Shown here piece after piece: positions 1 through 64,000 of a stretch of DNA of 64,000 nt. Made by a program: the position numbers and the translations under genes. Origin of the DNA: an uncultured Deferribacteraceae bacterium (lineage in GTDB: Bacteria; Chrysiogenota; Deferribacteres; Deferribacterales; Mucispirillaceae); assembly GCA_947041165.1 (NCBI GenBank), contig CAMRCY010000004.1:1-64000 (forward strand), in the 5' to 3' direction. The notes below the pieces were generated by a model. It was given only the letters and a program-made list of their open reading frames with translations, had not been told where the DNA came from and made no database searches. Each line of letters opens with the position of its first letter. The first letter of the stretch is position 1.

Positions 1-116
1 AAGCTTCCAAAGATGCAGATATTATAAGTAGGTATCTGATCGGTGATGATGAAATAAAAAAAGATCTGATAGAGAAACATACGAGTGTAAAAAAAGATAA
101 AGAAGTCGAAAGGTAA
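1..116 (+). CDS. 3' end of an unidentified protein gene (partial)
   Basis: An open frame enters the window and ends at TAA 114-116, encoding about 37 residues. The tail is charged (Asp/Glu/Lys-rich, ending KDKEVER). The start and most of the protein lie outside the window, so no function can be given. It converges on the Sel1-repeat gene on the other strand, with a shared hairpin terminator between them, which supports a true gene end here. Confidence 0.5.
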   Translation, partial: ASKDADIISRYLIGDDEIKKDLIEKHTSVKKDKEVER

Positions 117-156
117 TATTTTCACAAATAGTCAGTACTAACTTTTTCAATAAAAA

Positions 157-189
157 AAGTAGAGGGTAATGAAATATTACTCTCTACTT
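157..189. terminator. bidirectional hairpin terminator
   Basis: AAGTAGAG (157-164) pairs with CTCTACTT (182-189), and the inner GGTAAT/ATTACT extends the stem. The hairpin has A-rich sequence on its left and lies between two convergent gene ends, so it can serve both strands. Confidence 0.6.
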
Positions 190-212
190 AAATCTATGTA
201 ACTCTAATTTAT

Positions 213-800
213 TTATTCGTACTTACTACAATATTTTTTTGGATTAGTTAAACATACTTTGTCGTACAAATCTTTAAAACTATTACAACCTATATCATAA
301 CCACCATCACAAGCTTTTTTATAAAGTGATAATGCTTTATCATAATCTTTAGGAAATATTGTGTCATAGTTATGAAAGTGAGCTAGATTAATACAGCCTA
401 CTAAATCACCACCATTACAAGCTATTTTGAAATAGTTATAAGATTTTTGATAATCAATAAATTCTGATCCATAAACATAGCCAACATCTTTACAAGCAGA
501 GTAGTTTTTCTTACTACAAAGTTCTTTACTGTTTTTTAGTTTAAAGTAAGCGTTCTTAATGGTTTGATAATTATAATTATCATAAGGTTTGCCATTTCTG
601 ATTGCTTCGATATAAAGAGATAAAATCTCCTCTCTTTCTTCATTGGTGATACCTTTTGTTTTAGCTAAATCTAGAGCTAACTTTTGTAATGTTGTCGCTA
701 ATATTTTCTGTTTTGCTTCAATATTTGGATTTGCAAACGTCATGTTCACATTCATAAATACTAATAACAATGTTGAGAAGATTGTAATCAAAAAACTCAT
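213..800 (-). CDS. Sel1-repeat, cysteine-rich exported protein (Hcp-like)
   Basis: The product is about 195 residues with an N-terminal signal peptide (hydrophobic stretch ending near TFANPN). Its C-terminal half has Sel1/TPR-like repeats of the type YFKIACNGGD..GCINLA and YKKACDGGYDIGCNSF, with paired cysteines as in Helicobacter Hcp proteins. Sel1 proteins are usually periplasmic scaffolds or interaction proteins. The start at 800 is chosen because GGGAG lies just upstream; an ATG at 812 is also possible. It sits downstream of traG on the same strand and may be the last gene of the transfer operon or a separate cargo gene. The exact role is unknown. Confidence 0.7.
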   Translation of the reverse strand: MSFLITIFSTLLLVFMNVNMTFANPNIEAKQKILATTLQKLALDLAKTKGITNEEREEILSLYIEAIRNGKPYDNYNYQTIKNAYFKLKNSKELCSKKNYSACKDVGYVYGSEFIDYQKSYNYFKIACNGGDLVGCINLAHFHNYDTIFPKDYDKALSLYKKACDGGYDIGCNSFKDLYDKVCLTNPKKYCSKYE

Positions 801-865
801 AAACACTCCCATGTTAATTTCATTTACTATAACATATTATCTGATAATTTAAAGTGAAATAAAGT

Positions 866-3550
866 TTAATTATCGAATACGCTATCTTTTATAATTCCAC
901 CTACTCCTTTTACACTATTCATTGTTTCGCCTATTCTATCTTTAACTCCATCCATAAACAGAGTACCAGTATTTGCTCCTACCATGCTTTCGCCTCTATC
1001 TTGCATATCTTTGATTTGACCAAAAAGAATCTCTTCTCTTTGTCCATTAGTTAAACCTTGAGTGTTTGCAAGTAAAGAGGCACTTTGTTGCAACATACCT
1101 GTAGTCTCATCAATAGTTTTATTATTACCTGCCGATAGAGAAGTGCTAACATTTGCATTCATTACAAATCCTGTCTCTGTGAGAGGGATATGTCCTCCAG
1201 CAGAGGCTGTGCCACCAGCACCAGCATTGAAATTACTAGCTTGAGTAACACTTTCATTTAATATTAATGAACGACTTATTTGCATAAGTGCAGTATTACC
1301 ACTATCCGTAACATTTGTCACTTCACCATTAGCACCTTTACTACCAAATACAACACCTGCTAATTGACCATAGTTTCCTTCTTTTACAGCTTCTATAGCT
1401 GCATTACCTGCATTAAAGCTATCTCCCATAGATGAGTTGTTTCCAATATTTATATTTTTTCCTTGAGAGTAATTTGTTTCAACCCAGCTACCATTCTGCA
1501 ATGCATGATCTTGTCTTATAGCTTGTCCAGCACCGTTTGAATAACTATCACTCATAGTTGATCCATTATAGGATTGTGTATGAGCTATGCCATTCTCTTC
1601 AGAAGTTTTAGAGCCTGTTATCATGCCATTAGCAAATGTTGTAAAGTTCGTATATGCAGTTCCATCTTTTTCACCCTGTAGCGTAGTTGAGTGAACATTA
1701 CCTTGATTATCTAGTGCTTGCGTCATGTGGATACCATCATCACTGCTTAACTTCATATTCTGTAACTCTCCATCAGCATAACCGTAAGCTAGAGTTTGAC
1801 CTGATTTAAAAGTGTCTACTCCAAATTTAGAGTTTAAACCTGATGCTGTTTCTGCATCAAGAACATTACCACTTCTTTGAAATCCACCAAACTGTTCAGT
1901 TGTTAAACCTAATGCACTTGCTTGTGATGCTGTTGCTGTTGTTGCTCCATAGTTAGAGAGAGTGTTAGTCGTATTTGCAAGAACATTCGCACCAACTACT
2001 GCTTGATCACTTCCCATAGCATTCTTCATAGCATTAGCATTACCAATTGAAGTCTCTGAATTTTGGTAAGCTCTAGAAGCAATACCACTTCCTTGATTAG
2101 CTACAGTGAACTCATTTGCTCGCATACGTAATCCTAACTCTTCGCCTGCTTGTTCTTTTAATCTCATATCACCTGATGTACCTAAACTATCAGCTCTTGA
2201 TCCTGCAGCTTGTTGAGCTGTTGATCCTAATTGACTACCGAACTGAGACATAGCGTAACTATTGATACCAGTGATAGCAGATGATATCGCAGTTGCAAGC
2301 CCTAACATTAACCATCTACTAGATCCATACAAACTTACAGCATCGGCTGCTTTTGATGAAACATCAAACATCTGATGAACGCCTAACTCGTTACCAGGAC
2401 GTCGCATCACTGCGAACATATTCATCACTTCATTCTGATACTGCATATCCATAAAAGCATCTAGACTACCCCACAAAATCATCATCATAAATAAACCTAA
2501 ATAAAATGTGATAGCTTTAACTGGATTGAAAAATAGAAATAAAACCAACAACGGAAATATACCGATCATCAAACCAAATACAACGCTCTTTAATCTTGGA
2601 AGTTGTGATTCTGCTAAAATACCTTGAGACATATTTTTCTTATTAACATCAGCTAAAGCCGACTCGATCATACCCTCGTTCGACATTATTATATACGATA
2701 CGATATAACTTCTAAGATATTTATTAACATCACTATTTGGAGCTATACCACCCTTAACGATATGATTTAAATTCTGTGAGCATGAATCGTTTTTTATACC
2801 AGTACTCATTTCGCATTCATCTGTAATAACTTTCGTTATCGCAGCTATACTTAATTCTTTACTGATTTCATCATACGCCTCTGCACACGGATATGCTCTA
2901 CCTTGTGCATCATCAGCAGTATAAACAATTGTACTTCTTGAACGTGTTTCAGATTTGATACTCGTCCAAATATCTGGACTGTTATGTATAATGTCAGGCG
3001 ACTCAAAACCTAAACTAAGATCAGGTATTACACATTTATTATAGTAGCTACTAATCGATTTTTTAACGTGTATATTATCATTCAAATAATTTGTAGCCAT
3101 TGTGTTTGTATTTGCAAGCAGTTGAAATCCATCTCCTTTACCTATAGCATCGTAAGGTATAAGAGGAGTCATAACTGTTTCAATCATCTCAACAATTGTT
3201 CGCTCAATCTTATTTTCTAGCGTACCGATGAACGCCATAACTTCAGGTACACCACCGATTGACTTAACTTCATTAAGCGTTAAATCGTGAATAGTAACTT
3301 CAACCTTTTTACCAGTAATAAGCAACATCACAGCCCAAGTGCCAGCTACATACATAATCCACATTTTGATATCAGCTTTACCCATACCTGTTTTAATCGT
3401 TGTAAAAATTGCTGTAAAAAATATCGCAGCAGCTGAAAATATAGCAAGCAATCCCATATAATCACTATCCTTTGAAAAGAGGTGAGCAACCATTGAAAAC
3501 GCTCTATAAATATAATCTAACTCGCTATTAACTTCTATAATATAATCCAT
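866..3550 (-). CDS. traG: TraG-like mating-pair stabilization protein
   Basis: An 894-residue protein with an N-terminal membrane region: segments around residues 35-55 and 68-80, then two strong ones around 330-370. A long hydrophilic, Gly/Ser/Asn/Gln-rich C-terminal part of about 450 residues follows. This is the layout of F-type TraG, whose membrane part assembles pili and whose periplasmic part stabilizes mating pairs and takes part in entry exclusion. Gene order traN-traF-traH-traG in front of it agrees with F plasmids. The C-terminal half contains many short repeats (TASQASALG, GSTMSDSYSNG style) and is probably the fast-evolving, specificity-determining part. The spacing to traH is 32 bases, consistent with one transcript. 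Confidence 0.85.
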   Translation of the reverse strand: MDYIIEVNSELDYIYRAFSMVAHLFSKDSDYMGLLAIFSAAAIFFTAIFTTIKTGMGKADIKMWIMYVAGTWAVMLLITGKKVEVTIHDLTLNEVKSIGGVPEVMAFIGTLENKIERTIVEMIETVMTPLIPYDAIGKGDGFQLLANTNTMATNYLNDNIHVKKSISSYYNKCVIPDLSLGFESPDIIHNSPDIWTSIKSETRSRSTIVYTADDAQGRAYPCAEAYDEISKELSIAAITKVITDECEMSTGIKNDSCSQNLNHIVKGGIAPNSDVNKYLRSYIVSYIIMSNEGMIESALADVNKKNMSQGILAESQLPRLKSVVFGLMIGIFPLLVLFLFFNPVKAITFYLGLFMMMILWGSLDAFMDMQYQNEVMNMFAVMRRPGNELGVHQMFDVSSKAADAVSLYGSSRWLMLGLATAISSAITGINSYAMSQFGSQLGSTAQQAAGSRADSLGTSGDMRLKEQAGEELGLRMRANEFTVANQGSGIASRAYQNSETSIGNANAMKNAMGSDQAVVGANVLANTTNTLSNYGATTATASQASALGLTTEQFGGFQRSGNVLDAETASGLNSKFGVDTFKSGQTLAYGYADGELQNMKLSSDDGIHMTQALDNQGNVHSTTLQGEKDGTAYTNFTTFANGMITGSKTSEENGIAHTQSYNGSTMSDSYSNGAGQAIRQDHALQNGSWVETNYSQGKNINIGNNSSMGDSFNAGNAAIEAVKEGNYGQLAGVVFGSKGANGEVTNVTDSGNTALMQISRSLILNESVTQASNFNAGAGGTASAGGHIPLTETGFVMNANVSTSLSAGNNKTIDETTGMLQQSASLLANTQGLTNGQREEILFGQIKDMQDRGESMVGANTGTLFMDGVKDRIGETMNSVKGVGGIIKDSVFDN

Positions 3551-3582
3551 AGGTGTACACCTCTCTCCATACTAAATAATGA

Positions 3583-4941
3583 TTACTTTCTACCTTCAAA
3601 ACTGTTCTTAGATCGATTACTAATTACATTCTTTTTCATCTGATCGATAATCTCAAATTGAGTTTTTAACTCGTAAAGGCTTTGAGTATATCCTTCTCTG
3701 AACTCTACAAGTTTTGCATTTATACGTTTTCTATATTCGCCTAAAGCACCTTTTATTTGGATAAGATAATCGCCCTCAGCAGTCGCTGCATCTTCAATAG
3801 CAATAATCATCTTATTAGTAATATGGCTCAAGTTAAGCACTGAGTAGTAAGCAAACCCTGCAGCTGATGCGATTGAAAGATATCCTAATTCGCCTTCTGC
3901 AAATGCTGAATCGATTGATATATCTTCTAAGTATGATAAAACTGGCAATGTGTTTAAATCTACAAACTTAGCTACATCCTCATTAATTAATTCTTTACGT
4001 TTCGTTTTATCAGTAAGAGAAGTATGCAGTGCACTGATACTACTTTTTGATCTATTTAATATTGATTGCTTCTCTTTTTCACAAGTTGTTGCTCTAGATT
4101 TCTGTAACGGAGTTGCCTCTTCAACATAATTTTTAAAAGACATAGAGTATGCACAACCTGAGATCTGTTCTACTTGAGAATCCTCAGTTCCATCGTAAGC
4201 GATATCACCAACTAAAGCTCTTACGGCATTTGCTTGTGACTCATCCATAAATTTCCATTCAACTATTGTTTCTAAAATTAAACCTTTCTTAGTTGCTAAA
4301 TGTTTTAATTTCGCATCCATATCTTTTTTAGAATCTAATGCATCTTTCTTAGCTTTACCTGGATCTTCATTTGTATGTGTGAGTGCTTTCGTAAAATCTT
4401 TCTCAATACCAGTTACTAGTTTATTTGTGTTGCTGGCTAGTCGATCAAACTCTCCAGTTAATGATCCAGCACCTTCGCCCATAGCCATTGATATAACTCC
4501 TTTAGTTGCAGCACATTCATCAAGTTGTAATTGATTAAGCTGATCAGTGATCGCTTGAGCTGCATCGATTGTATCTGCAAATTGAGTTGATAGAGCTTTA
4601 AGTCCTAACTGAAAAATAACGTAAGGTGCGTTCTTTAACATACCAGTTGCTTTCTCAATTAAGTAACTAGGATTTAGAAATGATACTCCTCCAAAAAAGA
4701 CATCAATCCCTCCACAACCTGCGTTGATACTTGGAAGTGAAACATTCATCAACGGATCAGATGTATGTTCAACTCTCGCACTAAAACCACCTGCAGAGTA
4801 GTACGATCGTTTCTGATTTTTTGCTGCGTTTGGCGATGTTGCAACTGCACTACCGTAAAAATCATTTAACCAACTAGCGTTAGCCTCCAGTGCGTTTAAC
4901 TGAAAGATTAGGAGTAATAGCGTTATTGAAATCTTTCTCAT
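3583..4941 (-). CDS. traH: TraH-like conjugative pilus assembly protein
   Basis: A 452-residue protein with a signal peptide (about the first 22 residues, ending ALEANA) and the TraH family signature near the N terminus: ARVEHTSDPLMNVSLPSINAGCGGIDVFFGG. The rest is largely helical with coiled-coil tendency around residues 170-230. TraH is a periplasmic/outer-membrane-associated protein required with TraF, TraW, TraU and TrbC for F-pilus extension. The start at 4941 follows AAGGAGA and lies inside the 3' end of the preceding traF gene, so the two are translationally linked. A second, divergent TraH lies at 32.1-33.7 kb. Confidence 0.9.
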   Translation of the reverse strand: MRKISITLLLLIFQLNALEANASWLNDFYGSAVATSPNAAKNQKRSYYSAGGFSARVEHTSDPLMNVSLPSINAGCGGIDVFFGGVSFLNPSYLIEKATGMLKNAPYVIFQLGLKALSTQFADTIDAAQAITDQLNQLQLDECAATKGVISMAMGEGAGSLTGEFDRLASNTNKLVTGIEKDFTKALTHTNEDPGKAKKDALDSKKDMDAKLKHLATKKGLILETIVEWKFMDESQANAVRALVGDIAYDGTEDSQVEQISGCAYSMSFKNYVEEATPLQKSRATTCEKEKQSILNRSKSSISALHTSLTDKTKRKELINEDVAKFVDLNTLPVLSYLEDISIDSAFAEGELGYLSIASAAGFAYYSVLNLSHITNKMIIAIEDAATAEGDYLIQIKGALGEYRKRINAKLVEFREGYTQSLYELKTQFEIIDQMKKNVISNRSKNSFEGRK

Positions 4942-6127
4942 TTGTATCTCCTTTAATATATTTAATTGTTCTGTAAACTCTATCTTCTATCTCATCCATA
5001 GTGTGTAAACCTACTGTGAGTGGTAACCATTTTTCACTTGCTCGATCAACTAGTACCATCGTTGGAACAGTCTCAACTTTAAATTTTATTAACGCATCAG
5101 GCGACTCATCAGCGTTAATATAAATCACGTCCCAACCGTTTTTATTTTCATAATATTCTATGATAGGAGTTTGCCTAACACAGTACGGACAATCGTTTCT
5201 ATAAAAATATAATAAACCGAATTTATCTTTATTCTCTCTTAGATATTCAGTCTTGATATCTGATGTTGCAACTTGATAACTAGCTCTACCGTAACCTGAC
5301 ATCGGATACCACGATTCATTACTATCTTGAGGATTTAGTTGAGACCATAAAGCACCTACATTTGCGAACTCCATAGATCTATTAAGTGCAACTGAACGTA
5401 GCCTTGCATAATCTTCAAACGTTTCTAAACTTCTATAACTCATTGCATAGCTTTCAACTTTCTCTAATATCTGTGAGAACTCTTTAGGGTGCATAGTGTC
5501 AATTCTCTCCCACGGCACAACAGGTTTTACAAGCTGAAACTCTTTACTTATATTATCAGTTTGATTATCGATATCTTCATCAACAGCTATAACTTCATAT
5601 TTATACCAGCCTCTATTTTTATCTTCATAGAAACCGTTACTATCATTTGCATGAGCAGATTTTGTGAACGATATCGGATGTACTAAACGCTTGATATCTT
5701 TTTTATGGAGTAGACCCCAATACCTGCTATCGTATGAATTATTACTGCCTAATACAAAATATTTATGAGTTGGTATTAGACCGTTATAATTAAATAATAC
5801 AGATGTTTTATCAGTGATAATAAGTTCTTTATCGCTGATTAATTTATCGTTGCAGTAGACTTTATTCATATCTATTTTTAGATATTCATTCTCTCTACAT
5901 ACAACTTGTTTGATTACTAATTTATCATCATCAAACATTTCATTTGCTGGTAAATTGAACATAATATAATCGCCGTTAATAATCGGTTGATGATTAATTG
6001 CTTGATGATAGTAAAATCTAAACGGCACAGATTTAGTGATGTTCACTCCAAAAAAAGAAGAGGTAACTGATACGATAAAATACATCGATATACCAACTAC
6101 AGAGATCATGAAAAAGTTTTTAATCAT
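4880..6127 (-). CDS. traF: signal peptidase S26 (TrhF/TraF-peptidase) fused to TraF thioredoxin-like assembly protein
   Basis: A 415-residue two-part protein. Residues about 1-165 match the plasmid S26 signal peptidase type: a membrane anchor (7-27), candidate nucleophile Ser33 in NITKSVP, GDYIMF at 52-57, candidate general base near Lys73, and the late box SNNSYDSRYWG. Residues about 195-400 match F-type TraF, with a thioredoxin-like fold and an intact CPYC redox motif near 313-316. In related plasmids these are usually separate genes (trhF-like peptidase and traF). The fusion links pilin or substrate processing to disulfide chemistry in the periplasm. Start ATG 6127 overlaps the traN stop by four bases. 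The second traF in the window lacks the peptidase part. Confidence 0.85.
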   Translation of the reverse strand: MIKNFFMISVVGISMYFIVSVTSSFFGVNITKSVPFRFYYHQAINHQPIINGDYIMFNLPANEMFDDDKLVIKQVVCRENEYLKIDMNKVYCNDKLISDKELIITDKTSVLFNYNGLIPTHKYFVLGSNNSYDSRYWGLLHKKDIKRLVHPISFTKSAHANDSNGFYEDKNRGWYKYEVIAVDEDIDNQTDNISKEFQLVKPVVPWERIDTMHPKEFSQILEKVESYAMSYRSLETFEDYARLRSVALNRSMEFANVGALWSQLNPQDSNESWYPMSGYGRASYQVATSDIKTEYLRENKDKFGLLYFYRNDCPYCVRQTPIIEYYENKNGWDVIYINADESPDALIKFKVETVPTMVLVDRASEKWLPLTVGLHTMDEIEDRVYRTIKYIKGDTNEKDFNNAITPNLSVKRTGG

Positions 6128-8427
6128 TTCATACCTCCGATCTGATTTTGAATATCCTCTTCGATATTCGGTATCTTTTCAGTTACCGTACCGTTAAATT
6201 GATCCATCATTTTATCAGTAAATTCATCGCCGAACTTTTCAGCGTACTCTCTCATCTTAGGATGATCACTTATACCCATAGCACCTAGTTTCTGTAACTC
6301 ATCAACACTGAAACCACTGCAATCAGGATACTCTGGTATACCCCATGTTCTACCTAATAGATCTTTTCCAGCTTCTGTGAACGCTCTTTGAAAATCATCT
6401 TCAAAACAACAGAATGTTCGTTTCTCTTGAGTACATGCATCTGCAAAATGTTCGGCACAATATAGTTCTCCAACTTCGACACATTTATCGCCGTGTCTAT
6501 TAGCCATTAATCCTTTCTCTTCAGCTGTGCATGCACTCATCTGATATTTGCGATCGAAGGTATCTTCTCTCTGCTGTTCAATACTTAAAACATCACAACA
6601 TTGTGCAAAACCTGTAGTCAATATTGATACCTCTCTGCATCTACTTTCTTTTCCACCAAATACAGATATCACTCCTAAGCAAGAACCGTTATCATCTAAC
6701 CCACCGTTATTATCAGGATCAGTTAATCCACTTTCAGTATCGTTATCGATGATATTATTTTCATCACTTGCATCGTAACAGTTGTAAGGCGAACAGTAAT
6801 AATTGTTATTAGTTGCTTGTACACAAGGTTGACCATTCGTAGAACAAGTATATTTATAATCATTTTTTTCAAGCCTATAACTAACTCTTAAAATTGTAGG
6901 TATTGCATGATTGACATAGCGACTACTATAAAGGTATTCTTTTCCTTGATTAAATAAACTTTCAGTATATGGAATGAAATTATATTTGAAGAATTCTGCA
7001 CAGTTATAATTTTCTAGATCAACAACACTTTTGATTTTATCGCTCTGTAGAACAAAAAAATTATACTTAATATCTGTTTCAGTCATGCAACTGTTGTATC
7101 TTTCTCTTGCCATTATTGCATTAAGATATTTAGTGCCAAGTTGTCTTTTAAGCTCTTCTTCAGTACAAGGACGTGTATAGTTTTCTTCATAATTCATACC
7201 ATCTGCTATAATGCCAGAATGATCGTAACATTGTGTGTCATTAAAGGATTCCCATATTTTTTCAAGTGGTATGAGTTGATGTTTTGCAGGATGTTTAATA
7301 ACTAACTGATATTTAACATCACCAATAATTGTTCCTCCATCATCAAGAGTAGGCTTTGGTTTTACAAGATAAGCGTAATCATTTGGAGTATATTTATTTT
7401 GCGTTTGATTACCTCCAGAAAGAAACCACTCTGTATAAGTATCTCTTACTGTTACGATACCCTCACCAGTATTTTGAACATAGACACCATTAGTATCATT
7501 ATGTGAATAGCGATGACCTGGTTGTGATGTATGCCTTAATAATAGATGATGATCTTTAACCACATCTTCATAATAAATACCAACAGTTTCTTTAGTACAT
7601 GAATTCTGATCTATTGAACATAGAAATTTATTAGATGTGTTCATCTCTATACCGTTACTTGTATGAGTGAAATTATTACCGTAACTACATTGTCCTTTAA
7701 TTAACACATCATTTGTATCTGAATAACCTTTGACACATCTCATACAATCATCACTACCATCAGGACATAGAAGATCTGAAGTGTTCGATTCAACTTCAAT
7801 CTCATCTCCTGCAACACAATCCATAACACCGTTGAATGAAACTATCGACGGTAAAATCTTTTCTGTACCATCTAAATTATATCCAATATCAAACCATAAA
7901 CCTTTATCATCCATAATTAGAAAATGTTCACCGTACACTGGAGATACACCGATTGACTCATTCATAAATTTATTATCAGGTTCAGTTTTATCAAAATTAC
8001 TGTAACCTAATTTTGTACTATCGCCCCAAGTGAAACGACTCTTATTGATACGATCATACTGCGTACTCATATCTTTATCTGATGCACCGATCCATGCATG
8101 AGCTACACCTTTTTTCTGCAATATAGATTTGATAATATTATTATGTTTCTCATCTACAATTTTTAAATTATTATCACTCTCAAACTCAATAGCATTTTTA
8201 GTGATAGCATAGGTGTTACCTTTATACAAAAAGAATGAATCATATTTTGTAGCATCACAACTGCCAGCGTTATTAGGATTTATATCAAGCGTTGAACATT
8301 TAATATCACAGTTACTACTGCAAATATCAAGATCAGTAAAAACAGATTTATCTACTGCACAACTATACATATCTGCGTACGAAATCGTACTTATTAATAA
8401 TATCAAAAACGTTATAATTATTTTCAT
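6124..8427 (-). CDS. traN: TraN-like outer-membrane mating-pair adhesin with C-type-lectin-like domain
   Basis: A 767-residue, Cys-rich protein with a signal peptide (to about residue 18). The C-terminal ~180 residues are typical TraN: a CC..C cysteine pattern, TFCCFEDDFQRAF, WGIPEYPDCSGFSVDEL. Around residues 65-182 a C-type-lectin-like module can be read: hydrophobic strand and FESDN..L near the start, AWIGASD at 111-117, FTW..S..LGYSNF....EPDN around 132-152, and GLWFDIG near the end. TraN binds recipient surface structures and sets recipient range, so a lectin-like insert would be a plausible receptor-binding domain. Start ATG 8427 has GAGG five bases upstream; a GTG at 8433 is in frame but sits on the ribosome site. 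Confidence 0.85.
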   Translation of the reverse strand: MKIIITFLILLISTISYADMYSCAVDKSVFTDLDICSSNCDIKCSTLDINPNNAGSCDATKYDSFFLYKGNTYAITKNAIEFESDNNLKIVDEKHNNIIKSILQKKGVAHAWIGASDKDMSTQYDRINKSRFTWGDSTKLGYSNFDKTEPDNKFMNESIGVSPVYGEHFLIMDDKGLWFDIGYNLDGTEKILPSIVSFNGVMDCVAGDEIEVESNTSDLLCPDGSDDCMRCVKGYSDTNDVLIKGQCSYGNNFTHTSNGIEMNTSNKFLCSIDQNSCTKETVGIYYEDVVKDHHLLLRHTSQPGHRYSHNDTNGVYVQNTGEGIVTVRDTYTEWFLSGGNQTQNKYTPNDYAYLVKPKPTLDDGGTIIGDVKYQLVIKHPAKHQLIPLEKIWESFNDTQCYDHSGIIADGMNYEENYTRPCTEEELKRQLGTKYLNAIMARERYNSCMTETDIKYNFFVLQSDKIKSVVDLENYNCAEFFKYNFIPYTESLFNQGKEYLYSSRYVNHAIPTILRVSYRLEKNDYKYTCSTNGQPCVQATNNNYYCSPYNCYDASDENNIIDNDTESGLTDPDNNGGLDDNGSCLGVISVFGGKESRCREVSILTTGFAQCCDVLSIEQQREDTFDRKYQMSACTAEEKGLMANRHGDKCVEVGELYCAEHFADACTQEKRTFCCFEDDFQRAFTEAGKDLLGRTWGIPEYPDCSGFSVDELQKLGAMGISDHPKMREYAEKFGDEFTDKMMDQFNGTVTEKIPNIEEDIQNQIGGMK

Positions 8428-8461
8428 ATACACCTCAAAAAGTTAGTTCTAACTTTTACAA

Positions 8462-10237
8462 TTATTTTGTACTACACTTTTTATTTTTAGATATTTCATC
8501 AACAGTTTTTAACTGTATATAAGCATCAACAAAATCATCTATACAATCACAATCTTGAATTAAAATATCGCCGTCACCTAACGGACAACTCCAGTCAGTA
8601 CCATCAACTAAATCGCAACTCTTCCACATTATAGGATCAATAACTCTAGGAGTTGAAGTTCCATCACTTAACAGTACAGATTCATTATCAGTTGCAATTT
8701 CAGCAGGTACTTTAACCTTACAACTTTGTTGACACTCGAGATCGTTCAGATCAAACTCTGATTTTGAACTTTGAATATTACCGTCCTCATCTGTGTAGCT
8801 ATATGTGTATGTACCGTCCTCACTAATATTTGCACTATCACTTATAGTTACCTGTTGATCTAAAAAACCATCGTAATTATAATCAGATGTAGACTCTTCA
8901 GCACATTCATATGTACGTTTAACTCTAAAATATTTGGCTTGAAATTGAGCGTTATAAATCGTGCCTGATATGATTGTATTATTACCATCAGCACAGATAT
9001 TATGCTCTTCCTCTTCTTCAATCAAAATTTTGTTGCAATATTTAGGAATTATATTATTAGTCTTGATACCGTTTTTAATTGAAGCCTCACATCGTTTACC
9101 GTCGTAATCACAGATCTCTTCAGATAGGATCGAACAACCTTGTTTAACGGTTTTACAACTATCACTCTTGTTTTCAGTGATCGTTCCATCACCAATAAGT
9201 AAATCAAATGTGATACTGCAATCAAATAATGAGTAACTATTTCGATCAATTATTGAGTTATATAATGGATTATCTTTTGCGATATCTTTAGCCTTATCTG
9301 TATCAATTGGTTTACTGCCGTCTTGTGCAGAGTGAATAAGATCAGCGTTCTCAAGCGATGAGCTAAGACTACCTTCATTACAAGCACCAGCCACGATTGA
9401 TGAGATAGATAAACTTACCATACTGCTTTTAGTTATGATTTGAGGCGATGAAATAATCATTCCTTCTTGCGATAAAAGATTAGAAAAAGCATCTCCCATT
9501 TTATTATAAAAATTTCGTGGATTAGTGAGAACGCTTTTACCTCTAACATCTTCACACGAGCCTAAACCGATATTGCTATCTATCGACTCTCTAACTTTAA
9601 GTTGATTTTTTTCTATATACCAACGGTATGATTTTGAACCTGCTTTATAACCGTTCTGACAAACTGCATCGATATTACCAGTCGTAAACGAACTCTCTTT
9701 ATAGATGATTGTAAAGCGAGGGTTCGTGCCTAAGTGTGATGGTGTTACTGTTAAAATCTCTTTCGATGTTTGACACGTTATACCACTCTTAAAAAAATAT
9801 TGACTACAACCTTCAGCACACTTACTATTGCATTCATCAATAGATGAGTAAGTATTATTATCCGTATCGCAGATATAAGTATCGCCGAGCGTTGTCATAT
9901 CAGTTTGGTTTTGCATCGGATCTAATATATTACTTTTTAACGCACTCTCACTTCCAACCCTATCAGTTACAGATGAGCCGATATATTTACCTTCAGTTCT
10001 ATAATCAGTTGAACTTTCTTCATCAAAGACTTCATCAGTAGTTGGAGCTGATTTATCAGACTCTGTATCGTAAAAACTTTTAGGATTATATTTTTCACTT
10101 TCTCCTCCAAAACTATTATGATACGTTCCTTGAGGTTTACTTGCACCGTCGTAATATTTTTCATATTCACTTGCAAAAACAGCACTGCTAAATATCGCTA
10201 TAATTGAGAGCGATAATGTTATTATTTTAGTCGCCAT
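8462..10237 (-). CDS. cysteine-rich exported protein of the transfer operon (possible TraN-related)
   Basis: A 591-residue protein with a clear signal peptide (hydrophobic core followed by AVFASEY), an acidic Ser/Thr/Asp-rich segment to about residue 110, and then at least 25 cysteines, many as CxxxC or CxC pairs. I do not recognise the family with certainty. It lies between trbC and traN, where F plasmids have no equivalent, and it overlaps trbC by 11 bases. Content and position suggest an outer-surface or periplasmic disulfide-rich protein that works with TraN, possibly a split-off N-terminal part of a larger TraN seen in some other systems. Start ATG 10237 has GAGAGG upstream. Confidence 0.65.
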   Translation of the reverse strand: MATKIITLSLSIIAIFSSAVFASEYEKYYDGASKPQGTYHNSFGGESEKYNPKSFYDTESDKSAPTTDEVFDEESSTDYRTEGKYIGSSVTDRVGSESALKSNILDPMQNQTDMTTLGDTYICDTDNNTYSSIDECNSKCAEGCSQYFFKSGITCQTSKEILTVTPSHLGTNPRFTIIYKESSFTTGNIDAVCQNGYKAGSKSYRWYIEKNQLKVRESIDSNIGLGSCEDVRGKSVLTNPRNFYNKMGDAFSNLLSQEGMIISSPQIITKSSMVSLSISSIVAGACNEGSLSSSLENADLIHSAQDGSKPIDTDKAKDIAKDNPLYNSIIDRNSYSLFDCSITFDLLIGDGTITENKSDSCKTVKQGCSILSEEICDYDGKRCEASIKNGIKTNNIIPKYCNKILIEEEEEHNICADGNNTIISGTIYNAQFQAKYFRVKRTYECAEESTSDYNYDGFLDQQVTISDSANISEDGTYTYSYTDEDGNIQSSKSEFDLNDLECQQSCKVKVPAEIATDNESVLLSDGTSTPRVIDPIMWKSCDLVDGTDWSCPLGDGDILIQDCDCIDDFVDAYIQLKTVDEISKNKKCSTK

Positions 10238-11015
10238 ATTTACCTCTCAAAATAGTTAGCATATCTGTAATAGATGAGTCTTTTGCAACTTCATTAATTT
10301 TGGTGAGTGCGTACGGTAGCGATAGATCACCTTTAATCATAAAATATTCATCATCTTTTAGAGGTTCATTTAAGTTAGCTTTAATCATTAATTCGTGATA
10401 ACTTAATTTGCTAAATACGATAGCTGGTACGTTATCGATATTAAATAGAGTGAATAAAATCGGATTAATATCAACTCTTGAAACGCCACATTTATCATCA
10501 GGTTTTAACTCTGATAATTTCTTACCACAAGCAAGTTCAGTTATAAAATTTTGTGTAGGCATAATGAAATCAGCTGAACCTATAACGCCTCTCATCACAA
10601 GTAAAGTGTTAGAAGTTTTAAGTGCAGACTTCATATAATTTTTCAAAGTTTTAATAGGGACAGATTGAGATATAAATACATACACTCTATAATCTCCTAA
10701 AACATCAGGATCGATACAGCTTGGATCATCGATCATTTTTTTAACTGTATCAACTGTTGGTAGATCAAAACTCTTGATCAGCTCAAACTGTTTATCTGTA
10801 ACGGTACTGATTTTAGGGATAGTCGTAATCTCAACTGGTTCAGCTTTTAACATAGCTTCATAGACATCACCTATTGATTCGTTCCATGGATGATTTTTCT
10901 CTTCTATCTTTTCATCAACTTGATTGTAAGTATCGATTAAATCTTTATCGTTTGCGTTCGTTACCGATAAAGTTATCATTGTAATTACGATTGTTAATAA
11001 TATTTTATAATGCAC
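10227..11015 (-). CDS. trbC: TrbC-like conjugative pilus assembly protein
   Basis: A 262-residue protein with a signal peptide ending near SVTNA. The C-terminal half contains the F-type TrbC pattern: YRVYVFISQSVPIKTLKNYM, then LLVMRGV and a thioredoxin-like fold lacking a CxxC (PAIVF follows a V-P turn). TrbC acts with TraW and TraU in the periplasm for pilus assembly. Translation probably starts at GTG 11015, seven bases after AAGGAGGG. The gene overlaps traU upstream (11 bases) and the Cys-rich gene downstream. Confidence 0.85.
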   Translation of the reverse strand: MHYKILLTIVITMITLSVTNANDKDLIDTYNQVDEKIEEKNHPWNESIGDVYEAMLKAEPVEITTIPKISTVTDKQFELIKSFDLPTVDTVKKMIDDPSCIDPDVLGDYRVYVFISQSVPIKTLKNYMKSALKTSNTLLVMRGVIGSADFIMPTQNFITELACGKKLSELKPDDKCGVSRVDINPILFTLFNIDNVPAIVFSKLSYHELMIKANLNEPLKDDEYFMIKGDLSLPYALTKINEVAKDSSITDMLTILRGKYGD

Positions 11016-12060
11016 AGCAATCCCTCCTTCTCCATATCATAAATAATAAATTATCTTCGCCACCTGCTTTCATTAACGCTGAATTTTTATTTGGCGTATT
11101 CCACAGTATTGACGGTTTACCCATTCGTCTACAAAACGAGTCTGCACTTGGTTTTGCAATTTGAAATCTAAACTCTCTTTTATTCCACATAAGAGTTGGA
11201 AAACAACTGCATAGTCCTGGCACTCCATAACAAGAAAATATTTGAGCCGTACGAGATAATTGAAAAATCATTTTAGCGATATTGATTGATGCAGCATCGA
11301 CGTAATCAACTTCTAATGAGTGGTTAGATAATGGAAATATTGAGTGTCCACCAACACACCAGTAACCGATAGGATCAGTCAGTTCAATAGTCGTAAGTGC
11401 AGAATCAATCATGCAGTAACCTTGTGCAACTGGGTTCGCAAATAAAATACTTTCAGGTGCTAAAATTAATGCGAGCTCACTAGATCTTGCTTGAGGCATA
11501 AACTCCGACATATAAAGTATCGAGAACGGACTGTTAGTATCTGATAATTGCATACATAAACTATCTATAAATAAATTTAGTATTTGAGTTGGTAGAAATG
11601 AAATCATGTGAGTATAACTAAATGTGTTTTTACCAGTTCCACGTCTACCCTGATCAGCACCACCTGCACCCCATTTACCCATATTAATTTGAAATCCTAA
11701 TGTAGGAAAACAGAACGGATCTTTCACAGCTTCACCGATCCTAAAAACTAAATTCATCGCAAATGAAAACCCAACTCTAGGTACACCTAATATATTTTGA
11801 TCTGCACAAACACATAAAGCTGAACCTGATGAACCCATCTTATCAGCCCTTGATGCAGACTTACCATCGGCTGATGTAACATCTGCAACAGTTATCCCAC
11901 CTAATATAATTGGCATAGAACACGACCACCTAATATCTGATATCGGATTTAACATTCCACTTTTACAAACAGCTTCAGCAGAGTTTATACCAGTGAAAGT
12001 TGATACTCCAAATATAAGAAAAGTCAGAACTAACTTTTTGATATTGACATTATTTTTCAT
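11005..12060 (-). CDS. traU: TraU-like conjugative pilus assembly protein
   Basis: A 351-residue exported, Cys-rich protein with the characteristic TraU opening after its signal peptide (CKSGMLNPISDIRWSCSMPI) and later family blocks such as DPIGYWCVGG and SCYGVPGLCSCFPTLMWNKREFRFQIAKP. TraU is needed for pilus assembly and DNA transfer and forms many disulfides, which fits the redox-active TraF encoded in the same operon. ATG 12060 follows AGGAG. It overlaps traW and trbC, as expected for a tightly packed operon. Confidence 0.92.
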   Translation of the reverse strand: MKNNVNIKKLVLTFLIFGVSTFTGINSAEAVCKSGMLNPISDIRWSCSMPIILGGITVADVTSADGKSASRADKMGSSGSALCVCADQNILGVPRVGFSFAMNLVFRIGEAVKDPFCFPTLGFQINMGKWGAGGADQGRRGTGKNTFSYTHMISFLPTQILNLFIDSLCMQLSDTNSPFSILYMSEFMPQARSSELALILAPESILFANPVAQGYCMIDSALTTIELTDPIGYWCVGGHSIFPLSNHSLEVDYVDAASINIAKMIFQLSRTAQIFSCYGVPGLCSCFPTLMWNKREFRFQIAKPSADSFCRRMGKPSILWNTPNKNSALMKAGGEDNLLFMIWRRRDCCAL

Positions 12061-12676
12061 CAGCTCTACTCCTTAAAAAATATTCATCAGCTCTAAGTTT
12101 ATTCTTCTCTTGATAGATAATAACTGGAAGTTTACTAATCTTAAATTTGTTGATATGTTCATCATCTATAAAATAAACTTCACGTCCGATATCATCAGAT
12201 AAGTGCAGTGCGTTACCACGTGCGATGATCGGCATGTACGATAAATTATCTTTATAGTTCTCTTTGAACCATCTAAGTTCTTCTTCTCTACTTGCATCAA
12301 AGAATATAAATCTTATGTTGGTTGATACATGATCAAGCACGTTGAAAGTATACCCTTTAGGATATAAAGCTTTAGGTTCTCCTGTTTTATTATCTCTAAT
12401 ATAGATAGGTTTATCTAAGGTTGTTGTAAGATCGATATAGCGTGTAAAATCTTTCTCAGCTTTAGGGATACCTCTATCAATTTTGCCTATATTCTCTTCT
12501 AGTTTTTTCTTTTCAGCATCGAAGATAGATTTCCAATCGGTTTTAGTCGCTCTATCTTTCATCACTTGTAAAATATCTTTCTCTAATATTTCATACGTCG
12601 CACCGATTTTACCTAGATCAACTGCGTAAGCGTTGTATGTTATAAAAGTTATCAATATTAAAAATATTACTTTCAT
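12050..12676 (-). CDS. traW: TraW-like conjugative pilus assembly protein
   Basis: A 208-residue protein with a short signal peptide (ending NAYA). It starts with DLGKIGATYEILEKDIL, close to the TraW N-terminal signature, and its C-terminal half has the family pattern around FNVLDHVSTNIRFIFFDA and PVIIYQEKNKLR. TraW interacts with TrbC and is required for F-pilus assembly in the periplasm. It overlaps traC by four bases and traU by 11 bases. Position between traC and traU is the same as in F. Confidence 0.88.
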   Translation of the reverse strand: MKVIFLILITFITYNAYAVDLGKIGATYEILEKDILQVMKDRATKTDWKSIFDAEKKKLEENIGKIDRGIPKAEKDFTRYIDLTTTLDKPIYIRDNKTGEPKALYPKGYTFNVLDHVSTNIRFIFFDASREEELRWFKENYKDNLSYMPIIARGNALHLSDDIGREVYFIDDEHINKFKISKLPVIIYQEKNKLRADEYFLRSRADEK

Positions 12677-15375
12677 AATTTTATCTCCTGATTTTTGATA
12701 TCATTTTGAAACTCTGTATTAACATAATGTTTGAACGCTCCTATACCACCAACTTTTTTAGATATCTCAACTGCTTTTAAAATAGCTTTTCGCATACCTT
12801 CAGCGTGAGTTAAATTCATATCTTCAGTTCGATATTTAGTACACCAAAATGTTAGAAACGTGTTATCTGTTGCATCACTTGAACAGACAAAATATGTGAA
12901 CTCATCAGTTGATAATCTAACTGCTCCTGAACCACTTTGAGATTTAACAAAGAACTCTGAATATCTAGGTAGAGTTTTTGAACTGATTTTATTTATCTGA
13001 TAATGAACTTCAAACTCATTTAGATCGATCAGCTTATTCTCGCCAGTTACAGCTTTACTAATATCTTTATCAGGAAGATAGAATTCAATATTAGATTGAG
13101 CTCTAAGCACTCCACCAATATGCTTTAGTTTTCCAAGTGTTGGATGAGTATCCATAATAGATTGAGTAGCGATACCAACTGAACCGTTATACTTTCTGAT
13201 CTTACGATATAGACCTTCAACAAATTTTGCAGCAGCTGGATTTTCACTTAACGTTTGCCAAGCTTCATCTATAATTATTATTGTTGGAGTTTGTCTATCG
13301 CCGTTATAAACCTCATCTTCAATCATAGAGGCAAAAGCAAGCACAACAACTTTGCGTAAATCTTCAGGTACACCGTCAAGTTCTACAACTGATAGATCAC
13401 CTTTAAAACTTACATTACTAGCACCTGAAAAATATCTACCGTAATCGCCACCTTTACAATATTTCTGTAAAGCAAGTGCTAGGAAATGTCCCTCTTCAGC
13501 AAGTTTTGCTTCTTTCTGTGCATCTGATTTTAAGTTAGCTAAATACTCTGCTATATCATCTATAGATGAATTCGCACCTTTACTTTTAATTGAACTGTTA
13601 ATAGCTTGCTCAATTAAAACCATCTGCGTTTCAGTAGCGTTTGCACCTGTTCGTGAGATCGCCATCGTGGCTATAACGCCAGTCAATATTGCAACCTTTG
13701 ATGCATAATCATCTGCTAACTCATTCTCATTCACATTGCTTTCTGTAGAGGTTAAATCTCCTAGCCCTTCAAACAGATTTAAGATGATCGCTGAACCTGA
13801 AAATTTTATAAATTGTCCATCAAACAAATTGGCTGTTTTTTTATAACTTTCTCCAACATCAATAATACGAACTTTACATCCAACCGATAAATAACTTGAT
13901 ACAAGATAATTTACTAAAAACGATTTTCCACCACCTGATCCACCTGTGATTAAAAAATTCTTGTTTGCTCCAGTATATAAAATATCCACTGCTGAAAGTT
14001 GTGCACGTCGATCCATAAACAACATATACGGTGCTCCAATACCTTTAAACCCTGCTTGAACAGTCATGAGCCTTGCAGCCGATTTACTAGGTAGTATAAA
14101 ATCACGTTGAAGATCTTTATAATCTTTTCCGTATAGTCCCATAGGTAGTGCTGATACAAATAATTTAGTCAATATGAACGAACTCTCTTTCTGTGTTTCG
14201 ATATTTAAATTCTTCCACATAGTTACAACTCGATTAGTTTTTTCAGATAACTTGTCTTTATCATTATCAAATAACCACATCTGAGTTATAGCTCTTAAAT
14301 AGATCTCTCCCTCTTCAAGTTTAGTTTTCATATCGCTCATTTCTATCTTTCTAAGTGCTACACCGTTTGCAAGTGTACCTGCTGCTTGTTGGATCATAAC
14401 TTGCGACGCTCTTGTTTCTAAATACGTTCTTAACTCTTCATATATAAAACTTGATGAGATCATAAATGGACATTGAATTTGATTTATATCATCATCACTT
14501 GAGAACGCTGCACGACCAAAATAACCGATCATATCATTCATAATCGTTGACTCAATCATCTTAGGAAAAGATTTAGGTGTTATACATTTTGCGTACATAC
14601 TACCGATCTGTAACGTATCACCATCTTTTTTGATACTAGTTTCTGCATTGATAATCTGCTTATATAACGGCTGTGATTGATCCCATCTTTTACTTTTAAT
14701 ATCACTATCAGGATTAAATATCCTAGCTAATAAAAACAGTAAATCATCAGGATGAACAATTTCAGGTGCAAGATATGAACCCTTTAAAGTTGATACAAAT
14801 GCATCTATTAGATCTTTATATTTATCAACTTCATTTAAGTATTGATCGCTATCTTTATAGTAATCAGATTTGATAGGAATTTTAATTGAGATATATAATC
14901 TATACGATCTCATAGGTGTTCCTGATAACTGCCATAAACCGTTCTTTGAACCTTCACGAAAAAAGTTGCAATACTGTTCTATCTGCTCTTTAAATATCTC
15001 ACTTAAATTTGGATTACTGTAACGTAGCTGTTTATACGAATTTAAAATATCTTCAATATAACTATCAGCATATAAAAACGTCTGAATAACAGTCGTTGGT
15101 GGTAATGGAAATTTGAATAGTGATGATAGTGAATCAAATGTGTTTCCTGCAAATACTAATGGCTGACATTCGAATATAAAACCGACACTATTATCTTTAA
15201 GCAGATATGCGTAGTTGTAATTCTTCTTCTCTAGATCGCCAATATTTTTATCTTCAGGAGCACGACACGCTAGGTATGGTAGAAGATCTGAGAAACTGTT
15301 ACGTTTAACATCTAAATCTTTTTTAGTAAGCCCTCTGTTTTCTCCAAAAAGTAAAGTAGTTAATTTATCAATCAT
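12673..15375 (-). CDS. traC: TraC-like (VirB4-family) secretion ATPase
   Basis: A 900-residue cytoplasmic ATPase that powers pilus assembly and secretion. The Walker A motif GGSGGGKS lies near residue 475-483 and Walker B (PTIIIIDEAW) near 695-703. The RAQSNIEF region and GLYRKIRKYNGSVGIATQ are typical TraC/VirB4 C-terminal elements. Length and order match F-type TraC. The start at 15375 overlaps the traV stop by four bases (ATGA), indicating coupling. All ATPase motifs are intact, so the system looks functional at this gene. Confidence 0.95.
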   Translation of the reverse strand: MIDKLTTLLFGENRGLTKKDLDVKRNSFSDLLPYLACRAPEDKNIGDLEKKNYNYAYLLKDNSVGFIFECQPLVFAGNTFDSLSSLFKFPLPPTTVIQTFLYADSYIEDILNSYKQLRYSNPNLSEIFKEQIEQYCNFFREGSKNGLWQLSGTPMRSYRLYISIKIPIKSDYYKDSDQYLNEVDKYKDLIDAFVSTLKGSYLAPEIVHPDDLLFLLARIFNPDSDIKSKRWDQSQPLYKQIINAETSIKKDGDTLQIGSMYAKCITPKSFPKMIESTIMNDMIGYFGRAAFSSDDDINQIQCPFMISSSFIYEELRTYLETRASQVMIQQAAGTLANGVALRKIEMSDMKTKLEEGEIYLRAITQMWLFDNDKDKLSEKTNRVVTMWKNLNIETQKESSFILTKLFVSALPMGLYGKDYKDLQRDFILPSKSAARLMTVQAGFKGIGAPYMLFMDRRAQLSAVDILYTGANKNFLITGGSGGGKSFLVNYLVSSYLSVGCKVRIIDVGESYKKTANLFDGQFIKFSGSAIILNLFEGLGDLTSTESNVNENELADDYASKVAILTGVIATMAISRTGANATETQMVLIEQAINSSIKSKGANSSIDDIAEYLANLKSDAQKEAKLAEEGHFLALALQKYCKGGDYGRYFSGASNVSFKGDLSVVELDGVPEDLRKVVVLAFASMIEDEVYNGDRQTPTIIIIDEAWQTLSENPAAAKFVEGLYRKIRKYNGSVGIATQSIMDTHPTLGKLKHIGGVLRAQSNIEFYLPDKDISKAVTGENKLIDLNEFEVHYQINKISSKTLPRYSEFFVKSQSGSGAVRLSTDEFTYFVCSSDATDNTFLTFWCTKYRTEDMNLTHAEGMRKAILKAVEISKKVGGIGAFKHYVNTEFQNDIKNQEIKL

Positions 15376-16094
15376 TTCATATACCTATTATCTAAATAAG
15401 TTGAGTTCACAAAACAATCTATATCGCCGTCTTTAATCTTGAACCAGTAAGCAGAAGTTGTATCAATAACTTCTAACTCATCACCGTAATTATACGATCT
15501 TACAATCATAGAATTCTGATCAGGATAATCTCTACAGTTAAGTCCACTGAACGCTGATACTGTATAAAAATTTATATGCTCAACATCTGAACGATCTTTA
15601 AGTTTTAATTTATTTTTAAAATCTATATCCTTTTTCTGTTTAGATTTTTTTAACGGTACATTAATTTTAATAGGTGTTTTTTCACTCATCACATAATCAT
15701 CAACAACCCAATGTTCTCTACCTGCTGTTATGTAAACATATCTACCTGAATAATATTTATCTTTATCTGTGTATGGTAAAATCATCAATCTATATCTACC
15801 TTGATAAATTTTAGTCGGTATAGTTGTTGTACTTCTATCTATTGATTGAGATGTCATTAATCGAACAATCTCATCTTTGAAAACATCATTCTCCGTATCT
15901 ACAACTGATAGATTATCAATCGTTTGACTGCTTTTAGTTTTGTTATCCATATATTTCAAATTCTCTTCAATCGTTGCACACTTGACACCACCTTCAATAT
16001 CTATACATGTATTCTTTAAGGCTGAAAATGCACAGCCGTAACTTATAAAAACTACCGATATTAAAAGAGTGTATTTAGTCAACTTTCTCATCAT
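15372..16094 (-). CDS. traV: TraV-like outer-membrane lipoprotein with SH3-like C terminus
   Basis: A 240-residue lipoprotein: basic N terminus, hydrophobic core, then a lipobox-like ISYGC with Cys21 as acylation site. CAFSALKNTC follows, resembling the start of TraV. TraV is the VirB7-like lipoprotein that joins TraB and TraK in the outer-membrane core complex. The last ~65 residues (from about 170: FSGLNCRDYP, then EVIDTTSAYWFKI) look like a bacterial SH3 domain, an addition not present in F TraV but seen in some ICE TraV proteins. It overlaps traB (20 bases) and traC (4 bases). Confidence 0.82.
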   Translation of the reverse strand: MMRKLTKYTLLISVVFISYGCAFSALKNTCIDIEGGVKCATIEENLKYMDNKTKSSQTIDNLSVVDTENDVFKDEIVRLMTSQSIDRSTTTIPTKIYQGRYRLMILPYTDKDKYYSGRYVYITAGREHWVVDDYVMSEKTPIKINVPLKKSKQKKDIDFKNKLKLKDRSDVEHINFYTVSAFSGLNCRDYPDQNSMIVRSYNYGDELEVIDTTSAYWFKIKDGDIDCFVNSTYLDNRYMK

Positions 16095-17259
16095 TTATTA
16101 CCCCCTCCCAAATAAAATCATCTGTAAGTAATTCTGCTCCATCTTCAATTACAATCTCTACTTCACGTCTACTATTAACTTCAATAACTGGACTCATCTC
16201 TTTCATAATATCTAGATAAAATTCTGATAACATAGATGCACTTTCACCTATTCCAGAACCTGCTGCTGCTAGTGCAATATCGCCTGCTGTTCCACCAACG
16301 GTTGTTGTAACTCCACCTAATGGATTATAAGTATTCACCTGTGTTGCAGCTTTTACGGCTTCGCCTGCTGATGATAAAAATTCTGATAATAGAACCGTTA
16401 AAGTTAAACGTCCAAAATTTGCAACTGTTTTTCCAGCAACACCAACTTTTCCATCATCGCCGTTTACAAACCCTTTAATACTTTTTTGCAGTACCCATTT
16501 CTCATCACTAGATATACAAGATATTTTTGATAATCTAATATGTACTCTACTATCTGATAATTCTCCGAACGCTTCGCCTAATACAAAACAACCTGCTAAA
16601 TCTTTTCTCACATTGTTAGGTAGAAAAGCTAAATCCCATGTTTGAAGTATTGCAGGGTAAGGGGATTCTTTTCCTTTACCCATAGTTGGAGCGTACATAC
16701 CGTTTATTAATGTTGCTTTTAAAATTGTTCCAGCTGGTATGAAATTTATTAGTTTTTTACGTTGTCGCTCTTTCTTTTTCTCTTCTTTTGCTTTCTGTAC
16801 TTCAACTGATATTTTTTCAACAGATATTCCACCTCTAATAATTATAGGTGGTGCTTTAGGAGTTTCAATCTCAGTTGGAGGTTCAGGAATAGAGTCCAAT
16901 TCTAGATCACCGTAATCACCTAAATCATCATTCTTAGGAGCAACACTTAACTGATCTATTAAAACTCTAAGCTCTTCCATTTCCTTATCTTGTTCAGATT
17001 GTTGTTCAAGTCGTCTACGTTCTGCATCTTCAAGCTCTCCCTTGATAGATAACTCTAACGACTTATCTGCATCTTCATCTGATAGATTTAACTCGATATA
17101 TTTATCTTTCTTTTTAACTGTAGTCGCTCCACTGTTGGAAGTTTTAGCCTGATAAATAACTGTGATTAATATGATGAGAAATAGAACTGATATCCCAACC
17201 ATTACAAGTCGTTTTTGTGATCCAGTAAGTGTGTTAAATTTATCTTTTAGAAATGTCAT
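16075..17259 (-). CDS. traB: TraB-like (VirB10-family) core-complex protein
   Basis: A 394-residue protein with one membrane helix (about 17-36), then an acidic, Glu/Lys-rich coiled-coil segment and a proline-containing linker (DSIPEPPTEIETPKAPP). The C-terminal VirB10-like beta domain includes PAGTILKATLINGMYAPTM and GKTVANFGRLTLTVL. TraB spans the envelope and links the inner-membrane ATPases to the outer-membrane pore with TraK and TraV. It overlaps traK by four bases. Confidence 0.9.
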   Translation of the reverse strand: MTFLKDKFNTLTGSQKRLVMVGISVLFLIILITVIYQAKTSNSGATTVKKKDKYIELNLSDEDADKSLELSIKGELEDAERRRLEQQSEQDKEMEELRVLIDQLSVAPKNDDLGDYGDLELDSIPEPPTEIETPKAPPIIIRGGISVEKISVEVQKAKEEKKKERQRKKLINFIPAGTILKATLINGMYAPTMGKGKESPYPAILQTWDLAFLPNNVRKDLAGCFVLGEAFGELSDSRVHIRLSKISCISSDEKWVLQKSIKGFVNGDDGKVGVAGKTVANFGRLTLTVLLSEFLSSAGEAVKAATQVNTYNPLGGVTTTVGGTAGDIALAAAGSGIGESASMLSEFYLDIMKEMSPVIEVNSRREVEIVIEDGAELLTDDFIWEGVINDEKVD

Positions 17260-17978
17260 TTAACACCTCGCTCGATAACATACCCTCTGATCCAACCTTT
17301 AAAACTTTCAGCAGTTAATAGAAGTGCAGCAGGTGTAACTATTCTTGAGAACGATATAAGCTCTGTTGTAAGGAGCGTTATTTCACTTGATGAATGAATG
17401 TGATACTCGCTAATTGTATAGCCTTGTCCGATATATTTATTCTTCTTGATAAAAGTGATATCAACGTCGCCTCGTTTAAAACGCTCTAATTTATTTATAA
17501 CTTCTTTCTTAAATGTTTTAGGTACTTCTTCATTCACTGCAAGTACCATAAGGTTTGCAAGTAACTCTTCTTCATCTCTACTATCGCCGTCGTGAACTCG
17601 TTTACTACTTAACCCCTCTTCAACAAGTGTGATAGTTTTAGCTGGAACGTTTGACGGTTTTAGAATTAAACTATGTGTAGTGTTTCCACATACTAAAAAC
17701 ACTTCAGCTGTATCATCGCTATAGATCGTTTCTCTTGATCCATCTTGTGCATCGACAATAATATTTACAGGAAATTTAATAAAAACTTCCTTGCCACTAG
17801 TTTTAGTTATCAAACCTTTCTCTTCTGAAAAGATCACTTCACTTATTTCATCATCACATATAATTCTATTCACATCAGTGCGTGAAATATTGTAAATTTT
17901 TGTACTGCTAAATGAGATGTCTACTCCCAAAATAAATATAAATGAAAAAGTCAGAACTAACTTTTTATAAAATCTCAC
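17256..17978 (-). CDS. traK: TraK-like (VirB9-family) secretin-like core protein
   Basis: A 240-residue protein with a signal peptide (ending ISFS). The mature part has the TraK beta-rich pattern: RTDVNRIIC near the start, GKEVFIKFPVNI, and HSLILKPSNVPAKTI. TraK is the periplasmic ring component of the F-type core complex. It overlaps traE by four bases and traB by four bases. Confidence 0.85.
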   Translation of the reverse strand: MRFYKKLVLTFSFIFILGVDISFSSTKIYNISRTDVNRIICDDEISEVIFSEEKGLITKTSGKEVFIKFPVNIIVDAQDGSRETIYSDDTAEVFLVCGNTTHSLILKPSNVPAKTITLVEEGLSSKRVHDGDSRDEEELLANLMVLAVNEEVPKTFKKEVINKLERFKRGDVDITFIKKNKYIGQGYTISEYHIHSSSEITLLTTELISFSRIVTPAALLLTAESFKGWIRGYVIERGVK

Positions 17979-18538
17979 AACTTAACCTCCTTAAATTCTT
18001 TGATTGCAAACTTACCGTAATTGATTTCAAACTTAACTTCTAATCTAAGTCGCTTATCTGTATCAACTGGTTCTTTGAAAATAAACTTAGAGTATGTGAT
18101 GTTAATTATTAATATGCTTTCAGGTTCTATCTTTATATCGATATCATTAATTCTCATCTGATAAGTAACTTCATTTTTCTGTTGCTTTTGAGCTGATAGT
18201 AGAAAATCTTGAGCATAGGCATCGTAACTATCTGTTTTAAACATCGTGAGTAACATCTTGTACTGGTTCATAACTGTTCTTGGTGTTGATGAATATTTAA
18301 GTGTCGTTATATATACAGCCATAGCTGAAAGATAATTTAAATCAGCAGTCTTGCCTGATACATTAACTTGTTCATTCAAACCTATTGGAACTAAAATTGT
18401 TCGTTCACTATTTTTTAGATTAGCTAATTGACAGTAAGATAATACCTGTGTGATCGCTAACACAACTACGATGAATTTTAACAATCTGTTCTCTATAAAA
18501 AGATTGCTTGCTTTATTTATATATTTATTTAAAAACAT
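17975..18538 (-). CDS. traE: TraE-like (VirB8-related) inner-membrane protein
   Basis: A 187-residue protein with one N-terminal membrane helix (about 20-38) and a periplasmic domain of the TraE type (VNVSGKTADLNYLSAMAVYITTLKYSSTPRTVMNQYKML). In F systems TraE sits at the inner membrane and is essential for pilus assembly. The two-base gap to traL and the overlap with traK place it in the same transcript. Confidence 0.88.
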   Translation of the reverse strand: MFLNKYINKASNLFIENRLLKFIVVVLAITQVLSYCQLANLKNSERTILVPIGLNEQVNVSGKTADLNYLSAMAVYITTLKYSSTPRTVMNQYKMLLTMFKTDSYDAYAQDFLLSAQKQQKNEVTYQMRINDIDIKIEPESILIINITYSKFIFKEPVDTDKRLRLEVKFEINYGKFAIKEFKEVKL

Positions 18539-18540
18539 CT

Positions 18541-18807
18541 CTACTCCTCGAATTCATCTATATAAGCGTGTGGAAATCCTTCGAAACTTTTAAGACCTAA
18601 AATGTATGGTAGGTGTTGTAAAAATCCTCTACCTGCTGATTTACGAAAACGACGATACATAGAGAACACACCGATTGCGATCAAAAAGGCAACTATCCCA
18701 GTTACAACAAATGCGATAGTTAAAGCCATTAATCCGATAACTAGTTCATCACTCTCCCAAAATAATATAGCCATAGGACGTGATAAGTATTGAGGCATAG
18801 CAACCAT
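18541..18807 (-). CDS. traL: TraL-like inner-membrane protein
   Basis: An 88-residue protein with the TraL signature YLSRPMAILFWESDE followed by one long or two short membrane segments and a basic cytoplasmic tail ending in PHAYIDEFEE. TraL is the VirB3 counterpart of F-type systems and works with TraC. It lies three bases after the pilin gene stop. An in-frame ATG nine bases downstream is an alternative start. Confidence 0.9.
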   Translation of the reverse strand: MVAMPQYLSRPMAILFWESDELVIGLMALTIAFVVTGIVAFLIAIGVFSMYRRFRKSAGRGFLQHLPYILGLKSFEGFPHAYIDEFEE

Positions 18808-18810
18808 CTT

Positions 18811-19131
18811 CTAACCTATAACCTTAACTACTGTTCCTATGATCTCAATTCCAAATGTTGATACAATACTCTCTGCACCAAATGCAGTAGCAGTTGCTGC
18901 AACACCTAGTAACGCTGGAAAGATCTGTCCTTTAACAGCCATGAAACCTGTGAAAATTATTCCTACAACTCCAGCTGCAGCTCCTATTGGTCCTTTTATT
19001 ACATCGTTTATTAAAACATCATAAAAGGTGAACATTAAGTCGCCGTCTGTTGGAACTTCAACTGCGAATAGATCTGAACCTGTAAACATGATTACTCCAA
19101 ATAAAAAAAGTGGTGAAAATTTCTTAAACAT
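18811..19131 (-). CDS. traA: TraA/VirB2-like pilin precursor
   Basis: A 106-residue protein with a long signal sequence (to about residue 23, LFAVEV) and two hydrophobic segments in the mature part (about 48-68 and 70-90), separated by a short basic loop (VKGQ). This is the layout of F and VirB2 pilins. It is the first gene of the transfer operon, immediately before traL, exactly where F traA lies. The ribosome site AGGAGAG is just upstream. The membrane-bound peptidase domain fused to TraF may process it, but this is inference. Confidence 0.8.
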   Translation of the reverse strand: MFKKFSPLFLFGVIMFTGSDLFAVEVPTDGDLMFTFYDVLINDVIKGPIGAAAGVVGIIFTGFMAVKGQIFPALLGVAATATAFGAESIVSTFGIEIIGTVVKVIG

Positions 19132-19456
19132 AATATCTCTCCTGTAATATAAAATATTTGTACGATATACTTATTACTACTAAGGGTGTAACATTCAAGA
19201 ACTTATATATAAATTTTTATTCATTTGGAGTAAACTTTTTGATAGTTGAACTATCCTTTATCTAGCAGGCTCTCTTTAGCTTCGGTTTTTTGATAACACT
19301 TTTATGAAATTTGGGAGATTGATTTTAAACCATATAAATTTATAAGGTTTTTAGATTTTTTTAGAATTTTTGATTGAATTTGTTGATATTATTGAATAAC
19401 TACTGGATTTTAGATATAGCGATATTACTTGATATAGTAACTGCTCTTAAACTTGT
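19132..19456. promoter_or_regulatory. intergenic control region upstream of the transfer operon
   Basis: No gene is visible. On the minus strand this is the leader of the pilin-traG operon. It holds the 15-base palindrome GATAGTTGAACTATC at about 19,240-19,254, whose half-sites (AACTATC) recur as ACCAACTATCC boxes upstream of the equivalent gene block at 23.0 kb. It also holds an AT-rich palindrome around 19,331-19,343. It is probably an operator/promoter region; no clear sigma-70 boxes could be fixed. Confidence 0.4.
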
Positions 19457-20956
19457 TTAATTGATTAACGCTGAGATGATCTCAGGTGGTGCATGGCTTC
19501 GTAATTGATCTAAGCCTTTCTTGATAAGCCTGCTTGCTTGCGTAAATGAACATTTATACTTCTTCTCTAACTCTCTTAAACTATACGTTTTATACTCCTC
19601 ATTTAATCCGAAATGATCTGATATAATATCTGCAATATTACTATCTATTTTACCTAACAACTCTGTTATATACTCTCTAATATTATCATGGTAGATATCG
19701 TTTGTAGCCTCTTGATCGACTGTTGCAATTCTATCTTGTAGATCGCTTATATCTTCATGATGAAATTTTATTATATCATTGTTGGTTGTTGTGGAACGTT
19801 TACTCGTCATAAATTTCTGCATACTATATTTTAAACTATTGAGTAGGTGGCTATCAATTTTATCTCTATTCTCTTTGATATCCAAAAGTAGAAGAATTCT
19901 TGCTTCTTGAATAAAATCATCTAAATCGATATCAGACACACCGTACGACCATCTGTAATACCAACCTTTTAAAGTGTTACTTGATTTAGTGATTATCGCC
20001 TCTACCTTCGATGTAGATAGATCATTGTACTCTTTATTGATATCACAAGTGCTTACGTTCTCTGATGGCGTTTCACAGTTAAGCAATGAGTATATTACTC
20101 CGTTTGCTTTCCTGCGTGAGATATAGAAAGATGCTTCATCTTTTAATCTACTGAAAATATTTTTTATATGTGTTGGAGAGTGAACACGATCTTTATATCT
20201 TTCAGATTTATATAAGTATGCGATGATATGTTTTAGATCGTTATAGCTGTAGCCTTTGATAAGTAGATTTCTAAGACTGCTGGTATAACTTTTAATTTTG
20301 TCATCAGTTAAAATTGTAGTAGTAAGATTTTTAAAAAGAGTTGCAAGTAGAGTGCTTTGTTTGTCGATTAACTCTTTATCGAAGTAGCCAGCTAAACGGT
20401 TGCTATTAAGTTTATATTGATAAACTCTACCGACAAGTTTTTTAGTTAGAAATCCGTTACTCTCCAAAATTGAAATAATACTACTGATACTACTTACACA
20501 GCGATCAGCCTCTAACTCTTTTTTAAGTGAGCTTATAGAGAACGTTAATTCATCATTACCGTGTAAAACGTGTTGACGAAATTTATTGATGATAGCTGCA
20601 GTTATGTATTCAGGAATATCGATAAGATCGACACCCTCAAGCATAGATATTAAGCGATTGTTGTTAGGGTATAGTTGAGTATTAACTTTATACAATTTTC
20701 TTGCATAGAGTGAGTTCTTTCTTGAAGTGATTAATCCGATCTCTTCAAGATGATTTAATTTTATGCGTAGAGTAGGGATAGATTTATCGTAGAACGATAA
20801 TCGTTTGATATCGTAAATATCTAACTCATCTTTTGACGAAAAGTATATTTGATTAAGCAGGACAGTTAATTCATAACTACCAGTTAATTTAAGATACGAC
20901 TTATATATCGGTATTTTGACTGAGTTGGACTCGATCGGTAACTTATGATTCAACAT
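19457..20956 (-). CDS. winged-helix / sigma-factor-like regulator (left paralog)
   Basis: A 499-residue protein. The N-terminal ~240 residues contain two winged-helix-like units (SFYDKSIPTLRIKLNHLEEIGLI, and a second around 150-195). After a linker, residues about 335-370 contain DIDLDDFIQEARILLL, similar to sigma-70 region 2. The last ~60 residues (SDHFGLNEEYKTYSLREL..KYKCSFTQASRLIKKGLDQLR) look like sigma region 4. It is a clear paralog of the gene at 21,325, which runs in the opposite direction on the other side of tRNA-Leu. It may be a transcription regulator or alternative sigma factor for the element to its left; a replication-initiator role is an alternative. No named family is recognised. 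Confidence 0.6.
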   Translation of the reverse strand: MLNHKLPIESNSVKIPIYKSYLKLTGSYELTVLLNQIYFSSKDELDIYDIKRLSFYDKSIPTLRIKLNHLEEIGLITSRKNSLYARKLYKVNTQLYPNNNRLISMLEGVDLIDIPEYITAAIINKFRQHVLHGNDELTFSISSLKKELEADRCVSSISSIISILESNGFLTKKLVGRVYQYKLNSNRLAGYFDKELIDKQSTLLATLFKNLTTTILTDDKIKSYTSSLRNLLIKGYSYNDLKHIIAYLYKSERYKDRVHSPTHIKNIFSRLKDEASFYISRRKANGVIYSLLNCETPSENVSTCDINKEYNDLSTSKVEAIITKSSNTLKGWYYRWSYGVSDIDLDDFIQEARILLLLDIKENRDKIDSHLLNSLKYSMQKFMTSKRSTTTNNDIIKFHHEDISDLQDRIATVDQEATNDIYHDNIREYITELLGKIDSNIADIISDHFGLNEEYKTYSLRELEKKYKCSFTQASRLIKKGLDQLRSHAPPEIISALIN

Positions 20957-20997
20957 AAGCGACCTATGAGTAGAGAGGTAAATTGTAAGGGTTTAAG

Positions 20998-21024
20998 TTC
21001 GCTCCCCAATAAAAGAGGAGCGAA
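20998..21024. terminator. hairpin between tRNA-Leu and the left regulator gene
   Basis: TTCGCTCC (20,998-21,005) pairs with GGAGCGAA (21,017-21,024). It lies downstream of the tRNA on the minus strand and could end or attenuate tRNA transcription before the regulator gene. There is no long U tract on the minus strand, so termination is uncertain. Confidence 0.4.
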
Positions 21025-21156
21025 AACTTTGTATCCGTAGCTTTTCTTTAAAAGTCTAACATTTTTAAGAAGTGTGTTTTTTGGTAACAGAGCTACTGAT
21101 ACTATTCGAGCTATTATAATTTAATATTATAGCGATGAACCACTCAGATTATAAAA

Positions 21157-21240
21157 TGCCCAAGGCCGGACTTGAACCGGCACAGCCTTGCGACCGAGGG
21201 ATTTTAAATCCCTTGCGTCTACCTTTTCCGCCACTCGGGC
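21157..21240 (-). tRNA. tRNA-Leu(UAA)
   Basis: The reverse strand folds as a class II tRNA. The acceptor is GCCCGAG/CTTGGGC with discriminator A at 21,157. The anticodon stem AGGGA/TCCCT encloses loop TTTAAAA, giving anticodon UAA. There is a short variable arm (GGTCGCAAGGCTG region) and a T loop GGTTCAAGTCC. CCA is not encoded. The gene is intact. Its 5' half and immediate upstream sequence are repeated at 50,228-50,282, showing that an element integrated in the anticodon arm, so the 5' half and promoter of this copy are probably element-supplied. It is the only tRNA seen in the window. Confidence 0.95.
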
Positions 21241-21253
21241 TGATTTTATATTC
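21199..21253. repeat. att site (left copy) of the 29-kb element
   Basis: The 55 bases from GGATTTTAAATCCC through the tRNA 5' end to TTATATTC recur at 50,228-50,282 in direct orientation; the left copy starts with the same GGATTTT at 21,199. Beyond the identical core the two flanks remain partly similar for about 50 more bases. The crossover is most likely at the palindromic anticodon arm. This is the left junction within the intact tRNA. Confidence 0.85.
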
Positions 21254-21324
21254 CTTACGGAAAAGTATAATTACATAATCTTACGTTTTTGTCAATACCC
21301 TAAAAGCATTACTGGGTATCTATC

Positions 21325-22827
21325 ATGAGTACGGTTGCTAAAAGATGTAAACCGTCTTCAATACAAATACCTATATATGTTGAATTATTAGATCAATATA
21401 ACACCTATGAAGATACAGCACTCATCAATCAAATGTTATATATGGATCGTCCGTTATCGATATGGGATATCAAAAATCTAACGCTTTACGATAAATCAAT
21501 AAGAACATTAAGAAAGCGTTTGAACTCACTTGTATGCAGAGGGATTTTAACAAGAACAGCACACCCTACTCTATACAATAAATCTTATTATACGGCTAAC
21601 AAAAATATCCTTATACCTACAAGCAACAAACTTGTAACCTTAATCGAATCTAAAGATATGGTTCACGGCGATTATCACTCTGCAGCTGTTATTAATCATT
21701 TTAGAGGTTTAGTATCTGCTGAGAAATATAAGGAAACTATATCGGTAGCAGAGATATCATCTAAACTACAAATGGATATATCTACAACATCGATCAGACG
21801 ACGTATTGAGGTTTTAGAAAGATCAGGTATCTTTAAGCGTAAACTTATTGGACGTGTGTATGAGTATGAATTAAATAGCGATCTACTACTACAGAATTAT
21901 ACTCCAGAGTTGATCGCTTACGCTTCAGATAAGTTGGCAGATATTTTTACTATATACTTAGAGAATAAAAATAAATATATCCCTAAAGGCTTAAAAGAAT
22001 CATTCACACGTTTATTAGAAAACGGATATGATTTTGTATCGATAAAACATATCATAGCATATCTTGGAATCGGTAAAAGCGATTACACAAAAAGTATCTT
22101 CACTGTAAAAAATATCAAAACTCATTACGAAGATCTTGCTTATAAATCATCTAAAGAGTTATCGAAAAGAAAAGCTAACAGATACATCTACAAACTGTTA
22201 AACGGTTTAATAAATTTCACTAACACCGTTGCTGTTGCAATAGCTCCAGTAGTTACGGATAATGCCTCGCTAGAGCATCTATTATGGTTTGAGGTAGATA
22301 AACTTGTTAATAGCCGTATCGCTCCTCTAAAGGCGTTATATAACAAATATAGTTATAATACTGGACTTGATTATGAAGATTTAATAAATGAATGTAAATT
22401 GTTTCTATTTAAGAAATCTAAAAATAATAATATATCTCCTGATAAAATAAAAAGTACAACTATACATGGATATATCCGTCAATATTGTAATAGTCTGCGA
22501 TCTAACTCTAGCAATGTAGAAATCGATAATATCGATCATCTACCTGCCTTAGAGTTTCAAAACGATCTGCACAGTGATATTGATAATTACGATTACGATA
22601 ATGTAATGGATAAAGTATCAGACAAGTTCAAAGATATCCCTGAGAAAGCTATGGCGATCATTTTAGATATGCTTGGAGCAGATGGGATCAAATTAACTCA
22701 ACGTGAGGCATCAAAAAAGTATAGCATACCGTTAAGCTCATTTAATAACTATATTAAACCGTATTTCGATGCTGTTAAGCGTATCGCAGGGATAGATATA
22801 GAAATAGAGGAACACTCCTCCTCTTAA
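21325..22827 (+). CDS. winged-helix / sigma-factor-like regulator (right paralog)
   Basis: A 500-residue paralog of the protein at 19,457-20,956. Shared features are an N-terminal winged-helix-like unit (LTLYDKSIRTLRKRLNSL), a second near 130-200 and a conserved block KRKANRYIYKLLNG. A sigma region 2-like helix lies near residue 350 (GLDYEDLINECKLFLF) and a C-terminal HTH near 455-485 (LTQREASKKYSIPLSSFNNYI). It is the first gene inside the 29-kb element, 85 bases from the tRNA 5' end. There is no good ribosome site before ATG 21,325. Instead its start overlaps by ATGA the stop of a reading frame that crosses the att site and would be complete only in the excised circle. A candidate regulator of the repeated promoter motif in this element. 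Confidence 0.6.
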   Translation: MSTVAKRCKPSSIQIPIYVELLDQYNTYEDTALINQMLYMDRPLSIWDIKNLTLYDKSIRTLRKRLNSLVCRGILTRTAHPTLYNKSYYTANKNILIPTSNKLVTLIESKDMVHGDYHSAAVINHFRGLVSAEKYKETISVAEISSKLQMDISTTSIRRRIEVLERSGIFKRKLIGRVYEYELNSDLLLQNYTPELIAYASDKLADIFTIYLENKNKYIPKGLKESFTRLLENGYDFVSIKHIIAYLGIGKSDYTKSIFTVKNIKTHYEDLAYKSSKELSKRKANRYIYKLLNGLINFTNTVAVAIAPVVTDNASLEHLLWFEVDKLVNSRIAPLKALYNKYSYNTGLDYEDLINECKLFLFKKSKNNNISPDKIKSTTIHGYIRQYCNSLRSNSSNVEIDNIDHLPALEFQNDLHSDIDNYDYDNVMDKVSDKFKDIPEKAMAIILDMLGADGIKLTQREASKKYSIPLSSFNNYIKPYFDAVKRIAGIDIEIEEHSSS

Positions 22828-23199
22828 CCGATATAGAGTAATCACCGTACCTAAAACCTATAAAACACCATTTAATTCGATAAAAAACCCATTAACAGTA
22901 CCACTATATCTAAAATTAAGTATTTTTCGTAAAAATCAATCTAAAAAAATAGTAAAACAACCCAAAAATAGAAAAAACAACGATTTTTATAGTATTTATT
23001 ACTCTATGCACCACTTTTGACCAACTATCCATTAAAAAGCACCAACTATCCCCCATTTTTAACAGGTATAAAGAAGATTTAAGATAAAGGTATTCTTATC
23101 TTTACTAATTAAGAATGTTTAATCCATAAAAAAATATGTTGTTAATTTATACAATTCTCGAACAAGCCTCTGATATATAAGGGTGAGAGGAATTTATTT
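22828..23199. promoter_or_regulatory. 372-base intergenic control region with paired ACCAACTATCC boxes
   Basis: No gene is visible. The 11-base box ACCAACTATCC occurs at 23,020-23,030 and 23,041-23,051, exactly 21 bases apart (two helical turns). A hairpin AAGATAA...TTATCTT lies further downstream near 23,083-23,104, and the promoter-like motif at 23,156 ends the region. Parts resemble the mirror-image spacer left of the other paralog. Probably an operator region for the 23,200 operon. Confidence 0.45.
23156..23184 (+). promoter_or_regulatory. repeated promoter motif, copy A
   Basis: The box TCTCGAACAAG is followed, after CCTC, by TGATATATAAGGGT. Identical spacing is found at 37,834 (minus), 40,206 (minus) and 44,280 (plus), always shortly upstream of a first gene. 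TATATA would serve as the -10 element. Here the gene starts at 23,200. Confidence 0.65.
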
Positions 23200-24000
23200 A
23201 TGATAGATAATAAACTAATTGATTTTACAAGTTGCGATATAGAAGAGATTAATTCTTACGTTGAATCTATATCGAATAAATATAACCTTTCAACTGATAG
23301 CATATTAGATACTTTACAGATCATATTAAGTGAAGTTCTCACAGAAGAGTTAGGTTACAAAGTTATTGCTAAGATGAGTAGCACCACCCTTTCTATTTTT
23401 GGATATATGAATCAACACGGTATAGAGAACGAATTTCCATTATCGTTAAATAATATTAAAAAACATCATATCAAAAAAATCTTTCAACTGTTTCTTCAAA
23501 AATTATCAGCACAAGAAGAAGAGAAACTTTTAGAAAAATATAAGTATCTAAAAAGATCTATTATTCAAGGCAAGATAGTGAAAAAGCATAATGACGAATA
23601 CCTTGTAAGCATTATCACAAATATAACTGCAGATGAAGAAGTAGAAGTGATAGCTCATTGTAACAAAAACTCATTTTTTAAAAGTGAAACAGAAGAACTA
23701 CAACCTAGTGAATTATGGTTTCAAGTAAACAATGTAAAAGTTGAAGAGTATGAAGGCGTATATAGACTAGTAATAAGTTTAACAAGAAAGAGTATGGAAC
23801 TTCCTTTACAGTTCATCAAACAAACTGTCAATGATAGCACCTTAAAACTAAAAATAATCTATCGTGCAAACGGTATTTATAAAATAAGAACATCAAGAAA
23901 AATCCCTAAATCAACATTAGAGATACTGTACAAAGAATTTAAAGATGAGAAATTTATTTTTAAGTTAGATCAAAAAACAGTTGGTATTAATAATGGATAA
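23200..24000 (+). CDS. hypothetical protein upstream of the coupling-protein chimera
   Basis: A 266-residue, Lys/Ile-rich soluble protein with no signal peptide or membrane segment. The first ~110 residues look helical. The middle (RSIIQGKIVKKHNDEYLVSI) has a beta-rich look and could be an OB/S1-like fold, only weakly reminiscent of NusA. I do not recognise the family. It is driven by promoter motif copy A and overlaps the next gene by eight bases, so the two are probably translated together. A DNA-processing or accessory transfer role is a guess from position. Confidence 0.55.
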   Translation: MIDNKLIDFTSCDIEEINSYVESISNKYNLSTDSILDTLQIILSEVLTEELGYKVIAKMSSTTLSIFGYMNQHGIENEFPLSLNNIKKHHIKKIFQLFLQKLSAQEEEKLLEKYKYLKRSIIQGKIVKKHNDEYLVSIITNITADEEVEVIAHCNKNSFFKSETEELQPSELWFQVNNVKVEEYEGVYRLVISLTRKSMELPLQFIKQTVNDSTLKLKIIYRANGIYKIRTSRKIPKSTLEILYKEFKDEKFIFKLDQKTVGINNG

Positions 24001-26395
24001 AGAAAGAAACCTACAACTAGGTATGGGATATCATCTCAAACGTATAGCTGATCGCAAGGTAATTAAAATATCAATACCTGCATCGCACAGAACAAGTCAT
24101 ATGTGGGTATTTGGTACAACTCGAGTTGGTAAAACTAAATTGCTTGAGAGTATTATCGAGCAAGATATACCAGCTGGTTTAAGCGTTGTTATTATCGATC
24201 CTAAAGGCGATGATGGTTTATTTTCTAAAGTTGTGCAGGTTGCTAAAAAGTGTGGACGTCTATCTGACTTGATGTTATTCACTCCTATCTTTCCAGAGTG
24301 TAGCGTACATTTTAATCCTCTAAAACATTTCTATATGATAGAGGAACAAGTTGCTCATATTATCTCAGGAATTGCAGCAGGTAAAGAACCATTTTTTAAG
24401 AATGTAACTTTGATGGCTATAAACGTAGCCTCCTTGATACCTAAAAAGAATTGTAGAGTATTAATTATCTGTCCAGGGCATTTAGTTAAAAAATGGAAAA
24501 GAGAGATTATATCTACAGATAAAAATCATGGAGAAATTCGTATCCTTTATAAAATATCGGATATCAATCTTGAAGCTCCGATAGGCAGAGAATATTGGAT
24601 CATCGGTAAAGAGAAAGCTAAACTGCATTACAGTTTAAAAAAAGTTTATCATTACAGTCGACGAAAAGGTATCTGTTGTCCATCATGCTACTCTCCACTT
24701 GATGAGGAAGAGAAAGATGCGAATAAATGTAGTAAAGAAAATTGTGGATCAAAATTCACAACTGCTGATAACACCAAGTTTAGAAGATTTGCTTTAGCAG
24801 ATTATATTAGACGCAAAAAGAATTTATGTAGAATTGAAATGTTGATAGCTGATGAAGTTCATGAACTTAAAGGTGGAGATACGGCACAAGGACAGGCCTT
24901 TCATGCACTTTGTGTAGCTAGCAATAAAACCTTAGCATTAACTGGTACGCTTATGGGTGGTTATGCTAGTAATTTGTATTACTTATTATTTAGAATGTTT
25001 AGTAAGAAATTTATTGAGAGAGGATATAAACACAACTCATCAAGTAAGTTCTCTACAGACTTTGGTGTGGTAGAAGAAGTTGTCGAACAGAAAGTTCTAA
25101 ACGATAGAATTGCATCACTTGCAAAAGTTAAACAGACTAGAAAGATAAAAGAGAAGCCTGGGATATCTCCCCTACTCTTACCAGAGTTTTTATTAGAGAA
25201 CACTGTGTATGTGTGGGTATCAGATATATCTGACGCGTTGCCAAGCTATGATGAGTATGTAGAGATCGTTCCGATGACTGATGAACAATCACATGTATAT
25301 AAGTTATTTGAGCGAGATCTACAACGTGTCGTATATGAGGCGTTAGCGAAAAGAGATAACAGATTATTAGGAGCGTTAGTCAATTCATTATTCGCATTAC
25401 CTGATGGAGCAAGACGTGGAGAGATGGTGTTCGATCCTGATGCAAAAGCACATGGCGTGGAACAAGTGTTGTGTTCAGCCGAACCTTTGTATCTCGATAT
25501 ATTGCCTAAGGAAGAAAAATTAATTGAACTTGTCTTAGAGGAGAAATCTAAAGGACGTAAAGTTGCTATCTTTTTAGAGCATACTGGAACTAGGGATTTA
25601 ATCCCTGATTTAGAGGAACGCTTATCAAGAAATGGCATTAGTGCTTTAGTTTTACGATCAAATACTGTACCCACTGATAAACGTGAGGAGTGGTTGACGA
25701 AGAATATTGAAAGTGAAAATCCTGATGTTTTAATCTGTAATCCAAGCTTAGTAAAAACTGGTTTAGACCTGCTTAGTTTTCCAACTATAATCTATTTTCA
25801 AGTTGGCTTTAATGTTTATACATTGAGACAATCATCAAGACGAAGTTGGAGAATTGGACAAACTCAAGATGTTAAGGTTATATACCTTGCATACTCGAAC
25901 ACAGCACAGAGCAGAGCTTTAAACTTGATAGCTAATAAGTTAGAAACATCGAACGCAGTTGAGGGCAAATTCTCAGCTGATGGATTAACAAAAATGAGCT
26001 CATCATCAGACTCATCATTGTTGTTTGCACTTGCGAAAGAGCTTGTCGGCAATAAGAGTGTCAATGATAATGAGATCAAAAGAAATTTTGCAAAGTATCG
26101 AAGTAGTGAAAGTGTACAAGACAGAAGTCTAGCCACTTCTGATACGTTTGTAGAGGATCAATTCAAAGAGTTGTATAATAAGGTTTTCACGATCATATCG
26201 CCTTATCGTGCAGAAGAAGACAACGCTGTTATTTGTGAAAGTGATAGTGTAAGTAGTGTTGAGATTAGTGATCTACAGAGTGATACAGTTTCTATATGTA
26301 AGGAGAAGAAGTCCACGAATTTTCTAGCAAAAGCGAGTATGTTATTTGACAACAATCGCCAGCTTACGGTAGAGGATTTTTTGTCGTTGTGTTAG
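23993..26395 (+). CDS. chimera: N-terminal TraD/VirD4 coupling-protein fragment joined to SNF2-family helicase lacking motif I
   Basis: An 800-residue protein from ATG 23,993 (overlapping the upstream stop). Residues about 1-144 are the start of a TraD-type coupling protein: SHMWVFGTTRVGKTKLLE with Walker A near 41-48, VVIIDPKGD, and FNPLKHF..EEQVAHIISGIAAGKEPFFKNVT. The sequence then switches within a few residues to an SNF2/RapA-type helicase at motif Ia (VLIICPGHLVKKWKRE). That part has a CPSC..CSKENC zinc ribbon, motif II DEVH, motif III ALTGT, motif V CNPSLVKTGLDLL and motif VI SSRRSWRIGQTQ. The helicase's own motif I is absent. The join looks like an in-frame deletion between two genes. 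Activity is uncertain. Confidence 0.8.
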   Translation: MDKERNLQLGMGYHLKRIADRKVIKISIPASHRTSHMWVFGTTRVGKTKLLESIIEQDIPAGLSVVIIDPKGDDGLFSKVVQVAKKCGRLSDLMLFTPIFPECSVHFNPLKHFYMIEEQVAHIISGIAAGKEPFFKNVTLMAINVASLIPKKNCRVLIICPGHLVKKWKREIISTDKNHGEIRILYKISDINLEAPIGREYWIIGKEKAKLHYSLKKVYHYSRRKGICCPSCYSPLDEEEKDANKCSKENCGSKFTTADNTKFRRFALADYIRRKKNLCRIEMLIADEVHELKGGDTAQGQAFHALCVASNKTLALTGTLMGGYASNLYYLLFRMFSKKFIERGYKHNSSSKFSTDFGVVEEVVEQKVLNDRIASLAKVKQTRKIKEKPGISPLLLPEFLLENTVYVWVSDISDALPSYDEYVEIVPMTDEQSHVYKLFERDLQRVVYEALAKRDNRLLGALVNSLFALPDGARRGEMVFDPDAKAHGVEQVLCSAEPLYLDILPKEEKLIELVLEEKSKGRKVAIFLEHTGTRDLIPDLEERLSRNGISALVLRSNTVPTDKREEWLTKNIESENPDVLICNPSLVKTGLDLLSFPTIIYFQVGFNVYTLRQSSRRSWRIGQTQDVKVIYLAYSNTAQSRALNLIANKLETSNAVEGKFSADGLTKMSSSSDSSLLFALAKELVGNKSVNDNEIKRNFAKYRSSESVQDRSLATSDTFVEDQFKELYNKVFTIISPYRAEEDNAVICESDSVSSVEISDLQSDTVSICKEKKSTNFLAKASMLFDNNRQLTVEDFLSLC

Positions 26396-26447
26396 AGCTG
26401 TATGATGTAAGATTATATCAACGAAATGAAATTATATTAATAAAATT

Positions 26448-26473
26448 AGCCTAGATTATTCTAGGCTTTTTTT
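26448..26473 (+). terminator. rho-independent terminator
   Basis: AGCCTAG pairs with CTAGGCT across a six-base loop and is followed by seven T. It ends the operon of the coupling-protein/helicase chimera. Confidence 0.9.
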
Positions 26474-26684
26474 GTGTGTAAAAGGCTATTACAAAAAACT
26501 TAATTAGAAATAAAATAGCTTTTTTATACAAAATATTATATCATCATAGGTGATTTATAAGAGTATTTTATAGCCTAGTCTGATTTAGTGTAAAGTTTGC
26601 AATACTTTAAAACACCATAAAAACTCAAAACTACTTTATGAAATGTTTTTCTAAATAATGCTTGAGATGAGAGGGTTAAATATT

Positions 26685-28394
26685 ATGAGTAATATTCTAA
26701 CGCTGAAAACAATAAATGAACTAAATGAGTATTCCTTCCTTGTTCCCTCATATCAACGTGGATATAGATGGACAGATATCGAGGTTAGAGACTTATTAAA
26801 TGATATTAACGAATTTCAGCCAAAAGAAATTGAACCCAATAGTAGTAACAATGAAAAAACATGGTATTGCTTGCAACCACTAGTAATTAAAAAAAACAAT
26901 ACTAACTACGAAGTAATCGATGGACAACAACGGCTGACAACCATTTTTCTTATAAGACACCATTTAAATCAAGATTTTGTTGAAAGCAGTAGGGTTAAAC
27001 TATTTTCTCTAAAATATGAAACAAGACTAAAAACAGAACAATTTTTAAATGATATTAAAGAGGATATTAACGTCACAGAGGAAACATGTGATAATATAGA
27101 TTTTTACTATATACAAAATACTTATAATACTATAGCAAAATGGTTTGAAGAAAAAAAACAAGAAAAAAACTTTGACAAAAATGCTTTTAGCTCAAAATTT
27201 AACTTTGCTACAAAAGTTATTTGGTATGAAAGCTTTGAAGAGGATTCTATTTCTATTTTTGCAAGAATAAATATAGGTAAAATACCTCTAACAAATGCAG
27301 AACTAATCAAAGCCCTCTTTCTAAATAATGCCAATTTTCCTAAAGAAACAGATAATAAGCTTAAACCAAAACAATTAGAAATTTCTACTAGATGGGATGA
27401 AATTGAACAAAAATTGCAAAATGATAGATTCTGGTTTTTTCTCACAAAAAATGAAATGACAGTAAATCGCATTGAGTTCATATTCAACCTAATGAACGAC
27501 TCTATAGAAAAAGACCCTTACTCAACATTTCGTTACTTTACAAAAAAATTACAAAAAGGCTCAACTGAAAGCATTAGTGGAAATTGGGCTAAAATTGAAA
27601 AATATTATCAACGATTTTCTGAATGGTTTGAAGAACGGGAGCTTTATCATAAAATAGGTTATCTATTGACAGCAGAATCAGCAACAATAAAAGAGTTATA
27701 CAGTCAGTCATCATCAATAGGAAAAACCCTATTTAATAATAATTTAGATCAACTAATTAGAAAGGGGTTTGAAAATATAGACGTAGATGAAGTCCACTAC
27801 GGAGATAACTACATCAAAAAAACTTTATTATTATATAATATTTTAACTATGTTACAAAATGATAAAGATAATTCATATTTTCCTTTTGATATATATAAAA
27901 AAGATAACTGGGATGTTGAACATATTGCTTCTATCAAGGATTCAATTCCAGACAATAACTATAGAAAACAATGGCTTGAAGACGTTGGTCAATATATTGA
28001 TGAGACTGAGGAATCTGGCAAAAAACTCAAAACTAATATAGCTACGGTTGACATTCATCACAATGACAACTTTAAGCAACTCTATTATGACATAACAGAT
28101 CACTTTAACGAGTACTTTCAGGAGGATGATGATGTTGATGGTATTTCTAACTTAGCACTTTTGAATTCAGCGACAAATAGAGCATATAAGAATGCAGTTT
28201 TTCCTATTAAAAGAAATACTATAATAGAAAAAGATAAACAAGGCATATTTATTCCTATTTGCACTAAAAATGTGTTTTTAAAATATTTTAGCTCATATCC
28301 TCCTAAAATCTCTTTCTGGACATCTGATGATAGAGAAAAGTATGAAGTAGATTTACATGCCATATTAAATCCATTTTTCAAAAAGGAGGTTTAG
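26685..28394 (+). CDS. DUF262-family (GmrS-like) protein with DUF1524-like C terminus
   Basis: A 569-residue protein. The N-terminal DUF262 domain shows PSYQRGYRW near residue 20 and VIDGQQRLTTIFLI near 80, the ParB-like nucleotide-binding signature of the GmrS/SspE type. The C-terminal region has NWDVEHIAS and later a conserved ISNLALLN...NRAYKNAVFPIKR block, resembling DUF1524 (HNH-like nuclease, GmrD). Such fused proteins act in restriction of modified or invading DNA. ATG 26,685 has GAGAGGG eight bases upstream. It is followed six bases later by a second DUF262 gene. Confidence 0.85.
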   Translation: MSNILTLKTINELNEYSFLVPSYQRGYRWTDIEVRDLLNDINEFQPKEIEPNSSNNEKTWYCLQPLVIKKNNTNYEVIDGQQRLTTIFLIRHHLNQDFVESSRVKLFSLKYETRLKTEQFLNDIKEDINVTEETCDNIDFYYIQNTYNTIAKWFEEKKQEKNFDKNAFSSKFNFATKVIWYESFEEDSISIFARINIGKIPLTNAELIKALFLNNANFPKETDNKLKPKQLEISTRWDEIEQKLQNDRFWFFLTKNEMTVNRIEFIFNLMNDSIEKDPYSTFRYFTKKLQKGSTESISGNWAKIEKYYQRFSEWFEERELYHKIGYLLTAESATIKELYSQSSSIGKTLFNNNLDQLIRKGFENIDVDEVHYGDNYIKKTLLLYNILTMLQNDKDNSYFPFDIYKKDNWDVEHIASIKDSIPDNNYRKQWLEDVGQYIDETEESGKKLKTNIATVDIHHNDNFKQLYYDITDHFNEYFQEDDDVDGISNLALLNSATNRAYKNAVFPIKRNTIIEKDKQGIFIPICTKNVFLKYFSSYPPKISFWTSDDREKYEVDLHAILNPFFKKEV

Positions 28395-28400
28395 ACGCTA

Positions 28401-30374
28401 ATGGAACAAAATAATGAACAACTTAGTTTTTATGAACTTTTAAAAAAACATACTATAGAGATACCCATCATTCAAAGAGATTATGCACAAGGAAGAAAAG
28501 AACACTCAGAAGTGTTAGAAACATTTTTATCAGTACTAAAAGAAAGCATAGAATCTAAAAAAGAAATTCAACTTGACTTTATTTATGGAAATATTATCGA
28601 TGGTAGTTTTCAACCCCTCGATGGACAACAACGCTTGACAACTTTGTTTTTATTACATTGGTATGCAATAAAAAAAGACAATATTGATGACGATAACTTC
28701 CTTGAAAAATTTTCATATGAAACAAGATATTCTTCAAGAGATTTCTGTAAAGCTTTAGTTAAATGTACTATCGAATATAATGCTGATATAGAAAGCATTA
28801 GTAAACTTATTATTGATTCAAACTGGTTCTATCTTTCTTGGAAAAAAGACCCCACCATTCAATCAATGCTTAACGCATTAGATGAAATTCATAAACAATT
28901 TCATGCTGTTGAGAATCTATGGAATATACTGAAAGACGAAAACATAATAACATTCTATTATGTTGAACTAGAAAATATCGGACTCACAGATGATTTATAT
29001 ATCAGGATGAATGCTCGTGGAAAGCTCCTAACACCCTTTGAAAACTTCAAAGCTACTCTTCAACAAAAATCTATGGAAGAGAAATGGGAAGAACACCTAT
29101 CTCAAGAAAGTTTCTTTCTTTTGATAGATACCGAGTGGACTGACTACTTTTGGAAACATTTTAGAACAGAAGAGAATAGTATTGATGATGCTCATATCCG
29201 TCTTATCTCTGCGATTGTTATGACTCAGCTAGCTGTAGTGGAAAACGATAGCACGTGGTCATTAATTCAAAAGATTAATGAAAACCCAAACGAAATACGT
29301 ACTTTACATGTTACTCAAGAATCATTTCAATACTTATATCGATGTTATGAAAAATATTCTAGTGGTAGATTTACTGATTCATCCAATCTTGACTTTACTT
29401 TATGGAGACATACCCCCGAAAAATCATTAATATGCGATATCGTATACAATAATACATCAAAACAGACAAGCAGCTCTTATACAACTAAAATTTTATTTTA
29501 TGCGCAAACACAATTTCTGCTTAATAACGAAGAAATAAATATGGAAAAATATAGTGATTGGATGAGAGTTATACGCAATATCGTTTCTAGAGGAGATATC
29601 AATAGGGATGGAGAGCGTACAGATATAGTCAGAAGTCCCGATTCATATATAAAGGCAATAATGCTTGTCAAAGAACTTTCTAATGGCTGTAGAGATATCT
29701 ATGAATACCTACGTACCTCTGATATTCCACTCTTATTTTCACAAGCTCAATCACAAATCACAGAAGAGAAACTTAAGTCAAAATTATTTAAAGATAAACC
29801 AGAAATCAAGCAGTTAATTTGGGATATTGAAGATAACGAACTCTTACGTGGGCGTATTGAATTTGCATTATATTGTATGGATTTTGAAGAGGGCAAACCA
29901 CTAAATGAAGAGTTACTTAAAAAAGTAAAAGATGTATTTCATAAGTATTTTAATGATGAAAAGAATATTTTAAATGAATTACGTAGAGCAATGTTGTGTA
30001 TGCATAACGGAGATAACAACTGTTCTTTCTATGATTATTGGTGGTCTGAATGGAATGGTATTCCTGATAAAACCCTTACTAAAAGAAAACTACTTAATAA
30101 GTTTAGGGATTTGGAGTATATAATTTATCGTGATAAAAAAGATTATTTTAAAAACTTAGTTTTACAATTAACAGAAAAACCTCTAGAACAAATCATACAA
30201 GATTTTATACCTCCAGAAACTATGCCCAATTGGCAAAAACGATTAATTAATGAACCTAACTTACTTGTTGGTAAGACCTCTAACTATATTGCGATTCCAG
30301 ATGATAAGTCCTATTGTTACCTACTGAAAAGTATTCGACCTAGAAATACGGACGGTTGCATAAAGATAGAGTAA
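28401..30374 (+). CDS. second DUF262-family protein
   Basis: A 657-residue protein with a DUF262 domain: IPIIQRDYAQGR near residue 22 and LDGQQRLTTLFLLHW near 73, plus a DDLYIRMNARGKLLTPFENFK block typical of one DUF262 subfamily. The long C-terminal part is not recognised and has no clear HNH motif. ATG follows AAGGAGG. With the upstream gene it forms a two-gene unit that probably restricts foreign DNA. Such DUF262 pairs are common in defence islands, but the specificity cannot be read here. Confidence 0.85.
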   Translation: MEQNNEQLSFYELLKKHTIEIPIIQRDYAQGRKEHSEVLETFLSVLKESIESKKEIQLDFIYGNIIDGSFQPLDGQQRLTTLFLLHWYAIKKDNIDDDNFLEKFSYETRYSSRDFCKALVKCTIEYNADIESISKLIIDSNWFYLSWKKDPTIQSMLNALDEIHKQFHAVENLWNILKDENIITFYYVELENIGLTDDLYIRMNARGKLLTPFENFKATLQQKSMEEKWEEHLSQESFFLLIDTEWTDYFWKHFRTEENSIDDAHIRLISAIVMTQLAVVENDSTWSLIQKINENPNEIRTLHVTQESFQYLYRCYEKYSSGRFTDSSNLDFTLWRHTPEKSLICDIVYNNTSKQTSSSYTTKILFYAQTQFLLNNEEINMEKYSDWMRVIRNIVSRGDINRDGERTDIVRSPDSYIKAIMLVKELSNGCRDIYEYLRTSDIPLLFSQAQSQITEEKLKSKLFKDKPEIKQLIWDIEDNELLRGRIEFALYCMDFEEGKPLNEELLKKVKDVFHKYFNDEKNILNELRRAMLCMHNGDNNCSFYDYWWSEWNGIPDKTLTKRKLLNKFRDLEYIIYRDKKDYFKNLVLQLTEKPLEQIIQDFIPPETMPNWQKRLINEPNLLVGKTSNYIAIPDDKSYCYLLKSIRPRNTDGCIKIE

Positions 30375-30391
30375 TTAAAATCATGTAATAA

Positions 30392-30416
30392 AGGGAGCGT
30401 TTAAGCTCCCCTTTTT
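30392..30416. terminator. bidirectional terminator between convergent genes
   Basis: GGGAGC pairs with GCTCCC across GTTTAA, with AAA on the left and CTTTTT on the right. It separates the DUF262 pair from the second traN. Confidence 0.85.
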
Positions 30417-30425
30417 ATTTACCAT

Positions 30426-32105
30426 TTACTCATAAAACGTTTTCATTTCATCTTGCATCTTTTTTTGTTTCTCTTCTAATGTCTTATTATCTAGCATCCC
30501 TCCTGACTCGCTCAATTCAGGCACAAGAACATCTGTAACATATGCGTTCATATCCTCAGAAAACTGAGGATCATCCATATTGATCTTTCCTAATTCATCA
30601 ACCGTTATACCTCTACAATTTGGTCTAGGAGGATTTTTTTGATATGTAAGATACTTATCTATAAATTTCAAATTCTCTCCCCATGTAATCTCTTTAGGTA
30701 TCTGATCTCTTGCTGCAACATTAAACGCTTTAGCTAACGGAGAATCGTAACAACAATAAATAGAAGATCTTCGTTTACATTCTGAGTTATCATCATAATC
30801 AAACGTATATCCTTTAGTCCAATCTTTACAATACTCTCCAATAATCACACACGAACCGTTATTATCTGATACTGCTCTTAATACTGATAATTGCTTCTCT
30901 TCATCAGTTGGCATATCAGCTATGTTCTCAATAATACCCTCTGTAAATAGCTTGATTAATAGTTGCCCAGGAGCGACTAAATATCCAAGTCCACCACCTA
31001 GACTTGTTGCATCAAAAAATTTATTAAGTCCATCTAGCATAGCTTTTTTTGTATTATCATCTAAATCAGATATCAAACATTGGTTAGGAGAAGTTAAATC
31101 ATTTGAAAGAATACCCTCCCCTTTATGTCTGCAATTATATTGCTTACCAGGAAACAGAACAATATCATTCACATCACAACTTGTAACATTATCCTCTACA
31201 GTTATATTATCTGTAGGCGTACTATTATCAGTAGGTAAAATTTGATCAGGATCTAAATTTATATCACCCGATATCACGCCACAAGGTGATGTTGAACAGA
31301 AATAATCTCTACCTTTATTTTCCGAAACACATGGGAGTAATTGATCAGATTTACAGTACACATTTACATCTTCTTTTTTAAAACGTACTGGCACTCTGAT
31401 ATTAATTACAGGGTACGCTAAGATACCTTTCTTGTAATGTCCTATACCAGCTTTGTTTCCTGGCAATACAGATGCTGATCCTCTAGCACTCCATCTAGAA
31501 ATAAATGCATATCTTAATGTTCTATAGTTTAATATTACAGGTGTCTTTTTAAGTGCATCTAAATCGATATCGGTTTTAATAGTTTTTTTAATTTCAGCTA
31601 ACAAGTTCAATGATGGATAATTAATTCTAAGCCCTCCATTTTTTTTATTATACTGATCAATTATCACATTGGTTAAATTTCTATCTACAGTGAAAGTTGT
31701 ACCTATCATCCCTTTATCATGTAATTCATGAATATCATCGTATTCGTTTATCGCTGTCCAAGTGTACTCAAAATCTATAAAAGTTGGAACATTAGTTATA
31801 GTCGTGTCTACTATACATTTTTCTTTAAATTTTATCATTGGACAAACCTTAGATATTTTATCTTCATCGTAATTACCGATCACAGTATCTAAGTTTTCAG
31901 CGACTACAACTTTATCTTTATTGAATGTTCCATAATTTTTACAAGGTGCAAAAACAGGCTCTTTACCGTATGGAGCATCTTGACATACTAAACATTCTTT
32001 CTCTCCATTACATAAAGCATTCATAAGATCATCGCCAGTTAAAGCAAATAAATTTACACTCGATAGCATAAAAATATACGCTACCATTAATATTATTTTT
32101 TTCAT
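30426..32105 (-). CDS. traN: second TraN-like mating-pair protein
   Basis: A 559-residue exported Cys-rich protein. It has a signal peptide ending NLFA and a C-terminal TraN block (SIYCCYDSPLAKAFNVAARDQIPKEITWG....PNCRGITVDELGKIN). The last ~30 residues are helical and charged. It is shorter than the TraN at 6-8 kb and has no lectin-like module. It is the last gene of a traF-traH-traN group on the minus strand, reversed in order relative to the main operon (here transcription runs traF2, traH2, traN2). It may exchange recipient specificity or be a remnant of another transfer system. Confidence 0.85.
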   Translation of the reverse strand: MKKIILMVAYIFMLSSVNLFALTGDDLMNALCNGEKECLVCQDAPYGKEPVFAPCKNYGTFNKDKVVVAENLDTVIGNYDEDKISKVCPMIKFKEKCIVDTTITNVPTFIDFEYTWTAINEYDDIHELHDKGMIGTTFTVDRNLTNVIIDQYNKKNGGLRINYPSLNLLAEIKKTIKTDIDLDALKKTPVILNYRTLRYAFISRWSARGSASVLPGNKAGIGHYKKGILAYPVINIRVPVRFKKEDVNVYCKSDQLLPCVSENKGRDYFCSTSPCGVISGDINLDPDQILPTDNSTPTDNITVEDNVTSCDVNDIVLFPGKQYNCRHKGEGILSNDLTSPNQCLISDLDDNTKKAMLDGLNKFFDATSLGGGLGYLVAPGQLLIKLFTEGIIENIADMPTDEEKQLSVLRAVSDNNGSCVIIGEYCKDWTKGYTFDYDDNSECKRRSSIYCCYDSPLAKAFNVAARDQIPKEITWGENLKFIDKYLTYQKNPPRPNCRGITVDELGKINMDDPQFSEDMNAYVTDVLVPELSESGGMLDNKTLEEKQKKMQDEMKTFYE

Positions 32106-33655
32106 TATTTACCAACTCCTAGTGCAGACGAACTTGCAGATATAACTGGGTGTCTATTTAATTGTGCTTGCATATTTTTTGTAGTTATTTCAAGTGAATC
32201 TAATGTTCTATTTCTTTCATTATAAGCATCGAATGCGTCTGCATATAATGAGTATGAATACTCACTCATTTCTCTTAATATCTTTCTCATACTATCAATT
32301 CCAACCTTAAACTCTTTATCGTTATTAATTAATTTGTATTTTTTTATCTCTGTTTCTAAAAGAGATAAATGAACTAACATCTCTTGAGTGATTAACGATA
32401 TAGTTTCATAAGCAAGTTGAACACCTGCCAATATTTTAAAGTTCTCTATGAAACTTTTAAAAAGCTGAGGATTAGCAGAAGTGGTATTTAATATCTTATA
32501 GATAGGAGATTTGAAAGTTGATAAAAATTCAAGTTGTGGAGTTTCTAAAGAATTACGAGTATTAAATTTTGTTTCAATAGCATTTATATTTTTAATACTT
32601 ATTCCAACAAAGCTTTCAGTAATGTAATCAAGACTACCATTACCATTATCTTTTCCCACAAATTCAATTGTTGTCTTAACTTCATCAAACTTATAACCGA
32701 TTTCTTGCAAGTCTTTAGGGTTTTTATTTTTCTCCCCAGTAATCCAGTAGTTAATTGCTTTTTGCATATCTGTTGTACTATTAGCGTGAAGCGAAGGATA
32801 GTAAACAACTGAAACGCTACCCTCTTTATCTCCTTTACCTTCTGTTTTTTGAAGAGTAATATCTCCAGTGAACGCTCTCACAAGATTAATTAATCCACTT
32901 GTTTGATCTATCGGATTTTCACTATCTACAGCCATTTTTAAATGTTGCAGACGACTACTCCTAGAAAAGATAGTTTGTAAAAAAGTAGCATTACCCATAA
33001 AAAAAGTTTTAGGACATTCAAACGAACTAGTCGTAACAACATCTGCAAGGCATATACTATCTACAGCATCCTCTATCCCTTTCATTAAATCTTTCATACC
33101 TGTATTAACTTTTTTCAATCCATCATTAAATGAATCGGTTAACCCTGATGTAACACCCATATTTGTAGCAGCCGCTGACACTAAATCGCCTCCCATATTA
33201 ACAGCAGCTTTTGCAACATTACATGAATCTAAATCCATACTATTGAGCATATTTGCAGCCTCTCCTAGTGTGTTCATCAAATCCGTACATTGAGGACACA
33301 ATGTTTGCATAGCAAGATTAAAAGCATACCCTGTAGAGTTTGAAACAACCTGTTTCATGAACTTAATAATATCATCACCGTTCACATGTTTAAAGCCTCC
33401 CCAATCGATATCTATTCCGTTACAACCTGCCTTGATCGATGGTGCACTTGCAGAGAACATTTTTAAGTTTCCACTCTCTACTGCAAACTTATATCCACCA
33501 CCTGAGTAATATGTTCCTCCTTGTGTGTCATAAGTTGCAGGCGAGTTCGACTCTATACTACTTGCAAGTCCTGATAACCAACCTGCATTTGCCTGACTAC
33601 TTAAACTACCAAAAATTATTATAGTAGTTAGCAGTTTAATTAATTGTATTTTCAT
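32105..33655 (-). CDS. traH: second TraH-like protein
   Basis: A protein of about 516 residues with a signal peptide (ending SSQANA) and the TraH N-terminal pattern: YYSGGGYKFAVESGNLKMFSASAPSIKAGCNGIDIDWGGF. It has a CPQC motif near residue 115 and long helical segments. Compared with TraH at 3.6-4.9 kb it is about 65 residues longer, with an insertion in the middle (around SICLADVVTTSSFECPK). The stop is adjacent to the traN2 start and the beginning overlaps traF2, so translation is coupled. Start at 33,655 is preferred over ATG 33,661 because AGGAG is then properly spaced. Confidence 0.85.
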   Translation of the reverse strand: MKIQLIKLLTTIIIFGSLSSQANAGWLSGLASSIESNSPATYDTQGGTYYSGGGYKFAVESGNLKMFSASAPSIKAGCNGIDIDWGGFKHVNGDDIIKFMKQVVSNSTGYAFNLAMQTLCPQCTDLMNTLGEAANMLNSMDLDSCNVAKAAVNMGGDLVSAAATNMGVTSGLTDSFNDGLKKVNTGMKDLMKGIEDAVDSICLADVVTTSSFECPKTFFMGNATFLQTIFSRSSRLQHLKMAVDSENPIDQTSGLINLVRAFTGDITLQKTEGKGDKEGSVSVVYYPSLHANSTTDMQKAINYWITGEKNKNPKDLQEIGYKFDEVKTTIEFVGKDNGNGSLDYITESFVGISIKNINAIETKFNTRNSLETPQLEFLSTFKSPIYKILNTTSANPQLFKSFIENFKILAGVQLAYETISLITQEMLVHLSLLETEIKKYKLINNDKEFKVGIDSMRKILREMSEYSYSLYADAFDAYNERNRTLDSLEITTKNMQAQLNRHPVISASSSALGVGK

Positions 33656-34472
33656 CAACATCTTCTCCTAAATATTTTAACCCATAAATGATTGCAGAAA
33701 TCATATCTGGCAATGTGTGTAACCCTGTTGCGATACGTTGATACTTTGTACCGTTAGAGTTAATTGCTAAAAATATATCAGGTGTAGTTTCAATTCCAAA
33801 CTTCTCTATCATCTCATTTTTACCTGATACATCAATCGTCACATATTCAAAACCGTACTTGCGTTTAAGCTCATTTAAGATAGGTATCTGTCTTTTACAA
33901 AACTCACAAGTTGGTGAAACAAAAATTATCAACCCTGCTTTTTCTGAGTAGCTTTTTAGAATATTATCTACGTTATCATTTGCAACAACTCTTGAAACAG
34001 AACTTTCAAAATGTCCCCTTTTACTAGAGTTCATTAACCCTGCTAAAAGATCGTTAGGGTTTTCTGTTCTAACCATTCGATCCTCATTCATAAATGCTAC
34101 CGTCTTATTTTGTATCCACTGAGAGAGTTTTCTATATTCCAATATATTCTCTTCAGTTGGATAAGTTATGGCCACCTTGCGTGCTTGAGGCTCTATGATT
34201 TTTGCAATCTGATCAGGATCAATTCTATCGATCTTATCCCACGGTATATTCTGCGTATCTTCTAAAATAGTATAATTATCTTTGCTCTCAACAATAGGAT
34301 CACTCACAATAGGCACACACTCTTTCTTCCAATACCAACCTTTATCTGCATTGCCAGTATTCCAAAACCTTTTATCATTACAGTTGTTAGACTCTTCACT
34401 CATGCCACTCGCAAACGATAAATTGAAATTTAAAATCAACAATGTGATCGATATAATAAATTTATAAATCAT
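33636..34472 (-). CDS. traF: second TraF-like thioredoxin-fold protein
   Basis: A 278-residue protein with a signal peptide (ending NLSFA). GWYWKKECVP and VESKDNYTILEDTQNIPWDKIDRIDPDQIAKI match the region after the peptidase part of the traF fusion at 4.9-6.1 kb. Its thioredoxin-like domain has CEFC in place of CPYC, and PDIF follows near the cis-Pro position. There is no S26 peptidase domain. ATG 34,472 has GGCAGGTG upstream. It is the first gene of the traF2-traH2-traN2 block. Confidence 0.85.
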   Translation of the reverse strand: MIYKFIISITLLILNFNLSFASGMSEESNNCNDKRFWNTGNADKGWYWKKECVPIVSDPIVESKDNYTILEDTQNIPWDKIDRIDPDQIAKIIEPQARKVAITYPTEENILEYRKLSQWIQNKTVAFMNEDRMVRTENPNDLLAGLMNSSKRGHFESSVSRVVANDNVDNILKSYSEKAGLIIFVSPTCEFCKRQIPILNELKRKYGFEYVTIDVSGKNEMIEKFGIETTPDIFLAINSNGTKYQRIATGLHTLPDMISAIIYGLKYLGEDVDENTIN

Positions 34473-34487
34473 ACTTATCACCTGCCA

Positions 34488-34691
34488 TCATGCTGCTAAA
34501 ATATGAGTGTAATTAAACTCATCAATCTCTACTATTTCAACCGATGTTGGTTGCTTGTGATAATCATTAATAAACATCTCTCTAATTATATCTAGCCAAT
34601 ACGACACGCCTTTTGAATGTACATCTTGCGAGTAGATACTTACGACAATACTTTCAGTTATGAAGGGGTCTTTACTTACTGTTATATTCAT
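34488..34691 (-). CDS. small hypothetical protein
   Basis: 67 residues (MNITVSKDPFITESIVVS...), acidic and soluble, with no recognised domain. It lies 12 bases after its upstream neighbour and 15 bases before traF2 on the same strand, so it belongs to the same transcript. Short overlapping spacing supports a real gene. Confidence 0.5.
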   Translation of the reverse strand: MNITVSKDPFITESIVVSIYSQDVHSKGVSYWLDIIREMFINDYHKQPTSVEIVEIDEFNYTHILAA

Positions 34692-34703
34692 TTTCTGTAC
34701 CCC

Positions 34704-35153
34704 CTACTCTTTAGTTTTTTTACTACTATTACTAACAGTCGTTGATGATTTACTATCGGTAACCTCTTCAGCGTTATCATCAACATTATCTTTATTAGAC
34801 ATATCTTTTATACGTTTTAAAGAGTTGCTTTCAATATAATTTACGCCAACTGTTTTACTGTACTTTTCTGTAAACTTATCAATTCGTAAAACTATATCTG
34901 TCCATTCATCAAACGCTTTTTCTGCGTCTTTTATATCGATTGATACACCTACTCTATTTTGAATTCTCTTGATTACATAATCAGTTTGTGCAAGCATATT
35001 AAGTGCTGTAATTACTCTTTCTGAACTTGCTTTAATTACTAAAGTATCAGGTTCTTTTGCACGTTCTTGTTTCCAATTACTTCTTCTATCCCTGTTCAAT
35101 TTTTGTGATGTTTGTGGATTTTGTACCTTCTGTTGATTTTGATTTTCGCTCAT
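34704..35153 (-). CDS. hypothetical soluble protein with basic N terminus and acidic tail
   Basis: 149 residues: a Gln/Asn/Lys/Arg-rich N terminus (to about 40), a folded-looking middle (ERVITALNMLAQTDYVIKRIQNRVGVSIDI), and a Ser/Asp/Lys-rich disordered tail. TraK-like small accessory proteins of the TIVB2 (Inc) group look broadly similar, but the match is not good enough for a name. It overlaps the membrane-protein gene upstream by four bases. Confidence 0.5.
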   Translation of the reverse strand: MSENQNQQKVQNPQTSQKLNRDRRSNWKQERAKEPDTLVIKASSERVITALNMLAQTDYVIKRIQNRVGVSIDIKDAEKAFDEWTDIVLRIDKFTEKYSKTVGVNYIESNSLKRIKDMSNKDNVDDNAEEVTDSKSSTTVSNSSKKTKE

Positions 35154-35851
35154 ATTCTAACTCTCCTGTTATTAATTATTTTATATACTACTCTTACCAC
35201 CCACGGAATTGTGATGATAAAAACTGTTGTTATACCGTAAATATAAATCGCTGGAATAAGATTAACTTTGATAGCTGAAAGTATTATGTAAATCAGATTA
35301 ATCATATTATTTTCAAGCAATTTACTTTTTATAAAAAATGAAATCAGACTTGCAATATTGCTATCTGTAAAAACAAACATATATAGAATTCCATAGAAAA
35401 AACCTGTCATTATAAGTTTTATAATAGCCCCTACACTCATACCTATTAAGATGTTGTTAGAGTAGATATTAGATATTGTTCCACCTCTTAATTTAGCGAT
35501 ATAAGTGAATAGAAGCATGAACCCTATCGAGTAACCGAACGAGAATATATACGATAAGATCATGTCATAAACTGTTGTATCGATATGTCCAAATATCGGT
35601 ATATCTTGATTGATTACGGCACTGCAAATCGGTGCTAAAAAAAGCGATATCATAGTTCCTGTAAATATCGATCTTAGACCTAGATTGAAATAATCCATTC
35701 GATCTTTTAGAGTTGCTAAACGTTCATGTATCTCTGCTCCATCTTCTTCAGTAGCTGATAGAATTTCAATCTCTGATATAGCCTCTAATAGATCTTTCGG
35801 TTTCTCTCTATGCTGTACTAGAAACGGAGAGCTGTTGTCGTTACTACCCAT
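35150..35851 (-). CDS. multi-pass membrane protein
   Basis: 233 residues. A cytoplasmic N terminus (~60 residues, with KPKDLLEAISEIEIL) is followed by four to five membrane helices (about 65-85, 95-117, 128-155, and 190-222 as one or two). It ends in a basic tail (VVYKIINNRRVRI). I do not recognise the family. It overlaps the gene below and is followed by it on the same strand. A role in the transfer or partition unit is only inferred from position. Confidence 0.55.
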   Translation of the reverse strand: MGSNDNSSPFLVQHREKPKDLLEAISEIEILSATEEDGAEIHERLATLKDRMDYFNLGLRSIFTGTMISLFLAPICSAVINQDIPIFGHIDTTVYDMILSYIFSFGYSIGFMLLFTYIAKLRGGTISNIYSNNILIGMSVGAIIKLIMTGFFYGILYMFVFTDSNIASLISFFIKSKLLENNMINLIYIILSAIKVNLIPAIYIYGITTVFIITIPWVVRVVYKIINNRRVRI

Positions 35852-36073
35852 CTAAAACACCCCTCCTTTTAATAATTTTAAAAATCCACCGAGGTATGCA
35901 ACTGTCATCGCCATTATTAATAGCAGTATCGATAGAGCGTAAACTTTCCATCTAATAAATAAAAATACTGCAAAAATTATAAGCGTTGTAGAAATAACAA
36001 TCGCAATCTTACCCTCAAAAATATTGTTGATTAAAAAGTACCAAATATCCTTTATAAATTTTTCATCATTCAT
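35852..36073 (-). CDS. small membrane protein
   Basis: 73 residues with two hydrophobic helices (about 20-38 and 44-62) separated by RWK, and a short charged N terminus. It ends one base from the start of the larger membrane protein gene, which suggests the two are made together. No family recognised. Confidence 0.5.
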   Translation of the reverse strand: MNDEKFIKDIWYFLINNIFEGKIAIVISTTLIIFAVFLFIRWKVYALSILLLIMAMTVAYLGGFLKLLKGGVF

Positions 36074-36094
36074 GTGATCTCCTATTTTATGTAT

Positions 36095-36517
36095 TTAAAA
36101 ATAAACCATTAATGTGTCAGTATCTTGAATCGTGTTATCGCTATCCTCAGCAGATCTTTCCTGAGTAATATGTGTTTCTTCAACAATAGTTTTTTCAACA
36201 ATAGTTTCTTCAACAATAACAGTAGTAGGCTTTATCTCTAAAGCGACTTCTGTGTCGATCGCCATATCTACATCTTTTGCATCACTGCTCTTCTCCTTGA
36301 CGACTGTATCGATACTCTTCTCTGCTTTTTTATTATCTACAGCCACTCTTTTTTGAGTTTTAGTATTTGGATTACCGAATGTTTTTAGAATTTCTCTATA
36401 CTCATCTGTCTGCATATAGTTTTTGATAGCCTCTTTGACTACATGCCTTTTAACATCTTGAGGTAGCGTATCGATCTCTAAATATTTCTCATCCTTTTTT
36501 GTGATTGATATTCGCAT
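36095..36517 (-). CDS. probable ParR/StbB-like partner of the actin-like ParM
   Basis: 140 residues. A conserved-looking N-terminal ~55 residues (MRISITKKDEKYLEIDTLP, then KRHVVKEAIKNYMQTDEYREIL) suits a ribbon-helix-helix DNA-binding fold. A Val/Glu/Thr-rich low-complexity tail follows, with repeats of VEETIVEKTIVEE. It starts inside the 3' end of the ParM-like gene, the usual position of parR. ParR binds the centromere and links it to ParM filaments. The assignment rests on position and size more than on sequence. Confidence 0.55.
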   Translation of the reverse strand: MRISITKKDEKYLEIDTLPQDVKRHVVKEAIKNYMQTDEYREILKTFGNPNTKTQKRVAVDNKKAEKSIDTVVKEKSSDAKDVDMAIDTEVALEIKPTTVIVEETIVEKTIVEETHITQERSAEDSDNTIQDTDTLMVYF

Positions 36518-37457
36518 TATTCAATCTTCCTCTTACGTTTTGTTTATAGAAACCTCTAGCATTTGAGTATTCAGCAAGATCATCACCTAGAAAAAGAATC
36601 CTTTTTTTGTTATCATCACTTATGTACTCTTTGATTAACGCTGTTCCACCACCTGAGAAGATAACTAAATCAGCTTTTCCTAAAACATCATTTGCTTTTA
36701 TGAAGAGTTCATTTACTATTTTATCTGCGTACTCTTTTATGAGTTCTGTACAGATATCAGTAATATCTTCAGTTAGTCCATATCCAACATATTTTTTTGT
36801 TTCTAAGAATTTTTTAGCTGTAAACTCATCAACACTATGTTTGTATTTCTTTCCAAGTTTATCCATCAACTTAATAACGATTTGACAGACACCTTTATTA
36901 TCTAACATGAACGATAATGTAGAATCAGCACTACCATTAATAATAGATAAGACATCGATAGTGTTGTAACCGATATCAATTACAGCTGCATTATTGATAA
37001 CATTCTTTCGCTGTGCATGATCGTCATACATATAGTCGTAAGCGATACCAGCACCTTGTGGCAAAACATTAACATTGAAACTATAATCTTTTCCGTCTGC
37101 TCTAAACCGAGTAACATTATTTTTGATTTCATCTTTATGGTCTTTATAAAAACCTAACGGCAATCCTAAAGTAACCTCATGAAAATCAGCAAACTTTTTT
37201 GCATAAGCTATAATTAATGGAGTGTACTCTCTCAAAAAATCAACCGTTCTAGTAGGTAGAGGATCGTGTAGCAACGCTTCTTCACCTAACATATACTTCT
37301 TACCGTTGTAAGATATTACAGTTTTCTTGCTTGCGAACGATCCTAAATCTACTCCTTGTCCATAATCGATTGCGACAGCTGTTGGAAACTTAAAATATTT
37401 ATCCCTGCACCATACTTTTGTATCTCCGAACCCTATGTCTATACCTGCTACTTTCAT
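36489..37457 (-). CDS. parM: ParM/StbA-type actin-like ATPase
   Basis: 322 residues with the actin-fold signatures: phosphate 1 (AGIDIGFGDTKVW) at the N terminus, phosphate 2 (NNAAVIDIGYNTIDVLSI) near 150-170, and the adenosine-binding motif (LVIFSGGGTALI) near 265. These belong to the ParM/Alp7/StbA group that forms filaments pushing plasmid copies apart. ATG follows AAGGAGAGG. With the ParB-like gene and repeats nearby it forms a segregation block, unusual in size for an integrated element and a hint that the element exists as a plasmid-like circle for some time. Confidence 0.85.
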   Translation of the reverse strand: MKVAGIDIGFGDTKVWCRDKYFKFPTAVAIDYGQGVDLGSFASKKTVISYNGKKYMLGEEALLHDPLPTRTVDFLREYTPLIIAYAKKFADFHEVTLGLPLGFYKDHKDEIKNNVTRFRADGKDYSFNVNVLPQGAGIAYDYMYDDHAQRKNVINNAAVIDIGYNTIDVLSIINGSADSTLSFMLDNKGVCQIVIKLMDKLGKKYKHSVDEFTAKKFLETKKYVGYGLTEDITDICTELIKEYADKIVNELFIKANDVLGKADLVIFSGGGTALIKEYISDDNKKRILFLGDDLAEYSNARGFYKQNVRGRLNNANINHKKG

Positions 37458-37522
37458 TAACCTCTCCTTGTTTCAATTTTTATACCTGTAATAATAGATG
37501 TAAAGCTCCTCCTCTATCTCTA

Positions 37523-37801
37523 TTAGTTGATTGACTTAATAACCCTCTCACGTTGATCTATATGAGTGTTTAAAATCGCTGTAACTTTAACCGTTTGTTG
37601 TTTCGATATCTCAATCTCATGCAACATCTCTTTTTCATTGTTGTTTACCGTCTTTTTCATTTCATGCAATTTATCGATATCGGAAATCGATTGAATTGTT
37701 GAGATTATCGCAGTAACAACTACATCAGGAAATACCCTAGTCTGATCATCGATATTGCCATTTCGCTTGTTTTTGTTTTTGTTTTTATTATCAGAAAACA
37801 T
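37523..37801 (-). CDS. small hypothetical coiled-coil protein
   Basis: 92 residues with a Lys/Asn-rich N terminus (DNKNKNKNKRNG) followed by one long helix (from about 30: VTAIISTIQSISDIDKLHEMKK...EIEISKQQ) with coiled-coil character. It is driven by promoter motif copy D, which ends 33 bases upstream. No family recognised. Confidence 0.5.
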   Translation of the reverse strand: MFSDNKNKNKNKRNGNIDDQTRVFPDVVVTAIISTIQSISDIDKLHEMKKTVNNNEKEMLHEIEISKQQTVKVTAILNTHIDQRERVIKSIN

Positions 37802-37833
37802 TCTTTATCACCTCTTAAATAAAATATCTTATA

Positions 37834-37863
37834 CCTATATATATCAACGCCTTGTTCGAGAGA
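37834..37863 (-). promoter_or_regulatory. repeated promoter motif, copy D
   Basis: Reverse strand: TCTCGAACAAG, then GCGT, then TGATATATATAGGT. It deviates from the other three copies in the spacer and one base of the -10 part. It lies upstream of the gene starting at 37,801 and is followed by the ParM block. Confidence 0.6.
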
Positions 37864-37924
37864 TGCGTATGTAGATATAAGTTGTTGGTAATATTAACTA
37901 TTTTACTGATATATATTTTTTTAA

Positions 37925-38110
37925 TTAATGTGCAGTTTTATTATCAATCAAGCTACTATCGTAGTAATAAAACGCTTTACCGTGATCACGACTAGCTCTA
38001 TTTCCACACTCTCTGCAGATATATTCTGTTAAGATCACACCTGTTTCATAGTGATCAGCGTTGACTGTTATTTGAAAACTATCACATTTTTTACATCTCA
38101 ATTTATTCAT
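37925..38110 (-). CDS. small zinc-ribbon protein
   Basis: 61 residues with two CxxC pairs (LRCKKCDSF and YICRECGNRA), typical of a zinc ribbon of the type in small nucleic-acid-binding proteins. ATG 38,110 has GAGG nine bases upstream and overlaps the end of the ParB-like gene. Function unknown. Confidence 0.6.
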   Translation of the reverse strand: MNKLRCKKCDSFQITVNADHYETGVILTEYICRECGNRASRDHGKAFYYYDSSLIDNKTAH

Positions 38111-38996
38111 TATTATTAACCTCATCTTCAGCTACTATTTTTTGAAGAAAGGATTTAAGCTTATCTTTAATGTTCCAGCTATTAAACTCTTTCTGTAGTT
38201 TCAATATTTTAACTTCATCATTTTGCTCTCCCACAAACAGGTAGAAATTACCTTCAGTGTCGTAACGTATAGAGGAGTCTTGATAATGTAGAATTTTAAG
38301 AACTGATGCAAATTGATTATCTGATGTTTCTGATCCATCATTTCTATTTCCTATATCTATACCTAGATTACTAATACACTCATCATCACAGCTATCTTGA
38401 TGTTCGATATACGTGTTTTTATAACTCATATAGATTTGATAGATAGATACTTCACTGTTTCTAATCTTATCGATATCCTCTTGAGTAGCCCTATCAAGTA
38501 CAACCAATATCTGTTTAGCCTTGCTCTCTGATAATGTAGTAAAACGTTCTCTAATAAAATCTGCTTTAGATCCTTCGCCGTAACTCTTTGTATAAGGTTC
38601 TAAAACTTTAGGTATCAAATCGATTAAATTGCTATCAGTAATATTTCTTCTATTAAACTGTAATTTACACGCATGCTTTAATGCCTCACTCTCATTTTTG
38701 AATGAATGATAGATTACAGGTATATCTTCTATACCTAAAATCTCTGCAGCTTTTAAACGAGTGTGTCCATCGATCAAGATACACTTCTCTTTCCATACAA
38801 CAACTGGTTGCGACATATCGTAACCATTAATACGAATATCATTAACGATACTATCTAAAACTACGCTATCGATATTGAATAACGATACAAACTGATCGTT
38901 AAGCTTGATACGATCTGTCTTCATAGTAGTAATTGTGTACGTTTCATTAGCTCTATTTTTACTACTCATTTCTGTAATATTTATAACTTCTCCCAT
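38103..38996 (-). CDS. parB: ParB-like partition/nuclease-fold protein
   Basis: 297 residues from ATG 38,996 (GGAGG well placed). The ParB N-terminal CTP-binding fold is clear: LNDQFVSLFNIDSVVLDSIVNDI, QPVVVWKEKCILIDGHTRLKAAEILG, and DIPVIYH. A helix-turn-helix-like part follows with SNLIDLIPKVLEPY...SKAKQILVVLDRA. The C-terminal part is not recognised. No ParA gene is adjacent. ParB-type proteins bind centromere-like repeats; here they could bind the iterons at 40.3 kb. ICE regulators of the Noc/KorB type have a similar fold and are an alternative role. Confidence 0.8.
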   Translation of the reverse strand: MGEVINITEMSSKNRANETYTITTMKTDRIKLNDQFVSLFNIDSVVLDSIVNDIRINGYDMSQPVVVWKEKCILIDGHTRLKAAEILGIEDIPVIYHSFKNESEALKHACKLQFNRRNITDSNLIDLIPKVLEPYTKSYGEGSKADFIRERFTTLSESKAKQILVVLDRATQEDIDKIRNSEVSIYQIYMSYKNTYIEHQDSCDDECISNLGIDIGNRNDGSETSDNQFASVLKILHYQDSSIRYDTEGNFYLFVGEQNDEVKILKLQKEFNSWNIKDKLKSFLQKIVAEDEVNNNE

Positions 38997-39024
38997 TATG
39001 GATACCTCCGATTTTGAATTAATA

Positions 39025-39300
39025 TTATTTTTCAATTTTTACTTTAATCACTCTGCGACTTTCTTTATTGTCCTGCTTAACTGTACCGTTTGAGTGTATG
39101 TATAAAATCCCTTTCCTCTCATTTTTGATAAACCAAACAGTAATCCTGCTTTGTTCAACATTTAAAGCAATGTTTGAAATATAGACGTGCAACATATCTG
39201 AATTGCCTTTCATATCATAAAAAAATATATCTATAAATTTCCCTAACACCTTTTGTAAATGTTCATTAATATCTAAAAGTTCTGCTATATCGTATGTCAT
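39025..39300 (-). CDS. small hypothetical protein
   Basis: 91 residues (MTYDIAELLDINEHLQKVL...). An N-terminal helix is followed by beta-rich segments and a Lys-rich C terminus. It lies between the 284-residue gene and the ParB-like gene on one strand with short spacers, so it belongs to the operon driven by promoter motif copy C. No family recognised. Confidence 0.5.
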   Translation of the reverse strand: MTYDIAELLDINEHLQKVLGKFIDIFFYDMKGNSDMLHVYISNIALNVEQSRITVWFIKNERKGILYIHSNGTVKQDNKESRRVIKVKIEK

Positions 39301-39320
39301 ACTTGCCTCCGTAAACCTAT

Positions 39321-40175
39321 TTAATAAAACAATATTAAATGCTTATCATTGATTGCATTGAACATAATATCTTTAGCTAGATCATCTTCGATATACTCTA
39401 ATACTGTTAAAACTTTCTCACTGTATTTAACTACTGCATTTTTTATATCTACTTGACCGATCTCTTCGAAATCTCCACCTTTGACTAGTAGCTTGTCGCA
39501 GTAATCGTTATTAATCATGCTTGATATAAAATCCTTAACTGGATACTCACTCAACATCATTTTCTTAGAGCCTGATATATTGATATCCACTTTCAAACCT
39601 GATAAGTAAGTTATAAAACCTAACTTCTCTCCCTCATTACTATTTGCAAATGTTTCCATCTCTTCATAAGTAGGAAATACAAGTCTTGTTGATATGCTTT
39701 TAAAATAACTCCATGATAGAACCGTTTCATCTATCTTCTCTTCAAAAAAAGGTATTAATCTAACTGGACTTACACTTGAGAACTCATTGAAGAAATGTTT
39801 GAACGTTGATGTTCCTGATCCTGTTCTTGCTGGCATACATGCAATAAAACTATCTTTAGGTGAAAAGATTCCGTAAAACTGATCACATAATAAATCTTCA
39901 TTGTTACGCATTAGTTTAATATCTCCATCTTCTTCATTGAAAAGAATCGGTACAGTTTTTTTCTCTTTAGCTATAGTTATGAAAAAGTACAGTTTGTTAT
40001 TGATTACCTTTTTCTCCAAAACCTTCCACATATAATTAACCGATGAATAGAACGTATCAAACTTCTTATCCATTGTTAAAGTCTTCTCTAATTCGTTAGA
40101 TATCGCTGAAATAAAATTGTTGTCATTCGTATCAATTCTAAAAAATGATACATTTACTGTTTTACTGTTTCCCAT
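39321..40175 (-). CDS. hypothetical protein (first gene of the partition operon)
   Basis: 284 residues, soluble, no signal peptide. It has blocks FRIDTNDNNFISAIS, LCDQFYGIFSPKDSFIACMPARTGSG, and KLLVKGGDFEEIGQVDIKN. I do not recognise it with certainty; distant resemblance to phage/plasmid proteins of unknown function (a DUF6731-like look) is only an impression. It starts 31 bases after promoter motif copy C and heads the operon with the small protein, ParB-like and zinc-ribbon genes. Confidence 0.5.
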   Translation of the reverse strand: MGNSKTVNVSFFRIDTNDNNFISAISNELEKTLTMDKKFDTFYSSVNYMWKVLEKKVINNKLYFFITIAKEKKTVPILFNEEDGDIKLMRNNEDLLCDQFYGIFSPKDSFIACMPARTGSGTSTFKHFFNEFSSVSPVRLIPFFEEKIDETVLSWSYFKSISTRLVFPTYEEMETFANSNEGEKLGFITYLSGLKVDINISGSKKMMLSEYPVKDFISSMINNDYCDKLLVKGGDFEEIGQVDIKNAVVKYSEKVLTVLEYIEDDLAKDIMFNAINDKHLILFY

Positions 40176-40205
40176 AAAATCACTCTCCGTAATATTTTTT
40201 TCTGT

Positions 40206-40234
40206 ACCCTTATATATCAGAGCCTTGTTCGAGA
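40206..40234 (-). promoter_or_regulatory. repeated promoter motif, copy C
   Basis: Reverse strand: TCTCGAACAAG, then GCTC, then TGATATATAAGGGT. Only one base differs from copies A and B. Gene start lies 31 bases downstream at 40,175. Confidence 0.65.
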
Positions 40235-40300
40235 ATGATTTTTTGACATAAAAATCAATTTTAATGGTTATTGTTAATTATCAATAAGTTACGTTAATAA

Positions 40301-40462
40301 TTGCCAAAATTGGCAAATTGGTAAAATTGGCAAATTAACAAAATTAATAATTTATTTTTAAAATAATTATAAAAATATTACTGTTATGTATTAATGAGTT
40401 AGTTTAATTTTTGCCAAAATTGGCAAATTGGCAAAATTGTCAAATTGACAAAATTGGTAAAA
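40301..40462. repeat. iteron-like TTGGCAAATTGGNAAAA repeats in two clusters
   Basis: Two blocks (40,301-40,347 and 40,411-40,462) each begin TTGCCAAAATTGGCAAATTGG and continue with 17-base units of TTGGCAAATTGGCAAAA and close variants (TTGTCAAATTGACAAAA). The units are themselves inverted (TTGCCAA/TTGGCAA). Such arrays are typical of replication origins or of ParB/ParR centromeres. They lie directly upstream of the partition operon. Confidence 0.8.
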
Positions 40463-40968
40463 ATTTATATTTTTGATTTTTTGAGATTATTTTATAGTGA
40501 ATTTTAATCGATATAAAAAACTGCTTGCAATCGATATATATCTATTATAGATTAGTGTCATCAACTGCGTTTTCATAACGTCACCTCTGCATAGTGCAGG
40601 GACAGATCAACCATTATGCTATATCGATATGTTTAGAACATAACTGTTATAGAGGATGTAATTGTTGGTGGCAAAAAAGTAGCGACATGAATAGTTCATT
40701 TCGATCCCCTACTTATGTAATGGATATTGTTCACAATATTCAATTTAAATGATGTTAATTTCAACATCAAATCAAACAAATATAATCAAACAAATTAAGA
40801 GATGTATATGATACTTTTCAAAGGTCTTATATTATCTAAAATCAATCAAAATTTATTCAAAAAAATGATTCTTTTTTGACAAAATCTAAAAAATATTTTA
40901 AATAGCAAAAATTACTGTATTATCAGTAATTTACAAAAAAAATGCAGATCTGCATTTGGAAATTAGAG
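40463..40968. other. non-coding AT-rich region with hairpins (possible oriV/oriT)
   Basis: No protein gene is visible. Hairpins include CTGCA..TGCAG near 40,586-40,600, ATATTGTTCACAATAT near 40,725-40,740, AAATTACTG/CAGTAATTT at 40,909-40,932, and an 18-base perfect palindrome AAATGCAGATCTGCATTT at 40,940-40,957. With the iterons it could be a replication or transfer origin; nothing decides this from sequence alone. Confidence 0.45.
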
Positions 40969-40992
40969 AAAAAGCGAGTTTCGAGCTTTTTT
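40969..40992. terminator. hairpin terminator before the structured RNA locus
   Basis: AAAAAGC (40,969-40,975) pairs with GCTTTTT (40,985-40,991). The A run on one side and T run on the other make it usable in both directions, insulating the following locus. Confidence 0.65.
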
Positions 40993-41061
40993 ATCAAGGT
41001 TTTAAAAATAATTAAAATCCAAAAAAAAAATGAAATTTTAAAAGAAGTTTACTGTTGAAAT

Positions 41062-42111
41062 CTTTGCCCTTCACGGCGGATGGATAGAAGTTAAAACGAA
41101 CACGTTTGAAAACGTGATTATATAGATTGTTTTTTAGCCTAGTGTATAGGCAAGAGAGCTGAACGCAGTAAAGATGTTAATCTTACTGTTATTAGGTGTA
41201 TGGGTGCTAACTGGTTTAATCGACCAATGTAATCCATACGGGTGTCGCATGGTGCAATGAGAGTTGCTCGCCATGTGGCAACGGGGGCTGCGAGTAAAAT
41301 CGCTTCTACCCACTAAAAATCCTCTCCTTTTTTGCACTTAGTACTCCTACAATTGTTTTAGAGATAGAACACTTGCACGCTAAGTGATTTTCATGTAAAA
41401 TTATTTTGTAACTGGGCGACACGGAAATTATGAACGATATATCGTTTGTACATTATATATGAAGTGGTGATATGGCTAGTAATAGCTAAGTAATCCACCT
41501 TGTGGGATAGTCGTAATACTATAACACTAAGCATGCCAGGGGAGTCTGATCGTAGTAATATTATCAGATAAATAGCTCAACCTGTAAAGGAACTAACAGA
41601 ACAACGTTAGTCTAAAGCGTCCTATCCGCCTTGACAATCAAGGTTCTAGGAGGATGCAAGCATGTAAGTAGATTGAGAGTGGCAAGGCCGAACTTGCGTT
41701 GAAGAATCAGTGTACCGAAATATCTTAACTTTAAGATAAAGTAAGGGGGAGCTTCTAGTTTCTGCCCCGATACCATAAACATATCACAAACTGATTTCGA
41801 GCAGACCAGACTCAATGTACGTCGTATATAACTAACGTGGAAAGATCCGAACGGATAGGTTTGATACCCTATTCCCTATTGCGAGGATTGATTAGCGGAG
41901 ATTAGTAATCTTAATATAGAACAGATGCAAGGCAGTGTCTGTTTAAATTCTAGAGTTGGCTGATTACCAACTTTGTAGCAGAATAGATGAAAATTTCCAC
42001 CTTCTCTTACTTATACACAACATTTTTTTCAGTTCGTTTAAGGGATAGTTTAGCTTAATTGCTAGCTATCCCTTTTAATTAACTGATATCTATCCGCCCT
42101 GAAGGGCAAGG
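41062..42111 (+). ncRNA. ~1.05-kb candidate large structured RNA closed by a long-range helix
   Basis: The segment is much richer in G+C than its flanks and has no convincing reading frame. Its ends pair with each other: 41,062-41,086 with 42,087-42,111 over 25 positions, giving 22 Watson-Crick pairs, two G-U pairs and one mismatch. Inside, many local helices can be drawn: CACGTT/AACGTG (41,101), GCCTA/TAGGC (41,137), CATGG/CCATG (41,248), GCTA-GTAA-TAGC (41,475), TCTGAT/ATCAGA (41,545), ACTAAC/GTTAGT (41,592), CCTTGA/TCAAGG (41,629), TATCTTAA/TTAAGATA (41,720), ATCCG/CGGAT (41,845), AGTTGG/CCAACT (41,953) and AAGGGATAG/CTATCCCTT (42,040). This is the look of an ornate large RNA. No known class (RNase P, tmRNA, group I/II introns, 16S/23S) was recognised. 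Strand is inferred from the downstream gene. Confidence 0.65.
42040..42076 (+). terminator. strong hairpin near the 3' end of the structured RNA
   Basis: AAGGGATAG (42,040-42,048) pairs with CTATCCCTT (42,066-42,074), extended by TAGC/GCTA, then TTTTAATT. It may terminate some transcripts before the small gene, or it may just be a structural arm, since the long-range closing helix needs sequence beyond it. Confidence 0.5.
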
Positions 42112-42145
42112 CAAATCAAAAGATTTCTCCCGAAAAGAGGTGTCT

Positions 42146-42790
42146 ATGAGAAAAGTTTATCTATGTGAATTATGGCAAGGACTAATTCAACAGATCGTAT
42201 CCTTAGTTTCAAGAGGTTACGAAGAATATCAACTATTAACTCCAAAAGGTAATGTTACTGAAGAACGTTTGCGTAGAATTGATAAGCGTATTATTAAGGT
42301 TTTTAATCTTAAAGGGCAAAATCGTAATACTCGTTATACTAACAAAAAACGTGGTATAGCAAACTTTATTTATTTACGTTGGGACAAGATAGCGATCATA
42401 TTAAAAACAAAAGGAGAAGTACCTGAAAGCTTAAAGAATGAAAAGTTTTCCGATACTGCAAAAGGTATTATTATCGAAGTAAGTGATATAATATCAATGA
42501 AAATAGGCTATGCAAAAGGCGAAGCAGGTAGATATACTTGTAGACTTGAAAAGCATAGTTATAATGAAATTCTAGGAGATTTACTAATCTTACTAGAACA
42601 TAAAAAAATAAATGAATTAAGGTATATGTTTTCAATATTGAATAATTTGCCTGCATTTAAAGGCGTTATTGAACAGAAATTCGATATTCGTAATGCTATA
42701 TCAAAAAATGCTAAAAAGCATAATATTAAATTAGATATGAAATATTTTTTCATATTGACTAGAAGAAAGATGTATAAAGTCTTTAAATAA
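42146..42790 (+). CDS. small basic protein linked to the structured RNA
   Basis: 214 residues from ATG 42,146 (AGAGG five bases upstream; a GTG six bases earlier is less likely). It is Lys/Arg/Tyr/Ile-rich with no signal peptide or membrane segment. Visible blocks are YLCELWQGLIQQIVSLVSRG near the start, KKRGIANFIYLRWDKIAIIL near 70-90, LEKHSYNEILGDLLILLEHK, NNLPAFKGVIEQK, and a basic end (FILTRRKMYKVFK). No catalytic motif known to me is present (no reverse transcriptase, HNH, GIY-YIG or RuvC pattern). It begins 35 bases after the closing helix of the structured RNA and is followed by a terminator, so RNA and gene form one module. RNA binding is a reasonable guess from charge and context only. 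Confidence 0.65.
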   Translation: MRKVYLCELWQGLIQQIVSLVSRGYEEYQLLTPKGNVTEERLRRIDKRIIKVFNLKGQNRNTRYTNKKRGIANFIYLRWDKIAIILKTKGEVPESLKNEKFSDTAKGIIIEVSDIISMKIGYAKGEAGRYTCRLEKHSYNEILGDLLILLEHKKINELRYMFSILNNLPAFKGVIEQKFDIRNAISKNAKKHNIKLDMKYFFILTRRKMYKVFK

Positions 42791-42862
42791 CGATATTAAT
42801 CGTATTGTTTTATTTAACAATTTATTACTTTATGAGCCATTAATATGGTTTATGAAATGAGT

Positions 42863-42909
42863 AAAAAGCCCCTACAGAACTATTAGATAGTTTTGCTTAG
42901 GGGCTTTTT
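42863..42909. terminator. bidirectional terminator
   Basis: AAAAAGCCCCTA (42,863-42,874) pairs with TAGGGGCTTTTT (42,898-42,909). It separates the RNA/small-gene module from the convergent nuclease-like gene. Confidence 0.9.
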
Positions 42910-42941
42910 TTATTGTCTATTTTTAAAATGTAAGTTGAATA

Positions 42942-44192
42942 TTAGAAATCATCCATTGTTAACAAACCTGTATTGTCCGTAAAAACAGAAATAATTTCAT
43001 CAGTTGTTATTTCTTCTTTAAGGAATTTTTCAAATAACTTTAGAAAAGTTTCGGTAGTAATGATTAATATCTTGTATTTATCAGCACATTCAACTACTTC
43101 GTCATTGACTTTATCTTTTTTTCTTTCTTCTATATCTTTACTTCTAAATGTATTAATTATAAGTAAGGGATACACCGTTTCACTAACTCCATCATCATCT
43201 AGCTTATCTTTATATCTACTTGCAGAAAGGTTTACTTGAGATACGTTAGCCTCTCTAACATTAGAGTTAACGCCTTTAATTTCTCCTATAAAAGTAATGC
43301 CACTCTTCATTTGTATTGAAAAATCTTCTTTCTTTTTATCTACAAAGTTAGATAAATCATAATCTAACATTTTTTCTAGCATTACAAAAATCACATTTGC
43401 AAGGTTTTTACCTGATTCAATTAATATGCTTTTATAATTTAAATTTTCATTGATTTTTTTCTCAATCTCACTATTACGTTTATTATACTCTTTTATAATA
43501 GCTTTATTATCATCTACTATTTTTTTCTGATCATCATCATCAAAAAAGCTGTATTCTTGTAACCACTCTGGACAAACCTCTTTAGTATCAATCAATTTAA
43601 TTTCTTTTAAAAAATCATAAATACCGTTTGGAAGAAAATTGATTGTAGTAATAAAGATACTATCATAAAATTGTATTGTTGTGGTTTTTTCACTACACTC
43701 CGAAGTAGTTATAATCTTGCCATCAGGCATGCGACTAAAGTGAAAATCTGAATCATATTCATTACCATTTAGCTTATTACGACACCTTTCAAAAGATAGG
43801 GTGTAATTTTTTATCTTATCAGTAAGAAGGCTAGGCATTATATAAGTCATTAACACAGGAAGCATATCTTTTAATTTCATTTTATTCGGATAGTTGCCAT
43901 TATAGTGATCTAAGTAATACATTTCTGTATTTTGTGGAAATATGATAATGGCTTTTGCTGTTTTTGCATTAAGCAATATTGAACTCAACGATATTAAATC
44001 GTTTATCTTATTTATACTCTCATTATTATATTCATTATTTCGCCATAAACTTTCGTTTTGTAAATCAATAATATTTATCTTATAGTCATCAAAAGATCTA
44101 GGTTCATCTATTGTGTGGCACTCTAAACTGAACTCCTTACCAACGTTAACTTCTTTTGCAGTACCACTATAATCAATTAATTGTATTTTCAT
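42942..44192 (-). CDS. restriction-endonuclease-like protein (candidate PD-(D/E)XK fold)
   Basis: 416 residues. The C-terminal ~150 residues show a possible PD-(D/E)XK core: EDFSIQMKSGITFIGEIKGVN, with the acidic E-x-K in GEIKG, followed by YPLLIINTFRS and YKILIITTETFLKLFEKFL, a pattern seen in nuclease domains of defence proteins. The N-terminal ~220 residues are alpha/beta without a known motif and may be a sensor (INIIDLQNESLW, AIIIFPQN). It stands alone between two terminators or promoters. A single-gene defence role is inferred, not shown. Confidence 0.5.
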   Translation of the reverse strand: MKIQLIDYSGTAKEVNVGKEFSLECHTIDEPRSFDDYKINIIDLQNESLWRNNEYNNESINKINDLISLSSILLNAKTAKAIIIFPQNTEMYYLDHYNGNYPNKMKLKDMLPVLMTYIMPSLLTDKIKNYTLSFERCRNKLNGNEYDSDFHFSRMPDGKIITTSECSEKTTTIQFYDSIFITTINFLPNGIYDFLKEIKLIDTKEVCPEWLQEYSFFDDDDQKKIVDDNKAIIKEYNKRNSEIEKKINENLNYKSILIESGKNLANVIFVMLEKMLDYDLSNFVDKKKEDFSIQMKSGITFIGEIKGVNSNVREANVSQVNLSASRYKDKLDDDGVSETVYPLLIINTFRSKDIEERKKDKVNDEVVECADKYKILIITTETFLKLFEKFLKEEITTDEIISVFTDNTGLLTMDDF

Positions 44193-44279
44193 AACTTGCT
44201 CGCAATATATTTTAAGTATCTAATCTGTAATTTTAAATTAATATCTAATTTTGTCAATAACATTAAGTATTTATACATA

Positions 44280-44308
44280 TCTCGAACAAGCCTCTGATAT
44301 ATAAGGGT
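44280..44308 (+). promoter_or_regulatory. repeated promoter motif, copy B
   Basis: TCTCGAACAAG, CCTC, TGATATATAAGGGT, identical to copy A through the whole motif. The primase gene starts 30 bases downstream at 44,339 with GGAGG before it. Confidence 0.65.
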
Positions 44309-44338
44309 GTAGGAAAATATTATTGGAGGTATCTCATA

Positions 44339-45232
44339 ATGGATAAGTTTATGGAGATCGCAAAAGAGTTAGGTTTAATTATCGACAAACCGATAGCAAA
44401 CGGAAGTATTCAGAGAGTGGCAGTTGAAGGAACTAAAAAGGCTAGTGCAAAAGATGGAGCGTACTGTATTTACAACAATCCAAACGGTACAGCTGGGTGG
44501 ATCAGCAATAACAGAACTGGAGAGTATAAAACTGTATCGATATCAGGAGAGGTTAATGAGTATCAAAAAGGATTAAACACTTATAATCCAAAAGAAAACA
44601 ATCTAAGACAAAATGAAAAAGCAAGTCAAGCAACTTATCTTATTACTAAAATCTTTAAAAAAGCTTTATATCATAAGTATTTATGTACTAAAAAGATCTC
44701 GCCATACGGTGCATTAGTTGATAACTACGGTGTACTAATTATCCCTTTACAAAATATTAAAGGCGAATATCGTTCATTTCAACGCATCTATGAAGACGGC
44801 AGTAAATCGTTCTTTACAGGTGGACAGAAAAAAGAGTGTTTCTTTCTGATAGGTAAGCAGATCGATAAAGAAGTTATCATCTGTGAGGGATATTCAACGG
44901 CTACAACGATCTATCAAGCAACTAAAATCCCTACAATCGCAGCGATGGATGCAGGTAATATTGAACCAGTGGCAAAAGCAGTAAGAGATCGATACGGCAA
45001 AGATCTAAACATAATTATTGCAGGTGATGATGATGCTTTAAGAGATGATAACCCTGGACGAAGATACGCAACTAAAGCTGCTAAATCAGTTGACGCAAGT
45101 GTTGTTTTTCCTAAGTTCACAGAACGTGAAGTTATTGATGGGCTTACAGATTTTAATGATCTGTATATTGTAAGTGATATTAAAAGAGTGAAATTGTCTT
45201 TTAAAAAGCATTGTGCTATATCAGTTGACTAA
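44339..45232 (+). CDS. TOPRIM-domain plasmid primase-like protein
   Basis: 297 residues. The C-terminal half is a TOPRIM domain: EVIICEGYSTATTIYQ (the Glu of motif 1) near 180-195, IAAMDAGNIEPVAKAVRDRY, and IIIAGDDDA (DxD motif) near 225-235. The N-terminal half resembles the small DNA-binding/regulatory part of plasmid TraC/DnaG-type primases (GTAGWISNNRTGEYKT). It probably makes primers for replication of the transferred strand or the excised circle. It is the first gene of an operon with the integrase, driven by motif copy B. Confidence 0.8.
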   Translation: MDKFMEIAKELGLIIDKPIANGSIQRVAVEGTKKASAKDGAYCIYNNPNGTAGWISNNRTGEYKTVSISGEVNEYQKGLNTYNPKENNLRQNEKASQATYLITKIFKKALYHKYLCTKKISPYGALVDNYGVLIIPLQNIKGEYRSFQRIYEDGSKSFFTGGQKKECFFLIGKQIDKEVIICEGYSTATTIYQATKIPTIAAMDAGNIEPVAKAVRDRYGKDLNIIIAGDDDALRDDNPGRRYATKAAKSVDASVVFPKFTEREVIDGLTDFNDLYIVSDIKRVKLSFKKHCAISVD

Positions 45233-45258
45233 ATACATACTAGAGGGGCGTTCATTTT

Positions 45259-46194
45259 ATGAAAGAATCAAATTTTGAAACAACAGTATTAAGCAGTTTA
45301 TCTGATATCGCGAACTTGTTATCATTTACAAATATCAGAGAGGTAGAGGAGCATAAAAAGACATATCTAAAAGACTATATATTAGATAAATATAAGCCAT
45401 ATTATATAGCAAAAGCTAAAAAAATGTCATCGATTAAAAGTGATCTTATTAGATTGAAAGCAATTCTAAGTCATCCTATATCTGAGCTAGCGATAGAAGA
45501 TATTAAAACACATGATATCGAACTATTTTTGGTATCATATGAGAAAATGGGTAGAAGTAAAGCTACTATAAATCGTTATAGATCAAGGTTAAATGCTATT
45601 TTCAACCATGCAATAGTTAATGATATTATAATCAAAAACGTTGTAAAAGGAGTAAAGCAATATAAAGAACAAAGTAGAGATATTGCATTAACTGATGAGG
45701 AGATAGAACAGGTATTAGATGAAGCTAAAAGAAGTAGAAATAAGGAGTTGTATCTTATATTAATGATTGCTTTGAATACTGGTATGAGGCGAGGAGAGAT
45801 TTTGAATTTACGAAAGGATAATCTCGTTGGATTGACTATAGTTTTGTTCGATAATGAAACTAAATCAGGATATAAAAGAGTTATCCCAATTAACAATACT
45901 TTAATAGAGCAGATTAAAATTCATTTAAGTGATATACTGTTAGATGAAAACAGGATTTTCAAATCTAAAGATATACGCACAGCATTTGATAATGTGAAAA
46001 AAAGAACAGGATTACGACATTTTAGATTTCATGATCTAAGACGTACATTTGCAACAAAGTTGAAAGATAAAGATGTAAATCTCTATGATTTAAAAGAGCT
46101 TTTAGGACATTGTAGTATAACGATGACAGAGAAATATCTGACATCAAGTATCTACACGTTAATGAAAGCTGTGAATAAGATAGCGTATAGGTAG
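45259..46194 (+). CDS. int: tyrosine recombinase (integrase) of the 29-kb element
   Basis: 311 residues with all catalytic positions visible: Arg177 (TGMRRGE), Lys202 (ETKSGYKR), His258 and Arg261 (FHDLRRTFATKL), His284 (LLGHCSITMTEKYL) and nucleophile Tyr293. The N-terminal ~110 residues form the SAM-like arm/core-binding part. GAGGGG precedes ATG. It lies about 4 kb from attR and 27 bases after the primase gene, with which it shares promoter motif copy B. It most likely catalyses recombination at the tRNA-Leu anticodon arm. An excisionase is not recognised. Confidence 0.92.
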   Translation: MKESNFETTVLSSLSDIANLLSFTNIREVEEHKKTYLKDYILDKYKPYYIAKAKKMSSIKSDLIRLKAILSHPISELAIEDIKTHDIELFLVSYEKMGRSKATINRYRSRLNAIFNHAIVNDIIIKNVVKGVKQYKEQSRDIALTDEEIEQVLDEAKRSRNKELYLILMIALNTGMRRGEILNLRKDNLVGLTIVLFDNETKSGYKRVIPINNTLIEQIKIHLSDILLDENRIFKSKDIRTAFDNVKKRTGLRHFRFHDLRRTFATKLKDKDVNLYDLKELLGHCSITMTEKYLTSSIYTLMKAVNKIAYR

Positions 46195-46307
46195 ATAGGT
46201 TTATTCACAAGTAATAAAGCTCAAAAAGTTTGTGTTATTAACTAGTTAGATAAAGTTGCTTAATAAGTAATCAGACTGTATAGGGTTGATAATTAATATG
46301 TTCTCAA

Positions 46308-46345
46308 AATAATAGCACTACTTTGTAATAAGGTAGTGTTATTTT
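46308..46345. terminator. bidirectional terminator after the integrase
   Basis: AATAGCACTAC pairs with GTAGTGTTATT around CTTTGTAATAAG. It lies between the integrase gene and the convergent AlbA-TIR gene. Confidence 0.75.
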
Positions 46346-46458
46346 ATTATAACATACAGTTTTTAACTATAAAACATTAAGTTATTTATTGTTTTTATTC
46401 TTCCAGAATTCTTAAATGTAAAGCCTCTTATCAGCACAAATAACACTAATTTATAGAT

Positions 46459-47439
46459 TTAATCCTTTCTTTGCATTGCAGAAATAAAATCACTAAACCC
46501 AGAGCTCATCATATCCTCAAGCGAAATACCTTTTCTGTCAGAAACTGCATCCATAAAGGATTGTATCCCTATTTGAATGAGTTTAACCATTTGTATTTCT
46601 TCAACATGATTTTTTGTGTGCACAGGATCGTCAAGACTCTTAATCATTTCTCGTATTTCAGTTTCTTTTATTTTCCAATATTTAATATATTCGTTTTGCC
46701 CTGCTAGAGAATACAAATCAACTCCAATTGGTATATCTACAGAATCACCATAGTACTGCTTATCATTCTCAGTAATAATAACAAACAACAGTTTCTCAAT
46801 ATACTTTCTGTCTCGCATCATCTCTACCATTTCATACATACAGTTAATAGATTTTAAATACTGGTCACTAATAATTACAACGATAAAGTCATGATCCCCT
46901 ATTGACTGCATAAACATTGAAAGGCTTTCCTTGTACCTGACATCACGTATGTCTCTAGATATTTTAATCCACCTTACTCTATCAATAAGCTCCTTCTCTA
47001 TTATATTTAAAATAGGAGAATCTTTTTGACAATATGACATAAAAACAGTCTTAGTAATCATAAGTTCTGGTTGCTGATTCGATATATTAAAAACGAAAGC
47101 ACTGTTATTAACCTTTACTACCTCTTTATTTTCCTTAATACATACGTATTCTAATTTATGATTTTCTTCTATCTCAAATTTACCGAATTGAATATCCACA
47201 TGAGCATCTAACATACCTCTAATTATAGTTTCTTGTTCAATAACATTAAATGCCGAGTTCTTAAGATGCAAGTGGTTACCATCATCCTTAACTCCGAATA
47301 GGATTATTCCTCCAGTTGTGTTTGAAAAAGCAGATATATATTTAGCAATTAACTCATTGGATTCTACTGGATGAAGATATACAATATTGTCTCTATTATT
47401 ATTATCTATTTTTGATTTTATACACTCACGTATTTCCAT
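46459..47439 (-). CDS. AlbA_2 (Schlafen-type) plus TIR domain protein
   Basis: 326 residues. Residues about 20-110 form an AlbA_2/Schlafen-like ATP-binding domain (ESNELIAKYISAFSNTTGGIILFGVKDDG). Residues about 131-250 form a TIR domain: VFMSYCQKD near the start and, at Glu203 (SINCMYEMVEMM), a candidate NADase glutamate in the usual position. The last ~70 residues are helical. TIR domains in bacteria usually cut NAD+ or make signalling nucleotides during phage infection. The gene follows the HSP90-like ATPase gene after 15 bases (AAGGAG ribosome site), so both are one unit. I do not know a named system with exactly this pair. Confidence 0.85.
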   Translation of the reverse strand: MEIRECIKSKIDNNNRDNIVYLHPVESNELIAKYISAFSNTTGGIILFGVKDDGNHLHLKNSAFNVIEQETIIRGMLDAHVDIQFGKFEIEENHKLEYVCIKENKEVVKVNNSAFVFNISNQQPELMITKTVFMSYCQKDSPILNIIEKELIDRVRWIKISRDIRDVRYKESLSMFMQSIGDHDFIVVIISDQYLKSINCMYEMVEMMRDRKYIEKLLFVIITENDKQYYGDSVDIPIGVDLYSLAGQNEYIKYWKIKETEIREMIKSLDDPVHTKNHVEEIQMVKLIQIGIQSFMDAVSDRKGISLEDMMSSGFSDFISAMQRKD

Positions 47440-47454
47440 AAAAATATACTCCTT

Positions 47455-49929
47455 TTATACTAAATTATTTGAAAGCTTTTTCAGTGGAATAGCTGTCAGT
47501 CCTGTAGTTTTTATAATATCTCTTAAAGTGATCTCTCGAATAAATCCTTTCCCATCATCTGTCCATAATTCATACCTATTATCATCTAAAGCTTCTATTT
47601 CTGCATCCTCATAAAAGATAATTTTCTCATCATCACTTGGTCTAATAACTATTCTTAACACTCGGTCATCACGATTAGCTTGAAATACAGTCTTTGAGTA
47701 TTGATTCGCTTTCCATAATTCCAAAGAAGAATCTACTGTATACTTACTACTCTTATTTAAATAATCATATACATTACTAATAGACCTATCTATTAGTAAC
47801 TCTATTTTTTCTTTTGCATATATTGACTTTGATGAACTGTGTTGAAATGATTGTAAAACCTCTTTCGATAAGGACTGCTCTCCTGTTTCTAGCATGTTCA
47901 GTAATAGAGCAGAGTTATCGAGGAGTATGTTTATTTGCTCTTGATTTATACCATATTTATTCATTGTACTTTCTACAGTATCTGCAAACTCAAGCCTTCT
48001 AAGAGTTTCTTCATTATTAGAAAGAAGATGGCGACGGTCATAAGTATCATTAAACAAAGCCTTAGCTTCCTCTTTATTTTTTTCAAACCACACTGTAAGA
48101 GTATTGAATGAACTTTGAATTGCATGTTCTCGGTTGGTTGTTCCTGCATTTTCTAAATAAAGTTGCTTACGAATTAATTCAGATATGAAATTTGCAATAT
48201 CTTTATTATTATAAGATTCAAGCTGAATACTTTCTAATAATACTATTTCTTTATGTAAAAGTTGTTTTTTAATGTCATTACCTAATGATGTTAAAATTTC
48301 TTTCAATACATCATCAATACCATTATCTTTTTTTAACTTATTTATTTCGATGAATTCGTCTTTTTGGTTCGGAACAATTGCCTGAAGCCGAAACTCTTGA
48401 TTACCCATGCTACGAATCCTTAAATCATACAGATTATTTAACCATGTAAACTTAATCGCCTTATCTAGTAACAGATCATCAATTGAGCTTAACTGACCAC
48501 CTATAGTTAGAAACTGATCATATAGATCTTTCAATGTCACCTTATTGCTAGGTGATATCTTCGACCAATACTTATAAGTTTCTTTTGTCGGGAGCTTTAC
48601 GCTGAAGTTAATCTTATTTAATAACTCCCACAATTCATCCGTTAGTTCATTCGTAGACATATATGGAATAATAATATTGCTCTCTTCTTGCATGCCATTC
48701 ATTCTATATAAACTCTCCTTAACTAAGTTTTGATCTTTATCTAGCGTATCTACTAGTGGCAATATTTTGTAAATGTTTACAATTTTATTTAATATTTTTT
48801 TTTCCAATGAAGAGGCGTGTTCATTATAAATACCGCATAAATGATAGAGATTATTCCAGTTTTGACAAGAAATGTAATTTAACATCTTTTGGTACAAGAG
48901 TATTGCTGTTGAAAATATACCATCGTTAATAGTTGAACCTTCTAGAATGCCATTTCTTTCTTGCCTTACTTCAAAATTCGGGCTATTTAGAATAATCGGA
49001 AAGCTAAATTTTTCCGTACCCACTAATGGAAAAGTGCAAAATAGCTTAGGCATATTGCTAGATGACAAAATAGAATATTGACCTTCATTACACTCTATCA
49101 ATGTTGCAATTGATACTCCATTTTCTATATCCGTACATACCAAAACATTAATTGTTTTAGTTTGATCATTATCCACCTTTGTTATACTAAATATTTCCAA
49201 TCCATCTGTAAGAATCTTTGGAGTTCTATCAAAAATATATTTAACACCATTCCAATTCACTTCTTTGATTGTTTTAGAGAATACAAATACAAAAGGTATT
49301 AAGCTATTAAGTGCATTATATCCATAATTTATAGCATCCTTAACTTCCAAACATTCAGGTGTTGGTAATATGTATTTAAAAGATGTTGTTATCATATCTA
49401 AATTAGATGGAGGAGCAATATCCTGACTTTGATTTGTCATCTCAGCTTGTTGTATAGCATTAAGGATAGACTCTCTGATAGCTTCTTCTCCAATTCCGCT
49501 ACGGTCAAGCATACAAGACATAGCTTTATAATTATTTGAATCCTTATACTTATGGAATATTCCATTAATCATTATCATTTTAGAGATTAAATGAGTAGAC
49601 ATAAATCCAGTCCCATACTTTCCTATTTTTTTGTCTTCATCTGTTCTTTTAGATGAAATTTGCGTTATTAAATCTAATAAATCACTATGTGTAAATACTT
49701 TACCATTATGGGAAAAGAGAAGTTCTGCTTCATTAAGTTCTATTGTAATAATTATGCCACCAGTATTTTCACAATCCTTTGCGTTTTGCATTAACTCCCA
49801 AATCCAACGTCTTTGCATTATCTCTTTATCGCTATCATTCGCACCATTCAACTCTGTTATTTTGGTTAAAATTGAATTGAGAGCAGCATCAATGGTTTTT
49901 TTACGATAAATATCAGCTTCAGTATCCAT
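47455..49929 (-). CDS. HSP90/GHKL-type ATPase, large defence-type protein
   Basis: About 824 residues. The N-terminal ~250 residues are a GHKL ATPase: N box WELMQNAKD near residue 45-52, and a G2-like box GKYGTGFMSTHL near 103-114. The remaining ~570 residues have no recognised motif and are mostly helical. HSP90-like ATPases of this length occur in bacterial defence islands together with effector genes; here the effector is the AlbA-TIR gene downstream. ATG 49,929 has AGGATGG eight bases upstream. ATG 49,941 is in frame but without a spaced site. The protein might sense infection and release the TIR domain; this is inference. Confidence 0.75.
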   Translation of the reverse strand: MDTEADIYRKKTIDAALNSILTKITELNGANDSDKEIMQRRWIWELMQNAKDCENTGGIIITIELNEAELLFSHNGKVFTHSDLLDLITQISSKRTDEDKKIGKYGTGFMSTHLISKMIMINGIFHKYKDSNNYKAMSCMLDRSGIGEEAIRESILNAIQQAEMTNQSQDIAPPSNLDMITTSFKYILPTPECLEVKDAINYGYNALNSLIPFVFVFSKTIKEVNWNGVKYIFDRTPKILTDGLEIFSITKVDNDQTKTINVLVCTDIENGVSIATLIECNEGQYSILSSSNMPKLFCTFPLVGTEKFSFPIILNSPNFEVRQERNGILEGSTINDGIFSTAILLYQKMLNYISCQNWNNLYHLCGIYNEHASSLEKKILNKIVNIYKILPLVDTLDKDQNLVKESLYRMNGMQEESNIIIPYMSTNELTDELWELLNKINFSVKLPTKETYKYWSKISPSNKVTLKDLYDQFLTIGGQLSSIDDLLLDKAIKFTWLNNLYDLRIRSMGNQEFRLQAIVPNQKDEFIEINKLKKDNGIDDVLKEILTSLGNDIKKQLLHKEIVLLESIQLESYNNKDIANFISELIRKQLYLENAGTTNREHAIQSSFNTLTVWFEKNKEEAKALFNDTYDRRHLLSNNEETLRRLEFADTVESTMNKYGINQEQINILLDNSALLLNMLETGEQSLSKEVLQSFQHSSSKSIYAKEKIELLIDRSISNVYDYLNKSSKYTVDSSLELWKANQYSKTVFQANRDDRVLRIVIRPSDDEKIIFYEDAEIEALDDNRYELWTDDGKGFIREITLRDIIKTTGLTAIPLKKLSNNLV

Positions 49930-50118
49930 ATCTAGTTCCATCCTATTTTAATGTTTTTCTATGTTCTAATTATTTGACAAATATATTCTTTTACGATAAA
50001 CCTCTCTAAAACAAAGATAGGTTTGTACATAATAAAGTATTGAACTTATAACCCATTTCAATTTTATATTATATAAAATCAATTTATATTCTATTTTAAC
50101 TTCAGTATAACTAATCTA

Positions 50119-50148
50119 TTGACAATTATCTGCCGATATGAGTAATAT
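50119..50148 (+). promoter_or_regulatory. outward-facing sigma-70-type promoter at the right end of the element
   Basis: TTGACA (50,119-50,124), 18 bases, TAATAT (50,143-50,148). It lies 33 bases before ATG 50,181 and points toward attR. In the integrated state it reads into chromosomal DNA. In the excised circle it would read across attP into the regulator gene at 21,325. Confidence 0.65.
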
Positions 50149-50180
50149 ATGAATGAAATATGCTTATGGAGGGGTTTTAA

Positions 50181-50357
50181 ATGTTTATTGAAAATGATTT
50201 TGAATTGAATGACTTTTTACATACACTGGATTTTAAATCCCTTGCGTCTACCTTTTCCGCCACTCGGGCTGATTTTATATTCTTTGCAGAGAAATATAAT
50301 TGCATATTCTCACTTATTTGTCAAGACAATAAAATAAATTCAATATTTTATATATAA
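50181..50357 (+). CDS. 58-codon ORF crossing attR (disrupted leader gene)
   Basis: ATG 50,181 has a strong ribosome site (GGAGGGG) and the promoter at 50,119. The first 16 codons are element DNA; from codon 17 the frame runs antisense through the tRNA 5' half and ends at 50,357. In the excised circle codon 17 would join the same GAT at 21,200, and the frame would stay open to a TGA at 21,326-21,328, overlapping the ATG of the 500-aa regulator by ATGA. No protein family is recognised. It probably works as a coupling leader. Whether the integrated version is translated is unknown. Confidence 0.55.
   Translation: MFIENDFELNDFLHTLDFKSLASTFSATRADFIFFAEKYNCIFSLICQDNKINSIFYI
50228..50282. repeat. 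att site (right copy): stranded 5' half of tRNA-Leu
   Basis: It matches 21,199-21,253 base for base (from GGATTTTAAATCCC through the tRNA 5' end and the first upstream bases). The tRNA 3' half is absent, replaced on the left by the end of the element. The original chromosomal tRNA promoter probably lies just to the right. It marks the boundary of the 29-kb element. Confidence 0.88.
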
Positions 50358-50742
50358 AGTTATCTACTTGCAAATCCTCTGCTAAACATACAATACCCCC
50401 CCCTGCTCTGCTAATAGTAAGTTGTTTCACCAATATTGTTATACAAGTATAATAACCGTATCGACTATTATATTATCAATACTCTAATCTCCACATATAA
50501 ATGCCATGAATGTAATTGAAACTATAACTAACTTTAAACCATTTCTAAACATATCATTTATACTTTTTCCACTTTAAATTCTTTAAAACCTTTAATGCTA
50601 TTTTAAAACACATAATACGTACACATATATAATCACCTGAACTTTTGCTTAAATGTTTGCACATAGTTTCAATAAGCGAATGGATCTTGATAATGAATAT
50701 ACCTGAAATATTTTTATATCGTATATATACTATTACAAAAAT
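50358..50742. other. chromosomal spacer to the right of attR
   Basis: 385 bases without a plausible gene. It contains a run of eight C (50,396-50,403). The rest is AT-rich and unremarkable. Confidence 0.5.
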
Positions 50743-50768
50743 AAGGAAGAGATTTTACTCTCTTCCTT
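50743..50768. terminator. terminator of dms-like operon 1
   Basis: AAGGAAGAG pairs with CTCTTCCTT around ATTTTACT. An identical hairpin at 55,472-55,497 stands at the same place behind operon 2. Confidence 0.75.
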
Positions 50769-50808
50769 ACAAATGAAACTACTACTAAATTGGACTTCTC
50801 TACTTCTG

Positions 50809-51450
50809 CTAAATACGGTACGTAGGTGATTTATGAATTTTAGTTTTTATACTCTTTTTCCTAACTAATAATGCTGGTTTGGTATCTGTCTGATTATTCT
50901 CATACATATACGGAAAATCAGTTGGATTTAAACGAACTGCATCTGGATATTTTGCTTGTAAATCTTCGATTTTACCAAAATCTAACGCTCTACCTACACA
51001 CGATAATACACATGTTGGTTTACCCTCATCTTTCAGTCTATCTTGACACATATCACATTTTTGCATAGGATGCTGAACTTTCCAACCCGTTAAAGCGTTA
51101 GGCTCTTGCTTCTCTTCTGCGATCTTTGGTTTTGCAAACGGACAAGCCATAATACATGCTTCTAATCCTTCACACTTATTTCTATCAACCGTAACTATTC
51201 CATCATCTGACTTGCTAATAGCATTAAGTGAACACGCTGTTAAACACGCTGGATCTTCACAATGATTACAACTCATTGAAAATGGTGCAATAAGATCTTC
51301 TGATACTTCATACGCAAACTGCTTACGCCACGCCACAGGACCTGGTGCTACTTGGTTCCAATCTTTACAAGCAACTGTACACGCATTGCACGACATACAT
51401 CTTGTTTGATCAAAATAAAACCCTAACTGTATTTTTGTAATTTTTTCCAC
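50809..51450 (-). CDS. dmsB: DmsB-like four-cluster ferredoxin subunit (operon 1)
   Basis: About 213 residues, iron-sulfur electron-transfer subunit of a DMSO-reductase-family enzyme. The four cysteine groups are CMSCNACTVAC, CNHCEDPACLTAC, a third group CEGLEACIMAC and CDMCQDRL..CVLSC. In the third group the second cysteine is replaced by leucine, which in DmsB position 102 mutants gives a [3Fe-4S] cluster. It should pass electrons between the quinone pool side and the molybdenum subunit. GTG 51,450 has GAGG eight bases upstream (another GTG lies at 51,459). It has no signal peptide, so it would be carried across with its Tat partner. Confidence 0.88.
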   Translation of the reverse strand: MEKITKIQLGFYFDQTRCMSCNACTVACKDWNQVAPGPVAWRKQFAYEVSEDLIAPFSMSCNHCEDPACLTACSLNAISKSDDGIVTVDRNKCEGLEACIMACPFAKPKIAEEKQEPNALTGWKVQHPMQKCDMCQDRLKDEGKPTCVLSCVGRALDFGKIEDLQAKYPDAVRLNPTDFPYMYENNQTDTKPALLVRKKSIKTKIHKSPTYRI

Positions 51451-51462
51451 TTTTATCACCTC

Positions 51463-54400
51463 TTATACGAACAACGTGTCTTTTCTAACTTTTACATACG
51501 CAAACTGCTGAGAATTACCATTATCTAAACGTGATGGTTTCGACGACATTAATGTGTTCGCACAACCACCATCATCTATTCCATCTATCGGATTAGGATC
51601 GTACCAACCACCTTGGTGTAGATTTATATGTCCACGTACACAACGTTTAGTTAAACGTGCTATTACTCTAACAGCACCGATCGGATTTTCTACAACGATT
51701 AAATCGTTTTCAGCAATCCCTCTATCTGCTGCATCTTGATCGTTTATCCATATCTCATGCCACGAAGCCGTCTTCATATCTTTCTTATATACAGCAGAAC
51801 TTATCATCGGTGATATCGGAGCTGTTGCACCTTCTATATGGCGTTCAGGCATCACTGCATACTCTTTCCAGTCGTTACCCGAACCGTAATCACCACCTTT
51901 TGTTCTGTGATTTAACTCTCTTAATAACGGATTCTCTGCATGACTTGAGTGAACACGATATCTATCATGAGTAGTACTTAATGTTAAACCTTTATATTTG
52001 CTTAAATCATTTTCAGGTATACCAGGCTTAACAACTTTACCAGACGCATCCTTAATTGGAAATACTCCATAAGACTCATTAAAACTATCTCTAAAATCTA
52101 GATACATAGGGATAGGATATATTATCGGATCACCTTCATAATCTTTATTCGTCTGTCCTCTTTGCTCTTTAGGTAACCAACCATGCCACTTAGAGTAACG
52201 ACGTTCGTAATCCCATACCATCGTATTATTATATACATGAAATCTGCCTGAAAGTTCTGGACGTGTACCATCTCCCCACTCTGCTATATTATTCTCGCCA
52301 CTACCCCAATCTCGTACTACAACAATAGCATTATTACCACCACTATTTTCAACAAAATCAGCGTGTTCATTACTTCCTTGATTCTCAGGGCGTTTTGCTG
52401 GTGGAACTATTCGGGTGTTCAATGTGTCATTAAATATAAATGGAGTTGTTGAAAGATCCACAGTTTTTTCTAAATATTTATCTAAATTTATTCTCAACTT
52501 CGCACCAAATGCTCCTTTACTTACATCAGTAATCGTAGGTTCTGGTTGATTTACTCGTGGACGATATTGATTAGCAAAAACTTCATCTCGTGACATACCG
52601 TAAAATCTTGAAGCAGGTGATGCTATTGCCTTATCTACTATATCTAAAGATAATACATCTGATGATTGGTATGCTTTAGATGTTGCATTTGTACCGACAT
52701 ATTTTAAATGTGAATTGGCTACAGTAACTCCATTAAAATCACCTAACTCTACTTGAGCTTTATATGCTTCATAAGCAAATCTCCAACCATCTTTTGCTTC
52801 ACCAGGTAATTTTGATACAGGTGGTCTATAAATTTTTTCACCACCTATATCTTTCCAATCGCCAGCTTCTAAAGATACTGCAGATGCAAATATATAATCT
52901 GAATGTCTTGCAGTAGGCGATAAATAGATATCAAATGTAGCTAAACAAAATGTATCTGGATTCGTTGCATCACCACTTATAGGCAAGCACTTATACATCT
53001 CTGCACTATCATTAGTATTCGAGTGTTGGTTTAATTGTATCCCACCACCATCGTTAATAATCATTCTTGTACCTGCAAATTTTTGAGTATTCGCTGCCTT
53101 GCCATCGAACTCATAATAATCTAAACCGTTATCAGGAAAAGTAGTTGGAAAACCTCCTGTAGGTCCTAAGTTAGTTGGATAGTTATATACTAAGGCTGCT
53201 TTTGTAGCACCATCATCGTTTACATATCTTGTTATACCGTCCCACTCAGGAATATGTTTACCTGTATAACCTTTCTCTTTTAACACATCATGAAATGCTA
53301 TTTTTATACCATTAAACCATTCTTTAACCGACATTGTTGCAGCCATTTTAGGATCAGTATATAAAGCTGGTCTGCCTGTTGGAATTGCACTACTTCCATC
53401 TAAATAATCTGTCTTTAAACCTATTTTACCGCTATCCTTAACACCAACTCCAAATACACCAACAAACATACCTTCGCCGTGTAAACCGAATGTTTTTGTT
53501 ACACACAACAAACTTGCTAATGTAAACATACTTATTACACCGTTATCTTGTTTCTGTATTCCACCACTAAAATCACTAAATATCGGGTGTTGTGCTGGAT
53601 CGCAATACATTTTTGCTAATTCTTTTATAGTCTCAGCAGGTGTACCACAGATAACTGATGCCCACTCTGGAGTTTTTGGAGAATTCATGTCTTGCTTATA
53701 ATAATATTTTGAATCAGCTTTTGACGGATATGAACAAGTTGATAAATTTCTTGTTCTATCTTTACTCTCCACCTGAACTGTTGAAAACTGTGTAGCTGTA
53801 TAGTTCTTAGATTTATTATAATTTAGCTTTGTTAATCTATCATCACTACCCATTACATACGCTGATAATGACTTTCCTGCTGGAACTTCATCAACTTTTG
53901 TATATCCTGCATCACCTGGATCTGTTAACTTAATAACACCTGATGTTTTATGTACCCAATAAGCTGGTGAATCAAAAAATCCGTAAACCATCGTATCTAG
54001 ATACTCTAGATCTAACCATGGTTTTGACATTATCTTACCGTCTGCGTCAACTGTGTTAATAATCATCTCATAAAACATACCCATGATTAAAGCTGAATCT
54101 GTATAATTTCTTAACTGTACCCAATCTGTTGCACAAGTTACACCTGTATCTACAAACTCTGGCCCAATGAAATAAACCTTACTCTCTGGACGTCTTTCCT
54201 TCATCTTCTCTATAGCTCTAATATACGCCCATGCAGATGAGTTATTCGTCGATAGAATATTCGATCCCCAAGAAACAACATTTTTAACAACACTCGCAAT
54301 CGCTGGGAACTGATAACCAACTGAACGAAACTCTGATGATGTGTCTGATGCCCACATACTTGGATGTCCTGTTAATTTATACGCATATGTATATTGGTGA

Positions 54401-55074
54401 AAACTATAGTTTGAGTAAGCTTCCTTAGTACCACCTACGAATTGTGATAATGCAAGCTTTGCATCTTTTGGTTTTTCAAAAGTAGCACCGTAATATGATG
54501 TTGATGAACCTGTAAACTCAAATATCGCAGCTCTACCATATTTATCATAAATAGATCTATATTTTTGAGCTACCTCTTTCATTGCAACTTGAGATGGTAT
54601 TCTAATAAAACCTGTAACATCACCTCTAGCCTTTGTCTGCTTTAATGTATATTTTAATCTACCCGGATGATATAATTTATATTTAAAAGCTCTAGCTTTC
54701 ACACAAGTTAATGCTCTAGAGTCATTATACTGTTCTCTATTTCTTAAGTTACCCTCATAATCATAATCACTCTCATCTGAGGTAACTCTCACTACTCTAC
54801 CATTTACTACATGAAACTTTGACACACAACGAGCACCTACTCCACAGTTATGAGCACACCCTCCATGATAAGTTTTTGCATTCGATAGATCCTCTGGTGA
54901 AACAACATTATCTAATCCTCCACCGTTACCTATAAAAATAGGCTCGCCTGATCCTTTCTCACAACCGATAATCGCAGCCGATCCACCTACCGCTAACGTA
55001 GCTTTTATAAAACTTCGTCTGCTAACAGATAGCTTGCTACTTATCGCATCAACTATACTCTTCATTTTACTCAT
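51463..55074 (-). CDS. dmsA: DmsA-like molybdopterin oxidoreductase catalytic subunit (operon 1)
   Basis: 1,203 residues, clearly longer than E. coli DmsA (~800). A Tat signal (SRRSFIK, 18-24) is followed by a lipobox-like AIIGC with Cys38. FeS cluster FS0 ligands are Cys73, Cys77, Cys83 (with a two-residue longer spacing) and Cys124. The region YSNYSFHQY carries the serine expected as Mo ligand, and KTPEWASVICGTP is a family block. The C-terminal ~150 residues contain the pterin-binding end (INLHQGGWYDPN). Substrate cannot be read; DMSO, TMAO, polysulfide or other oxyanions are all possible. Start has GGAGGAA. No dmsC follows. Confidence 0.85.
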   Translation of the reverse strand: MSKMKSIVDAISSKLSVSRRSFIKATLAVGGSAAIIGCEKGSGEPIFIGNGGGLDNVVSPEDLSNAKTYHGGCAHNCGVGARCVSKFHVVNGRVVRVTSDESDYDYEGNLRNREQYNDSRALTCVKARAFKYKLYHPGRLKYTLKQTKARGDVTGFIRIPSQVAMKEVAQKYRSIYDKYGRAAIFEFTGSSTSYYGATFEKPKDAKLALSQFVGGTKEAYSNYSFHQYTYAYKLTGHPSMWASDTSSEFRSVGYQFPAIASVVKNVVSWGSNILSTNNSSAWAYIRAIEKMKERRPESKVYFIGPEFVDTGVTCATDWVQLRNYTDSALIMGMFYEMIINTVDADGKIMSKPWLDLEYLDTMVYGFFDSPAYWVHKTSGVIKLTDPGDAGYTKVDEVPAGKSLSAYVMGSDDRLTKLNYNKSKNYTATQFSTVQVESKDRTRNLSTCSYPSKADSKYYYKQDMNSPKTPEWASVICGTPAETIKELAKMYCDPAQHPIFSDFSGGIQKQDNGVISMFTLASLLCVTKTFGLHGEGMFVGVFGVGVKDSGKIGLKTDYLDGSSAIPTGRPALYTDPKMAATMSVKEWFNGIKIAFHDVLKEKGYTGKHIPEWDGITRYVNDDGATKAALVYNYPTNLGPTGGFPTTFPDNGLDYYEFDGKAANTQKFAGTRMIINDGGGIQLNQHSNTNDSAEMYKCLPISGDATNPDTFCLATFDIYLSPTARHSDYIFASAVSLEAGDWKDIGGEKIYRPPVSKLPGEAKDGWRFAYEAYKAQVELGDFNGVTVANSHLKYVGTNATSKAYQSSDVLSLDIVDKAIASPASRFYGMSRDEVFANQYRPRVNQPEPTITDVSKGAFGAKLRINLDKYLEKTVDLSTTPFIFNDTLNTRIVPPAKRPENQGSNEHADFVENSGGNNAIVVVRDWGSGENNIAEWGDGTRPELSGRFHVYNNTMVWDYERRYSKWHGWLPKEQRGQTNKDYEGDPIIYPIPMYLDFRDSFNESYGVFPIKDASGKVVKPGIPENDLSKYKGLTLSTTHDRYRVHSSHAENPLLRELNHRTKGGDYGSGNDWKEYAVMPERHIEGATAPISPMISSAVYKKDMKTASWHEIWINDQDAADRGIAENDLIVVENPIGAVRVIARLTKRCVRGHINLHQGGWYDPNPIDGIDDGGCANTLMSSKPSRLDNGNSQQFAYVKVRKDTLFV

Positions 55075-55678
55075 TACTAGATTCCTCCTAAAGATAAATA
55101 ATAGAACAATATTTTATATCTACATTTATAATTTATATAGTTACATACAAATTAATCGATATATATCAATTTAAGTATGTCTTAATTAATATATATAATA
55201 CTTTAAAGATGTCAACGAAAAAACATAATCGCTATTTTATCAAGCAAATTAAGACCTTTTTACTCTTATTCTGATTACTTATCTGTTATTAGATTAGCTT
55301 TTAAAACAGTATTATTATTTTACTTTCCTATCAATGGTTTCTGAAAGTAGCAACAACAAGTTGTAAAGTAACAGTTCTGCAAATATTAGTTTATTTAATA
55401 GTAAGTAGATGATTTTGATATTATTATTTATTTTTATATATAAAAACTTTACAGATAAATAGGCAAAAAATAAGGAAGAGATTTTACTCTCTTCCTTACA
55501 AATGAAACTATTACTAAACCAGACTTCTACTACAAAATACTCTACTTCTTACTAAACGTGTTACGTAGGTGACTTATTAATTTTAGTTTTTATACTTTAA
55601 TTAATCTAAAAGCATATTATAATTACTGCTCTATCCAAAATCAGTTCTGTACAAATATAACGCAAATTCAAGAAACTA
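55075..55678. promoter_or_regulatory. spacer between dms-like operons: promoter of operon 1 and 3' remnant of a duplicated dmsB
   Basis: The left part (to about 55,380) is the upstream region of dmsA 1 and is similar over ~250 bases to the region before dmsA 2, so the operon was duplicated with its control sequence. At 55,472-55,497 is a terminator hairpin identical to that behind operon 1. At 55,564-55,600 a stretch resembles the last codons of dmsB 1 (TACGTAGGTGA...TTAATTTTAGTTTTTATAC), a fragment of an older dmsB copy. No intact gene. Confidence 0.55.
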
Positions 55679-56296
55679 CTATTTATTTGTCCCAGTTATT
55701 TTCAATGCTTTTCTAGGTTTAATAAGTAATGAAGGACCTGTATCGTTTTCATTATTAACATAAGCATACTTAAATTTGCCTGGTGTCACCTGTTCTGCAT
55801 CTGGATAAGTACGCAGTATTTCATCATAATCTGCAACCTTTATCGCATGAACTGGACAAGATCTAACACATATAGCCTCTTCATCTTTATCTAAAAGCTC
55901 AACACACATATTACATTTTTGCATCGGGTGAATTATCTCCCAACTCTCTTTAGATATAGGTTCTTGTTTATCATCTGCTATACCTGGTTCTGCAAAAGGA
56001 CAAGCGTCGATACACTGTTTTAAGTCGATACACTTACTACGGTCAACGATTACTATTCCGTCAGTTCGTTTAGTGATTGCCCCTGCTGCACAAGCTGACA
56101 GACACGCCGGAGTTTCACAATGGTTACACGATTGAACGAATGAATAAAACGCTCCTTCGCTACCCTCTACTTCATTTGTCCAGTGCTTGCGATATGACAC
56201 AGCACCTGGATTAACATTATAATAATCTTTACATGCAACAGTACATGTATTACAACCAATACATCTTGATTGGTCGAAAAAAAATGCCATTCTCAT
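55679..56296 (-). CDS. dmsB: DmsB-like four-cluster ferredoxin subunit (operon 2)
   Basis: 205 residues. Cysteine groups are CIGCNTCTVAC, CNHCETPACLSAC, CIDLKQCIDAC (second Cys replaced by Leu, as in the copy at 50.8 kb) and CNMCVELL..CVRSC. It starts MRMAFFFDQSRC with GGAG well placed, 10 bases after the dmsA 2 stop. Its C terminus (ending SLLIKPRKALKITGTNK) differs from copy 1. The paired replacement in both copies argues that the altered cluster is functional. Confidence 0.88.
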   Translation of the reverse strand: MRMAFFFDQSRCIGCNTCTVACKDYYNVNPGAVSYRKHWTNEVEGSEGAFYSFVQSCNHCETPACLSACAAGAITKRTDGIVIVDRSKCIDLKQCIDACPFAEPGIADDKQEPISKESWEIIHPMQKCNMCVELLDKDEEAICVRSCPVHAIKVADYDEILRTYPDAEQVTPGKFKYAYVNNENDTGPSLLIKPRKALKITGTNK

Positions 56297-56306
56297 AATC
56301 TATCTC

Positions 56307-59300
56307 CTAATAATCGATTTTCGTAACTTTAACCATCGCTGATTGCTGTCCGTTACCATGATCTGCTCTTGATGGTTGTGATGCCATTAACGTATTAGCG
56401 TTACCACCAACATCAACCGTTTTACCACCTATCTCACGTGGGTCATACCATGAACCTTGATGTAAATCAACAAACCCTCTTGAACAACGCACCGTTAATC
56501 TTGCAACACATCTAACGATACCTATCGGATTTGAAACTTCAACTAAATCTCCATCTTCAAGACCTAACCCTTTACCATCGGTTGCATTGATATATATCTC
56601 ACTATATGATGCGATGTTTTTATTGATCTCATCAACTGTTCCATCTGCATTTATCGTTTGATTAGACGTTGGATAAGTTCCACCTTTATTAACTGCAAAC
56701 GCTTTAGGACCTACTGCATACTCATTATAATCATTAGCAGGTTTAAAGTTACCTTTTGCATCTCTACCCGGTACACGGTGTGATAACTCTCTTAGCATCG
56801 GATTTTCTGCTAATGATGAGTGAGTACGATAACGATTATGTGTAGTTGTCATGCAAAACGGCAAATCTTCTATTTTATCTGCACCACCGTACGCTTCCAT
56901 AAAGTAATCTTGATATGCATTGTATAATGGTATTTCAAGAACAATCCTATCTCCTTCTAGATCTTTATGTTGCTGTCCACGTTGATTTGCAGGGAGATAA
57001 CCGTGATATTTACTAAACTTGTTCTCATACTGCCATACAAATACTGGAGAATAAACTTGAAAACGCCATGCAGATTTAGGTGCAGTATCCGTGTTGCTAA
57101 ACTCGTTACCGTAACCACCTGTTGCTACCTCATTAGTAGGTATCTTGTTACTAGAAGTGATAAATGGATTAGTTACTTTATCCGCTAAACCCTTATAAGC
57201 ATCCATTACTACCTTATGAGTAAGAACTGGAAGAGCATCATCATTCGATTTAGCTGGTAGATAAGGATTCTTTAAAAACTCTTTCCAACTCATACCAAAA
57301 TATGGACTAGTTAGATCTCCGCTTGCTGTGTTAAATTCTTTTCGAACTAACGCTTCAACAGATTTATCCCCACCTGTAAAATCTGCTGCAGCACCTGCTG
57401 CACTTGAATCTACTTTTTCATACGCTTTTAATAGTTCGTTTGCAAAATTCCACATAGGTTTTGCTTCCCCAGGAGGAGTAGATACTTGTGGCATATATAA
57501 ATTTGAACCCATATTTGGAGTTATTATATCTTGTTGCTCCCAAGCAGTTGTTGCTGGTAGAACGTAATCACTCCATCTAGGTGTTGCTGACATAAAATTA
57601 TCAAATGACATTAAACAAAATGTTTCTCCATCTTTATAATCATTTAAGTCTAAACATTCTAACATCTCTCTTGAATCGTTTGAGTTCTCATGCTGGTTCA
57701 TAAATATATTACCACCAGTGTTATACATTAAACGAATACCTGAACGCTTTTCATTACCTAGATTACCAACTTGTCTTCCTTCCCAATCGTAGAATGTATG
57801 TCCACTATCCGTATATGTTTCTATCACACCATCAGCATCTCTTTTCCACTTTATAAATGTTTTTGTACCACCATCATCCCAATAAACATCTGGTGTTGTC
57901 TCTGTACCTTTTTCATAGTTAGGGATATATTTAGCCTTGTATCCATTCTTTTGTAACTCTTTTGCATAAGCCATTTTCATAGCTGTATGCCATGCTGTAC
58001 ATGATGCTCTAGCTTTATTAGCAACAGGAAATCCAGTGGCTAACAGTGGACGATTAACTTTAACTTTTAAAGCTTTAGGATCTGCTGTCGATGATGGCTT
58101 GATATACCAAAAAAATCCTGCACCCTCTGTACCTACATTTTTTGTTATTACATGTAACGCTTGAACTGCAAATAAGTTAATTACTCCGTCTGCTTGTTTT
58201 TGCATACCACCAGACCACGAAGATATTACAGGGCCTCCTTTAGCATAAACCTCTGCAAAACGCTTAATAGCTTCAACTGGAACTCCAGTTATAGCTGATG
58301 CCCATTCAGGAGTTTTTGGAGTTTTGAAATCTTTCTTTGTTTTATATTTTGTGCTAACAACAGTAGCTGTAATATCATATGAACATGATGCCCAACGTTT
58401 CATAGTACCATTAATCTTTGTTAACTCAACCGCTGTATAGTTTGTAGTAGTATCGCTATACGCTTTTGCACTACTATTATTACCAAGCACCCAAGAACTA
58501 TATGATCTACCCGCTGGAACTGCTTCAATTTTTCTAGTTCCTGTATCTGTAGTAATCGTACCCGCTGCTTCATCTATAGAGTATGCTGGAGAATCAAAAA
58601 AACCGTATACCATCGTATCAAGATAATCAACATCTAGCCATGGATTAGCTTTTAATGCTCCTGTTGTTAAATCAAATGTCATATCTAACATATGATAGAC
58701 CATACCTGCAACTAATGCCGCATCTGTATAAGGTTTTGATACTAACCACTCATCAGCTAAAGTTACGCCACCATCTGAAAAATATGGACCAACGAAGTAA
58801 ACTTTTGCATTACTATCACGAACTTTCATATCCTCCATACTTTTAACATAAGCAAATGTATTATTATTCCGTGTAGAGATCGCGTTATCACCCCATAACA
58901 CGATGTTCTTACCGTGCTTAGCGATACTGTTACTATTCACATTTTTCCCGTCTACTCCAGTATAATTATCACCTAAATAAGTATATTGGTGAGAACTATA
59001 TGTTCCGTAAAACAAATTTTGAGCCCCACCCATATACCTAAAAACAACCCCACTTGTTAAGCCCTTATACCCTGATCCCATTGGACCAGTTGATGCACCT
59101 TGAAACTGCCCTGCAGATGCACCAGAAGCATACAACGAATAAATACCATCTATACCATATTTATCAATAACAGCTTTATGTTTTGTAGCAAGCTCTGTTA
59201 ACGCCTGATCCCATGATATACGTATAAAGCCTGTTAAGTCTCCACGCGTTTTAGTTTGCTTTAATGGATATAATAATCTACCCGGATGATATAAACGATA

Positions 59301-59687
59301 TTTGTAACTACGACATCTTGTACATGCTCTTGTTTGTGGGAAATTTCTACTATTTTTATCTAAAAAAGTTCCATCTGACGTATGAGTGCTTTCATCAGTT
59401 AATATTCTAGCTATACGACCGTTTGAAACCTCTGCAACTGATACGCAACGACCACCACAGTTGTGAGTTCCTGAACCATAAAATCTTTCATAGGTTTTTG
59501 GATCAGTTGGATCTCCTGAACCACCATCTCCTGAACCATCTCCTACAAAAATAGGTTCTCCTGATCCTTTCTCACAACCGATAATCGCAGCAGATCCGCC
59601 TACCGCTAACGTAGCTTTTATAAAACTTCGTCTGCTAACAGATAACTTACTACTTATCGCATCAACGATACTCTTCATTTTACTCAT
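56307..59687 (-). CDS. dmsA: DmsA-like molybdopterin oxidoreductase catalytic subunit (operon 2)
   Basis: 1,126 residues. The first 46 residues are identical to those of operon 1 (Tat SRRSFIK, lipobox AIIGC), after which the proteins diverge. FS0 ligands differ: Cys77 and Cys81 (HNCGGRC), then Cys122 and Cys125 (ACTRC); the first expected Cys is Gly73. The Mo-ligand serine is in FYGTYSSHQY; KTPEWASAITGVP and DLHQGSWYDPR are family blocks. The protein probably handles a related but different substrate from the enzyme of operon 1, or works under a different condition. No dmsC gene is adjacent. Confidence 0.85.
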   Translation of the reverse strand: MSKMKSIVDAISSKLSVSRRSFIKATLAVGGSAAIIGCEKGSGEPIFVGDGSGDGGSGDPTDPKTYERFYGSGTHNCGGRCVSVAEVSNGRIARILTDESTHTSDGTFLDKNSRNFPQTRACTRCRSYKYRLYHPGRLLYPLKQTKTRGDLTGFIRISWDQALTELATKHKAVIDKYGIDGIYSLYASGASAGQFQGASTGPMGSGYKGLTSGVVFRYMGGAQNLFYGTYSSHQYTYLGDNYTGVDGKNVNSNSIAKHGKNIVLWGDNAISTRNNNTFAYVKSMEDMKVRDSNAKVYFVGPYFSDGGVTLADEWLVSKPYTDAALVAGMVYHMLDMTFDLTTGALKANPWLDVDYLDTMVYGFFDSPAYSIDEAAGTITTDTGTRKIEAVPAGRSYSSWVLGNNSSAKAYSDTTTNYTAVELTKINGTMKRWASCSYDITATVVSTKYKTKKDFKTPKTPEWASAITGVPVEAIKRFAEVYAKGGPVISSWSGGMQKQADGVINLFAVQALHVITKNVGTEGAGFFWYIKPSSTADPKALKVKVNRPLLATGFPVANKARASCTAWHTAMKMAYAKELQKNGYKAKYIPNYEKGTETTPDVYWDDGGTKTFIKWKRDADGVIETYTDSGHTFYDWEGRQVGNLGNEKRSGIRLMYNTGGNIFMNQHENSNDSREMLECLDLNDYKDGETFCLMSFDNFMSATPRWSDYVLPATTAWEQQDIITPNMGSNLYMPQVSTPPGEAKPMWNFANELLKAYEKVDSSAAGAAADFTGGDKSVEALVRKEFNTASGDLTSPYFGMSWKEFLKNPYLPAKSNDDALPVLTHKVVMDAYKGLADKVTNPFITSSNKIPTNEVATGGYGNEFSNTDTAPKSAWRFQVYSPVFVWQYENKFSKYHGYLPANQRGQQHKDLEGDRIVLEIPLYNAYQDYFMEAYGGADKIEDLPFCMTTTHNRYRTHSSLAENPMLRELSHRVPGRDAKGNFKPANDYNEYAVGPKAFAVNKGGTYPTSNQTINADGTVDEINKNIASYSEIYINATDGKGLGLEDGDLVEVSNPIGIVRCVARLTVRCSRGFVDLHQGSWYDPREIGGKTVDVGGNANTLMASQPSRADHGNGQQSAMVKVTKIDY

Positions 59688-60646
59688 TACTAGATTCCCC
59701 CTAAATATACATAATAGAACACTATTTTAGTATCAATACTCATAATCCATATATCTTCATAAATTACAACGTACAACATTCACACAAATGACAATATATA
59801 TATGATAGTTAATATAGATGTATCATTTTTAATATATTTCAATTAATATATATTATACTTACAGGATGTCAATGAAAAAATAAAATCCTTATTTTATAAA
59901 GCAAATTAAGACTATTTCGCTCTTGTTAAGATTATTTATATGTTTTTTTATCAGATTTTAGAACTATGTTATTATTTCCCTTTAAAATCAATAGTTTTTA
60001 AAAATCAATAATAACAAGATGTAAAACAACAGTTTTAAAATATAGATCTACTAGTATCTAAATTGAAAATATAAAACTTTAAAAAATATTCTAATTTTCT
60101 AAAATATCGTAAAAAAATAATGTTTAAGTATAACTTTAACAATACTTATTACAAAATAAATAGTATTTTAAATATTCAAAGTAGGAATAATTCCCCTTAT
60201 TTGATACAATTTTTCATCGTTTATATATGCATATAATAAATTATTTATATTTCTACGGCACGTTTCTTGCTATTAAATATACGTTACTAAAAGTAATACA
60301 CTCTAATTACTATAGTGATTTTCAATAACAACGGGGCGACTGTTCTTGCCAATGCTTTAAATTATATTAAGTATTTTGATTAATATAACTCCTTTATCAT
60401 GAGCGACTTTTAATATCCATTACTAGCAACTAGCAATGATTAGTTGATTATGTTAGGAAGGATTTTAGAGGTTTCGAATCAAACAAAAAATGTTTTAACA
60501 ATTATTAATGTTTTGGTGTATCCAAAGATCAGATTTATATTTAATACTGCTTTATGCATAATACTTATAACTCAGATTATTAAACTCTATTAAATTGATA
60601 ACAAACATAATTTAGCTTCACATCACAGAAAGGAGAAAGCGAAATA
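59688..60646. promoter_or_regulatory. 959-base intergenic region: dms operon 2 leader and upstream of the Asn-rich gene
   Basis: No plausible gene. The first ~300 bases are the dmsA 2 leader, partly alike to that of dmsA 1. Further right it is AT-rich, with a possible regulatory stretch around 60,330-60,350 (CAACGGGGCGACTG) but nothing decisive. AAAGGAGAAAG precedes the next gene. Confidence 0.4.
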
Positions 60647-61690
60647 ATGATAGATAACAAAATTCAAAATAGTAACTATTATAACTCAATTAATAGTTCT
60701 AACAACACAACTAACATAAATAAAAATGTAGCTACTGACTTTAATAGTCTGATCGCAGGTTCTAGTAATACAGCTAATAAATATATGGATACTGTTCAGC
60801 AATTTAGTAATATTACTAAAAGTAGTAAAAGTATAGGCAACGCATATAATAATGCAATTAAAAATTATGACACTATCCCTAAAAGCAGTAACGGTGTAGA
60901 GGATCGTTACAATAGCGAAAACAACGCTACTGAAAATGTCGATCCGAACGATTACAACATACCGATACCTACTATCAGAAGTGATCATACTGGAGCTACC
61001 TATCATACAGGTTTAGGAGAAGATAATGGAGTGCTCTTCTCAGGATCAACAACTAAGAGAATGGTTTTTGATATTAGGTATGCTGAACACTCTACTGATG
61101 AAAATCCTATAATGTCTGCACGGGGACAAGATGAAAATGGAGAACCATTTACACAGTTAATCACTCTGAATAAAGTGAACCCTAGTGATGCAACTCCTGT
61201 AGAAATAATCGCATTACAATCTCACCTACAAACAGATGAAGATGAGCTATTAATAGGTGATACTTTTCTGATGAATGGCTCTTACGGTTATAATGAATAC
61301 GGTGGAAACCTTAACGATAGAAATAATTACATTTCATCACTTAGAGCGGATGAACATCGATACTCTTATTCAATAAATAACGGACCCGAAGTACCGCTTG
61401 ACTTAACAACAATATTAAATAGGTTTACAGACTTTATGAACAAACATAATATCGCTGAACAGGATGATTCTGCGAAACTTGACGCAGCTTATAAACAAAA
61501 ATTAATAACTGATGCATCAGAAGAGTTAGACGATTTAGTTGTAGAGAGTCTTGTAAATGAAGCTAATTTAGAGGATGAATTATTAGAACAGTTAGATACA
61601 AGTAAAGATGATGATAACGTAAATAAAGATGATAGTAATTTCAATAAAGATGGTGGTAGTTTCAATAAAGATGGTGGTAGTTTAGTTTGA
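60647..61690 (+). CDS. Asn/Asp-rich hypothetical protein with degenerate C-terminal repeats
   Basis: 347 residues, no signal peptide. The N-terminal ~85 residues are Asn/Ser-rich low complexity, a middle domain (about 100-260: GVLFSGSTTKRMVFDIRY, QLITLNKVNPSDATPVEIIALQSHL) looks folded, and the end is acidic. It closes with near-perfect 7-residue repeats (NKDGGSF/NKDGGSL). Ribosome site AAAGGAG. The same reading frame continues coding-like for 47 codons after two TGA stops. Family not recognised; the layout suits a secreted or flagellum-associated protein, but this is a guess. Confidence 0.5.
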   Translation: MIDNKIQNSNYYNSINSSNNTTNINKNVATDFNSLIAGSSNTANKYMDTVQQFSNITKSSKSIGNAYNNAIKNYDTIPKSSNGVEDRYNSENNATENVDPNDYNIPIPTIRSDHTGATYHTGLGEDNGVLFSGSTTKRMVFDIRYAEHSTDENPIMSARGQDENGEPFTQLITLNKVNPSDATPVEIIALQSHLQTDEDELLIGDTFLMNGSYGYNEYGGNLNDRNNYISSLRADEHRYSYSINNGPEVPLDLTTILNRFTDFMNKHNIAEQDDSAKLDAAYKQKLITDASEELDDLVVESLVNEANLEDELLEQLDTSKDDDNVNKDDSNFNKDGGSFNKDGGSLV

Positions 61691-61705
61691 TTTAATTGGA
61701 TTTGA

Positions 61706-61849
61706 TTTGGTTTTAAAAAATGGCTTACTGAGAATTTTGAAACTATACGTTCTGAGAGTTGCTTTGATATTAAACTTGATCTAATTGATCCAACTTCTAC
61801 TAATTACGGTTCACTTAAATTTACCTTAAAGTTAAGATTCATATTTTAG
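61706..61849 (+). pseudogene. in-frame coding-like remnant after the Asn-rich gene
   Basis: After TGA 61,688-61,690 and TGA 61,703-61,705 the same frame runs open for 47 codons to TAG 61,847-61,849, with protein-like content (FGFKKWLTENFETIRSE..). No ribosome site or start codon precedes it. It may be the detached C-terminal end of a longer ancestral protein. Confidence 0.4.
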
Positions 61850-61908
61850 GGATACGCTTAACGGTTTGGGTTAGTCACTTATGGTTAGTGTTGAGCTTAG
61901 GGTTGTAA

Positions 61909-61964
<56 letters not shown>

Positions 61965-62062
61965 CTAGTTAGTAACTTTTAGATTTATATAGTGTTAGAT
62001 GGGTGCAAAATCATCATCTATATTTATACAAAAGGTAAAATATGACACAGTAAAAATCAAAA

Positions 62063-62818
62063 TTATAAACTGCTTCTCTCCTTCCAGCTAAGCCACTTAT
62101 CTGTACCGCTCATAATTATATCTATAGACTCTTGAGGACATACATTAAATATCAAATCTAAAACTGATAGATAAGGAACAAAGTCACTACAGTTCGTCTG
62201 TGGGTATGGTTTTGGGATAAAATTCTGAAATAATACCTCTACTTCGCAGTCAGGAAAAACTTCATCTTCTTTCATATAATCAAAAGAGCCGTTAGCACAG
62301 ATATATGTAGTCGCACCTGCCCAATTTAAAATTTCTAAAACCCTCTTAGATCTAGTCGATGTTGAACCTGTTTCCTGTGTAAAATCTGAACTATATAAAA
62401 ACTCTCTCTTTATATTTAGATATGTGCAAACTAGTTTTATAAAATCAATATTTATATCAGCCAAGATTTTATAATCACACATTAACCATTTTTCTGCCAT
62501 CGGCATAACTTCATTAAAGTATTTTGCTTTGCTATAGTTTGATGTAAGTCTACGCAAAAACTTCTCTTTCCATGCATGATCTTCAAACAATAAAGCTTCA
62601 TTAATATTTTTTTTAAAGCTTTTACTTTTTTGTATAGGAATTGTATAGTAGCCCGTATCACTACTAAAAGTAAATAACTTATTTCGCAGATGGGTAGACC
62701 CGATAGACAGTTGGTAGTCATCAAGAAAAACAAACTTGTCAGATATATTTATCATTTCATAAAAACCTTGCCATGAAAGAAAAGTTGGTTGCATTAATGA
62801 TACTTTTACTTCTTTCAT
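62063..62818 (-). CDS. WbqC-like family protein
   Basis: 251 residues with the family start MQPTFLSWQGFYEMINISDKFVFLDDYQ and blocks HLRNKL and TIPIQKSK. WbqC-like proteins occur in O-antigen or other surface-glycan loci and are thought to act in sugar or glycine modification; the exact reaction is not established. It is followed upstream by a methyltransferase and a HAD phosphatase on the same strand, consistent with an envelope-glycan operon. Confidence 0.85.
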   Translation of the reverse strand: MKEVKVSLMQPTFLSWQGFYEMINISDKFVFLDDYQLSIGSTHLRNKLFTFSSDTGYYTIPIQKSKSFKKNINEALLFEDHAWKEKFLRRLTSNYSKAKYFNEVMPMAEKWLMCDYKILADINIDFIKLVCTYLNIKREFLYSSDFTQETGSTSTRSKRVLEILNWAGATTYICANGSFDYMKEDEVFPDCEVEVLFQNFIPKPYPQTNCSDFVPYLSVLDLIFNVCPQESIDIIMSGTDKWLSWKERSSL

Positions 62819-62830
62819 AAATAAACCCTA

Positions 62831-63712
62831 CTATAATGTAACATAAAACATAGCTAATCTACCGTAATCTAAATTAGCACTGCACTCCATAAGTTTTATA
62901 TATTCATCAACGTTTTGTTTTACTAAATGATTATCAATCAAAACCCTTGCATTATGAGAACCCTTACCTATATCATTATTTTTATAGTAGTTAGAGTGAT
63001 CATTAGCAAGATACATTTCTATCGGAAAATCTGCTTGTTTTAAAAATATTTTAAAACCTAGTTCCTTGAGAGTATTTTCTAAATTATCAAAATTAAAGTA
63101 GTTAATAACATCTGTAGAAATAACATACTTATCATCAATAAAATTATTGTCTTTTAAAAAATTAGTGAACTTTGAGAAATTATTTCCAGTAGTCACTCTA
63201 AACAAACTATCTTTATGCATTACAGATTTAACTTTTTGTAATAATAATACCGGATCATTAACAATAAAAATAATCTGATCTAAATTTATATAATCATACT
63301 TCAAATCCTTTTTATTTAATTCATCTAAAATATCATAAATATTTCCTTGTGTAAAAAATTTAATAAGATCTTCATTGAAACGATTTATCCCGTCTTTTGA
63401 AAAATCACATAGCGATACATTCCAGCCATTGTCGTGAAAATATTTTGAAAAAAATCCTTCTCCACATCCAAGATCCAGCACGCTACCTTCTGTTTTTTTT
63501 GAGAACATACTATATATACGGCTTGCAACTAACGCTCTGTTTTTAAAATAGATTAACTCATCTGACGTATACGATTTACTATATGCTTTAGTATGTTTAT
63601 TAGATTCTTGATAATATTCATCTCTATATATTTTTTCAATGTCTTCAACACTTGGAGCTACTTCTAGGCTATAAAATCCATACTCATGTTTAACTAACTT
63701 TTCATCAGCCAT
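62831..63712 (-). CDS. class I SAM-dependent methyltransferase
   Basis: 293 residues. The nucleotide-binding motif I is clear (GSVLDLGCGEGFFSKYF) near residue 75-90, followed by NVSLCDFSKDGI (motif II) and a DYINLDQIIFI motif after about 50 more residues. The C-terminal part is beta-rich and not recognised. It lies 12 bases upstream of the WbqC-like gene, so both are cotranscribed. The substrate is probably a sugar or nucleotide-sugar in surface glycan synthesis. Confidence 0.8.
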   Translation of the reverse strand: MADEKLVKHEYGFYSLEVAPSVEDIEKIYRDEYYQESNKHTKAYSKSYTSDELIYFKNRALVASRIYSMFSKKTEGSVLDLGCGEGFFSKYFHDNGWNVSLCDFSKDGINRFNEDLIKFFTQGNIYDILDELNKKDLKYDYINLDQIIFIVNDPVLLLQKVKSVMHKDSLFRVTTGNNFSKFTNFLKDNNFIDDKYVISTDVINYFNFDNLENTLKELGFKIFLKQADFPIEMYLANDHSNYYKNNDIGKGSHNARVLIDNHLVKQNVDEYIKLMECSANLDYGRLAMFYVTL

Positions 63713-63778
63713 CTCTTACCTCTACTTTTTATTAATAAATTATTTTAAACAGCAAATTCACTTCATAAAACATTAACA

Positions 63779-64000
63779 TTATGTAAGTTCTATAACTTCA
63801 TTTTTTATCACATGGAAAACTTTCTCTGCTATATCTGCTAAAGGTTTATCTGCTCGTAAATTGTCTGTATAAAATTTTTCTATCACACAATCTTTTTCAT
63901 AATCATGCAATCTTATAACTTTCTCTTTGCCGTAACAGTTCTTTGATGAAAATTTGCCAGTTATCTTATCTATCTTGCTACCCATTACTTTAACAACTAT
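63779..64000 (-). CDS. HAD-superfamily phosphatase, C-terminal part (partial at window end)
   Basis: The last ~74 residues of a longer protein that runs off the window. GSKIDKITGKFSSKNCYGKEKVIRLHDY, then a D-N-L-R-A-D loop where the family has a GDxxxD-like motif, resembles the SerB/HAD-IB type. The open frame continues beyond position 64,000, so the ATG at 63,985 is internal. Same strand as the methyltransferase and WbqC-like genes. Substrate unknown. Confidence 0.65.
   Translation of the reverse strand: MVVKVMGSKIDKITGKFSSKNCYGKEKVIRLHDYEKDCVIEKFYTDNLRADKPLADIAEKVFHVIKNEVIELT

Follow-up and report, generated by a model that had tools for sequence, protein, structure and literature searches.

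The locus and its surroundings

The window (the whole 64,000-nucleotide stretch of DNA that was analysed) comes from an uncultured Deferribacteraceae bacterium and carries an integrative conjugative element with genes for F-type transfer, an actin-like segregation protein, a Toprim protein and a tyrosine integrase; chromosomal genes start about 50.8 kb into the window. Inside the element is a 1,050-base segment that holds no convincing gene in any frame and is richer in G+C than the DNA around it (39% versus about 30–33%), and the reading frame of a 214-amino-acid protein begins 35 bases beyond the long helix that joins the ends of this segment (Table 1). The original prediction had recognised these features and had taken the segment for a large, ornate structured RNA genetically linked to a protein on a mobile element, a description that has held up well: positions 41120–42080 fold at −285 kcal/mol versus −238 ± 6 for shuffled sequences (z = −8), homologs show strong covariation, and the RNA–protein pair recurs in remote phyla. 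Terminators had been placed on both sides of the pair; the downstream one, a hairpin with a T run, is present, and no upstream one is found on the plus strand.

Table 1. Features of the RNA, the acpG gene and adjoining DNA in the window (SS, splice site)
Feature	Position	Strand	Basis or remark
Outer long-range helix, 5′ arm	41062–41094	+	congeners only; one disruptive, zero compensatory changes
P1 hairpin, GCCUA-GUGUA-UAGGC	41137–41151	+	pairs with 42012–42018 through its loop and the 3′ side of its stem (P1-loop/3′-end pseudoknot)
P2-like hairpin, upstream of D5	41166–41188	+	compensatory changes among congeners
Domain V	41244–41279	+	held-out model R1, E=1.3e-14; RF00029 at aligned place in L003 and L010
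Domain VI, putative branch-point A41308 (7th base from 3′ splice site)	41280–41314	+	R1 match
Predicted excised RNA circle, 99 nt	41315–41413	+	3′SS 41314/41315; 5′SS 41413/41414
IBS1, GUAACU	41408–41413	+	last six bases of predicted circle
Domains I, II and III, beginning at the GGGCG 5′ splice-site motif	41414–42001	+	covarying consensus structure, five remote loci
EBS1 (AGUUUC), in a loop 17 nt past the conserved AGUAA	41757–41762	+	eight-locus pairing test
3′ partner (UAUACAC) of P1 loop	42012–42018	+	covariation among congeners
Hairpin position	42040–42074	+	hairpin at same place in L002, L014 and L018
Outer long-range helix, 3′ arm	42079–42111	+	same basis as 5′ arm
Shine-Dalgarno-like AGAGGTG	42136–42142	+	ahead of acpG
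acpG homolog, 214 aa, from ATG 42146	42146–42790	+	profile match to Thermus AcpG; 216 aa if from GTG 42140
Terminator-like hairpin with T run, after acpG	42863–42911	+	downstream of the pair
Toprim protein and tyrosine integrase of host element	44339–46194	+	context

The slot between acpG and the Toprim gene is variable: the 416-aa gene that fills it in the window (42942–44192) is absent from the congeners L016 and L017. Positions 21325–30374 hold, in one run with transfer genes on either side, genes for an HTH-like protein, a SNF2-type helicase and two GmrSD-like proteins, likely defence cargo within the conjugative element. Just outside the integrase (46459–49941) a Schlafen AlbA_2 plus TIR protein stands beside a protein of 828 aa whose sacsin-like match is weak, and the two look like a defence pair. 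TraH and TraN-like genes each occur twice in the transfer region (30426–34481 and 3583–8433), which suggests a composite or duplicated F-type system.

Identity of the RNA

Almost certainly, the segment at 41.06–42.11 kb encodes a ribozyme of the circularly permuted (CP) group II class, with its AcpG partner encoded directly 3′ of it. CP group II ribozymes are the ‘T-large’ RNAs described by Roth et al. (2021, iScience; PMC8637638), who also named the AcpG family, and so the class is not new. The group II D5/D6 model RF00029 matches the gap upstream of an AcpG-family gene in a planctomycete (L003) and on a Leptolyngbya plasmid (L010); both matches align with window positions 41244–41314, and GGGCG and the remaining structure follow on the 3′ side. 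It is this placement of D5-D6 on the 5′ side, with GGGCG and the rest of the structure after it, that identifies the RNA as CP group II. A covariance model, R1, was built from an alignment of eight D5-D6 sequences that excluded the window, in which 13 of 19 pairs show two-sided changes and 94.6% of cells are paired (versus 33–53% in slid controls). R1 finds positions 41244–41314 with E=1.3e-14, its sole match in the window and in the genome, and it also finds the published pPNAP05 ribozyme of Polaromonas naphthalenivorans, likewise held out, with E=4.8e-9. The Thermus pTT8 member, which is more diverged, is missed by R1; its D5 and D6 are recognisable by eye, as is its GGGCG.

The order of parts in the window is D5-D6-(3′ splice site, circle, 5′ splice site GGGCG)-D1-D2-D3-D4-acpG, that is, D5-D6 lie 5′ of D1 and the splice sites are reversed and internal. 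This permuted order is common to at least eight loci from several phyla, GGGCG is present at the 5′ splice site in all loci compared, and consensus folding of five remote loci yields 162 pairs, with two-sided change in 107. Domain V is built of a 9-bp stem, an unpaired U41253, a 5-bp stem with a GAGA tetraloop and a 3-nt bulge (UCG), and in domain VI a G-C pair has become C-G by a double change in the congeners L004 and L005.

Besides domain order and splice-site arrangement, the window RNA shares with the published class (PMC8637638) the GGGCG 5′ splice site, the D6 branch A, the EBS1–IBS1 pairing, the P1-loop/3′-end pseudoknot, a D4 stem-loop, the lack of an internal ORF, a nearby AcpG and a home in mobile elements. 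It differs in its triad position (CGC versus the published consensus AGC), in its extra long outer helix and in the size of its predicted circle (99 nt versus 15–86 nt in PMC8637638). Canonical bacterial group II introns with a reverse transcriptase (RT)/maturase are alike in D5/D6 sequence and structure and in splice-site logic, whereas the window order is permuted, its splice sites are not at the outer ends, no RT ORF lies inside or adjoining the RNA, and the genome has no GIIM maturase. The earlier view that the RNA is unrelated to group II introns is thus contradicted by the presence of domains V and VI, in permuted order. Its likeness to OLE, ROOL and GOLLD is one of size and ornateness only, with no Rfam match.

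A dead, scrambled leftover of an ordinary group II intron would also have group II domains and lack an intron-encoded reverse transcriptase, and could well sit in a mobile element, but this origin is very improbable given that one and the same permuted order recurs across those loci, that compensatory changes are still appearing within the genus, and that variability among congeners is 4% in D5-D6 versus 30% in the P2 region. The original proposal that this large, ornate non-coding RNA forms a class of its own, without kinship to known ribozymes, can hardly be right: the Rfam 15 scan it called for did find no relevant match in the window, to a large RNA class or otherwise, at the gathering threshold or E≤5, but this is no sign of novelty, as Rfam 15 simply does not recognise the CP group II class here, and the proposal is refuted by the held-out D5-D6 match in permuted order, alongside the RF00029 matches in homologs and the GGGCG motif, EBS1–IBS1 pairing and AcpG link, all common to the published class.

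Long-range pairings

The 25-position helix between 41062–41086 and 42087–42111 has exactly the 22 Watson-Crick pairs, 2 G-U pairs and 1 mismatch originally counted, and with a score of 58 (versus a maximum of 32 in 30 shuffles) it is real. It is near-invariant within the genus and absent from close relatives outside it, a genus-level feature and not part of the conserved core, and this restriction rules it out as the closing helix of the CP class. The outer arms were also considered as the inverted repeat of transposon ends; no supporting transposase or duplication was seen. The pairing common to remote relatives is an inner one, 41142–41158 with 42002–42018. Here the strands of the P1 pseudoknot, GUGUAUA/UAUACAC in the window, have changed together in the congeners, to (U)UGUCUA/UAGACA(U) in L004 and AAGUCUA/UAGACUU in L005, and long-range pairing at the same position is present in L002, L007, L014 and L018. 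At the place in L007 that matches window 42040–42074, a GGGGCUGGCAACCCC-U5 hairpin is visible.

Splice sites and proposed reaction

The splice sites were assigned by a rule, with the 3′ splice site after the U that follows D6 and the 5′ splice site at GGGCG; applied to pPNAP05, the rule gives a 32-nt circle, which is the published size. In the window GGGCG stands at 41414, and the ...CU at 41314 fits the NU of the 3′ splice site. Circles predicted in this way for the related loci span 11 nt (Geobacter) to 99 nt (the window), a slightly wider range than the published one. EBS1–IBS1 pairing in eight loci amounts to 42.5 of 48, with 5 of 6 pairs in the window, and was equalled in 2 of 40,320 permutations; since the EBS1 register had been picked after complementarity was noticed in several loci, this permutation test is a fairer control yet not a fully blind one. 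In seven loci EBS1 was located from the AGUAA anchor, as a 6-mer at a set distance from it, and in pPNAP05 the 6-mer was chosen by complementarity.

By homology to the members that have been tested, the window copy is expected to be catalytic. The RNA would fold with D5 docked on D1, and the 2′-OH of A41308 in D6 would attack the downstream 5′ splice site (41413/41414), after which the freed 3′ end would attack the upstream 3′ splice site (41314/41315). The products would be the 99-nt circle and a T-shaped branched RNA in which D5-D6 are joined 2′-5′ to D1-D4. AcpG probably plays the part that a maturase has for an ordinary group II intron, binding the ribozyme and making it more stable. CP group II is one of few large natural ribozymes and makes circular RNA; the phylum of the window copy is absent from the main text of PMC8637638, its predicted circle exceeds in length all those given there, and its coupling to the protein gene, which is transcribed in the same direction, is tight.

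Relatives and distribution

The RNA and protein are found together in three congeneric genomes (94–96% protein identity) and, at greater distance, on the Planococcus plasmid pA26H1 (29% protein identity) and in three further genomes: L007, from the same order, L014 (Geobacter OR-1) and L018 (a Thermodesulfovibrionia MAG). An AcpG-family gene preceded by a large gap is also carried by plasmids of a planctomycete, Calothrix and Leptolyngbya. These relatives lie on plasmids or, in L014 and L018, beside recombinase-like genes (translations read by eye). Among 51 genomes of the phylum, the RNA is present in five, all of which have AcpG, and never occurs alone; in a sixth genome AcpG is truncated, at the end of a contig. 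Viral contigs searched with the protein and with a D5 pattern gave no match, nor did phage records. Deferribacterota, Nitrospirota, Planctomycetota and Cyanobacteria come in addition to the phyla given in the main text of PMC8637638; some of them may be among the ~290 members in its supplement.

Some loci carry more than one copy or a damaged one. On Calothrix sp. NIES-4101 plasmid5 (L009) there are two D5-D6 copies about 2.1 kb apart (635–737 and 2786–2879), with acpG directly after the second one only. The Leptolyngbya plasmid pLBX (L010, NZ_AP014640.1) has a weak second D5-D6 match at 498958–499033 (E=2.7e-4), perhaps a diverged or decayed copy. Genome G031 (L008, 484–1731) retains D1-side RNA sequence and, at the contig end, a truncated acpG; no more than about 100 bases separate this RNA from an IS30-type transposase ORF upstream. 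The RNA has no D5-D6 match and is therefore probably a broken copy.

The AcpG protein

In hhalign, 171 columns of a profile of eight relatives of the 214-aa protein align with five AcpG proteins from Thermus (E=3e-7, probability 93%), versus E≥0.14 in shuffled and reversed controls, and by this sequence likeness the protein belongs to the AcpG family named in PMC8637638. The match extends to TTHC007 of Thermus thermophilus pTT8, from which the window protein differs in sequence (about 16% identity) and in arrangement, as the window gene is co-directional with the RNA and downstream of it, whereas TTHC007 is divergent and upstream. A P. naphthalenivorans protein that was considered as an AcpG (L012:6621) proved unrelated. 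Among congeners the dN/dS of acpG is 0.27–0.68, indicating purifying selection. An AcpG profile search against PDB sequences gave no match.

It is a live possibility, if short of a probability, that AcpG, a protein with no relative known so far, is a group II maturase that has become small and lost its catalytic activity, with a palm hairpin without YADD and thumb/X helices, and that a permutation inside D4 split an intron bearing an intron-encoded protein (IEP). On this view the CP class would be an RNP of two parts, a circularising ribozyme and a free-standing maturase, which derives from a retroelement and is maintained by plasmids and ICEs. Such a permutation would have moved D5-D6 to the front and left the maturase gene right behind D4, the position of acpG; rotation of an intron that has its ORF inside D4 yields D5-D6-D1-D2-D3-D4-ORF, as found at the window locus. 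When an AlphaFold model of the L018 homolog (pLDDT 72) is compared by Foldseek with the whole PDB, ranks 1, 2, 4, 6, 7 and 9 go to group II maturases or group-II-like RTs (probability 0.94–0.98, TM 0.49, E just 0.04), matches that are not independent since the proteins hit are homologs of one another. The better-scored model, that of the window protein (pLDDT 81), is without clear maturase likeness; Foldseek gave nothing significant for it, with a group II RT second (E=0.39, probability 0.12). Profile alignment of AcpG with six IEPs is collinear over 145–149 columns, a length reached in none of 150 shuffles, with a score no better than that of shuffles (57 of 120 as good). In this register WQGFIQQIV falls with RT4, YLRY with RT5/YADD and the C-terminal helices with thumb/X; the YADD catalytic motif itself is absent, and YLRY/W-x-x-x-A stands in its place.

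AcpG might instead be an unrelated new fold with a job of its own, tied to the RNA merely through shared plasmids, and with no AcpG match in Pfam, NCBIfam or PHROG, a best Foldseek E-value of 0.04 and CP RNAs without acpG reported by Roth et al. (PMC8637638), this too is possible, if somewhat doubtful: AcpG adjoins CP group II RNA in the window and its relatives, an adjacency preserved across phyla despite protein identities of 17–33%, and in the phylum survey the RNA is always accompanied by AcpG. Were AcpG a relic maturase, a shrunken splicing helper, it would explain where the intron-encoded protein went, and both this and RNA folding in vivo would become directly testable. There is no group II maturase (GIIM) elsewhere in the 98.6%-complete genome. 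The one reverse-transcriptase domain of the genome (G000:C17:3620-4174, L020) lies in a 997-residue open frame that is not a GIIM maturase and is possibly a defence RT.

Possible role

The literature searched describes no biological role for the CP group II class. The likeliest role is that of an accessory RNP, with the transcripts of its host mobile element as the proposed targets, a last step put forward with low confidence. A different and distinctly unlikely role is that of a chiefly cis-acting acpG leader, in which the folding, the 3′ stem-loop or the outer helix would govern read-through into acpG or its translation, with the circle as a by-product. Outside Thermus the RNA is indeed directly upstream of acpG and co-directional with it, stem-loops (a terminator-like one in L007) separate RNA and gene, and the outer helix stops just short of the Shine-Dalgarno sequence; however, acpG is divergent in Thermus and not every CP group II RNA has an acpG in its vicinity (PMC8637638), and a 700-nt catalytic core far exceeds what a leader requires.
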